A stretch of 64,000 nt of DNA, taken from the NCBI RefSeq assembly GCF_964355755.1, contig NC_092680.1:1121001-1185000 (forward strand), in the 5' to 3' direction. Positions within the stretch are counted from its first letter, which is position 1. The number at the start of each line of letters is the position of its first letter. Under the pieces are notes generated by a model, which did no database searches, was not told the origin of the DNA, and saw only the letters and a list, made by a program, of their open reading frames with translations. Below are positions 1 to 64,000 of the stretch, in pieces. A program made the position numbers and the translations under genes. The DNA comes from Antedon mediterranea. Taxonomy: Eukaryota > Echinodermata > Crinoidea > Comatulida > Antedonidae.

Positions 1-282
1 TTCAAGATGGAAATCCATTAGACAGTGTATATCACGATCGGAAAACACCTACATCGTTAAACCTAAATTCGTTTTAATTGTCAGTAACTAGTTATCTAAC
101 TCAACTTAATTTTTAGTAAACAGGGTTACATCAGGTGGTTAAAATCAGTACCGAAAGTATGAACCAACTTTATATATAGGCCTACCATCGAGTAAACATT
201 ATAGAAGTAACCCGCGATGTACCGAATTTTGCCGTAACGTAAATGTAGGCCTATATATAGATTATCATTAAAAATATAAAAA

Positions 283-1083
283 AATACCTACATTGTTCTT
301 CACATCTTGACACAAAAATATTGGCGCATGGAAATGTTTCCAAAGCCAAATCGTATAGACCCGGATCATAATCAAACAGTTCTTGTCGGTTACTGATATT
401 ATTGTGGACACCATCGGTGTGTTCTTGAACAACATCAACATTAAAAAACTTCTGTACTCCTTCAGCGAAATATTCGCGCCTGTTAGTGGCGGCGTATGTT
501 GACTCCCACAGTCCTGCTGCAATGGCCTCGTTATATGTTACTTTCAAGCGGTTGTTAAAATCTGAATCCAAAGTATTCATGCCGATTATGTGGATTGCGT
601 GTGCAAATTCATGAACTCCAATATCTTCTTTATACCATCTGTCCTGTCCCCTCGGAAAACACAATAGATTCTCTTCTGCCACTGTTGACACAGGGTTGTT
701 TAGAGTTCCGCCAAATCCGCGGGCACGATCATTTTGATCGTCATCCAAGTAAGAATATTCTGGGATTTCATTGGTTAGTTCTTCGAGACCGATAATTGAA
801 TAACGTGCACAATTATTGTGCAAAGCGTTCCGGACATCTTGGCGATCGGCGAGCATAAACCGAACGATGTAGCACGCGCGTAACATTGCCGCTTCTGACA
901 CGGCCTCTGATGATAGAATAGGTATTCCGTAAGCGTAGGTATAGTTATAATAAAAAGAGTCTAGGCTGAATTCTTGTCGTAGGCTATCCGGGATCGGGAT
1001 TACTCGGTCACACATTGAGTAAGAAAGTGCGTCTCCTCGTGGAATACAATCGGCAGCCCGACGTATATATCGTGATACATTTG
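283..1083 (-). CDS. Secreted zinc metallopeptidase-like protein, 3' exon (partial gene)
   Basis: One long minus-strand exon. The acceptor is a TTTACAG ending at 1084, and the frame is open through the internal Met at 1015. The segment RRAADCIPRGDALSYS lies before that Met, so the Met is not the start. HEFAHAIH (coding about 620-600) is a zinc-binding HExxH motif. EYFAEGVQ about 45 residues later can supply the third, Glu ligand, as in gluzincin peptidases. Before it are a conserved-looking PVSTVAEENLLCFPRG stretch and paired Cys. The protein resembles a widespread but poorly characterised animal and fungal extracellular family with HEFAH and EYxAEGVQ motifs. Substrate is unknown. The coding end is uncertain: GT dinucleotides near 283-287 could be a donor, otherwise it reads to a stop at 251. 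Upstream exons are not identified. Confidence 0.7.
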
Positions 1084-1302
1084 CTGTAAATAATGAAATA
1101 AATACGGACCTTCAGTTTTAACCCAATAATAGCGGTGCAGTCAAACTTTAATGAATGTTTATGTCTAAATGTCTAAAGCAATATCTTCTCAATGCCATAA
1201 CATTTGATTTTCTTAAACAAAACAATATTAAGTAAAAATAACAAAACATTCGATTAACCCTCTTTCAAGTAAAATACCAAACAATTGATACGACAGTGTC
1301 TT

Positions 1303-2116
1303 TGTTATGCGCGATTTGAACGATTTGCGCAATTTGAAATTGCGCAAAAAAAATCCTTGCGCAATTTGAATTGAAACATGTGTTTCAAATTGCGCAAGCA
1401 ACGTATTAAATTGCGCAAGTAATCTGCAAATTGCGCAAGGTTTTTCGACAGATTGTGAAATCATGCACACCCATATTTTTATAGTAATTTCTAAGAATGA
1501 TTCAAAATTAAAGATAAATATCGCATTTCCTTATTTTAGTAGTGCAAATATTGTTATAAGTAAAGTTAGCATACCGTCGAAGAACCGACGAAGGAAAACG
1601 AAGCGGTGGTGTTCCACCAGGCGGGCGCGGGGCGGGGGCGGCCGGCTATAGCCTACTACTCTAGCCTAGCTAGGGTCTGGACTACTGATACTGACTAGGT
1701 TACATGGCCTAGCTTAAACTAATATTAAAAACTTAAAAAGGGAGTATTAAACATTATCTTCATTGAAATGGTCTTATTATTTATATAATAAAATACTAAA
1801 TTTTAAACTCCTCTGCCTAGGCCTAGCCTAGCCATGTATGGGAAAATTTACAGTTCGTTTTCAAATTGCGCAAAGGTGTCATATTGCGCAAGAACTATCT
1901 TGCACAATTTACAAATTGTGCAGCGCAATTTAAAATTGCGCAAAGATTTTCTTGCGCAATTTGAAATTGCGCAAGTTGATTGCACAATTTGAAATTGCGC
2001 AAAAAAATCCTTGCGCAATTTTAAATTGCGCAAGAATTCTTTGCGCAATTTGAAATTGCGCAAGGATTTTTTTGCGCAATTTCAAATTGCGCAAATCGTT
2101 CAAATCGCGCATAACA
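1303..2116. mobile_element. Foldback/MITE-like element with long palindromic subterminal repeats
   Basis: The left end (1303-1440) and right end (about 1975-2116) are inverted copies of each other: both begin TGTTATGCGCGATTTGAACG when read inward. The arms consist of repeated short palindromes of the type TTGCGCAATTTGAA and its complement. Both flanks carry TCTT (1299-1302 and 2117-2120), a candidate 4-bp target-site duplication. The middle (1456-1850) is unique sequence with CTAG/GGCCTA-rich stretches and no convincing transposase. The short open frames here read through palindromes and are not genes. Confidence 0.75.
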
Positions 2117-2150
2117 TCTTCATGTACCGCGCACTCTCTTTGCTGTTACC

Positions 2151-2541
2151 ACCTATAACCAACTTTACACAGACGAACGGTAACGGTAATACAAATATAG
2201 AATCTAATGTTATTCCTTATGATCAATTACACACAACGCTGAGTGGACGTGTGGTTTCCGCTCAGGACATTATACGTGGGACAAGCTACGCGGTTTTCCG
2301 CTCAGGATAGATACAGACATTATACGTGGGACAAGCTACGCGGTTTTCCGCTCAGGATAGATACAGACATTATACGTGGGACAAGCTACGCGGTTTTCCG
2401 CTCAGGATAGATATAGACATTCTACGTGGGACAAGCTACGCGGTTTTCCGCTCAGGATAGATATAGACATTCTACGTGGGACAAGCTACGCGGTTTTCCG
2501 CTTACCGTTACCACTCGTCTGTATAAATTGGTTTATGGTTA
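2151..2541. mobile_element. Second small inverted-repeat element with internal 50-bp repeats
   Basis: Positions 2151-2189 and 2500-2541 are imperfect inverted copies (CGAACGGTAACGGTAAT at the left, its near complement at the right). Between them lies a tandem array. The element begins about 35 bp after the foldback element at 1303-2116. Confidence 0.55.
2263..2502. repeat. 50-bp tandem repeat, about 5 copies
   Basis: The unit contains GGGACAAGCTACGCGGTTTT and CGCTCAGGATAGATA. Copies differ by one or two bases. The array lies inside the inverted-repeat element at 2151-2541. Confidence 0.9.
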
Positions 2542-3040
2542 GCTAGACTAGTACTGTATCTTATAGACAATTTAACCATATTGCTTTACAGGTAGGCATA
2601 GAATATTTCATAACTTACCATCACAAATATACATCTGTACCATTCCAATTACGAATATAACCCACAAATTGTTCATTTTATTACTTGGTAATGTCTGTCC
2701 ACAGTCACTTCACCGTGATAAAATGTCCGTTTCTTAGACCCATCGTCGGATATGGTATTATTATTGTACAAGGTACGAATAGCAATTGACCGCTCAAAGG
2801 ACGTTATAATTCAAATGAATTATATACGTTTCAATAACTATTTGAGGTTAAATAAACTAGTACAATAAATAAATATTTCTATAAAATTAAAATAAACGGG
2901 GCATAAGAATACGTAGGCCTATACATTACACTACATTGAACAGCAAAGTGAGTTTCATGGATGAGTACATTCAAAATACGATGTTAACAACAATATAATG
3001 CAGCCAATGTATAAAAAGGTAACGCACTAATAATAATATT
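2542..3040. other. Non-coding stretch, nothing recognised
   Basis: AT-rich sequence without splice-bounded open frames or recognisable repeats on either strand. Confidence 0.5.
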
Positions 3041-3047
3041 TATTTGG

Positions 3048-3165
3048 CAAGTTTGAAAAAGGCAGACAAGTTTGAAAAAGGCAGACAAGTTTGAAAAAGG
3101 CAGACAAGTTTGAAAAAGGCAGACACGTTTGAAAAAGGCAGAAAAGTTTGAAAAAGGCAGACAAA
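3048..3165. repeat. 19-bp tandem repeat, about 6 copies
   Basis: The unit is GGCAGACAAGTTTGAAAAA with a few substitutions (for example GACACG, GAAAAG). The minus-strand open frame over it is only a repeat read-through. Confidence 0.9.
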
Positions 3166-3445
3166 TAACCGTTTTTACTTATCATTAACACATAAAAAGC
3201 AGCACACAATTATTGATATTATAAGATATTCCAGTAACATTTTTCAAACTTTTTGACACTTCTTTTCGTGTGTTTATACCATACCCTGTTTTCTTGTAAC
3301 ATTATACAACTATCTACGACTATGTTATCATAAAGTGCGATAGATTGTTCAAGTTCAATAGTAAATACAAAATTGAGGCAATTTTTACAGGAAGGTACGA
3401 CAGATATTACAAAATGTTACGTAACTATGCGTGCGCAAAATTGTA

Positions 3446-4140
3446 TATAGTTGCTAGTCTTTGGTTTTGTAACTACGGTAATCGTATATCACAGATTGTA
3501 TATATTTTTATTTATTTTTTATTTATTTAGGCAAATTGACAAGGATAACCATAAGCGAATTAATTCACTAACCTTCTTAAAGATAGCAATATTGTTCACA
3601 AGACAAACATTATATTTATATCTAGTACACATAAAATAAACATAAACAAAATAAAGTAATGGTCTCTCGCACAAATATAGTTGCTAGTCTTTGGTTTTGT
3701 AACTACGGTAATCATATATCACAGATTGTATATATTTTTATTTATTTTTTATTTATTTAGGCAAATTGACAAGGATAACCATAAGCGAATTAATTCACTA
3801 ACCTTCTTAAAGATAGCAATATTGTTTACAAGACAAACATTATATTTATATCTAGTACACATAAAATAAACATAAACAAAATAAAGTAATGGTCTCTCGC
3901 ACAAATATAGTTGCTAGTCTTTGGTTTTGTAACTACGGTAATCATATATCACAGATTGTATATATTTTTATTTATTTTCTATTTATTTAGGCAAATTGAC
4001 AAGGATAACCATAAGCGAATTAATTCACTAACCTTCTTAAAGATAGCAATATTGTTCACAAGACAAACATTATATTTATATCTAGTACACATAAAATAAT
4101 ATGCAGCATATTAAACATAAACAAACTAAATTAATGGTCT
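3446..4140. repeat. 230-bp tandem repeat, three copies
   Basis: Copies start near 3446, 3676 and 3906 and are almost identical (a C/T change here and there). Each holds the same 62-codon open frame starting at 3451, 3681 and 3911. The identity reflects recent duplication and not three genes. The third copy is followed by a slightly diverged end with a small insertion. Confidence 0.9.
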
Positions 4141-5076
4141 CTTGCACAAAGCCTGAAATCATCTAATGACAAGGACGGTTAGAAAGATAAGTAATACTTC
4201 AAGTAAGAATACACACAATTACCATATTGCAAATAATTATGAATAAGCACCTGCTAAAAATATTACAGAAAACACTGCAATATAGAACCATAATTATGAC
4301 ATAGCCGGCAGAATAAATAAATAATCTCCACTTAAATAAAATAGCATCAATATAGGACAATTTAGCCTAAATCCTATTATTTTTGTTTACACCATATTTA
4401 TTGAGGGTGATTGATCCAGCAATTACTGATCATTAGGGACCCTCAGAGGTTCATAAGACAAACATATACACAAGATGCTCTACATAAACAAAGTCTTATT
4501 ACAAGTCTTCAGGAGGGGAATTTTGTCCTTAGAAAAAATCCTGACATGTGATGGGACTTGAACCCAGTCCCCTTGAGGTGGTAGCCAAGCATCATAACCA
4601 CCAAGCCACAACTGCACTCATTAATCTAATTAATATCATCAATCAGGCTTTTGACCAAATTACTTCCAAGCATTATGTTTTTATTTTATTTCAACCACAC
4701 AGCGAAAAATGTTATAGGATGTCTTAACAAATATTTAGATATAAATATATACAATACAATACGAAACATACAAATAATTATACAGATATTGCATGTTTAT
4801 AAAATAGTATTTGAATTACTGTTTATTTATCTCAAAGAATTATTTTCCTGATGGCAATATAGTCCTGATAGAATAGTTACCAAAGCTGATCTGAAATGTT
4901 ATAATATACTGTTAAAAAAGGTAATATCTGTTATATGCAGTGCCACAAATAGTGTATATTGGTTAATAAGTCATTTCTGGTCACTGTCGACCAATTACGT
5001 TCAGCCATTTACATATATATATAATAGTATAATATTATAGCAGAATAAAGTAAATCAATATTCCAGATACATAGTT
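4141..5076. other. Intergenic, AT-rich; SINE within
   Basis: Apart from the SINE at 4437-4625 there is only AT-rich sequence. The 66-codon frame at 4651-4851 is low complexity (I/Y/N/K rich) with no support as a gene. Confidence 0.5.
4437..4625 (-). mobile_element. tRNA-derived SINE, copy 1
   Basis: The reverse complement shows a tRNA-like head with an A-box-like TGGCTTGGTGG and a B box GGTTCAAGTCC, followed by a body ending near 4437. The same body (GTTTATGTACAGCATCTT type) recurs near 45840 and 50345. The head does not fold into a canonical tRNA gene, so this is a retroposon and not a functional tRNA. Confidence 0.7.
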
Positions 5077-5085
5077 CTAAAGCTC

Positions 5086-5215
5086 TGTCCACACTATCAA
5101 ACCAAGTGTGATGTGCCACAAGGTAGTAATATGCACAAATATGACATCATCATGTCCATATATGAGCACATCACTTTTTTTGTCACATAAAGTTTGATAG
5201 TGTAGACAGAGCTTA
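5086..5215. mobile_element. MITE family 1 copy (CTCTGTCTACACTATCAAA ends)
   Basis: The element has inverted ends related to CTCTGTCTACACTATCAAA and an internal TGATGTGCCCATATATGG-type segment with its near complement. It is one of about 15 copies in the window. It lies just downstream of the stop codon of the Ig membrane protein gene and may be in its 3' UTR. Confidence 0.8.
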
Positions 5216-5292
5216 AAAATAAAAACAATGCAACTCTTCATGATTCATTTGGTTTCATGTCATCGTTGTATTTGCGTTACAGCTCTTCGTTA

Positions 5293-5694
5293 TCAAACTG
5301 CGTCTGTTTTTGTATTGCATTCCTTGTCTTGGGCCAAGGGTTCGGTTTCTCTGTTGAAAATATTACTCACAGATTTAGAGAATATCTTATTTAGTTTATT
5401 TTATCTATTTTTACAAATCCTGGTACTTGTTATGAAGAAAATGACTACAGTAAAACCATTATCATGGGGACATACCTTTGTAGTAAATGTAAATGTACCT
5501 TAACAGGGTGTCCCCTGAATAGGGATTGGCAATAGTGTTAATATATATATACTCCTGATGAGTGAGTTGCACGACTCACGAAACAAGCCTGTAGAGACCA
5601 AACTGTAGGTTTTACTTCTTTTCCAGACTTAACGTATATTTTAGCTCTACTTTACCGTATTGAGCACTTTCTAGACGGTTACATTGAACCGAAC

Positions 5695-5725
<31 letters not shown>

Positions 5726-6620
5726 CCCTAGTTCAGTTCGTGTGTCCACTCAATAGTGTTCTAATGTGCAGTAGTAACATGCATACATAGTTGTTATTCT
5801 ATAAGACAACACTTTATGTACTTACGCAAGTTCATTGACTTGGTGTTTATCTCCAATTGAATCTGGCTTCCTACAGTAAGAAAGAAAAGATGAAATTGTA
5901 TTGAAAGAAAATAATAAGAAACAACCATAAGCTGATCTAATAGAGGTCAATCACTGCATGTGTCTCATGTATATAATCATGTGTATAGCGTTAGATTAAC
6001 TTCAATATTCAATTTCTTCTTTTTAAGGCTCAAATGCAATCCAATCTCTCTCCACAACACCTATTTAAACAATCTGCCTCTGGGAAAAAAGAAAGCAACA
6101 AGAGTTGAAACAGACAACATACAAACACTGAATAAATAAATAAATAAATAAACAAGCAACACAATTAATTGCAATGCACAATTAACAGCTTCTAAAATAA
6201 ACTGTTCACATATCCATACAATATTTTGACAAATACACATTGTACAGTAAGAGAATATATGCATTATTTACATAGAGATACTAAACCATTACTAGAGTCA
6301 ACTCGGCGAACAGGGCAGGGAGTTCTTAAAATTAAATCAATCAATCACTCCTCAAATCACACCTTTTTAATTTGCACTTTTTAACATTAATTAATTAGTG
6401 TCTTTTATATTTGTTGTTTGTTTTTATTTTATCTATTAAAAATAATATGTAGGTTAGAACCACATAAGTCATAAATATTTGATGCGGCAATATTTGATCA
6501 GCCATATTATAACAAAAAAAACTTACTGTCTGGATCTCAGTTTTTGGTAGATGAAAATGATGAAAATGATAAATAAAACGAATACTATAAAAGCACCAAT
6601 GCTGCAGGCAGCAATTATAC
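5293..6620 (-). CDS. TM helix and cytoplasmic tail exons
   Basis: 6527-6620 encodes IIAACSIGAFIVFVLFIIF continuing hydrophobic, then YQKLRSR (stop-transfer basic residues). 5826-5870 encodes KPDSIGDKHQVNELA. The last exon, 5293-5350, encodes ETEPLAQDKECNTKTDAV and TGA. The tail is short and has no kinase, ITAM or TIR motif that I can see. Confidence 0.8.
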
Positions 6621-9600
6621 CTGTAACAACATTTTCACAAAATTAGTTATACGATACTATGCATTCTATAAATACAACTCAAGTTACACAATTCCAGATA
6701 ATCTCCACATTTGTTGCGGGTAGTGAAAGGGGCTATCTAAATTAGGTTTCATTAATGTATGCAATCTTGGCCTATACTAAATCACCTAGCATAGGTTTTT
6801 GCACACACAGAATGTTGTAAAATGTTACCATCAAACAAATAGACGCACCTTTTTTAGATGATGAACGTGGCTTCTCTGTTACTTGTGAATTGACTGTTTT
6901 TGATACATCTCTTAACATCATCACGGTAACATCACTTGTTGCTACATCTCTTAACATCATCACGGTAACATCACTTGTTGCTACATCTCTTGGTGTTGGT
7001 TGCATGGTAGTAATTTCAACTATAATGATAACAATTTGTGAATAAAAGAAGTATGAAAAATCATATTATACACAAGTATGTAGAGTAATTCTATATGCGC
7101 AGTTGATAGTTGATATCATATTTCTGTAGTGTGCAAAGTACTCTTCGATGAACTGGGTTCTTTAAAGTGCAAACGATCCATATGTGGACTCTTTAAGTCT
7201 TTATCCAAGACTTGATTTATAACCAAAATGATAGTCGAGCAGAGACTTCAACCTGTGCCATATATGGCAATAATGGATGCAACAACCCTGCCTTAACTGC
7301 TTGGTCGCTTGATTTGATAAACCATTTATGAATATAAATCATACAGTATAGTTAAGAGCTGAACAACACGCATACATTCTGCAATGCAATACAGTAATGT
7401 AAAGATTTTGTTTTTCACTAATTTAAAGCCCTGTTTACACTATCAACCTTTATGTGACAAACAAATGTGATACCAAAACAAAAAAAATGTCATACCACTA
7501 CCATATCTGGGAATATCACTACCATTTTTTGACACATCACACTTTTTTTAGTTTGATAGTGTAGACAGAGCTTAACTGGGTATAATGACTGTAAGCTTTC
7601 AAATGAAAGAAACAAATAAAACAAACCTTTAGTTGTAAATTTAATATGATTTGATTCTTGACTGGTACCACCCATGCTAACGGCTACAGCATGCACATCA
7701 TACAGTGTAGATGGGGTAAGACTAATAAGTTCTGGTACTTAACATGAAAAATGAAAATCATGTTAATAATTTTGTTATAAAAATAGTGTTTCGATAAGAT
7801 TTATAAAAACTTTTAAAAAAAATGCAATATGAAAGCACACTGCATTTTAAAATTAATATGATGCTTTATCAGTTATTGAAAACTTATAGACAGTGATACT
7901 AATTTATCCTGGTTCCCATTGGAATACAACTTAAGGACGTAATTACAATCCAATGATTGGTCAACACACTTGCTTTGTGACTATGTCGCTGTGTTTCATG
8001 TTTAATAGTTGGAACCAACCACAGACATTTGCAAGTGAAGTGTGTTAAGCTTCTTATAAATTTAATTTATAAAAATAATTAAATATTATATCTTAAATTT
8101 AAAGACAAAGTTAAAATTTCTATTACCTATTTATTATATTTTAACTTGGAACTGAACATATTTTAGAAAACAGGATGTATCATAAATGAAAAAAATCCAA
8201 TATTTTTTTGCTATTAAAAAAAAATAAAATCGGAATGGAGAATATACAATACCCGAGTTGTCGGAGGATGTTGTTAAATTCTGATCATTGTAATATATGA
8301 TGTAGTGAAGGCCCATAAACTTCTCAACTGCATTGGTAGAGTTTATGTGTATCTTAGCTATATAAGAACCGACATCTTCTTCAGGTATCCTTATAACTGG
8401 AGGTTCTGGTACACCTAAACAACATTATTTAAATAAGAATTTAAAATGTTTGCTTTCACTTCTCGTCTTTTTTAATTTATGTGCAGCGCATTGAGCTTAT
8501 ATGCGCTATATAAGAATGAACTATTATTATTATTATTGGAGCTAAAACATAACAAAATGTAATCTATATTGAGTTTAATGTAGAAATGCTATCAATCAAC
8601 TTACTGTGTATAATTGTAACTTTGATGGATTCTGCATGTGTATCACCAGTTTCCACCTGATCTCCGCGGCATTCAAACGTTCCATCTTCATGTATGGTAA
8701 CCTTGCTAATGTTTAAAGAGCCTCCTTCAAGAATGTCATATTGTCCTTATTGAGAAAAGAACATGTTAATAGGTAAGAAGATCGATTGATTGAATAAGAA
8801 CTTTGATCAACAAAGTCAAATTAAACAGAAACTAAAATTCAATCAATTACCAGATACATTGAGGAAGTTACCATCAAAGAGCCACGAAACTTTTGGTTTT
8901 GGAAGTCCAGTAACATCACATCTTATAACTCCACCCTCATAAAAAGTTATATTTTGTTTATGTGGCGCTTGTACAACTATCGGTTCTACCAATAAAAAAG
9001 ATACAAGAATATATCATTAACAATTAGAATTTTTTTCAAAGCTTTTTTAAGAAAAGAATAGTCTAAAAACAAATATTATTTCCTATATCTCAATTGATAT
9101 TTGTTTGCTGATGTTTGTTGAGAAACATTATTGTTAAATATACCTCTTTTTAATATTTGGAGATTATTCTGAGAATGTTTGCCTCTACATGTATAAGTGC
9201 CATAATCTTCATCATTCTGTAACCATGCCAGTGTAAGCTTGGTTTGCCATGGCTGCAAATTTTCAGTAAAAACAACTAAAAAATACAGAAAATGTTTGCA
9301 ATCAATATAATATATACAGTAGGACACTATTAATAGGACACCTTCAGGACTTAACAACATTTATATATTTATATATATCGTAAAACATAGTTTTACAATA
9401 TATATTGCCCCTCTTTTATTTCACTGGAAAGTTATCTTTTGATAGGATATCCCCTTGATAAAGGTTTACCTTGCAATGGGGATGTTCTCTGCATAGGGCG
9501 TCCCCTGCATAGGTTGTCTCCTGCATAGGTTGTCCCTGAATAGGAGTGTCCCCTCCATAGGGTGTCTCCTCCATAGGGTTGTCCCCTGCATAGGGTGTCC

Positions 9601-12600
9601 CCTGCATAGGGTGTCCCCTGCATAGGGTGTCCCCTGCATAGGGTGTCCCCTGCATAGGGGTGTCCCCTGCATAGGGGTGTCCCCTGCATAGGGGTGTCCC
9701 CTGCATAGGGGTGTCCCCTGCATAGGGTGTCCCCTGCATAGGGTGTCCCCTGAATAGGAGTGTCCCCTGCATAGGAGTGTCCCCTGCATAGGGTGTCTCC
9801 TCCATAGGGTTGTCCCCTGCAAGGTGTCCCCTGAATAGGAGTGTCCCCTGCATAGGAGTGTCTCCTGCATAGGGTGTCCCCTGAATAGGGGTGTCCCCTG
9901 CATAGGGTGTCCCCTGCATAGGGTGTCCTCTGCATAGGGGTGTCCCCTGCATAGGGTGTCCCCTGCATAGAGTGTCCCCTGCATAGGGGTGTCCCCTGCA
10001 TAGGGGTGTCCCCTGCATAGGGGTGTCCCCTGCATAGGGGTGTCCCCTGCATAGAGGTGTCCCCTGCATAGGGTGTCCCCTGAATAGGAGTGTCCCCTGC
10101 ATAGAGTGTCCCCTGCAAGGTGTCCCCTGCATAGGGGTGTCCCCTGCATAGAGTGTCCCCTGCATAGGGTGTCCCCTGCATAGAGTGTCCCCTGCATAGG
10201 GGTGTCCCCTGCATAGGAGTGTCCCCTGCATAAGGTGTCCCCTGCATAGGAGTGTCCCCTGCATAAGGTGTCCCCTGCATAAGGTGTCCTCTGCATAGGG
10301 GTGTCCCCTGCAGGGTGTCCTCTGCATAGGGGTGTCCCCTGCATAGGAGTGTCCCCTGCATAGGGGTGTCCCTGCATAGGAGTGTCCCCTGCATAGAGTG
10401 TCCCCTGCATAGGGGTGTCCCCTGCATAGGGGTGTCCCCTGCAAGGTGTCCCCTGCAAGGTGTCCCCTGCATAGAGTGTCCCCTGCAAGGTGTCCCCTGC
10501 ATAGGGGTGTCCCCTGCATAGGAGTGTCCCCTGCATAGAGTGTCCCCTGCATAGGGGTGTCCCCTGCATAGGGGTGTCCCCTGCAAGGTGTCCCCTGCAT
10601 AGGGGTGTCCCCTGCAAGGTGTCCCCTGCATAGAGTGTCCCCTGCAAGGTGTCCCCTGCATAGGGTGTCCCATCGGAGAGGTTCTACTGTATACACAAAT
10701 ATCAAACCTGGAGGGTTTATATTTTGCATCATGGTATTCCTTGCCAAGTCAATAGTGATGTTCCAGGAGTTTGCTGCTTCTGTTGCTGTAAATGATGACA
10801 CATGTCCATAGTTTTCTTCCAGGTAAAGCATCATATCAACTGTTTTCCCTCCATGTATAGCATCATCCCCTATCCCATATGGCGCATCTTTCGGCTTGTC
10901 AATAGCATTAACTTGACGATGGTCTACTTTCAAATTATCTTCATCTTGATAGCTAGAAAGCTAAACAGTGTACATAGTGAAATTAAAATAATAAAATTCA
11001 ATGAAAATACAGTATAAAAATAAAAATATACCAAAATTGAACCCTATTATTTTAATCTATAAATCTATGTATTAATTATTGTAATAATATTAATGAATAA
11101 ACTTCCTGACAACATATGACTGAGGAAACTACCAATCAACCATACCCTATAGCACGTCAAGTCTTTGTTAAGCTTGATGTGTCCATATATGGACATAATT
11201 ATGTCATATCACTACCATATTTGGACACTAATTCAATTGTACGTACCTGCACCAACCTGTCCACAGTCTCGTTATTTTGAATGTTTACTTCCCAAAACAC
11301 GAGTCGATCAGACACCAACACAAGCACTACTTCTTTATCTGTATTCATGTTTCGGTTTAATATGTTAACATTTACATTCGTGTAGACTGGAGACTGAATC
11401 CCATATACCATAGCTATGACATGGACTTCTGTATCCGTTGCAATGTTTGATTCACAGCTTGTGTACTGAAGAGGGTCATTACCAACTAAAGTTGCTGTAG
11501 TAATGTTTTCACTGTTTCCTCTTATCATATGACAATCATTAAGTGAAGCTGGAAAATAATTTGGAATACTGATGTTAAATACACACATAATTTAAAAAAA
11601 ATTTGTTATTTTATTAAATCAAAAACAAACAGCGATAATTACCGCCACTAACAGGTTTGATACAAACAAAGCCAGGACTGTTTAAAGCACCTTGATTGGT
11701 CCTAACATTGATCAAGGGCTTCTCTTGTCCAGTGCCCACCTTGACCAGAGGAAAGGCATAAGCCAATACATCTGGGGCAGATACTAGATGCAGGGGCTGC
11801 CACAAGAGTCAGCAATGCTGATTTCAAATGCCTAACTGGACCCCAGCTCCATATACAGCACCCGATATTCCCAGATGGTCTCCCATCCAAGCTCTAACCA
11901 GGCCCAACGTTGCTGACAAGAACCGGTGTCTAAACAGGAAGCCATATACGCACACAAAGAAAAGGTTTGTTGTTTTCAACTTTGGAAAAAAAGTGTGATG
12001 TTCCTAAATATAGCAGTGATATGACATCATCATGTCCATATATGGGCACATCACATTTTGATAGTGTAGACAAAGCTTTAGAGAACACACCCTCGCTTGT
12101 AACGAGATAAAAACTAGGGCAAACACGCCATTTCTAGTGGAAACATGGCATTATGTTAACACTTAGTTAGGTTAAGTGTGCTGTAAAATAATAAACTACT
12201 TTTTACAATTGCTAGTCTGATGGTATTACAATTCAGCGCAGTTTAAATTAATTTAGTTTTAAACTTATACAAACAATATATACAGTACCTAAGCAAGAAC
12301 ATGGATCAATTCCAAATTGCTGGCAAGCACAGAATCCATTGACGCAAGAAGCAAATGAATTTTGACAGTAACGACCAAATTCAGCATTACAAGATTCTGC
12401 ATTATCACAGTTAGCTAAAATAAAACATAATTCATAACGCTATGGTAATTTTTCTATTCATTTGAATTGATTACTGTATCCCTAATTTAGTGAATGTTCA
12501 TTGATAAAAATTGTTAAATCCATAAACATTTAATACCGAAATATGGGGGTCCCTTTTATAAATAGAGCCCTTGAAATTATATATTGGCATGTCATGCATA

Positions 12601-14781
12601 GTTTTTACATTTGATTGAAATTTGAGTACATTGTTATTTTGTTAGTGGTCTAGATGTAGTGTAATGATTTAATGTTAGTGGTCTAGATGTAGTGTAATGA
12701 TTTAATGTTAGTGGTCTAGATGTAGTGTAATGATTTAATGTTAGTGGTCTAGATGTAGTGTAATGATTTAATGTTAGTGGTCTAGATGTAGTGTAATGAT
12801 AAAGTGAAAAATCATGGTTTATAATTAAGTCTTGCACTGGCAGTGACAAACTTACCACCTTCTTCTGATGGTTGAAATGTATCTATTTTATTACTTGAGG
12901 GTGAAATCCATTCTGGTTGAGTATAGTCCACACTCTCATCTGTACATGTAAGCTGAAGGTTAGACTTCACATATTGATTACCAGTTGGTTTGAGGACAAC
13001 AGAAGCTGAATATTAAGTTAAAATAATATTATAGATAGTTTGTTCATTGTCTGAATGATGTGATTAGTATTATAACCTGGCGCTACTGAACGTCTGCACC
13101 TAACCCAATTAAAAACATTCAATAGGATGGATGTATTATTTGGTGGCGGTAATAGTGACCATAAAGTCTTTATGCCCAGTGATGTGAAGTACCATAGCCT
13201 CTATAACACTCATGAAAAACTAAATAATAATATAAAGGCCTACATAAAATGGAAAATAGTACAAACAACAACAGCCATTCAAGTTGGCCTTATCTATGAA
13301 TTCCAGAAAAAAAAATGTTGCTAATGGCTTACCTTGAGATAGACACTTAGCCTTTTTGCCTCGTTAGTATAGAAGTATATAGAATAGTATACAAATAATG
13401 AATGTTTATGAGTGCAATGGTACAAATAATGGCACGAGGTGAATGATGAAAGGTTATATCAACGAGGCAAAGCTGAGTTGATATAACCTTTCATCATTCA
13501 CCAAGTGCCATTATTTGTACCATTACACGAATACAAAACATTCATTATTTGTTTTATATAACATCTAGACGGTTTTTTTTCGTACACAAAAATGTTTCAA
13601 AAAGTACTATTTAACGATCGTTGAATAGTGCGTACTATTGCACGCCATGTGACCCACATTCGTCCAATCAAATGACAGGAATTTATATAGGTGTTATATA
13701 AAATACTTTATTACTAGCCTGATTGATACTTTTTTGGCCTAGCCTAGCTAGTAGTAGGCCTACACTCAGATCTACTTTACTTACTTAGCTAGTACAGTAG
13801 TAGCTTACTCTAGGCATGATCCATGGAGGTATAATACCTCCATGCTCTAGCTAGGCTAGGCCTAGAAATTTTAAATTTAGTACAGTACAAAATGTATGTT
13901 GCATACACTTACAGAATATACACTCGATCTCAATAGCCAGCAGTAACAATGCTTGAATATACATTTGCCTAGAATTTCAGCATGGTATAACGGTTTGTAG
14001 AGACATTATTATTCGTACTGTGGGTTGTATGTGAAACAATGGACGGAAACAACATTAGTTAAGGCACAGTTAATGTACAGAGTTCATTACAGCAAAAGAT
14101 ACACACAGTAGCTGCTTATGACGTCAAGTACCTGGTAATGTAATTGTAAAATGGTGGGGAAATCCCCATGTCTAGGCGCATGCAACATTTGTTGTATGGG
14201 CGGCCATTAGTGTCATAATATATAACAAACAAATAAATAAACAAACAAGACATAATATAAATAAATATATTACAGTATTATTATAGAATTATTATAATTA
14301 CTTTTACAAAACGTCAACGTCTAAATTTTATCAATCTAGGGAGTCAAAAATTGTGACCAATCAGATTAGCATTTTACAGTCCTGGTTTGTGATTGGTTAA
14401 ATGTTTATAGTATTGTGTACATGCTAAATATAATATGGCCAAAGGTTATTAGGTGAATTGCTAAGTGTGCTTGTGTGCAGTGAGAAAGGAGACCCAATGC
14501 CATAGCTATGATTATGAACAAGATTTCATACTCGAACGAAATAACACATTTATAATATTTGTTATTATACAATAAATTAAGATCATCATTAGTCTGGCTT
14601 CCATATTGGAAACACGCAAGCCTCGCTACCACGTCAAGGTTGATGATCACAGCGAGGACTTACCTGTGGTTGGTTCCATGTCAAAAACTGTATCTTCCTG
14701 TTTTTTCTGCAATTCCATCCTTTCTCCAGTATCCAAGTACCGCACATGTATATCTATTAGAGGGGCTGGTCCGGATATAAT
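5293..14781 (-). CDS. Ig/FNIII single-pass membrane protein, exons 3' of the micro-exon array
   Basis: Coding exons in transcription order (high to low): 14664-14781, 12856-13005, 12289-12414, 11257-11548, 10708-10952, 9144-9275, 8851-8985, 8605-8745, 8253-8414, 7627-7737, 6849-7019, 6527-6620, 5826-5870, 5293-5350. All have AG/GT boundaries. Phase is continuous at every junction (mostly phase 1) down to TGA at 5293. From the first Ig exon onward they encode about 620 residues: Ig, Cys-rich module, a beta-sandwich region, Ig halves, FNIII, Thr/Ser stalk, TM helix and a tail of about 40 residues with no kinase. The architecture is receptor-like. I do not recognise an ortholog. The gene extends upstream through the array at 16.8-31.1 kb to a signal-peptide-like exon near 31.6 kb. 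Confidence 0.85.
6119..6150. repeat. (AATA)n simple repeat
   Basis: A short AAATAAATA run in the intron before the 45-nt tail exon. Another simple repeat, (TA)n, lies at 5698-5723. Confidence 0.9.
6849..7019 (-). CDS. Thr/Ser stalk exon with an internal 39-nt duplication
   Basis: The segment RDVATSDVTVMML occurs twice in tandem at the DNA level (39 nt each), followed by a partial third start (RDVSKT). It lies between FNIII and the TM exon, so it is an extracellular juxtamembrane stalk. Confidence 0.75.
7130..7320 (-). mobile_element. Degraded SINE, same family as 44222-44540
   Basis: It shares GGTTCTTTAAAGTGCA and the tRNA-like head remnant (TTAACTGCTTGGTCGC on the plus strand) with the better preserved copy at 44222-44540. 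It is intronic. Confidence 0.6.
7426..7574. mobile_element. MITE family 1 copy
   Basis: Both inverted ends are present (CTGTTTACACTATCAA at the left; TTTGATAGTGTAGACAGAGC at the right), with a TCACTACCATATTTG-like core. Intronic. Confidence 0.8.
7627..9275 (-). CDS. Ig halves and FNIII exons of the membrane protein
   Basis: 9144-9275 gives an Ig C-terminal half (DEDYGTYTCRGK). 8851-8985 and 8605-8745 give an I-set Ig domain (GGVIRCDVTGLPKPKVSW, then EDGTFECRGD). 8253-8414 and 7627-7737 give an FNIII domain (VPEPPVIRIPEEDVG, MGLHYIIYYND, then LTPSTLYDVHAVAVSMGGTS). All junctions are phase 1. Confidence 0.8.
8475..8545 (+). mobile_element. SINE 3' tail fragment with ATT repeat
   Basis: Contains GTGCAGCGCATTGAGC and GCGCTATATAAGAA followed by (ATT)n. 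The same tail occurs in the SINE at 41977-42245. Confidence 0.65.
9440..10680. repeat. Minisatellite of 14-17-bp units, about 75 copies
   Basis: Units are GCATAGGGGTGTCCCCT with deletion variants (GCATAGGGTGTCCCCT, GCAAGGTGTCCCCT). It lies in the intron between exons 10708-10952 and 9144-9275. All three minus-strand frames stay open over about 1.2 kb because the unit lacks stops in every register and its length is not a multiple of three. The resulting open frames (up to 505 codons) should not be annotated as protein. Flanks near 9300-9360 and 10665-10695 contain GGTTCTACTGTA-type ends, so it may have grown inside a transposon fragment. Confidence 0.9.
10708..11548 (-). CDS. Beta-rich ectodomain region over two exons (11257-11548, 10708-10952)
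   Basis: The exons join in phase 2 (GGACAG/GTTGG to CTAG/CTATC). The sequence includes a Cys pair (NDCHMIRG, YTSCES), the hydrophobic stretch EVVLVLVSDRLVFWEVNIQ, then YGIGDDAIHGGKTVDMMLYL and FTATEAANSW. The V-L-V-L...W pattern recalls the orphan domain of endoglin/betaglycan-type ectodomains, but the similarity is by eye and weak. The intron after this region holds the 14-17-bp minisatellite. Confidence 0.7.
11640..11945 (-). mobile_element. 5S rRNA-derived SINE (SINE3-like)
   Basis: The reverse complement carries the 3' part of 5S rRNA, with the blocks GGGCCTGGTTAG, CTTGGATGGGAGACC and GGGAATATCGGGTGCTGTA in correct order and spacing for the internal 5S promoter region. It is followed by a non-5S body to about 11640. 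The 5S 5' part is diverged. It sits in an intron of the Ig membrane protein gene, in the same orientation. Functional 5S is unlikely. Confidence 0.75.
11990..12078. mobile_element. MITE family 1 copy, short
   Basis: Contains AGTGTGATGTTCC, TGACATCATCATGTCCATAT and the end TTGATAGTGTAGACAAAGC. The left end is partly lost. A further fragment lies at 11160-11233. Confidence 0.65.
12289..12414 (-). CDS. Cysteine-rich module exon
   Basis: Phase 1 in and out, 126 nt. It carries nine Cys in a small EB/EGF-like pattern (ESCNAEFGRYCQNSF, CVNGFCACQQ, DPCSC). It is a likely extracellular disulfide-bonded module between the first Ig and the following beta-rich region. Confidence 0.75.
   Translation of the reverse strand, partial: LTVIMQNLVMLNLVVTVKIHLLLASMDSVLASNLELIHVLA
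12641..12802. repeat. 33-bp tandem repeat, five copies
   Basis: The unit contains TTAGTGGTCTAGATGTAGTG and TAATGATTTAATG. Copies are essentially identical. Intronic, between the Ig and Cys-rich exons. Confidence 0.9.
12856..13005 (-). CDS. First Ig-like exon of the membrane protein
   Basis: Only phase 1 entry is open. It encodes VVLKPTGNQYVKSNLQLTC followed by a Trp in EWISPSS, the Cys and Trp pattern of an Ig fold. The exit is phase 1 at GGTG/GTAAGTTT. This is the acceptor exon to which a micro-exon or the 118-nt exon would splice. Confidence 0.8.
13395..13560. mobile_element. Long hairpin (foldback) element
   Basis: The arms from about 13400-13465 and 13477-13550 are near-perfect inverted copies (for example TGGTACAAATAATGGCAC and GTGCCATTATTTGTACCA), separated by about 12 bp. 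A transcript would form a hairpin of more than 60 bp. It lies in the intron between 12856-13005 and 14664-14781. Confidence 0.8.
13561..14660. other. Intron sequence, nothing recognised
   Basis: Contains GGCCTAG/CTAGGC-rich stretches (13735-13870) typical of this genome's non-coding DNA. No splice-bounded open frame on either strand. Confidence 0.45.
14664..14781 (-). CDS. 118-nt exon ending in a micro-exon-like segment
   Basis: The acceptor GCATAGCAG ends at 14782 and the donor ACCACAG/GTAAGT is at 14664. Only one frame is open: phase 0 in, phase 1 out, beginning IISGPAPLIDIHVRYLDTGE and ending FDMEPTT. Its last 19 nt resemble the end of the 41-nt micro-exons upstream (LLEPIT in the same frame), so the micro-exons appear to be relatives of this exon's 3' end. 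It splices in phase to the Ig exon at 13005. Its phase-0 entry differs from the micro-exon entry phase, which bears on which upstream exons it can join. Confidence 0.75.
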
Positions 14782-14879
14782 CTGCTATGCCACCTACTAT
14801 GAAGTATCATATAAATGTTGAAACCTGGTTAAGAAAAACTATAGTCACCTGTAGGGAAAACTTACAATATCAATGCTAT

Positions 14880-16160
14880 CTTACACCTTTCCAAACAAAA
14901 TAACATGATTTGAAGTGCATTGCAACTTAAACCTGTAGATTCTTAGCTACACACAACCTGCAGTGAACATTTATTATACCAAGATAATGAAATTACAAAA
15001 AATAACCTGATTTGAAGTGCATTGCAACTTAAACCTGTAGATTCTTAGCTACACACAACCTGCAGTGAACATTTATTATACCAAGATAATAAATTTACTA
15101 AAAATAACCTGATTTGAAGTCCATTTCAACTTAAACCTGTAGATTCTTAGCTACACACAACCTGCAGTGAACATTTTTTATACAAAGATAATGAATTTAC
15201 TAAAAATAACCTGATTTGAAGTGCATTTCAACTTAAACCTGTAGATTCTTAGCTACACAAAACCTGCAGTGAACATTTTTTATACCAAGATAATAAATTT
15301 ACTAAAAAAATAACCTGATTTGAAGTGCATTGCAACTTAAACCTTTAGATTCTTAGCTACAACACAACCTGCAGTGAACATTTATTATATCAAGATAATG
15401 AATTTACTAAAAATAACCTGATTCGAAGTGCATTGCAACTTAAACCTGTAGATTCTTGGCTACACACAACCTGCAGTGAACATTTATTATACCAAGATAA
15501 TGAATTTACTAAAAATAACCTGATTTGAAGTGCATTTCAACTTAAACCTGTAGATTCTTAGCTACACACAACCTGCAGTGAACATTTATTATACCAAGAT
15601 AATGAATTTACTAAAAATAACCTGATTTGAAGTGCATTTCAACTTAAACATGTAGATTCTTAGCTGCACACAACCTGCAGTGAACATTTTTTATACCAAG
15701 ATAATAAATTTACTAAAAATAACCTGATTTGAAGTGCTTTGCAACTTAAACCTGTAGATTCTTAGCTACACACAACCTGCAGTGAACATTTTTTATACCA
15801 AGATAATAAATTTACTAAAAAAATAACCTGATTTGAAGTGCATTGCAACTTAAACCTTTAGATTCTTAGCTACAACACAACCTGCAGTGAACATTTATTA
15901 TACCAAGATAATGAATTTACTAAAAATAACCTGATTTGAAGTGCATTGCAACTTAAACCTGTAGATTCTTAGCTACACACAACCTGCAGTGAACATTTAT
16001 TATACCACGATAATGAATTTACTAAAAATAACCTGATTTGAAGTGTATTACAACTTAAACCTGTAGATTCTTAGCTACACACAACCTGCAGTGAACATTT
16101 TTTATACCAAGATAATAAATTTACTAAAAAATAAACTGATTTGAAGTACATTTTAGTTAC
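14880..16160 (-). repeat. Type-B tandem array, about 13 copies of a 101-105-bp unit
   Basis: Each unit contains, on the minus strand, an acceptor-like TTCACTGCAG, a 25-nt segment starting GTTGTGTGTAGCTAAGAATC, then a weak donor-like CAG/GTTTAAG. If it is an exon, phase 2 entry is open (LCVAKNLQ) and exits in phase 0, the phase needed by the 118-nt exon just downstream. The donor is poor and coding use is unproven. Diverged longer relatives (16160-16700, 25500-25940, 28740-29700) keep the ...CTGCAG...TTAAAC skeleton. Confidence 0.75.
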
Positions 16161-16716
16161 ACGCATATTTAAATAAGTTACCAAGATATAATGCCACCTT
16201 ACACATTATATAGAACAATTTACAACAAATATTTAAAATTATTTGAAATTTACTGAAACTTAAACCTCTACATTTTTAGATACACATATATCTTACCTAT
16301 ATACCTACATGGAACATTTACATTAACAAGATATAATGCCAACTTACAGATTATACAATTTTTACAAAAAATGACTTGATTTGAAGTGAATTGAAACCTC
16401 TATTCTTAACTACATTATTAAAATATTTTAACTACACACGACCTGCAGGGAAATCTTACGATACCAAGAAAATTTATAACAAATATTACAAATTATTTAA
16501 AATGTTTAAACCTAAACCTCTAAGTTCTTAGTTACACTTAATATATGACATCTTAGCAACACACGAACTGCAGGGAAATCTTACGATACCAAGAAAATTT
16601 ATAACAAATATTACAAATTATTTAAAATGTTTAAACCCAAACCTCTAAGTTCTTAGTTACACTTAATATATGACATCTTAGCAACACACATACCTGCAGA
16701 GAAAACGCAAACAAAC

Positions 16717-16764
16717 CTGTGTTTAGTTCCAATAGATTTTCATCTTTAGATTCATATATGCTAT
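16717..16764 (-). CDS. 48-nt type-C micro-exon candidate (module 1)
   Basis: Acceptor TCATTTCAG, donor ACACAG/GTTTGT. With phase 1 entry it is open (SIYESKDENLLELNT) and exits in phase 1, in the same frame as the type-A micro-exon ending LLEPIT and as the 118-nt exon ending FDMEPTT. It could therefore follow a type-A exon in frame. It is the last exon-like unit of its module in transcription order. Confidence 0.5.
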
Positions 16765-16818
16765 CTGAAATGAGTAAGAGAAAAATTATTAGGTACAGGT
16801 GGTGTGGTATGCTTACCT

Positions 16819-18940
16819 GTGACTGGTTTCAACAGCCTTGCATCGGTATGTCCATATCTGAAAAGAGAAAATAAAAATAAATTTATTTATACCATTGCAT
16901 AGGCTTTGATGTTTCTTACCTGTGATTGGTTCCAACAGCCTTGCATGGGTATGTCCATATCTGAAAAGAGAAAATAAAAATAAATTTATTTATACCATTG
17001 CATAGGCTTTGATGTTTCTTACCTGTGATTGGTTCCAACAGCCTTGCATGGGTATGTCCATATCTGAAAAAGGGAAAATATAAAGAAATTTAATTATACC
17101 ATTGCATAGGCTTTGATATTTCTTACCTGTGATTGGTTCCAACAGCCTTGTATCGGTATGTCCATATCTGAAAATGGAAAATATAAAGAAATTTAATTAT
17201 ACCATTGCATAGGTTTTGATGTTTCTTACCTGTGATTGGTTCCAACAGCCTTGCATCGGTATGTCCATATCTGAAAAGAGAAAATAAAAATAAATTTAAT
17301 TATACCATTGCATAGCCTTTAATGTTTCTAAACTGTGATTATTTCCAACAGCCTTGCATCATTATGTCCATATCTGAAAAGGGAAAATAAAAAGAAATTT
17401 ATTTATACCATTGCATAGGCTTTGATGTTTCTTACCTTTGATTGGTTCCAACAGCCTTGCATCGGTATGTCCATATCTGAAAAGAGAAAATAAAAATAAA
17501 TGTAATTATACCATTGCATAGCCTTTAATGTTTCTTACCTGTGATTGGTTCCAACTGTCTTGCATCGGTATGTCCATATCTGAAAATGGAAAATATAAAG
17601 AAATTTAATTATACCATTGCATAGGTTTTGATGTTTCTTACCTGTGATTGGTTCCAACAGCCTTGAATCGGTATGTCCATATCTGAAAAGGGAAAATAAA
17701 AATAAATTTAATTATACCATTGCATAGCCTTTAATGTTTCTAAACTGTGATTATTTCCAACAGCCTTGCATCATTATGTCCATATCTGAAAAGGGAAAAT
17801 AAAAAGAAATGTATTTATACCATTGCATAGGCTTTGATGTTTCTTACCTGTGATTGGTTCCAACAGCCTTGCATCGGTATTTCCATATCTGAAAAGAAAA
17901 AATAAAAATAAATTTAATTATACCATTGCATAGCCTTTAATGTTTCTTACCTGTGATTATTTCCAACAGCCTTGCATCATTATGTCCATATCTGAAAAGG
18001 GAAAATAAAAAGAAATGTATTTATACCATTGCATAGGCTTTGATGTTTCTTACCGTACCTGTGATTATTTCCAACAGTCTTGCATCAGTATGTCCATATC
18101 TGAAAAGGGAAAATGAAAAGAAATTTAATTACACCATATTGTATTATAACTTTTGATGTTTCTTACCTGAGATTGGTTCAAACAGCCTTGCATCTGTTTG
18201 TCCATATCTGAAAAGGGAAAATAAAAAGAAATTTATTTATACCATTGCATAGGCTTTGATGTTTCTTACCTGTGATTGGTTCCAATAGCCTTGCATCGGT
18301 ATGTCCATATCTGAAAAGGGAAAATAAAAAGAAATTTATTTATACCATTGCATAGGCTTTGATGTTTCTTACCTGTGATTGGTTCCTACAGCCTTTAATC
18401 GGTATGTCCATATCTGAAAAGGGAAAATATAAAGAAATTTATTTATACCATTGCATAGGCTTTGATGTTTCTTACCTGTGATTGGTTCCAACAGCCTTGC
18501 ATCGGTATGTCCATATCTGAAAAGGGAAAATAAAAAGAAATTTATTTATACCATTGCATAGGCTTTGATGTTTCTTACCTGTGATTGGTTCCAATAGCCT
18601 TGCATCGGTATGTCCATATCTGAAAAGGGAAAATAAAAAGAAATTTATTTATACCATTGCATAGGCTTTGATGTTTCTTACCTGTGATTGGTTCCTACAG
18701 CCTTGCATCGGTATGTCCATATCTGAAAAGGGAAAATATAAAGAAATTTAATTATACCATTGCATAGGCTTTGATATTTCTTACCTGTGATTGGTTCCTA
18801 CAGTCCTTCATTGGTACGTCCATATCTGAAAAGGGAAAATATAAAGAAATTTATTTATACTATTGCATAGGCTTTGATATTTCTTACCTGTGATTAGTTC
18901 CTACAGTCCTGCATTGGTATGTCCATAGGTACTATCTGAA
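16819..18940 (-). repeat. Type-A micro-exon array, block 1 (about 21 copies)
   Basis: The repeat unit is about 103 bp. On the minus strand each unit reads pyrimidine tract ...CCCTTTTCAG, a 41-nt core beginning ATATGGACATACCGATGCAA and ending GGAACCAATCACAG, then GTAAGAAAC, leaving introns of about 62 nt. Most copies here are of the open class (LLEPIT frame). Copies near 17340, 17755 and 17960 are degenerate: AATAATCACAG in place of CCAATCACAG, TAA or similar stops, and the first two have lost the donor (CACAGTTTAG). The first unit in transcription order (about 18890-18940) is a 48-nt variant beginning ATAGTACCTATGGAC. Confidence 0.9.
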
Positions 18941-19540
18941 AACAATAACTACTATAAATAATTATACCACTTAATATTTTTCTTTCCCATGATTGGTTCC
19001 AAAACCTTGCATCTGTAGACATATACCTAATGGGAAAACTTACTATACCCAAATGTAATACCATTTTACACATTGTATAAAATAATTTTACCAAAAATAT
19101 AACATGATTTGAAATACATTGGAACTTAACGTTTAGATTCTTAGCTACACTTATATATCTTAGTTACACACATACATGTAGAGAAAACTTACTATACAAA
19201 GATAATGCCATCTTAAACAATATATAAAATGAATTTACAAAAAAGAAACCTGATTTGAAATGCATTCAAAACTTAAACCTGTAGATTCTTAGCTACACAC
19301 AATCAACATGCAGTGAACATGTTTTATACCAAGCTAATAAATTTACTAAAAAATAACCTGATTTGAAGTGCATTGCAACTTAAACCTGTAGATTCTTAGC
19401 TACACACAACCTGCAGAGAAAACTCAAACAAACCTGTGTTTAGTTCCAATAGATTTTCATCTTTAGATTCATATTATGCTATCTGAAATGAGTAAGAGAA
19501 AAATTATTAGGTACAGGTGGTGTGGTATGCTTACCTGTGA
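18941..19540 (-). repeat. Module junction: diverged repeats, type-B units and type-C exon
   Basis: Contains about three type-B-like units and a type-C core at 19434-19482. This C copy has one extra T (49 nt), which puts TGA in the expected frame, so it is probably broken. The segment 18886-19400 is nearly identical to 24285-24800, showing a segmental duplication. Confidence 0.75.
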
Positions 19541-22500
19541 CTGGTTTCCACAGTCTTGCATCGATATGTCCATAGCTGAAAAGGGAAAAAATAAAGAAAT
19601 TTAATTATACTATTGAATAGGCTTTGATGTTTCTTACCTGTGATTGGTTCCAACAGTCTTGTATCGGTATGTCCATATCTGAAAAAGGAAAATAAAAAGA
19701 CATTTAATTATACCATTAAATAGGCTATTTTTTTCTTACCTGTGATTGGTTCCAACAGCCTTGCATTGGTATGTCCACATCTGAAAAGGGAAAAAATAAA
19801 GAAAGTTAATTATACTATTGAATAGTCCTTGATGTTTCTTACCTGTGATTGGTTCCAACAACCTTGCATCGGTATGTCCATATCTGAAAAGGGAAAATAT
19901 AAAGAAATTTATTTATACCATTGCATAGGCTTTGATGTTTCTTACCTGTGATTGGTTCCAACAGCCTTGCATCGGTATGTCCATATCTGAAAAGGGAAAA
20001 TATAAAGAAATTTAATTATACCATTGCATAGGCTTTGATATTCCTTACCTGTGATTGGTTCCTACAGTCCTGCATCGGTATGTCCATATCTGAAAAGGGA
20101 AAATATAAAGAAATTTAATTATACCATTGCATAGGCTTTGATGTTTCTTACCTGTGATTGGTTCCTACAGTCCTGCATTGGTATGTCCATATCTGAAAAT
20201 GGAAAATATAAAGAAATTTAATTATACCATTGCATAGACTTTATGTTTCTTACCTGTGATTGGTTCCAACAGTCTTGCATCGGTATGTCCATATCTGAAA
20301 AGGGAAAATATAAAGAAATTTAATTATACCATTGCATAGGCTTTGATGTTTCTTACCTGTGATTGGTTCCAACAGTCTTGCATCGGTATGTCCATATCTG
20401 AAAAGGGAAAATATAAAGAAATTTAATTATACCATTGCATAGGCTTTGATGTTTCTTACCTGTGATTGGTTCCTACAGTCCTGCATTGGTATGTCCATAT
20501 CTGAAAAGGGAAAATATAAAGAAATTTATTTATACCATTGCATAGGCTTTGATGTTTCTTACCTGTGATTGGTTCCTACAGTCCTGCATTGGTATGTCCA
20601 TATCTGAAAAGAAAAAATATAAAGAAATTTATTTATACCATTGCATAGGCTTTGATGTTTCTTACCTGTGATTGGTTCCTACAGTCCTGCATTGGTATGT
20701 CCATATCTGAAAAGGGAAAATATAAAGAAATTTAATTCTACCATTGCATAGGCTTTGATATTTCTTACCTGTGATTGGTTCCTACAGTCCTGCATTGGTA
20801 TGTCCATATCTGAAAAGGGAAAATATAAAGAAATTTAATTCTACCATTGCATAGGCTTTGATATTTCTTACCTGTGATTGGTTCCTACAGTCCTGCATTG
20901 GTATGTCCATATCTGAAAAGGGAAAATAAAAAGAAATTTAATTATACCATTGCATAGGCTTTGATATTTCTTACCTGTGATTGGTTCCTACAGTCTTGCA
21001 TTGGTATGTCCATATCTGAAAAGGGAAAATATAAAGACATTTTATTATACCATTGCATAGGCTTTGATATTTCTTACCTGTGATTGGTTCCTACAGTCTT
21101 GCATTGGTATGTCCATATCTGAAAAGGGAAAATATAAAGAAATTTAATTATACCATTGCATAGACTTTATGTTTCTTACCTGTGACTGGTTCCAACAGTC
21201 TTGCATCGGTATGTCCATATCTGAAAAGGGAAAATATAAAAAAATTTAATTATACCATTGCATAGGCTTTGATGTTTCTTACCTGTGATTGGTTCCAACA
21301 GTCTTGCATCGGTATGTCCATATCTGAAAAGGGAAAATATAAAGAAATTTAATTATACCATTGCATAGGCTTTGATGTTTCTTACCTGTGATTGGTTCCT
21401 ACAGTCCTGCATTGGTATGTCCATATCTGAAAAGGGAAAATATAAAGAAATTTAATTATACCATTGCATAGACTTTATGTTTCTTACCTGTGATTGGTTC
21501 CAACAGTCTTGCATTGGTATGTCCATATCTGATAAGGGAAAATATAAAGAAATGTTATTATACCATTGCATAGGCTTTGATGTTTCTTACCTGTGATTGG
21601 TTCCAACAGTCTTGCATCGGTATGTCCATATCTGAAAAGGGAAAATATAAAGAAATTTAATTATACCATTGCATAGGCTTTGATGTTTCTTACCTGTGAT
21701 TGGTTCCTACAGTCCTGCATTGGTATCTTCATATCTGAAAAGGGAAAATATAAAGAAATTTATTTATACCATTGCATAGGCTTTGATGTTTCTTACCTGT
21801 GATTGGTTCCTACAGTCCTGCATTGGTATGTCCATATTTGAAAAGGGACAATATTTATAAAGAAATTTATTTATACCATTGCATAGGCTTTGATGTTTCT
21901 TACCTGTGATTGGTTCCTACAGTCCTGCATTGGTATGTCCATATCTGAAAAGGGAAAATATAAAGAAATTTAATTATACCATTGCATAGACTTTATGTTT
22001 CTTACCTGTGATTGGTTCCAACAGTCTTGCATCGGTATGTCCATATCTGAAAAGGGAAAATATAAAGAAATTTAATTATACCATTGCATAGGCTTTGATA
22101 TTTCTAACCTGTGATTGGTTCCTACAGTCCTGCATTGGTATGTCCATATCTGAAAAGGGAAAATATAAAGAAATTTAATTATACCATTGCATAGGCTTTG
22201 ATATTTCTTACCTGTGATTGGTTCCTACAGTCCTGCATTGGTATGTCCATATCTGAAAAGGGAAAATATAAAGAAATTTAATTATACCATTGCATAGGCT
22301 TTGATATTTCTTACCTGTGATTGGTTCCTACAGTCCTGCATTGGTATGTCCATATCTGAAAAGGGAAAATATAAAGAAATTTAATTCTACCATTGCATAG
22401 GCTTTGATGTTTCTTACCTGTGATTGGTTCCTACAGTCCTGCATTGGTATGTCCATATCTGAAAAGGGAAAATATAAAGAAATTTAATTATACCATTGCA

Positions 22501-24345
22501 TAGGCTTTGATATTTCTTACCTGTGATTGGTTCCTACAGTCCTGCATTGGTATGTCCATATCTGAAAAGGGAAAATATAAAGAAATTTAATTATACCATT
22601 GCATAGGCTTTGATATTTCTTACCTGTGATTGGTTCCTACAGTCCTGCATTGGTATGTCCATATCTGAAAAGGGAAAATATAAAGAAATTTAATTCTACC
22701 ATTGCATAGGCTTTGATGTTTCTTACCTGTGATTGGTTCCTACAGTCCTGCATTGGTATGTCCATATTTGAAAAGGGACAATATTTATAAAAAAATTTAT
22801 TTATACCATTGCATAGGCTTTGATATTTCTAACCTGTGATTGGTTCCTACAGTCCTGCATTGGTATGTCCATATCTGAAAAGGAAAAATATAAAGAAATT
22901 TAATTATACCATTGCATAGGCTTTGATATTTCTTACCTGTGATTGGTTCCTACAGTCCTGCATTGGTATGTCCATATCTGAAAAGGGAAAATATAAAGAA
23001 ATTTAATTATACCATTGCATAAGCTTTGATATTTCTTACCTGTGATTGGTTCCTACAGTCCTGCATTGGTATGTCCATATCTGAAAAGGGAAAATAAAAA
23101 GAAATTTAATTATACCATTGCATAGGCTTTGATGTTTCTTACCTGTGATTGGTTCCTACAGTCTTGCATCGGTATGTCCATATCTGAAAAGGGAAAATAT
23201 AAAGAAATTTAATTATACCATTGCATAGGCTTTGATGTTTCTTACCTGTGATTGGTTCCAACAGTCTTGCATCGGTATGTCCATATCTGAAAAGGGAAAA
23301 TATAAAGAAATTTAATTATACCATTGCATAGGCTTTGATGTTTCTTACCTGTGATTGGTTCCTACAGTCCTGCATTGGTATGTCCATATCTGAAAAGGGA
23401 AAATATAAAGAAATTTATTTATACCATTGCATAAGCTTTGATGTTTCTTACCTGTGATTGGTTCCTACAGTCCTGCATTGGTATGCCCAAATCTGAAAAG
23501 GGAAAATATAAAGAAATTTATTTATACCATTGCATAGGCTTTGATATTTCTTACCTGTGATTGGTTCCTACAGTCTTGCATTGGTATGTCCATATCTGAA
23601 AAGGGAAAATATAAAGAAATTTAATTATACCATTGCATAGGCTTTGATATTTCTTATCTGTGATTGGTTCCTACAGTCTTTCATCGGTATGTCCATATCT
23701 GAAAAGGGAAAATATAAAGAAATTTATTTATACCATTGCATAGGCTTTGATGTTTCTTACCTGTGATTGGTTCCAACAGCCTTGCATCGGTATGTCCATA
23801 TCTGAAAAGGGAAAATAAAAAGAAGTTTATTTATACCATTGCATAGGCTTTGATGTGTCTTACCTGTGATTGGTTCCAATAGCCTTGCATCGGTATGTCC
23901 ATATCTCTGAAAAGGGAAAATAAAAAGAAATTTATTTATACCATTGCATAGGCTTTGATGTTTCTTACCTGTGATTGGTTCCAACAGTCTTGCATTGGTA
24001 TGTCCATATCTGAAAAGAGAAAATATAAAGAAATTTAATTATACCATTGCATAGGCTTTGATGTTTCTTACCTGTGATTGGTTCCTACAGCCTTGCATCG
24101 GTATGTCCATATCTGAAAAGGGAAAATATAAAGAAATTTAATTATACCATTGCATACAGTAGGCTTTGATATTTCTTACCTGTGATTGGTTCCTACAGTC
24201 CTTCATTGGTACGTCCATATCTGAAAAGGGAAAATATAAAGAAATTTATTTATACTATTGCATAGGCTTTGATGTTTCTTACCTGTGATTGGTTCCTACA
24301 GTCCTGCATTGGTATGTCCATAGGTACTATCTGAAACAATAACTA
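19538..24345 (-). repeat. Type-A micro-exon array, block 2 (about 47 copies)
   Basis: The largest and most homogeneous block, period 103 bp, with acceptor and donor kept in nearly all copies. Roughly two thirds of copies have CTGTAGGAACC where the others have CTGTTGGAACC. In the frame that joins the Ig exon this is an amber codon. In the other two frames these copies stay open (IWTYQCRTVGTNH and MDIPMQDCRNQSQ). The transcription-first unit (about 24282-24335) is the 48-nt variant as in block 1. Confidence 0.9.
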
Positions 24346-26060
24346 CTATAAATAATTATACCACTTAATATTTTTTCTTTCCCATGATTGGTTCCAAAAC
24401 CTTGCATCTGTAGACATATACCTAATGGGAAAACTTACTATACCCAAATGTAATACCATTTTACACATTGTATAAAATAATTTTACCAAAAATATAACAT
24501 GATTTGAAATGCATTGGAACTTAACGTTTAGATTCTTAGCTACACTTATATATCTTAGTTACACACATACATGTAGAGAAAACTTACTATACAAAGATAA
24601 TGCCATCTTAAACAATATATAAAATGAATTTACAAAAAAGAAACCTGATTTGAAATGCATTCAAAACTTAAACCTGTAGATTCTTAGCTACACACAATCA
24701 ACATGCAGTGAACATGTTTTATACCAAGCTAATAAATTTACTAAAAAATAACCTGATTTGAAGTGCATTGCAACTTAAACCTGTAGATTCTTAGCTACAC
24801 TCAACCTGCAGTGAACATTTATTATATCAAGATAATTAATTTATTAAACAATAACCTGATTTGAAGTGCTTTTTGCAACTTAAACCTGTAGATTCTTAGC
24901 TACACACAACCTGCAGTGAACATTTATTATACCAAGTAAATGAATTTACAAAAAATAACCTGATTTGAAGTGCATTTCAACTTAAACCTGTAGATTCTTA
25001 GCTACACACAACCTGCAGTGAACATTTATTATACCAAGATAATAAATTTACTAAAAAATAACCTGATTTGAAGTGCATTGCAACTTAAACCTGTAGATTC
25101 TTAGCTACACACAACCTGCAGTGAACATTTATTATACCAAGATAATGAATTTACAAAAAATAACCTGATTTGAAGTGCATTTCAACTTAAACCTCTAGAT
25201 TCTTAGCTACACACAACCTGCAGTGAACATTTATTATACCAAGATAATGAATTTACTAAAAATAACCTGATTTGAAGTGCATTGCAACTTAAACCTGCAG
25301 ATTCTTAGCTACACACAACCTGCAGTGAAAATTTATTATACCGAGATAATGAATTTACTAAAAATAACCTGATTTGAAGTGCATTACAACTTAAACCTGT
25401 AGATTCTTAGCTACACACAACCTGCAGTGAACATTTATTATACCAAGATAATGAATTTACTAAAAATAACCTGATTTGAAGTGCATTTCAACTTAAACCT
25501 GTAGATTATTAGCTACATTTTAGTTACACGCATATTTAAATTACCAAGATATAATGCCACCTTTAAACACTATATAGAACAATTTACAACAAATATTTAA
25601 AATTATTTGAAATTCACTGAAACTTAAACCTCTACATTTTTAGATACACATATATCTTACCTATATACCTACATGGAACATTAACATTAACAAGCTATAA
25701 TGCCACCTTACAGATTATACAAAAAAAATGTACAAAAAATGACATGATTTGAAGTGAATTGAAACTTAAACCTCTATTCTTAACTACACTCTTAATATAT
25801 CACACGACCTGCAGGGAAATCTTACGATACCAAGAAAATTTATAACAAATATTACAAATTATTTAAAATGTTTAAACCCAAACCTCTAAGTTCTTAGTTA
25901 CACTTAATATATGACATCTTAGCAACACACATACCTGCAGAGAAAACGCAAACAAACCTGTGTTTAGTTCCAATAGATTTTCATCTTTAGATTCATATAT
26001 GCTATCTGAAATGAGTAAGAGAAAAATTATTAGGTACAGGTGGTGTGGTATGCTTACCTG
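24346..26060 (-). repeat. Module junction: about 10 type-B units, diverged repeats, type-C exon
   Basis: Type-B units run 24496-25520, then longer diverged relatives to 25940. An intact 48-nt type-C exon candidate lies at 25958-26005, with the same frame and splice sites as the one at 16717-16764. Confidence 0.75.
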
Positions 26061-28670
26061 TGACTGGTTTCAACAGTCTTACATCGGTATGTCCATATCT
26101 GAAAAAGGAAAATAAAAAGACATTTAATTATACCATTAAATAGGCTATTTTTTTCTTACCTGTGATTGGTTCCAACAGCCTTGCATTGGTATGTCCACAT
26201 CTGAAAAGGGAAAAAATAAAGAAAGTTAATTATACTATTGAATAGGCTTTGATGTTTCTTACCTGTGATTGGTTCCAACAGTCTTGTATCGGTATGTCCA
26301 TATCTGAAAGGGAAAATATAAAGAAATTTAATTATACCATTTAATAGGCTTTAATGTTTCTTACCTGTGATTGGTTCCAACAGCCTTGCATCGGTATGTC
26401 CATATCTGAAAAGGGAAAATATAAAGAAATTTATTTATACCATTGCATAGGCTTTGATGTTTCTTACCTGTGATTGGTTCCAACAGCCTTGCATCGGTAT
26501 GTCCATTTCTGAAAAGGGAAAATATAAAGAAATTTAATTATACCATTGCATAGGCTTTGATATTTCTTACCTGTGATTGGTTCCTACAGTCCTGCATCGG
26601 TATGTCCATATCTGAAAAAGAAAATAAAAAGACATTTAATTATACCATTAAATAGGCTATTTTTTTCTTACCTGTGATTGGTTCCAACAGCCTTGCATTG
26701 GTATGTCCACATCTGAAATAGGAAAATAAAAGGAAATTTATTCATACCATTGTTTAGGCTTTGATGTTTCTTACCTGTGATTGGTTCCAACAGCCTTGCA
26801 TCGGTAAGTCCATATCTGAAAAGGGAAAAAATACTATTGAATAGGCTTTGATGTTTCTTACCTGTGATTGGTTCCAACAGTCTTGTATCGGTATGTCCAT
26901 ATCTGAAAGGGAAAATATAAAGAAATTTAATTATACCATTTAATAGGCTTTGATGTTTCTTACCTGTGATTGGTTCCAACAGCCTTGCATCGGTATGTCC
27001 ATATCTGAAAAGGGAAAATATGAAGAAATTTATTTATACCATTGCATAGGCTTTGATGTTTCTTACCTGTGATTGGTTCCAACAGCCTTTCATCGGTATG
27101 TCCATATCTGAAAAGGGAAAATATAAAGAAATTTAATTATACCATTGCATAGGCTTTGATATTTCTTACCTGTGATTGGTTCCTACAGTCCTGCATCGGT
27201 ATGTCCATATTTGAAAAAGGAAAATAAAAATAAATTTAATTATACAATTGCATAGCCTTTAATGTTTCTTACCTGTGATTGGTTCCAACAGCCTTGCATC
27301 GGTATGTCCATATCTGAAAAAGGAAAATAAAAATAAATTTATTTATACCATTGCATAGGCTTTGATGTTTCTTACCTGTGATTGGTTCCAACAGCCTTGC
27401 ATCGGTATGTCCATATCTGAAAAAGGAAAATAAAAATAAGTTTAATTATACCATTGCATAGGCTATTTTTTTTTACCTGTGATTGGTTCCAACAGCCTTG
27501 CATCGATAAGTCCATATCTGAAAAAGGAAAATAAAAAGAAATTTAATTATACAATTGCATAGCCTTTAATGTTTCTTACCTGTGATTGGTTCCAACAGTC
27601 TTGTATCGGTATGTCCATATCTGAAAAAGGAAAATAAAAAGAAATTTAATTATACAATTGCATAGCCTTTAATGTTTCTTACCTGTGATTGGTTCCAACA
27701 GCCTTGCATCGGTATGTCCATATCTGAAAAAGAAAATTTAAAAAAATTTAATTATACCATTAAATAGGCTATTTTTTTTTACTTGTGATCGGTTCTAACA
27801 GCCTTGCATTGGTATGTCCATATCTGAAATAGGAAAATAAAAAGAAATTTATTTATACCATTGCATAGGTTTTGATGTTTCTTACCTGTGATCGGTTCCA
27901 ACAGTCCTGCATTGGTATGTACATATCTGAAAAAGGAAAATAAAAAGAAATTTATTTATACCATTGCATAGGCTTTGATGTTTCTTACCTGTGATTGGTT
28001 CCAATAGTCTTGCATTCGTATGTCCATATCTGAAATAGGAGAATAAAAGGAAATTTATTTATACCATTGCATAGGTTTTGATGTTTCTTACCTGTGGTTG
28101 GTTCCAATAGTCTTACATTGGTATGTCCATATCTGAAATAGGAAAATAAAAAGAAATTTATTTATACCATTGCATAGGCTTTGATGTTTCTTACCTGTGA
28201 TTGGTTCCAACAGCCTTGCATCGGTATGTCCATATCTGAAATAGGAAAATAAAAAGAAATTTATTTATACCATTGCATAGGTTTTGATGTTTCTTACCTG
28301 TGATTGGTTCCAACAGCTTTGCATCGGTATTTCCATATCTGAAAAGGGAAAATATAAAGAAATTTAATTACACCATATTGTATAAGCTTTGATGTTTCTT
28401 ACCTGTGATTATTTCCAACAGTCTTGCATCAGTATGTCCATATCTGAAAAGGGAAAATATAAATTAATTTAATTACACCATATTGTATAAGTTTTGATGT
28501 TTCTTACCTGTGATTGGTTCCAACAGCCTTGCATTGGTATTTCCATATCTGAAAAGGGAAAATATAAAGAAATTTAATTATACCATTGCATAGGCTTTGA
28601 TATTTCTTACCTGTGATTGGTTCCTACAGTCCTGCATTGGTATTTCGATAGGTACTATCTGAAAACAATA
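26061..28670 (-). repeat. Type-A micro-exon array, block 3 (about 26 copies)
   Basis: Mostly open-class copies (CTGTTGGAACC) with more sequence variety than block 2, for example CTTACATCGG, CATTCGTATG and CGATAAGTCC forms. A copy near 28613-28665 is the 48-nt transcription-first variant. Some introns are shortened (near 26815-26845). Confidence 0.9.
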
Positions 28671-29868
28671 ACTACTGTAAATAATTATACCACTTAATAT
28701 TTTTTCTTTCCCATGATTTTACCAAAAATATAACATGATTTGAAATGTATTGAAACTTAACCTTTAGATTCTTAGCTACACTTATATATCTTAGTTACAC
28801 ACATACATGTAGAGAAAACTTACTATACAAAGGTAATGCCATCTTAAACATTATATAAAATGAATGAATTTACAAAAAAGAAACCTGATTTGAAATGCAT
28901 TGAAAACTTAAACCTCTATTCTTAACTACACTTATATATCTTAACTACACACGACCTGCAGGGAAAACTTAGAATAAGAAGAGAATGCCACCTTACACAT
29001 TATATAAAATAATTTCAAACAAATATTTAAAATTATTTGAAATGCACTGAAACTTAAACATGTATATATTCTTAACTACACTTAATATTTCTTAACTACA
29101 CACACAACTACAGGAAAAGCTTACAATACCAAGATATAATGCCACCTTACACATTATATATCATAATTTACAACAACTATTTTACATTATTTGAAATGCA
29201 TTGAAACTTAAACCTGTATAATATTCTTAGCTACATTTAATATAAATTAACTACAGACACAACTGCAGGGAAAGTTTACAATACCAAGATGTTATGCCAC
29301 CTTACACATCATATAATAATTTACAACAAATATTTAAAATTATTTGAAATGCACTGAAACTTAAACCTGTATAAATTCTTAGCTACACTTAATATAACTT
29401 AACTAAACACACAACTACAGGAAAAGTTTACAATACCAAGATATAATGCCATCTTACACAATATATATAACAATTTACAACAAATATTTAAATTTATTTG
29501 AAATGCACTGAAACTTAAACCTGTATAAATTCTTAGCTACACTTAATATAACTTAACTAAACACACAACTACAGGAAAAGTTTACAATACCAAGATATAA
29601 TGCCACCTTACACATTATATATCATAATTTACAACAAATATTTAAATTTATTTGAAATGAACAGAAACTTAAACCTCTACATTCTTAGATACTTAATATA
29701 GTATATTTTAGCAACAAACATACCCGCAGAGAAGATGTTCCTGTGTTTAGTTCCAACAGATTTGTATATGTAGGTGCATACTGTATGTATAATGCATATA
29801 TGCTATCTGAAATGAGTAATAGTAAAGAACAATTATTATGTGCAGATGGTGTTTTATGCTTACCTGTG
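28671..29868 (-). repeat. Module junction: diverged B-type units and a decayed type-C exon
   Basis: Several 140-150-bp units with the CTGCAG / TTAAAC skeleton. The type-C relative at about 29740-29805 has lost its GT donor (CACAG/GAAC) and has an insertion, so it looks dead. Confidence 0.65.
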
Positions 29869-31085
29869 ATTGGTTCCAACAGCCTTGCATCGGTATGTCC
29901 ATATCTGAAAAGGAAAAATATAAAGAAAATTAATTACACCATATTGCATAGCCTTTAATGTTTCTTACCTGTGATTGGTTCCAACAGCCTTGCATCGGTA
30001 TGTCCATATCTGAAAAGGGAAAATATAAAGAAATTTAATTATACCATTGCATAGGCTTTGATGTTTCTTACCTGTGATTGGTTCCTACAGTCCTGCATCG
30101 GTATGTCCATATTTGAAAAAGGAAAATAAAAATAAATTTAATTATACCATTGCATAGCCTTTAATGTTTCTTACCTGTGATTGGTTCCAACAGCCTTGCA
30201 TCGGTATGTCCATATCTGAAAAAGGAAAATAAAAAGAAATTTATTCATACCATTGCATAGGCTTTGATGTTTCTTACCTGTGATTGGTTCCAACAGCCTT
30301 GTATTGGTATGTCCATATCTGAAAAAGGAAAATAAAAATAAATTTAATTATACCATTGCATAGCCTTTAATGTTTCTTACCTGTGATTGGTTCCAACAGC
30401 CTTGCATCGGTATGTCCATATCTGAAAAAGGAAAATAAAAAGAAATTTATTCATACTATTGCATAGGTTTTGATGTTTCTTACCTGTGATTGGTTCCAAC
30501 AGCCTTGCATCGGTATGTCCATATCTGAAAAGGGAAAATAAAAAGAAATTTATTTATTCCATTACATAGGCTTTGATGTTTCTTACCCGAGATTAGTTCC
30601 AACAGCCTTGCATTGGTATGTCCATATCTGAAAAGGGAAAATAAAAAGAAATTTATTTATACCATTGCATAGGTTTTGATGTTTCTTACCTGTGATTGGT
30701 TCCAACAGCCTTGCATTGGTATGTCCATATCTGAAAAGGGAAAATATAAATTTAATTATACCATTAGATCTTTGATGTTTCTTACCTGTGATTGGTTCCA
30801 AAAGTCCTGCATTGGTATTTCCATATCTGAAATGAGAAAGTATAAAGAAATTTAATTATACGATTAGATCTTTGATGTTTCTTACCTGTGATTGGTTCCA
30901 AAAGTCCTGCATTGGTATGTCCATATCTGAAATGAGAAAGTATAAAGACATTTAATTATACCATTAGATCTTTGATGTTTCTTACCTGTGATTGGTTCCA
31001 AAAGTCCTGCATTGGTATGTCCATATCTGAAATGAGAAAGTATAAAGACATTTAATTATACCATTAGATCTTTGATGTTTCTTAC
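29869..31085 (-). repeat. Type-A micro-exon array, block 4 (about 12 copies)
   Basis: The transcription-first block. Copies nearest the 5' end (30780-31030) share CTTTTGGAACC and a TTTCTCATTTCAG acceptor. All but one copy are open in the Ig-joining frame. Confidence 0.9.
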
Positions 31086-31120
31086 CTGTGATTGGTTTCC
31101 TTGTATTGTTCAAACTAGAT
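31086..31120 (-). CDS. 35-nt first micro-exon candidate
   Basis: Acceptor CTCTTTTCAG and donor CACAG/GTAAGAAAC. It is a 35-nt relative of the 41-nt type-A exon with the same phases (2 in, 1 out). It is open only in the Ig-joining frame, encoding SSLNNTRKPIT. The other two frames contain TAG or TGA. This supports that frame as the ancestral coding one. Confidence 0.55.
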
Positions 31121-31577
31121 CTGAAAAGAGAAGAAAACAAACTATATATGAACATGTGATTTCATGGTTTTAAGTTAAAAATTATACACTTTAATAAAAC
31201 TTCTTCTAAAATTTTTCCAGGTCCCTCAAATTTATTTTAGATGCTTTCTGTAACATTTTACATTTTACACAATAAACAATTGATGTGTTAGTATACATGT
31301 AACATTCATAGCTGTGTCTGCATTAACTAATAGTCGTCCCAAGAAACCTAAATTGTCTGAAAAAAAAAGAAAGTGCAGGGAAAAAATTATTTTTATTAAT
31401 GTGCAGTTAACATACATAAAAACAGTAACAGGGCCCATATAAATGACAAAACATTTATTTATTTGTGTAAATGTAAAATGTTACAGAAGTACGCGCAGAA
31501 ACAAAAGCTACCTAAAATCTAACTGCAAATTACAAGAAGTATTGAATATTATGTGATTTAAACTTAAACATTCTTAC
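31121..31577. other. Intron between signal-peptide exon and array
   Basis: A possible exon follows the acceptor TTTTTTTTTCAG at about 31357, but it is not in phase with the preceding exon. Otherwise nothing recognised. Confidence 0.4.
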
Positions 31578-31608
31578 TGGGAAATATAAGAATATAAAAT
31601 AATAATAC

Positions 31609-31684
31609 TTATCTGTCATAAGTGTAAAGAAGCACAGCATGAATGATGATACCACAACAGCAGTCTGAAGACTGGAAATAAGTC
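31609..31684 (-). CDS. Signal-peptide-like exon of the Ig membrane protein
   Basis: Acceptor TTTTTTGCAG precedes 31684. In phase 1 it reads LISSLQTAVVVSSFMLCFFT then LMTDK, a typical hydrophobic signal core. The only ATG in this frame within the exon (31640) would give a very short leader, so a coding upstream exon in phase 1 is expected but not found. Two donors are possible. GATAA/GTATTA at 31609 gives phase 2, matching type-A micro-exons. CCCA/GTAAGA at 31578 gives phase 0, matching the 118-nt exon. Both the signal peptide and its link to the array are inference. Confidence 0.5.
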
Positions 31685-32364
31685 CTGCAAAAAATAAACA
31701 AAAAATAAATGAATATTCGTCCTTAAATAAAAGAAGTATACTTTTAAGTCTAATTTGACTAATAATAATAAATTTAATAATTGTATTATTATATTCTCAG
31801 TCATCAATTTAACCTATTCAATTCAACAATAAATGTTCCCGTATTAAAATTATACATCTCCCGAGGCCCCGAGACTCCTTTCCCGCTTGTAGATTGGGCT
31901 GAGTAGAAAATCAGACGACGTACGCGCTGAACACCTGTGACGTCACAGTAACCGGGCACCAGTGAACGCGCTGAGCAGACGATAATAACGGTTCGCGGCG
32001 ATTTACTTTTACAAACCATAGCTCAATGTAGGCTCAGTTATTTTCGTTAAATTTGAAAAAAAATTAACTATCTTGATGAAATCTGTGTTGTAAATGGTAA
32101 TAGAATGTTTTGATATTGAAAATTGGCAAATTAGTAGGCCAAATTCGCACCAGCAGGCCTATGCCTAAAATTGCATACGAGAGTAGATCGAGGGTCGAGG
32201 CGAAGAAGGTGGTTTATAAAATCAACATTTTCTGTATAAAAATGTGTCATTAAATAAAATAAAGAACTAAATTATGAGCTAGGGCCTACTATATGTGTGT
32301 ATTATAACCGGGAACTCGTAATATTTTGTATTAGTGCATATTTTTAAACAAATAAAATACTTAC

Positions 32365-32440
32365 CTGCTCTATCGTCTCTCTCTTGATGTTTCTTCGTCG
32401 CCGTCAACTTACGAAATGGCAACGTAAATCGCCGAGTGGG
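32365..32440 (-). other. Candidate 5' non-coding exon with consensus donor
   Basis: GATAGAGCAG/GTAAGTATT at 32365 is a near-ideal donor. The exon has no ATG and its 5' limit is unknown. The CpG-richer segment 31860-32010 (with TGACGTCA) and this exon suggest a promoter region for the Ig membrane protein gene. Confidence 0.4.
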
Positions 32441-33590
32441 TGACTTGACGAAAACTTAATATGCAAATTGTTAGATGAACTTATTCTAACTGTGATTGGC
32501 TAAATCGTCGTTACTATTTTTGCTGCAACTCGTTGATTGGTTACTCAATAATTACTGTTGCCCCCGCGTATTCTGAACTATCTCGGAACAACGATTGGTC
32601 AACTTTTTCACAGAAACACGTGTCTCCCGCATGCTACAACCAAACTCCGCCCAAAGGAAGTTTTAAGAACTGTTTTACTAGAGGGCGCTTTACAAGGTGG
32701 AAGAGTTGCCAGGATCATACAATAATGTTTTATGATGTTATTATGCAAATGACCTCAAAACGCCTGGACAGTCAAAATGACTTTTCTATTAAGTTAGGGT
32801 GTCTGAATGATTGAATTTACGTTAGGTGGCGGTATTATGGATAAGACAAAGCCATAATTATTCCAGTTAAAACGGATCAACGTTTCGTAAAACCTTTTTG
32901 TCATTACATTTTATTTTAAAGTTATATATACAGCAGTAAACTTAATTTAATTCATAAGATTTACTGAAACTTAAAGAAGATTAATTTGCTGAAAAATACA
33001 TCTGAAACCGTAGGCCTACTACGATATTTCAAACCAAATATGAATATTGTTTACAAAAAACAACTACTGTAGGTCTATAATAAAAGGTAACATGTATATT
33101 TTATCATAATAAAACAAATCTTAAACTAAATAAATAATATTTGAGGCAATTGAAGTTCATGAGTGTGGATAGGTACACTACAGAATGTATGAATATTATA
33201 TTAGTTAGTTAATAAAAAAAATCTTCATTATTATATGAAGTCTTTATTCAACTCGACGTCAAACTTGTTAAAGTATTGCTAGAACATATTGAAGAGTTTT
33301 CGGTGGTACGTCGTTAGATATTCAAATAATTAAATATTATTATTCAAATGAATGATTACCATACCGTACAAACAAACGTTTAGTAGTAGGCGTATTGGAA
33401 TTAATTACAATGCTGCTAAACTACAGTTGGTTGCTATACCTGGTTAGCATCGCCGATGCAAGATTTGTACGCTAAGAAAACGAATAAACAAACGCAGTTT
33501 AGGAATTTATAAAGCCTACATAAGGTCATCCTCAAAATGTTTATAATACAATGGAAGAGAATGAAAAAAAAAAACACTTTAAAATTGTGT
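32441..33590. other. Non-coding between 5' exon candidates
   Basis: AT-rich. The 93-codon plus-strand frame at 32533-32814 has no splice or family support. Confidence 0.4.
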
Positions 33591-33602
33591 CTGTCGACTC
33601 AC

Positions 33603-33665
33603 CTCTCTAAACGGTAATGATGCCGTATGCATGGTTCCAGCTGTTATAATCTTGGATGACTCCCT
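33603..33665 (-). other. Second candidate 5' exon with strong donor
   Basis: TTAGAGAG/GTGAGTCG gives a clear donor at 33603. ATG at 33632 in an ACCATGC context gives MHTASLPFRE in phase 0, which does not match the signal-like frame of the 31684 exon. On the minus strand a TTTATAAAAAAGG TATA-like box lies at about 33840-33850. It could be an alternative 5' exon of the same gene or unrelated. Confidence 0.3.
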
Positions 33666-33859
33666 CTGGAAATTCCATATTTAATAACCCTTTGGTAATG
33701 TTATTATTTTATATTAGTGTAAATATTTCGTTTACAAACTTTTGATATAGCTCGACATGATCATCCGCAGCAAGATCGATATTGGGGGTACATTTCAGAC
33801 GAATCAGATGTCGGACGGCGGCGTGCAGACATTGTGTTGCCTTTTTTATAAACAGAAAA

Positions 33860-35197
33860 TAGATATTCGCGTTTAACACCACCTGTATTTAAATTTAGGA
33901 AAAAAGGAATAAACTGTGACGTCATGATTAGTTAAATCTATTTAATATTGAAGATCAGATAGAAAGAATAATGAGCCTTATGCAACTGATTTGATTTCAA
34001 CATTATTTATAGTTACACTATTTATTAAAAGCTAACAATTTATGTTCAAAGAAATTATTGTATTACCAGATATCTGCTTATTTGTTGACAGAGATTTACC
34101 GTAATAATAATAATATACATAATAATAGTACATGTACTCCTTCCAGGTCGCGTGTTTTTTTTTCCAGGTCTCTTCTGAGGTATCCTTTAAATGGTATAGC
34201 GCCCTCTCTATTGATACGGCGGACAAATATCTACGCCAGAGTCCTTAAGCTACCAAAATATTGAATACATTATTGGTATTAAACGATCGAAGTAATAAAG
34301 AAAAACATTAGGAAATGCTTAGGTAATTCTAAAACATATATTTCCGTCTATATGTGAATGAATATTTTATTTTTTATTTTGATAACATTATTTTTTAAGC
34401 AAATAATTTGTGTATTTTTGCTCTCCTGGCGAATATTAATTCTGGCAATCATATATTTCCAAGATGCTGGTTTCGGATTGGAGGAAAGTTTGTGTCACGT
34501 CGGTGTGTGTGTTATACATAACCGTTTAGCCTAGGCCTAGGCTTATTATTACAATTTTGCCCTGTATTTGCCCACCAGTAAGAACATTAATTGGGTGATG
34601 GAATAAGATAGGTATAATTGCTATAATGTTATGTGGTTTAAATTTGATACAGGCTAAACCCCTAGCCTGGTCTGGTTTAGTCCTGCTGGACCCGTTAATG
34701 ATGTCTGGACAAACTTAGCTTAGCTTGGCTAGGCCTAGGCTAGTACTGTAGTAGTAGTAGTAGGGGAGGCCTAGTATGTATATTACAGGCCTATTATAAA
34801 TATTACAATTATTTTGATGAAGATAATTCTGTTTGACCACTGTTTTCAAATATTGGTACTAATAACACTTTATTGAGTCCTTCATTGGTGAATTTAGTGT
34901 TGTTGAACATCAGACACTTGGCAAGAATTGACGAGTCAGTTGATGATATTACACTGCCCTCCAGCACCTATTGGTGGGATGAATAATATAAATCCTATGA
35001 TTGCTGTGTGAAACATTCAATATTTATAATATTATTTAGTAATTAGATAAAACCAAACCTAACCATAACATAATAGTAGGCCTATGTCACCATATGTGCT
35101 GTAAACTGTATTACATTTGATACTGGTCAGATGATGCCATAAATGTGGAGATATAGTACATATAACTATTTATCAACAGCCTATTATTTTATGTCAT
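33860..35197. other. Intergenic region between the two receptor genes
   Basis: AT-rich with CTAG/GGCC-rich clusters (34540-34560, 34720-34790). No convincing gene. Confidence 0.45.
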
Positions 35198-43184
<7,987 letters not shown>

Positions 43185-43199
43185 GCCTACGCATCTACA

Positions 43200-44125
43200 A
43201 AGTAAAACTATAATAAATAGAAAAAATGTATTAGATTAATATAAATGGTTTTAACTTCATATAATACCCTTAGTTTTAATTATTGTTGTTCATAGTGCAT
43301 TTTTACCAAATATCTTTTTAGTAAATAAGGTTTGTTATTTATAATGTCCTCAACAGAGCCCGTAACTGTAAACTCAATAACTTATAAAGCAACCACTAAT
43401 GTGTAGGCCTAATATAGTCCCAATATATTGCAATGCAATACTATATAATCGACTGTACAATTTATTCTGTGAAACTTAACTCAATAAAACTTGTCGGTAA
43501 CAAATAAATCTTTTCTATGTACGAACAAATAATTATGCCTGTACTCACTTGATTTTCTGCCTTGTAATTCTTAATATCCAACACAACATTCAGAATAAAA
43601 GCCCTTATAATTATCTACGTCGAATACAAATGACAACCACAAGAATAAAGCATGCTGGCGTAGATTGACCTGTTTTTAGTCGTAGGAAGGTTATTAAGTG
43701 TAAATGAACGAACAGTGTATTGAAAAGTGCTAATCCTCATTATTAAGCCGTGCTCATCGATGGTTTCCACACAAATCCCCTTCAGTTGGTAATGAACCGG
43801 ATATACAGATATAAAAATAATGATGTATTATTGCGGAGGTGTCCGTCCAGATGGAATTAATTAAATTATGATTAATATAGTAATTGAATAATTTCAAAAT
43901 AGTTTCGTTTTGTTGCTTAAGATATTAGACCTATATTGATTATATTCCAGACCTCACGTTTTACCAAGCAATGACCAGTAGGGTCTACAATATTACCTTT
44001 TCACATTTTTCTTCATTGTAGTTTAATTTAAAGGTCAGCATGCCTTTAAAACATTCTTTTTTTTATTTGTCTGCGTTTAAAATCGGTTTTCCACATATCC
44101 ATTAAATTCGCCTAGTGGAAACGCG
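43200..44125. other. Upstream region of the RTK gene
   Basis: Likely contains the RTK promoter and 5' UTR, but no TATA or initiator is convincing. At 44085-44125 is a fragment with TCGCCTAGTGGAAACGCGGC, related to the element at 57877-58037. Confidence 0.35.
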
Positions 44126-44127
44126 GC

Positions 44128-44560
44128 TTTACTACACTATCAAACTTGATGTGACCAAAAAATGTGATGTGCCCATATGGACACGATGATGGCATATTTG
44201 ACTTTTTTGTCAAACTAGTTGAATTGAATTGAAATATATATTTATACTGGGTAACCTCTTCAGTCAAAGACTGGTCTCCCAGAGGGCCCAGTTGGTGATC
44301 AGTGGCTGTGATGTACTAATACACCGGGGTAACCCCCTACTCGTCTCGAAAGATGTACTAGGTTCTTTAAAGTGCACACGAGCTAGATGTGTACACTGGA
44401 CCTACGGTTTATAGTCCTTATCCGAGAAGACTCGTTCTACCACCAGAACCATGGAGTGAGTGAGCCTCGAACCCATGCCGATGTTATGGCTACGTAATGA
44501 CGGTTCCACTGTCTTAACCGCTTGGCCACTCACTCACTCACACTTGATAGTGTAGACGGA
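44128..44560. mobile_element. MITE family 1 copy split by a SINE
   Basis: The left MITE part is 44128-44220 (ACACTATCAAACTTGATGTG to TTTGTCAAACTAGTT). The right end CACTTGATAGTGTAGACGG lies at 44540-44560. The intervening 320 bp is a SINE. Confidence 0.75.
44222..44540 (-). mobile_element. tRNA-derived SINE inserted into a MITE
   Basis: The reverse complement has an A box in GTGGCCAAGCGGTTAAGAC and a B box GGTTCGAGGCTC, then a body of about 200 bp (GTGCACTTTAAAGAACC type) ending in an AATTGAATTG-like tail. Confidence 0.8.
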
Positions 44561-44954
44561 GATGGTGCATTGTTCTAACGGTATTTGATAAAGAATTTGA
44601 AATGCTATAAGTGCGCTGCTCATTCATATATAACAGTGTTTAAGAACTTTGTAATAAAGAATTTGAGACACAGTTCCTGTACAAATAAGTTTTTAATAAG
44701 ATCTAAATTAGGCTGTAACAATAACAGGAAAAAATTCCATGTTGTCAAACATACACTTGTAGAACATGATACAGATGATTACTGTAGATAACACATAGCT
44801 GATGTACAGTATACATAACCATTACCACAAAGCCTGTATGTATTAGACAGGTAGTGATTACCACAACACTATTGCTGTTATGCAACATACACCATTACTC
44901 AACTGCATGACACATTTCATTTGTTTCAAATTGTATTTAAGGATTATAAGTTGT

Positions 44955-45090
44955 ATTTAGGCACACAGTAGAACCCCTTATTAGGGGGAAAATCAATCCC
45001 CTTAGTAGGGGGGTCACCTGACTAGGGATGTCACCTGACTAGGGATGTCACCTGACTAGGGGTGTCACCTGAATAGGGATTGGCCATAGT
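44955..45090. repeat. Short tandem GTCACCTGACTAGGGAT repeats
   Basis: About four units of GTCACCTGACTAGGGAT near a CAGTAGAACCCC end. It resembles the seed of the minisatellite at 9440-10680 (GTCCCCTGCATAGGG) and the fragment at 5500-5530. Confidence 0.7.
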
Positions 45091-45287
45091 GCCAAAACAT
45101 ATTTTCAGGTGTTTGTAGACATTGTATTTTGAACAAATAAAATTGTAAACTATTTCAGTCCTTGTATGAAGCTTCTCAAAGAAAAGCTCTAATTTTGAAA
45201 ATTAAAACCAGATAATAAACAGATTCCAGTGTATTTGCAAATTATTTAATGACAAACAACTATATTTTGTAGAAAAATCATTATGCC

Positions 45288-48200
45288 TTAGGATTTTGCA
45301 ATTGGCATGGTAGGTAGGTCATGTATACCGTCCTTGTCAACGATTCGAACATGGAATGACGGTAAATTGACAATAAACCTCTTCTGTACTTCTGTGAGTG
45401 CTTTCTGCAACAGTTCTACCGCTTCATCTTGTGACAAACCTGTCAAAATACAACGATAACGACTAGTACTGTTTATGTTTACTTTGTATTAACTATTATT
45501 ATTATTCTGAATTTAGGCATATTGTAAAGTCTAAAACGCTATGCGACAAAAAAATGTAATGTGCCCATAATATGGACATGATGATTTTCATATTTAAGCA
45601 TATCACTACACTATTTAAGTATATCACTACCATATTTAGCATATTAATACCATATTTAAGCATATCACTACCATATTTAAGCATATCACTACCATATTTA
45701 AGCATATCACTACCATAAAAGCATATCAGTAGTACCAAATTTAAGCATATTACTACCATATTTAAGCATATCACTACCATATTTGGGCACATCACGCTTT
45801 TTTTGTCAAACTAGTTTGATAGTGTAGACAGATCTTAATAAGTGCACTCATTCACTATCCTTCTCAGAGGTGGCAACACAAAATATACACAAGATGTTCT
45901 ACACAGGCTTAAAGACGTCTAATGGGAGTTCTATTTTAGTTTGAGAACCCAGGACCCTGTGCAGGGTAGGATGTGAATCTATGTTGTGTGTATAAGGTAT
46001 CTAATCATCATCTTAACAAGAGGAAGTCAGAACTAGAATTCTGTTTTTTAATATTTTAGATACATCATCAGATACGTTTAGACTGGATACATATGTCTGG
46101 TTTCCAGAATTGTGGCATTCCAAATGCATTTTTAATGCTAAAAAGAACTTTTGGACGTCAAAAAAAAAAGAGATTCCACCCTGTGTTGGGTATTTAGGCT
46201 CCTATAAAGGTAAAGGTGAGTCACGTGTTCTCTGAACGTAGGGGAATGAGCTGTTAGGAGCTCATTGTACTAAGCCTCGGCATTATGTGGTAGGGTGGCC
46301 AGTTCCTTTCCACGCTGCCTTTTTTTCTCCCTAGTATTTTCAACCAGGTACTCATTTACAGCCAAGTGGACTGGGAGTTGTCGGGAATTGAACCCGGGTC
46401 TATCTGTATGACAGTCAAGTGTCCTAACCACTCGGCTATCAACAACTCCTAGGAGGCTCCTATAGAGGGCCTATTTCTATGTTCTAAATAGAGGGCGCTA
46501 TAACAACTACTCCAATTTTACATTACACGTTATTACTATGAACTAAAACAAATGATACAAACCTTTTTTGTAATATCTGTCTAATACACTGAGCGAGAAA
46601 AATGAGCCATATCCATGAGCAGCAAATGGAACTTGATTGAGAGATGCTAGGTAATCCATGTAATATAATGATGGGCCGTCCTTATCATCTACCCCTGCCA
46701 TTAATAAATTCACCTGATATGCCGACTGCAATGCAAATATACACAATGCAAAATACGCTAACTATAATAATTTCAGCAGATACATGTATGAAATTGTAGG
46801 TGTCACATCAACATTAATTTACTACTGCAGTTACTACATTTTGTTTACATGTAATAATGCATTTTAGTTTGTTTTATTGTTTATGGGTCATTCAGATTTG
46901 CTAATGAAACTAGGTTTAAGACTAAAAAAATGTGGTTACCTTCAGTAACTGCGGTAGAACAATTTACATGGCCACAAAAGACATTTTGGATATACAAAAA
47001 TTGTATTTAACCATTAACACTAACATACAGTACCTGTACTATAATAGAGTGAATGTATATATTTGTTAAACATGAAGTATATATTAAATGTATATGCAAT
47101 ATTACTTATGTTTTAGTATTATCCAATACAAGACTTCTTTTTATCTATGGTATTTTTGTAGAACACATTGTACATACCCGAGTTCTAAGAGCATCTGCAA
47201 GCTGTTTGCGAGTAAAGTTGGCTGCAGCATGAGGTGATAGTTCATAACCTGAGCAGAATAAACATCAAGAGTCATAAGTAGAATAAATGGCCACGGTCAT
47301 AAGTAGAATAAATGGTAACAGTCATAAGTAGAATAAATGGCCACGGTCATAAGTAGAATAAATGGTAACGGTCATAAGTAGAATAAATGGCCACGGTCAT
47401 AAGTAGAATAAATGGCCACGGTCATAAGTAGAATAAATGGCCACGGTCATAAGTAGAATAAATGGCCACGGTCATAAGTAGAATAAATGGCCACGGTCGT
47501 AAGTAGAATAAATGGCCACGGTCGTAAGTAGAATAAATGGCCACGGTCGTAAGTAGAATAAATGGCCACGGTCGTAAGTAGAATAAATGGCCACGGTCAT
47601 AAGTAGAATAAATGGCCACGGTCATAAGTAGAATAAATGGCCACGGTCATAAGTAGAATAAATGGCCACGGTCATAAGTAGAATAAATGGCCACGGTCAT
47701 AAGTAGAATAAATGGCCACGGTCATAAGTGTAGAATAAATGGCCACGGTCATAAGAGTAGAATAAGTCCATATCTATTTTTGTGACAGAGCTTAGACTAG
47801 AGCTCAAATGTTCCTTATAATACCAAGATATGTTAGGATTATCTAGTTAATTATAAAGTAATTGATTTATTGCCTTTAGAACATTCAAACTTTTACCTAC
47901 CATTTCTCATTTTATAAAGTTGTAGATTCTTCTGAATAAATTCTGCAAATTGAACTGTGTCACCAGAATCGCCAACTGCCAACAGCGCAATTTTATCACT
48001 AAGCTTAAACATTTTGTCTTGATCTGTAAAATAAATAAAAGTAAAAACATATATTAATTCATATTCTAAGGACATGGTTATTGTACTGGTTAATACAAAA
48101 AATAAAGGGCGATTAACTACTAGTAGTAGGTCACGGACCAAAACCTGCAGCCAATCACGAAAAATGCCCTCTCTGCGGTCGGTTATTTGCACACAAAAAT

Positions 48201-48763
48201 AACCAATGCTGTATGGCCACCTGCTGTATTTATTTACAAATATATATATATATATATATGACCTCCCCCTCCCCCCCCTCCCAACTCAATCCAACCACCT
48301 TTCCTTGCCTTGTTTTCCACATTTCCACTTTTGTATTTAATATTTTTCAACTTTATTTTACACACACAGCAGTAGTATAAACAGTTTGAATTGATTGGGT
48401 GAAATTGGGACTGTCACTCAAATCATTCATCATTTTTTTTAAACAATACTTAACTAGACTGTACATGAACTGCTATAGGTAAATCTAAAGCAACTAGACC
48501 CCATTTTTCAATATGCTAGGCCTAGGCCAAATTTCACTAATTTAAATCCCACTGAAACTAACGCCATGAAAGCTCTTTCTTCCCGGTGTTGTTTAGTGCA
48601 AGTCATGTTTCTTGTTCAGCCTAGCTAGCGAGAGTGATGCTGAATTTAATGAAAGAATTAATCAACAATTACCATGTTTCATAACAAACACACTCCTTGC
48701 AGATGTTCTGTCAGATGCAACTAAAACAAACCCATCTCCTACAATGCCAATTAAAAACTCCAT
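45288..48763 (-). CDS. PSMB2: Proteasome subunit beta type-2
   Basis: Five exons: 48673-48763, 47901-48023, 47178-47248, 46563-46725, 45288-45439. All are in phase, giving 199 residues against 201 in human. It starts [19 protein letters not shown] and continues with [74 protein letters not shown] and DRYYKKG, ending [18 protein letters not shown]. As in PSMB2 generally there is no propeptide or catalytic N-terminal Thr, so it is a structural beta subunit of the 20S core. The third intron-exon region is next to a 25-bp minisatellite (47266-47770). Identity is strong from alignment with the known family. Confidence 0.95.
45525..45838. mobile_element. MITE family 1 copy with internal expansion
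   Basis: The ends are typical, but the core has about 9 tandem copies of a 20-21-bp unit, ATCACTACCATATTTAAGCAT, so the copy is about 310 bp and not about 140. It lies downstream of or at the end of PSMB2 intron 4. Confidence 0.8.
45840..45990 (-). mobile_element. SINE fragment, same family as 4437-4625
   Basis: Shares ACACAAGATGTTCTAC and AGAGGTGGCAACAC-type body sequence with the copies at 4437-4625 and 50345-50520. Confidence 0.55.
46195..46455 (-). mobile_element. tRNA-derived SINE in PSMB2 intron
   Basis: The reverse complement has GTTGATAGCCGAGTGGTTAG (A box) and GGGTTCAATTCCCGAC (B box), with an ACAG-bearing arm between. It is a head of about 70 bp followed by an unrelated body. Confidence 0.8.
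47266..47770. repeat. 25-bp minisatellite in PSMB2 intron, about 20 copies
   Basis: The unit is AGTAGAATAAATGG plus CCACGGTCATA, with GGTAACGGTCAT and GGTCGTAAG variants. The 67-codon minus frame over it is an artefact. Confidence 0.95.
48236..48290. repeat. (TA)n and C-rich simple repeats
   Basis: ATATATATAT run followed by CCCCCTCCCCCCCCTCCC in PSMB2 intron 1. Confidence 0.9.
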
Positions 48764-48799
48764 TTTCTATTAAATTGACAATAAACCTTGATATTGTAG

Positions 48800-50340
48800 G
48801 CGTTTATCAAATAATGTGCAAAATCAACTTTTTTTTTACAATGTGTTGTGTTTGTTTGTTTGTTTGTGCATTTACTTTATTTATTACGCCACTCCTACAG
48901 TAAAACTAGTGGTGGCGTTAACACAACCGATGGATCGGATTAAACTGTTGTATGAGAAAGGATTTATTTCAAGCATGGAGGAAGTTATACCTTCATATTT
49001 CAAGCTTTTATTCATTCCAAACTAAAAAAATAAGACAGACATTTATTTACATGCAAATAGAGTATTTAAATCACACTTGACTGAGGAGCCCACCATTTAT
49101 CGGATAGAAGCACTAAGTTATGACATAATTTATGGAACACCATTTTTATCTCAACCCATTTCTTGAAATCTATAATATATTACACTTTCCATTCCAGAAA
49201 TCTTAGATTTCGTTTAAGAAATGCTGGATCTGCCCTGCACTGGCCGTTTAGCCAGACCTCTCATATCTCTTGTCGATTATTTTCAAAGCGCATGGGCTAA
49301 AGTTCGGTTCCCACAGACGCAATGCGTAACCGTACCGATATTAACTTGACCCAATCATGATCATTCTAACTGTCGCTTTTGTGATCGGTCTAAAATCATA
49401 AACACACCCAGTTAACTCTCTGAACCATTCACCCAGGGAGTTGTTATCAACTCTCTGATTCACCCAAGACTAATAAATTAAGTAATTCTATTCTTCTTCT
49501 TTCTGCTAAAATTTTTTTTTACAATGGATCAATACTTTCACGCAGAGTGCGTCGACTTTATAGACGAGCTCCATTGCCTGATGCTAGATAATTAAATGTG
49601 TTCAAGGTTATATGCCAATTTTTCTATTGTTACCTTTTTTTTTTAATTCAATACCTTTCAATAATAACACAATTGGTTGCGTGTGTAATGCAAGAATCTA
49701 TTATTAGGCCTGTTGGGTACACGGCGGTTCTGGGGGTGGTTTTAGTGGCTGTTTTACAGTTCTGATTTACTGTAACAAACAACGCTTAATAATTAAAAGG
49801 ATAGGTTTGTACGTACACATCCATTATTGTGTTCATGAATTTGTGCGATCGGTTTGCTCCAAGTTATTATGTCGTGTTCAAACCTATTATTGATTTCTGG
49901 CTATTATTGATGGAATCTGTTTTTGTTATTCATTGTCAAACTCTATACTAACCCTAACCAAATATTTACATAATATTTACATAGTTCTATACTTTATTGA
50001 TTTGATATATTATTTTTTCATCATCATCATCATCATTTATGATCAACCATTTTTGTTTGCTCTGTAGTTAAAGGTCTTTTTGTATGTGATGAGTCTTATA
50101 TCGGACAAATTAAAACTATTAAAAGTGTCAACTTGTTTCCTATTGTTGACAAGTATCACTACACCCCTCCGTTTCCTATTTGTTGACAAGTATCACTACA
50201 CCCCTCCGTAAAAAAAAAATCATTCGTTTATATTTGTTGATTTTGCTGCTTCGGTGTTTTGGTTACAAGAAATATTCCTAATAATTATAAATACGCATTT
50301 GTCCCCTAACTCTTTTACATGCACTTTCTACCATTTATTT
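48800..50340. other. Intergenic upstream of PSMB2
   Basis: Includes the PSMB2 promoter (no clear TATA) and a fragment of MITE family 2 at 49295-49330 (TTCGGTTCCCACAGACGC). The short plus-strand frames at 48697-49025 overlap PSMB2 exon 1 antisense and are not supported. Confidence 0.4.
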
Positions 50341-50344
50341 CTGT

Positions 50345-50520
50345 ATTGTGGAGTTGTGGCTTAGTGTTTATGATGCTTTGCTATCAATCCAATGGTCACG
50401 TGTCTTGTTTATGTACAGCATCTTTGTATTATTATGTTTAGTGTCTTGTGAACAAGATTGCCACCCGTTTGGGAAGGATAGTGAATGAAGTCACTTGTGG
50501 TTTTCCTTGGCAATTTACCT
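50345..50520 (+). mobile_element. SINE, plus-strand copy of the 4437-4625 family
   Basis: Reads GAGTTGTGGCTTAGTG then the body GTTTATGTACAGCATC and AGTGTCTTGTGAACAAG. The B-box region is deleted. Confidence 0.65.
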
Positions 50521-50529
50521 AAAACCTAA

Positions 50530-52740
50530 AAATATTTATCAAAATTGTATTACAATAAAATGAATGAGACTGGCAGGCGCCGTTCTACCGACTCAGGTAA
50601 GGCTAAAAAGTAATGATTCGGTCTGGTGCATTTCTATGGTACGCGCAAAGAACAACAGTACAAAAATGGAATATCTAAGGACACTTCGTCTTATGATTAT
50701 TGACGAAATACTTGACGAATGATGCTTGACTCTTGATGCTTGACGTTAGCATAATTTTACTTTTCCTTTTATGTTATCATTCAACACCTTGCAATCTATT
50801 TTCAATAGACATATTATATGAAATATTTTGGGATTAGGAGATAATTTATTTTGACAATGAAAATAGATAACATTTGTTGAATATCCCTTAAACAATACAA
50901 TACATGATTTTAACTAATGGGTCCTTTTCCACAGTGTTCACTATAGATAGATTTCAACGAGGGATAAAAACACGTTTACCTTTGTATCACAGTGACGAAA
51001 ATGCTATGTATGAATACGAATGAATTCAATTCAATTTCTTTTATTTCAGAAAGTTTCATCTATATCAACAAACAGAAAAAGAACATTCGCAAGCTTAAAT
51101 ATAGGATACTTCTACAATCCGATTAAATGTGTTCCGATGCAATCAAATTATTGATGTGATCCTAAAAAAAGATTCTACATTAATATACAAATACAAGCTA
51201 CGTAACAACAACGTATTGGCAACTAAACATTACTGCTCTGTGTGTTAGGTTCATATACGGATGATGCAACAAAATGGTGCGAATTATTTTCATTTAAGCC
51301 TACTAGAAAATATTGATTATATTATATAATATATAATGAAAATAATAACGCATAATTTGGAGAGCAGAAAATACAGACAGACTGAATGAACAACTAACGA
51401 GAAGCTACCTGTTAAATTTGACTAAGCTCATCTGCGAGTTGTGTTTGGGGAAATATCGATCGATTTTTTATAAAGGCCAACCCACTAACACTAATAGATA
51501 TCTATACAGTGTTAACACTCGATTCACAAAAGCAATGTACAGCCTGACAAATTTTTAATTTTGAGATCTTTAGAAAGCTAAACTTATCCTTGACTAGATA
51601 TTGACCTTTTAGAAACCAATTGTCGATTCCTTCTCAAAGACTACTTGTTGTAGTTGCAATCTGGTGGTAGTAACGAATTATTGTAGCATTTCAATTGTCC
51701 AACAGACGTATTAAGAACAACTTATACTCTGTCTACACTATCAAACTTTGATGTGAAAAAAATGTGATGTGCCCATATATGGACATGATGATGTCATATC
51801 ACTACAATTTGGGCATATCACCAGTTTTAACATGAATTTTGATAGTGTAAACAGAGCTATAGATGAAGACGGCACTTTATTTCAAGAGGGTAGACAAAGG
51901 AGACGTTAATGTTATAAAAAAGATGAATCTGTGCTGTATACAATAGATTAAACAATCATTTTTAGTCGAAAGCTCGCTACTATAAGTTCGAAACCTAAAC
52001 AGTAATTCCTTGCCTGAGTCATATAGCTCATAAAACTAGAAGTATTCTCTATTAATTGTGGTTAACATACAGGATAGCATGTAATACTAAATTATACTTC
52101 CTTAAAGGTCTTTGTTGTACAGTATAGAATATTGTTTCCTTTTATGTCTTCACAAAAACAAACATCTACTTTATATCTTGTTTCAGGATGATGACGAATC
52201 TGAATTAGCAGTTTGTAACGAAACAGCAAGCTTTTTTTTGTCAAAATAGTTTAATAGTATAGACTGAGGCTTAATATACCGTTGACTTGAACAGTACCTC
52301 CACTTATTCTCTAGGCTTTATTGATAACTTTTTATATTGCTATACTTTTTTCCCCTCCTCCTCTGGCTTAGATTTGTGTTGGCTCTCTCCAGATATTACG
52401 ATTTTAGGTTTATTAACTGTTTTCTCTACATTTAAAGATATTTTTAACTAAGTCATTTACTTCCACCGAAAAAACCAACAAAACTCATGATTTCACTGTA
52501 AAAAAAATGAAAATTTAATTATTTCAAAATAATAATAGATATTTCATTTTTTTAATTGTTCAGGGGAATCCGGGATGATTCACCCGAGGCGATTCGGTAA
52601 ATTCGGGAAGCACAAACAAAGATGAGAAACTATATATTATTATGTTCCACAAACTTGAGATAGCCTAGAATAATTAATTAAAGGTAAAAATCTATAGTAT
52701 AGTTATAAGCCATTCAAACTTTTATGAAAATCAGATAATA
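50530..52740. other. Intergenic with MITE copies
   Basis: MITE family 1 copies at 51725-51862 (both ends intact) and 52228-52275 (right-end fragment). Remaining sequence is AT-rich with no supported gene. Confidence 0.5.
51725..51862. mobile_element. MITE family 1 copy, well preserved
   Basis: Ends CTCTGTCTACACTATCAAAC and TTTGATAGTGTAAACAGAGC, with TGATGTGCCCATATATGGAC inside. Confidence 0.85.
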
Positions 52741-52749
52741 GATGTGGTC

Positions 52750-52886
52750 ATTACACATTCATTATACAAGAGGAGTCAACCAATCAAAAGTAGCCATGTC
52801 CGTAGTCAGTGCAGTATTTACGACAAAAAGTCGCAACGTCCTTGACAATTGCATCGGGAACCAGGCGACCATTAGAGTAATACACG
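52750..52886 (+). other. 5' non-coding exon of cationic peptide gene copy 1
   Basis: The segment ending TAATACACG/GTAAGTATT resembles the segment ending at 55856 (AGAGTAAGAC/GTAAGT) upstream of copy 2, including AAAAGTCGCAACGTC against AAAAGCCACATCGTC. This conserved layout suggests a shared 5' UTR exon. Its start is unknown. Confidence 0.5.
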
Positions 52887-53373
52887 GTAAGTATTAGATA
52901 ATAGTATTATTACGCTATGAAAAAAAACATAAATTATTGTTTCGTTGGCGTAGCTTTAAAATATTCACTCTTCTCTTCAAAATGCCGGAAATTGAACATT
53001 TTATCCACCTTTGTCTTTTATTGATCGTTGTTTAAGTCAGTTCAGTTCGTATGTGACAAGGAGTGTGAAGAAGAGTATTCCCTGATATTAACATTTTAAT
53101 TGCTGAAAACACGTATATTAAAAAAAAAGAGACATTCCAGCGCCGGTAAACGCCCTGTGTGATTCCGTTTGTATTCCACGATAGATGGATCCAAGTTGTT
53201 AATATTCAAGTTACAAAAAACACAGCTTTGGTTGTCTATCGATTCCAGGCTGATATTAATGGGCTCTTGTTATTGTTTCCTAACCGCGACCGAACAGGTG
53301 TAATTATTACATTCATTTGTAATAATTTATTAGACAGTTTAATTTGAACATAATTTAAATTTCTATTTTATAG

Positions 53374-54172
53374 ATACTTCGAATTGAAATCATCACCGTG
53401 AAATTATCCATCATGAATAAATCGTTGGTCTGTGTTGCTGTTTTGCTGATACTGTCAGTGGTTGTTACGTCAACTGAAGGCTTGGCAGACATCGAGGTAG
53501 TATTATCATTTTTTGTAATATTGATAAATGATTTTTCATATGTTTGTTATCATAAGAGTGGAATGGCGGCCGTGTACGTCCGGCCAACTCGTGACGCGCG
53601 CGATTCTTTGGCGTCACCAACACAACAAGCGCAAAACGAATCTGTTTAGTTAAAGTTAAGTTAATCATTTAGTTTGAGCACGCGTCCACTCTTCTTCGTG
53701 GTTAAGTTACACTGGAAGGACTGGTATGGAACGCCAAAGAAATCATATAACCAGGCCTATGAACATCCGACAAGAATGTAAACAAATGAAAAACAGCGTC
53801 CAAATCAGCACAGGATAACCAGCAATACTTTTCGACATAATGCTTGGTTCACACTAGAGACGCAACTCGACGACGTAACGCAACATAAGGAATTTGACCA
53901 ATCACAGGTGATAGATTTATTCGACTGTCAACTCGCTTGTATTGCGTTTAGGTCCTTGCGTTGCGTCCCATCAGTGGGAACCAAGCTTAATGATGACGAT
54001 GACGGTACAGCGAATCTAACTAGATTTCTTTTTCTCAATACTTTTCTTCTAGAACAATGCGATGAATGCCATAAATGACAACAACGTCTATGAAGGGGCT
54101 ATCAAGTTCCGGGGAAGAAGATTACTTAGTATCCTGAGACGTCGACGAAGCGGAAAAAAGACGGGTCTTTAG
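53374..54172 (+). CDS. Secreted cationic peptide precursor, copy 1
   Basis: The ATG-bearing exon is 53374-53496 (acceptor TTTTATAG, ATG at 53413, donor GAG/GTAGTATT). The second coding exon is 54053-54172 (acceptor TTCTTCTAG, stop TAG). It encodes 67 residues: signal peptide MNKSLVCVAVLLILSVVV then TSTEG, a short acidic/Asn-rich spacer (DIENNAMNAINDNN), and a strongly basic end (FRGRRLLSILRRRRSGKKTG). That is the layout of antimicrobial or processed bioactive peptide precursors. There are no Cys in the mature part. I do not recognise the family and function is inference. A GTG at 53398 in frame is not the start. The intron holds a MITE family 2 copy (53838-53991). Confidence 0.8.
53838..53991. 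mobile_element. MITE family 2 copy in peptide gene intron
   Basis: Ends GCTTGGTTCACACTAGAGAC and CAGTGGGAACCAAGCTTA. Absent from the corresponding intron of copy 2. Confidence 0.8.
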
Positions 54173-54179
54173 AATATAA

Positions 54180-54890
54180 CATCACCAGATATCAGAAAAA
54201 AACATCCAATATTCCAATATTTACTTCATGATAACAGTTGGTGTGGTTTATCAGCTTATAATATAATAATAGTGTTCAGTTTACTAAATTAAACGTACAT
54301 TGTCGTTTTTTTACAATTTAGCGTAACTTCTTTCTATACATTTAATAATATAAATTGTTATCAATACGACTTTTTGATCTTATTTTATCTTATATCATCT
54401 AATAATAATAAACCATTTGTCCCCCTTTTAAAATTGAATTGTATTGGCAATTTTAATATTGTATATTTACTTACCGACGTATTGGTGTGGTTTATCGCCT
54501 AATTTATACACTTTGTTTTAAAAGCTTGGCGTGTATTTTTGTTTCTTGCTATTTCATACGTTTACGTTTGAATTATTATAGCCATAGGCCTAATGTTTAG
54601 TGTTATTTTTAATAATTATGCATTACATTAATTTATTTTTGTGTTTTTAAAACTAAACACAAGAAAACAAAACATTAGCCTTTTGTTTATTGTATTGTTT
54701 TTTTTATTGAATTAAAATTATAGATCAAGCAACTGTTTCACATCTTCATTGTTTTGTCACACACCGTAGCTAAAATTCCGAAAGGCAATCGTCGCGCCAG
54801 AGTATGCTAACTCATGTATTACGTCTCCAGTCTCACAACCATTAAGTATGCTAATAAAACACTGAAATAATTGTAATATACTGCAATACC
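54180..54890. other. 3' flank of peptide gene copy 1
   Basis: Contains AATAATAAACC (about 54402-54412), a possible poly(A) signal, and GGTGTGGTTTATC twice (54240, 54485), suggesting a small local duplication. No other gene. Confidence 0.45.
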
Positions 54891-54914
54891 AAAATGCAAT
54901 ATAGTGTTACAGTA

Positions 54915-55400
54915 ATTATACAGCGTGCGGCAGCTCAATTATTACAACGTGCGGCAGCTCAGTTATTACAACGTGCGGAAGCTAAGTTATTACATCGTGC
55001 GGCAGCTCAATTATTACAACGTGCGGCAGCTCAATTATTACAACGTGCGGCAGCTCAATTATTACAACGTGCGGCAGCTCAATTATTACAACGTGCGGCA
55101 GCTCAATTATTACAACGTGCGGCAGCTCAATTATTACAACATGCGGCAGCTCAATTATTATTACAACGTGCGGAAGCTCAGTTATTACAACGTGCGGAAG
55201 CTCAGTTATTACATCGTGCGGCAGTTCAGTTATTACAACGTGCGGCAGCTCAATTATTACAACGTGCGGCAGTTCAGTTATTACAACGTGCGGCAGCTCA
55301 ATTATTACAACGTGCGGCAGTTCAGTTATTACAAAGTGCATGCGTCCAGCTCATATATTACAACGTGCGGCAGCTCAGTTATTACAAAGTGCGACAGCTA
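54915..55400. repeat. 24-bp minisatellite, about 20 copies
   Basis: The unit is CAACGTGCGGCAGCTCAATT plus ATTA, with GGAAGC and GCAGTTCAGT variants. It is a multiple of three without stops, so it gives long periodic frames on both strands (AAAQLLQR and RQLNYYNV on plus). It has no flanking gene structure and I treat it as non-coding. Confidence 0.9.
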
Positions 55401-55739
55401 AATTATTACGAAGTGCTTTTTTTATCGTGTTATTTTTTAAAAGATGTACCTTGATACTAAAGTATTATTAAGCATGTCACTGATTTAAAAGTGTATATCC
55501 ATATTTAATAATAATTCCTGTGTTTAAATCTGTTGATTCTTGTAGAGCAGCCTGTCCAGGGAAGCGTAATATAACTGTACTCTTTAACGGATGACAAAGC
55601 GAGAAAAATACATACATTCAACCTAAATAATTGAACTCCAACGCATACATTTATCTTTTTATCAGCCATTAAAACTTTTGTGAAATTGTATAATAGAGTA
55701 ACTTGTTTGACCTTCAAATAAAATGCACGTTTAGATGTG

Positions 55740-55856
55740 TACAGCCAATCAAAGGCAGCCATTTCAGGTGTCCAGAAATCGACAATGCCCACAAAAAGCC
55801 ACATCGTCATCGGAAATTGTTAGTAGTGGAAAGTCGGTCGATCACTAGAGTAAGAC
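55740..55856 (+). other. 5' non-coding exon of peptide gene copy 2
   Basis: Duplicate of the segment ending at 52886, with donor AGAC/GTAAGTTT at 55856. Confidence 0.45.
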
Positions 55857-56202
55857 GTAAGTTTTTAAATTTTATATACATTCTCTTTAACATGCCGAGC
55901 AGTGATCATTTAGTTTAGTTCATATTACCATTTTAGTTTTTGAAGATTAATTTACTTAATTAGGTATATTTTACAGATGTCAAAGTTCCGGTCTTTTATT
56001 GTTTGATGGTTTGCATGGCGAAATAAAATGTTAATATAGTTTGTGGTACACCACGTTTATTAGGTCTGAAAAGAACTGTTGAGTTTCTCGACGTTTCGAT
56101 CAATACGCGTTGATCAAAAGTTCTTTTATGTTTAGGGTATTGGAGCTTTACAGTTGTTTCAACAGCATTTCTCCATTTATTAGGTACACAGTACTACTAC
56201 AG

Positions 56203-56710
56203 GATACTTCAACCTAAATTATCCATCATGAATAAATCGTTGGTCTGTGTTGCTGTTCTGCTGATACTGTCAGTGGTTGTTACGTCAACTGAAGGCTTGG
56301 CAGACATCGAGGTAGTATTATTATTTTTTGTAATATTAATAAATGAGTTTTATTTATTTCCATTATAATGAAGGATAGCTAGACGTGGAAAAAATTGACG
56401 CACGCGCACCCTTCAAACCACGTGATCAACTCGCGAAGTGCTTGTTGGGTGTAAATAATAATAAATTTGGTTACACTGAAAAATAAGGCTTATAGTTAGT
56501 AGTTCCAATGACCAGTAGACCAGTTAGTCTACGAAGCGATTTTTCTTATCAGAACTACTGAACTACTATATATATATATATTTTTCTTAGAACAATGCGA
56601 TGAATGCCATAAATGACAACAACGTCTATGAAGGGGCTAACAAGTTCCGGGGAAGAAGATTACTGAGTATAAATAGACGTCGACGAAGCGGAAAAAAGAC
56701 GGGTCTCTAG
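56203..56710 (+). CDS. Secreted cationic peptide precursor, copy 2
   Basis: Exon 56203-56311 (ATG at 56228, donor GAG/GTAGTATT) and exon 56591-56710 (acceptor TTTTTCTTAG, stop TAG). The signal peptide and spacer are identical to copy 1. The basic end differs: GANKFRGRRLLSINRRRRSG in place of GAIKFRGRRLLSILRRRRSG, i.e. Ile to Asn and Leu to Asn, giving 67 residues. The first coding exon is near-identical at the DNA level, so the duplication is recent. All amino-acid changes fall in the presumed mature peptide. Intron length is shorter than in copy 1 (about 279 against 556 nt). Confidence 0.8.
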
Positions 56711-57385
56711 AATATAACATCACTAGATATCAGAACAAAATATCCAATATTTACTTCATGATAATGACAATAGTTGGTGTGGTTTATCAGCTTATAATAT
56801 AATAATGGTCTTAATAGTGTTAAGTTTTGTCTAAACGTGTCGCGTAAATTCTTTCTTCATTTAATAATATAAATGGTTGCCATTATACGAACTCTTTATC
56901 CTATTTTATTTTATATCATGCATATAAATGACAATAATAATGATTTTTGAAAGCTTTGTTCTCTATTTCTTGTGTATGTAACACTTTTCAACTTTCAACC
57001 GCACATTGATTATTTACATATTATGATGTTTTGTTAATTGATTTTCATAATTGATCAACAATAAACACTAGTCCAGCAAACTCAGCTTTTTATTATAGTT
57101 TTATGTTCTATCTCAAATTCTTGCCAGGACGGTCGCACGTAACTTTACGACTGTATTAGGCATCATTATGACGTTGTCAGGATTTGAAATTGACTAAATA
57201 TATACTTTACTACGAATTAAATACGACATGAAAAATACGATTTTGTTATGGTATATTATTGTACGATGTAATTCTGGGCGCACTACGACGGACCCCGATT
57301 GACCGACAATGAACATTGGTGTACGATACCATTACGAATCGTAGCAAAAGTTGTGAACGTGGGAAAGAGGCATCACATGTGCTGT
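56711..57385. other. 3' flank of peptide gene copy 2
   Basis: Begins with sequence homologous to the copy 1 flank (AATATAACATCACTAGATAT and GGTGTGGTTTATCAGC). No other gene. The open frames at 57246-57753 lie on MITE sequence. Confidence 0.45.
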
Positions 57386-57388
57386 TTA

Positions 57389-57540
57389 AAGCGTGGTTCC
57401 CACTTAGAACGCAACGCAATGCAGCGACGTATCGACGCAATGTGCTGTATTGCGTAATCACATGTGGGAACCGACGACGCAAAACAGTGCTGGAAACATT
57501 GCAGGTTTTAATTTCACTGCGTCAATACGTCGTTGTAACA
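57389..57540. mobile_element. MITE family 2 copy
   Basis: GCGTGGTTCCCACTTAGAAC at the left, GCGTAATCACATGTGGGAAC inside. The right end is truncated. Followed by (ATGT)n at 57540-57557. Confidence 0.75.
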
Positions 57541-57876
57541 ATGTATGTATGTATGTATTCATCAAGAAACTCCAGGTCGATTGTTGTTGGTAACCGTTGC
57601 TTGATATTATCATATAATAATAATATTAATAATGACGACAGGCGACATCGTATTGCTAAACCCATTCATATGGTCTGCTGGTGCTTTTCAATCAAAAGAA
57701 ACAAAATATTTTTCCTCATTTTAGATAAAATGATTATCGTTGACTTGCAGTAAACCAAGGAACAATCAACATTTTGTATTGAATATCCTAGCTGATTATT
57801 TCTATAAATAACCTTTATATTTTCAACGAGGTATATAATAACAATGATTTTGGCTTGTAAATATCCCCTCCCTCAA

Positions 57877-58037
57877 GCCGATTTTCCACTAGGCGAATTT
57901 GTTCGCGCGAATCGAAGGCGTCAGCTAATACGCATGCGTAGAGAAGGATTTGGAAGACGTAAACATGAATACACATGCGTACAAGCTGGCGCGTTCGATT
58001 CGCGCGAACAAATTCGCCTAGTGGAAAATCGGCTTTA
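57877..58037. mobile_element. Inverted-repeat element with 50-bp arms
   Basis: 57877-57930 (CCGATTTTCCACTAGGCGAA and onward) and 57985-58037 are near-perfect inverted copies with a 50-60-bp loop. The ends include AAGCC / GGCTT, and a MITE family 2 fragment abuts at 58034-58108. Confidence 0.8.
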
Positions 58038-58109
58038 AGCGTGGTTCTAGAACGCAACGCAACGACGTATTGACGCAAAGTGATGTATTGCGTAATCACA
58101 AGTGGGGCG

Positions 58110-58970
58110 TTTCATATACGTATAGTAGTTTAAGTAGATACGTACGTAATACGTATACCATTCTCACTCCTGAGGAGGATCAAAGCATATTGATCGCAAC
58201 GTCGATAAACTCAATAGTTCTTTTCATAACTAATACACGTGGTGTACCGCAAACTTTATATCAACATTTGATTTCGCCATGCAAACCTTCAAACAATATA
58301 ATACTACTTTGAGCTTGTAAACAAAAATCGAAAGGTCGAATGGTGGCTAACATAAAAAAAACAATAAATACAGACTTGGGGCAAGTCTATAGTATACGTC
58401 ATGTAAATGTAAACGTTGGACAAAACGTAAAATCGGTATAAAAATCTAAATTTGTTGGATGGAAGAGGATCTCGCTGTGAGTTAAAACTCTCAAGGTTCG
58501 AATACAGGGAGATTATTTAATACAAGCAACATATTAGTTCCGTGCTATTCTCACAAGATCCTAAGCTCATAATTCAAAATTGGATTATATAATATTTCAA
58601 CATAATATTTAATAATAAACACGGTTTAACTGATTATTAATTGGAATTTTATTGTGTATCCAAAAACTAATACCGCCTTTTGTAAAATAATACCACTGAT
58701 CTATTCAGTCAAGAAGATTACACACATATTTTGCCATACAGACTTACAATTCCGTAACACGTCATACTCGATTCGGTACACAGAATATGAAGGGCCCACA
58801 CTATTATACGAGACGTATATTATTATCATTAAAACGAATATAATTGAAATGAATTACGCCTATAATTTACAAATATTTCATACATAATAATAATTGCGAG
58901 AAATAATAATACAATGATTTCTTTCCCACTTATTATAAACCTAAGAAGCATTGTGAGCATAATGAGACTC
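58110..58970. other. Intergenic, nothing supported
   Basis: AT-rich sequence with short unsupported frames on both strands. Confidence 0.4.
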
Positions 58971-58975
58971 ATGCA

Positions 58976-59272
58976 TCAGCAGGTGATTGCGAAAAACGAT
59001 TTCGAATAAGCAAGTTGGTCTACAGGTTCACTATTTCTACTATACCGCCGAAAACTCTCGTCCGGATTCTGCGCTCGTTGAATCATCTTTCGATTGTTGT
59101 ATTCACGTCGCCTAGCAAAACTGTTTATACATGTGCGTTTGTTATAGTCAGTGCGCGCGCCGCGGCGGCGTGTGTAAACTCCGCCGGAGTTATTTAACTG
59201 CAGCGTGCGAAACAAGCCGATACAAACGAAAAGCTCCGATAAACTATACTTATCGATCTTATTTTCGATCAT
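58976..59272 (-). CDS. Unassigned 98-codon open frame, doubtful
   Basis: A minus-strand frame in a locally CpG-rich segment (59150-59190 has GCGCGCGCCGCGGCGGCG). It encodes RRREYNNRKMIQRAQNPDES and similar polar sequence with no recognisable domain. It could be an exon or chance. The neighbouring MITE family 2 copy (59274-59400) overlaps its upstream end, which argues against a gene. Confidence 0.15.
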   Translation of the reverse strand: MIENKIDKYSLSELFVCIGLFRTLQLNNSGGVYTRRRGARTDYNKRTCINSFARRREYNNRKMIQRAQNPDESFRRYSRNSEPVDQLAYSKSFFAITC

Positions 59273-59273
59273 T

Positions 59274-59400
59274 TAAGCTCGGTTCCCACTTGGACGCAAC
59301 ACAAGGACGTACACGCACCGCAAGCAATTCAATCACGACGCAATACATAACTCGAATTGTCGATTGTGATTGGTCAACCCACTTACATTGCGCCCAATCC
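59274..59400. mobile_element. MITE family 2 copy, diverged
   Basis: GCTCGGTTCCCACTTGGACG at the left, with a GACGCAATACATAACTCG interior. The right end is unclear. Confidence 0.55.
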
Positions 59401-59861
59401 GGGGCCCAATCTTTACGGTACGTATCGGACAGAATAATGTGAAACAAAACTATCTGAAGAAAAAATGAAAAAATATGCTGTGTAACTTACAAGTAAAGGG
59501 CTGCATGCTAATTCGTTGTTTGGGGATTTTAATAAAATTACTTAAATCTAAACCTAACCAATAAGTATTCATAAATATATTCATATACATAATAATTCGG
59601 ACTACCTCATAAGTATACAACTGTAATTGTATTAATCAAATATATTTCGATAATTCGTAAATCCCTACAGTCGCCTCTAACTGCATTATAATGCCAACTT
59701 TGTATGGATTATATAAATACAGTAAATATTCAAATACGTTATATTCCACAATAGACAAATAAATCTAACAATTCACTGATCAACTTTAAGTACGAAAAGT
59801 ATAATACATACTTCTACCAACAGTTGGCTTCGTTAGTTACGTCAAACAATTGAATCCTAAA

Positions 59862-60002
59862 CCGCTGTCTACACTATCAAATTTTATGTGAAAAAAAATT
59901 GTGATGTGCCCATATATGGACATTTTTGGGAATATCGCTACCATATTTGGGCACATCACACTTTCTTGTCAAACTAGTTTGATAGTGTAGACAGAGCTTA
60001 AC
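59862..60002. mobile_element. MITE family 1 copy, well preserved
   Basis: Ends GCTGTCTACACTATCAAATT and TTTGATAGTGTAGACAGAGC. Core GTGATGTGCCCATATATGGA and TACCATATTTGGGCACATCA. Confidence 0.9.
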
Positions 60003-60004
60003 AT

Positions 60005-60990
60005 GAAGGCGTGCATTATATATTTCGTACTCAAAATAACATATCAGACTTTAATTTGTTTAAGCATGTACAGAAAAAACACACACGCAGTTATGCGGAA
60101 AACAGTAATTAATATCAATATGGATACATATTGTTGTAAAAAAACGAAAATTAAATATTGATATTTCATGTTTTATGGCTTAAAATAATCATTTCTCAAC
60201 TAGAAAAATGTGTATTTGTTAACATGCTGTATGTGTCACATGATAATTGTATACTAATATACAACATTTGTTTCTTGGTTAATATCGTTAAATTTACTCG
60301 GATTCTGCCAATACAAGACGGGGAATGTACGAATTCAAAATACAGTTTTCCTGGTATTTAATACAATACTGAACAATGGTTAATATACATACTGCTGTAT
60401 GTTACACTTATGATTGGTAGCGTGGGACCAGACATTCTCTGGTGGCACAACACCAATCATCAACCCACACCATTTGAACAAAATAAGCCTGTTTGCTTCG
60501 TTACCAATACATAGGAAACAAGATAATTTGGTGGATTTGATCACAGTATCTCGGTATGATGAACAAATACTGAATACGGTGTCACACATGTTATCACATG
60601 TGGTTTCTATATAATGGAAGGTTGACACTTTAGTTTAAGGTCTATGGTACAGGCATCACATGTGACTTCAGTATTGTATAATCTTCCTAAAATCGTTACA
60701 GATACTGTACCGAGAATCAACTGAATTACAAACTTGGTTGCTTAAAATTGTATGTAGGCATAATGTTTATTATGTGACAATAAAGCATGTCTATGTCTAA
60801 TACACAATTTTGCATATTGTGATGTTATCAAAAATATATAAACAATCAAAAAACTAAGAAATTTATTGTATAAAAGCAATTGCAATATTTTAATGTTACC
60901 TAATTTAATATAATTTATACTACATATTCAATTGTAAAGAAATATTAACAAATAAAGTCATACAAAGGGAGAAAGAAATGTATTTCTAAC
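60005..60990. other. Intergenic, two overlapping open frames without support
   Basis: Frames at 60380-60628 (minus) and 60414-60614 (plus) overlap and neither shows a recognisable domain or splice sites. AATAAAG at 60779-60785 on the plus strand could be a poly(A) signal. Confidence 0.35.
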
Positions 60991-60995
60991 ATTCT

Positions 60996-61183
60996 TAAGC
61001 GTGGTTCCCACTAGAACGCAACACAAAGTGCTGTATTGCGTAATCACAAGTGGAAACCGACGACGCAACAGTGATGCAAACATCGCAGGTTTGATTTCAC
61101 GCAGGCGGGGGGAAAACACAATTATTGGAAGAGCATTTTCTTACGTTGCCTAGGTTGCGTCGCTAGTGGGAATCAAGCTTTAG
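60996..61183. mobile_element. MITE family 2 copy, near full length
   Basis: Ends GCGTGGTTCCCACTAGAACG and CTAGTGGGAATCAAGCTTTA, internal GCGTAATCACAAGTGG. A more diverged relative follows at 61207-61367. Confidence 0.85.
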
Positions 61184-61369
61184 TCTCAGTAGCATGTAAT
61201 GATACTGCTATACTTTAACACCTGGTTCCATGCAATTCAATGATGTAGGCACAATGCAAGCGAGTTTGACCAATTGACCATTGTGATATGATGATGATAC
61301 ATTTGTGTCGTAATTAGTCAAACTATCACGCTTGACTTACTGCGTTTCACGGGAATCAAGCTTTGACCC

Positions 61370-63070
61370 CATATATTTGTGAATTAATTTAATATTAATT
61401 TAATGTATTTAATAATTTATTTTTATTTATTTATTTTTTAACCTGGGTTAATAATTACTTTTTACATATTTTAAACGGTTATCCACCATTCGTAACTGCT
61501 ATAACATTAACATCTTATATAAGTACAATAAGTTCACTTCATTGAATTGTAAATCATATTTTTATAAAACACCATCATATCCATCTATTCATTATATAAA
61601 GTAACAAATTGTTTAATACTTTGGAATGACAATACACACACAACTTAATGGAAATATAGATGTAACAAAAAATGAACTTGTAAGTAAAGTTAAATTTGAG
61701 CAGAATTCAATTTCAAGATGTGTTTAGGCAAGTTATTAACCTGTGTGACATCTAACAGAGTTGCCGATAATTGTTCCACGAGGTAAACTTACCCGAACCA
61801 TTTATCTCACAGATAATCAAAACAAAATAACATTTAGTTGAAATTGTTCGTTCTAAATTTTCACCTTTTCAAAATACTATTTATGGGACAGGGACATATG
61901 TAAATATTTATAAACATTCACTAAAAATACAGACCAACACAAATGTATATAGGAATGACAAAATGGAATTTATCATGACGGATAAAATAAAATGATATTG
62001 TTGATGGGAAACTATTAGCGACCCTTTCGGTTTGTTTTGGGATGGTATATACGAAAGATCAATAAATACATGTGTATAATAAGCCCAGTACAGTCAAACC
62101 TCCTAATACCACACTACCTGAAAACCGTAAACTATCCAAAAACTAACTTGGGATACAAAAGGTACCAAATTCTTTTTCATTAAAAACACATTCAGAACAT
62201 ATTATTAGGCCAGCTGAAGGAGTTGCAGTATTGGGAGAGTTCAGTGTATACACCGTTCTGTTCATTATCAAAACTCTATTTGTTCAATGTAACGTTTGTC
62301 CTTTCTCTACCGTCCCAAAACAAAAGTTCGGGAAGACATGAAAAATAGGTCGCATTTGCTAATTCACCAACAACATCTTATGAGAAATCGCTCAGGGTAA
62401 ACTACCACAATTACGAATATTGAACTGTGCTAATCTCAAATTGTTTTTACAATTACTATCTTTACATTTATTGAAAACAGAACAAATAAACTGTTTTTCA
62501 ATTTCAAAATCCACACACAATTCTAATCTAAATTTTATACAGTTATTCCTAAAAGAATTCTACAAAACAAATCAAAGTTAAAAGGAATGTTTTTTTCCAT
62601 GAATATTACAAATTTGACACACAGCAATAAAATCTACAAAACATATTTCAAATTAATTATAATTAAAAAATCATATAAAAATTCTAGAAATATCCTTGTA
62701 AAAACCCCTTTGACTTTTGTAGTCGTTAAAATTCTCCCTGATTTTAATCTAGTACAATTTCTTTTAAACATAATTATGAAAACTGTCATTAGCTGCTAGC
62801 TAATACAAGTCTACAATGCAGACAAACTGTTGGCCCGTTATAACCATATAAAGCCTCAAACGATACAAAAACACTGATCAATAATAAGAATGGATAGGGT
62901 AGAGATAATGATTATACACACTGTAGGTATATTGATACATTCTTCAGGTAGTTTAACTCTGACACAGGCACCTTTCATTGCTGTCTGTTCTTACCTTGCA
63001 GGCATCTTTTTCTGCACAGCATCTTGAGGCTAGACTTGCTATATATGCATTCAAGTACGCGTGGAGGTAA
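61370..63070. other. Non-coding, possible 3' UTR of the 63-kb gene
   Basis: AT-rich. 62090-62180 contains AGTACAGTCAAACCTCCTAA, an element-end-like motif. No exon structure seen. Confidence 0.35.
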
Positions 63071-63677
63071 CTAGCACTCTAACATTCCCTTTACCTTTTC
63101 TGGCGTGGTAGAATCACTGAGATGCTTTGTCGTGTACCTGAAAGAACACAAAAAGGAGTTTAATAACCCTCCTGAAAGCAACCCCGGGTAACTATTAAAA
63201 TTATATCTCAGAGATAAGCAATGAAATAATGATTTAAATAAAAAAATTATGATTTTCTTTTTCATTAGTTCATGTTAACAATTGTTATAAATCATTTCCT
63301 ATTAAAGCTCAAACTTTATGTGATGTGTCCATATATGGACATGATGATGTCATATCACTACCATATTTAAGCATATCACTACCATATTTGGGCACATCAC
63401 ACTGTAGATAGAGCTTAATATTTTCTAAATGATTAATTCCTCTACATTACCACAGTAATTTATGAATGTGTAAGATCTTATTAATTCACCTTAGACCATT
63501 GAGTAATCCCTCTACTTTATTTGGGCACATCACACTGTAAAAAGAGCTTAATATTGTCTAAATGATGAATGATAATTTATTAATGTGTAAGATCTTATTA
63601 ATTCACCTTAGTGCATTGAGTAATCCCTCTACTTTAGTGGCTGGTTGATCCTTTAATACTTTGATGCAACTCTTAAT
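63071..63677 (-). CDS. Last two exons of an unidentified gene (5' part outside the window)
   Basis: Exon 63607-63677 (acceptor CATTTTAG, donor CTAAG/GTGAATTA) joins in phase 2 to 63071-63137 (acceptor GTTCTTTCAG, stop TAG). The C-terminal sequence reads IKSCIKVLKDQPATKVEGLL then NALR, and YTTKHLSDSTTPEKVKGMLE then C. It looks helical and soluble. I cannot name the family. The exon 3' end with its donor is partly duplicated at 63480-63510. Confidence 0.55.
63300..63600. repeat. Tandem duplication of about 125 bp including an exon end; MITE family 1 pieces
   Basis: ATGTGTAAGATCTTATTAAT and CACCTTAG..CATTGAGTAATC occur at about 63455-63515 and 63580-63640. MITE family 1 sequence is at 63303-63418, with a truncated right end again at 63520-63556. 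Confidence 0.7.
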
Positions 63678-63679
63678 CT

Positions 63680-64000
63680 AAAATGTTAAAAAGTTCAAAC
63701 CATTAAGAAATGAAGCAAGTTCACTAGTAAGTCTTTAAAATTGATATATTGCCCAAGAACAGCATCAATTGATTACGATATTGATAAAACGATAAAACGA
63801 TGAAGAATGGTTCAATTCAAGAAAATCCCATACAAATAATTCAGAGCATAAAAGTTATTATGTTGACGAAAATGTAGGCGATACGATATTGATAAAACGA
63901 TGAAGAATGATAATAGGTGTTGAGGGAATAAATGTTGATGAAATTGATCCGAAAGAATGGGTGAAAGTGTATGTTGATGATTAGTTGATATATATATTAA
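63680..64000. other. Non-coding edge of window
   Basis: Contains two GATACGATATTGATAAAACG-like repeats (63776, 63881) and no exon that I can support. Probably an intron of the partial gene. Confidence 0.4.

Follow-up and report, generated by a model that had tools for sequence, protein, structure and literature searches.

A tandem micro-exon array beside an Ig-receptor gene in the crinoid Antedon mediterranea as the putative body of a small, probably non-coding gene family

The window analysed here, a stretch of 64,000 nucleotides from the crinoid Antedon mediterranea (assembly GCF_964355755.1, contig NC_092680.1), carries an Ig-receptor gene and, next to it, four blocks of 103-bp repeats that look like short exons with their introns (Table 1). 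TRF places the 103-bp repeats at 16812-24322, which comprises two blocks, and at 26053-28650 and 29859-31097; a profile search returns 113 matches, with 14, 27, 49 and 23 per block. Subtraction of one block-end exon of 48-66 nt per block and of two decayed 40-nt relics leaves 107 regular units. The four blocks of 13+26+47+21 units in the original prediction are thereby recovered, besides boundary variants. Its unit anatomy stands for the core, the acceptor and the donor, but not all exons measure 41 nt: the first exon of the array (31120-31086) has 35 nt and the opening exon of each of blocks 2 to 4 has 48 nt. AG and GT are both present in 102 of the 113 matches, and 95 of these 102 exons are 41 nt long. 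The order of a pyrimidine tract with YAG, 20-70 nt and GTAAG occurs in only 42 of 20,000 segments of 103 bp drawn at random from the remainder of the window. A broken splice site is found in 7 of the 107 units, either in the acceptor (AA at 30112, 27210, 22767 and 21837), in the donor (ATAAG at 23698) or as TTTAG (17785 and 17373). An AC flagged at 24323 is taken for a misaligned 48-nt exon beginning at 24330. The unit blocks are separated or followed by additional tandem families of 102, 154 and 125 bp.

Table 1. Features of the module in the window (window coordinates; W, window locus; B to F, further loci described in the text).
Feature	Position	Strand	Basis
Module common to W, B and C: promoter-like block, short 5' exons, arrays, terminal exon	14563..33199	-	blastn
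Promoter-like block with CCAAT boxes, contains exon 1 end	32355..32730	-	aligned in W, B, C, E, D, F; 9 genome matches
Conserved intron 1 block, contains TGACGTCA	31825..32050	-	6 genome matches; 97% B, 96% C
Exon 2 (predicted earlier as signal-peptide-like exon)	31609..31684	-	acceptor kept in 6/6 loci; first ATG only in W, D, F
Putative exon 3, donor uncertain	31297..31356	-	acceptor AG kept in the 5 loci reaching exon 3
Unit block 1, 13 exons (first 35 nt)	29864..31120	-	
Block-end exon variant, 66 nt, aligned donor without GT	29741..29806	-	profile search
154-bp spacer tandem array	28723..29676	-	TRF
Unit block 2, 26 exons (first 48 nt)	26058..28658	-	
Block-end exon variant, 48 nt	25958..26005	-	profile search
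102-bp spacer tandem array	24623..25517	-	TRF
Unit block 3, 47 exons	19535..24330	-	
Block-end exon variant, 49 nt	19434..19482	-	profile search
Unit block 4, 21 exons (first 48 nt)	16817..18935	-	
Block-end exon variant, 48 nt	16717..16764	-	profile search
102-bp spacer tandem array	14897..16152	-	TRF
Terminal exon candidate, acceptor 14825 or 14797	14664..14824	-	
Dispersed element, ~80 nt, directly past terminal donor	14577..14657	-	37 genome matches including W, B, C

The module is present at two further sites on the contig of the window locus W (C11:1.135-1.154 Mb), namely B (C11:1.735-1.762 Mb) and C (C11:3.086-3.101 Mb). In blastn, W matches B over 14563-16284 (88%) and 30568-33199 (83%) and matches C over 14563-16155 (90%) and 30007-32841 (87%), with a weak match to C at 32935-33199 (67%); long matches to both loci occur inside the arrays as well. 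The family further includes D, a diverged locus on a contig other than that of W, B and C, and F, together with a truncated locus E and a locus G that retains the 3' part only. Older relatives of the module are found on C9 and elsewhere on C11. Unit matches number 474, spread over five loci, and a 21-nt unit motif has 436 genome sites with at most two mismatches, against none for the control; its exact matches listed fall in C9:24.11-24.13 Mb or on C11. The number of 103-bp cassettes ranges from ~67 to 173 at W, B and C; most of them are arranged head to tail, and most consist of a 41-nt exon and a 62-nt intron.

The series of exon-intron cassettes at these loci follows a promoter-like block, which is conserved, and 5' exons; at all five array loci the array shares the orientation of the promoter-like block. 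The donor of exon 1, GTAAGTATTTT, follows 32365 inside this block; this donor and the acceptor of exon 2 are preserved in six of six loci. In W, B, C, D and F, exon 2 measures 76, 75, 75, 68 and 84 nt and exon 3 measures 60, 63, 60, 56 and 74 nt, differences that are mostly not multiples of three. The signal peptide formerly assigned to exon 2 is not supported, the first ATG being missing in B and C. At the other end of the module, the terminal exon candidate closes with GGAACCAACCACAG before GTAAG and so resembles the unit exon ends, and the homologous stretch in D is itself tandem (161 bp). No credible Rfam match was obtained for the 3' element.

The interpretation of the units as exons is strengthened by comparison across loci: at W, B and C, 330 of 349 units retain both AG and GT, and conservation extends from the splice signals to the last bases of the exon, AACCAATCACAG before GTAAG. 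Across 211 haplotypes, the minor-allele frequency is 0.012 in GTAAG, 0.017 in CAG and 0.013 in the exon 3' end, versus 0.069-0.105 in the intron halves, the pyrimidine tract and mid-exon. Splice signals and exon 3' end are thus among the least variable sites, with p 0.006 in a permutation test of the seven AG and GTAAG sites.

On balance, we favour the reading that the array forms the body of one gene in a small family (W, B, C, D, F), probably non-coding today, whose transcript would be spliced from a long tandem series of micro-exons, and that it lies beside the Ig receptor without belonging to it. An ancestral exon of ~48 nt would have been amplified with its intron via unequal exchange, followed by the loss of 7 nt from most copies at W, B and C. 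The transcript would be spliced to a long repetitive RNA, and the present targets of selection would be splicing and a short RNA motif in the exon instead of a peptide. This product would most likely act as a repeat-bearing non-coding RNA, in which many copies of a short exon offer many binding sites. More tentatively, the sequence leaves room for a specific product in which up to ~170 copies of one 41-nt exon are spliced into a concatemer. The exon itself would be a selected RNA motif and each copy would have its minimal intron, which would make the units splicing cassettes and not a plain repeat. No fold was found in the units (z 0.3 to 0.6); unit, trimer and intron do not exceed shuffles.

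An unspliced or junk satellite, in which the exon-intron unit of a dead gene was amplified in tandem and homogenisation keeps its relic splice signals uniform, is in our estimation unlikely, but it accounts for several observations. The module's tandem families grow and shrink, and among the matches listed in B several are paired 11,205 bp apart, which is a recent internal duplication. No spliced core-core junction indicative of a retrocopy is present in the genome. In D, many units have altered boundaries, with AG and GT both in register in just 49 of 110 profile matches, and the splice-site test is weak when counted by distinct alleles (p 0.093). Homogenisation is, however, not expected to protect the splice sites and the 3' end of the exon selectively, and the promoter-like block and the exon 1 donor are conserved. 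The consensus of W, B and C agrees with that of D at 48 of 49 positions in exon and splice sites, versus 45 of 54 in the intron (Fisher test, p only 0.017), while identity in the 5' flank is ~72%. The extra constraint on the exon is only moderate since the spacer consensus is also ~90% identical between W and D when ungapped (80% gapped). Constraint linked to exon structure, which a plain satellite would lack, is found at moderate strength.

A protein-coding micro-exon gene seems improbable for the arrays. It would produce a repetitive secreted peptide from 16-codon phase-1 exons behind a leader MLCF..TLMTDK, and W, B and C may then be decayed or use one unit each time. The distinct 48-nt exons speak for it, as 3 of 14 contain a stop in frame 2, compared with 10 and 6 in the other frames; certain 48-nt exons of D appear coding, one terminal-exon copy of D reads open, and the leader continues open into the first unit in W, D and F. 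In the 311 units of 41 nt, stops occur in 77, 84 and 26 per frame, the 77 of frame 0 being below all 200 column shuffles (82-98), and at four of five loci the exons, when concatenated, read open for longer than the best of 200 sets with shuffled bases. Against exon-order shuffles, however, W alone lies above the mean openness, the frame for one-unit use has stops in 84 of 311 units, and variability is flat across codon positions. Exon length is 41 nt in 311 of 349 exons and leaves a remainder of two on division by three in 312 of 346 GT-AG exons (W, B and C). Read from the first ATG in exon 2 (for B and C from a later one), the frame stays open through the units for 173, 33, 75, 52 and 35 aa (W, B, C, D, F) if exon 3 is skipped and for 21, 15, 14, 11 and 132 aa if it is included. 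In the dominant 41-nt exons there is no convincing sign of coding; a coding ancestry from 48-nt, 16-codon exons is hinted at.

The original prediction had placed the array inside the Ig-receptor gene, as mutually exclusive coding micro-exons diversifying the N-terminus of the receptor. Array and receptor lie on the same strand, the closest recognised exon downstream is the receptor exon at 13005, and the 41-nt length gives a single common phase; nevertheless, we consider this model highly improbable. The shared module stops at ~14563, and a genome search with 195 aa from three receptor exons matches in the window and on C8 only, so that by this search B, C, D and F have the module without the receptor. 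In the C8 paralogue of the receptor, no unit occurs within the 9.5 kb examined. Pfam gives no Ig domain in the exon at 13005, and the coding tests are mostly negative, with stops in all frames of the units. A fusion transcript joining array and receptor may exist, in the window only.

Other readings were considered. The module may act as 5' leader for any following gene, and its downstream neighbours differ by locus (the receptor at W, COX5A at C). The CCAAT box is an NF-Y element, and CCAATCA in the conserved exon end, as in the promoter-like block, would suit a DNA-level CCAAT array, but this leaves the conserved GTAAG and TTTTCAG unexplained. The 62-nt intron was rejected as a mirtron or snoRNA (no fold, and no C/D box seen by eye). 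The window has no Rfam match at gathering score and no hit in a tRNA scan.

Among known systems, Dscam-type arrays consist of tandem homologous coding exons in a common phase, one of which is chosen within a receptor gene. The crinoid array shares the tandem homologous exons in one phase, but coding and one-at-a-time choice are unsupported, and it does not sit between constitutive exons of a single coding gene, since the module recurs without the receptor. Aphid bicycle genes likewise have many micro-exons in a single gene; they encode effectors, and their exons are not known to be tandem copies as those of the crinoid are. In one account, an exonic local repeat (RRD) of the lncRNA Firre/FIRRE lies in 7 of 13 human and 11 of 23 mouse exons, and local repeats are 100-750 bp long and discontinuous (PMC4820808). 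The crinoid array would resemble Firre, in which a locus-confined repeat forms many non-coding RNA exons and other repeat families fill the introns, but the crinoid cassettes, 103 bp in size, mostly follow one another head to tail at W, B and C, carry a 62-nt intron apiece and form a multi-copy family. Schistosoma MEGs, as portrayed in PMC10526429, also have serial very short exons, mostly in multiples of three, with introns of 100 to almost 5000 bp and a signal peptide. The crinoid array differs in its 41-nt exons, its 62-nt introns and the want of a convincing coding signature; exon lengths at W, B and C are mostly not multiples of three. A short ATG leader is present in W, D and F, and its first ATG is absent in B and C. 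A literature search, with most subscription journals outside its scope, found no equivalent array.

A splice-ready array beside a receptor gene is not necessarily a generator of diversity. If transcribed and spliced throughout, each RNA would require more than 100 consecutive splicing steps of a 41-nt exon and a 62-nt intron, which would make this family an extreme natural test for intron definition. It would also show how an exon array can originate and spread, perhaps without a coding function.

The window (C11:1121001-1185000) carries an array of 103-bp tandem repeats, each of which reads on the minus strand as a pyrimidine tract, a CAG acceptor, a 41-nt core and a GTAAG donor, as the original prediction had it. 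The 107 regular units counted there, in blocks of 13, 26, 47 and 21, are confirmed, with boundary variants at the block ends, and a comparable exon arrangement occurs in only 42 of 20,000 random 103-bp segments. As a query against the 354-Mb genome, the unit gave 406 matches; among those listed, all lie on the minus strand of C11, in the window (locus W) and two further clusters (B and C). A profile search of these three loci returned 349 units (B 173, W 109, C 67). Queries with two 5' blocks of the module added three loci, D, E and F, with 115 unit matches at D and 10 at F, at both in the orientation of the promoter; the re-run profile counts W 113, B 181, C 72, D 110 and F 10. At G, no units of this kind occur in the 26 kb examined.

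Positions of the module, its relatives and neighbouring features
Feature	Position	Description
Module W	window 14563 to ~33199, minus strand	common to B and C, identity mostly 82-90%
103-bp repeats	window 16812-31097	
Promoter block	window 32355-32730	CCAAT-rich
Dispersed element	window 14577-14657	80-130 nt
Locus B	C11:1.735-1.762 Mb	
Locus C	C11:3.086-3.101 Mb	
Locus D	C9:24.11 Mb	matches both 5'-block queries
Locus E	C11:0.995 Mb	5' end only; matches both 5'-block queries
Locus F	C11:18.39 Mb	matches both 5'-block queries
Locus G	C11:19.57 Mb	common to module only in 3' part
57-bp tandem array (L029-L031)	C11:19.568-19.594 Mb	~307 copies, adjoins G
D terminal-exon stretch (L022, L023)	locus D 22767-23512	tandem, 161 bp, 4.6 copies
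16-17-bp tandem array	window 9489-10671	73 copies, inside long minus-strand open frames between receptor exons
Open frame	window 251-1111 (-)	HEFAH motif; sub-threshold metalloprotease-type Pfam match

The proposal that the array is part of the downstream Ig-receptor gene is not borne out, as the module recurs at loci where a genome search with receptor exons gave no match. When 195 aa from three receptor exons were searched against the genome, all 7 matches fell in the window or on contig C8, which holds DNA relatives of the receptor exons at 13.0, 12.4, 11.5, 10.9 and 9.3 kb and matches for four of the eight receptor ORFs; no unit is present in the 9.5 kb of C8 examined, 6.7 kb of which precede the first matched exon. 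The pieces of B, C and F compared have only short receptor matches (18-29 aa), all to one ORF (7490-7738) whose DNA also contains a dispersed repeat. The neighbours include COX5A downstream of C (Pfam E 9.4e-32), a reverse-transcriptase ORF downstream of F with a second gene, lacking a Pfam match, which we take to be C2CD5, and a tyrosine kinase C-terminus upstream of the module, at 36 kb in the window. Within the receptor, exon 8843-9013 is I-set-like, just below the Pfam cut-off, and the exon at 13005 has no Pfam match. A transcript fusing array and receptor may exist in the window alone.

Across W, B and C the units retain their splice signals, AG and GT both being intact in 330 of 349 and GTAAG in 331. 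Allele frequencies were taken from 211 distinct haplotypes (331 of the 349 units; 18 gap-rich ones dropped): the minor-allele frequency is 0.012 for GTAAG, 0.017 for CAG and 0.013 over the final 12 bases of the exon, while mid-exon stands at 0.105 and the pyrimidine tract and intron at 0.069-0.104, and the lowest of 76 20-base windows covers exon end and donor. In distinct-allele counts the contrast between splice sites and the rest is weak (p 0.093). Comparing the unit consensus with that of the diverged D shows identity at 48 of 49 positions in exon and splice sites and at 45 of 54 in the intron (Fisher p 0.017); the sibling spacer array is 80% alike with gaps counted, more different than the unit, and ~90% without gaps. 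At D both splice sites are in register in only 49 of 110 profile matches, exons have several lengths and some appear fused.

Every one of the six loci keeps the exon 1 donor and, as far as it extends, the acceptors that precede exon 2, exon 3 and the first unit. In the five loci that extend this far, exon 2 (donor at 31609) runs into CAGATAAGT, which is GTAAGT with A in place of G1; the site may be a rare donor of the AT type, or the GTA 3 nt further on could serve instead. The promoter block has three shorter matches elsewhere (L032, L033, L034), its recurring part measuring 95-230 bp; L033 precedes a copine gene of the same orientation.

The coding evidence as a whole possibly reflects coding ancestry more than present coding. 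Among 311 41-nt units, 77, 84 and 26 bear stops in frames 0, 1 and 2, against means of 90, 74 and 18 in 200 column shuffles. The frame-0 count, below the whole shuffle range (82-98), hints at coding, and the other two exceed theirs (69-80 and 13-23); such departures show linkage in the first place, because the units are related. Unit variability stays flat across the three codon positions. In W, B, C, F and D, the concatenated exons have longest open stretches of 420, 197, 199, 86 and 167 aa. Shuffling the exon order gives means of 273, 264, 205, 100 and 214 aa; only W exceeds its mean, yet stays below its maximum of 478. Base-shuffled exons reach 184, 189, 153, 135 and 149 aa at most, which the observed stretches exceed in all except F, and the exon sequence itself is therefore stop-poor. 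From the exon-2 ATG (a later ATG in B and C), with units included and exon 3 skipped, the frame stays open for 173 (W), 33 (B), 75 (C), 52 (D) and 35 aa (F); with exon 3, for 21, 15, 14, 11 and 132 aa. The leader MLCF..TLMTDK is in frame with the first unit in W, D and F. The loci differ by indels, some of them in exon 2 before the ATG (1 and 7 nt) and some in the terminal exon (13 and 22 nt). The 48-nt exons, probably of ancestral length, comprise 14 distinct forms, with stops in 3 in frame 2 versus 10 and 6 in the other frames. An RNA fold search on the units found no fold.

The 3' end of the module contains a dispersed element with 37 genome matches, including W, B and C, and no credible Rfam match. 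The element, whose copies include L008, L011-L014, L016 and L017, is well conserved amid unrelated flanks; the predicted closing stem, TGATCATCA/TGATGATCA, has double changes at 2 of 31 pairs. In four copies (L008, L009, L010, L015) the flanks are near-identical, and these copies resemble a mobile element. Between the terminal-exon copies of D lie 36-nt GT..TACTAAC..AG stretches.

Micro-exon genes are described from schistosomes (PMC10526429), and a non-coding RNA with repeat-derived exons from Firre (RRD; PMC4820808). Here 100+ exon-intron cassettes follow one another in a multi-copy, seemingly non-coding family. Within the literature searched this is, to our knowledge, a form not described before. 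A repeat-bearing spliced RNA is the best-supported account of an array whose anatomy, orientation, conserved splice signals and occurrence without the receptor are directly observed; the loci would be transcribed and spliced, and the RNA would act in a non-coding manner through its repeated exon motif.
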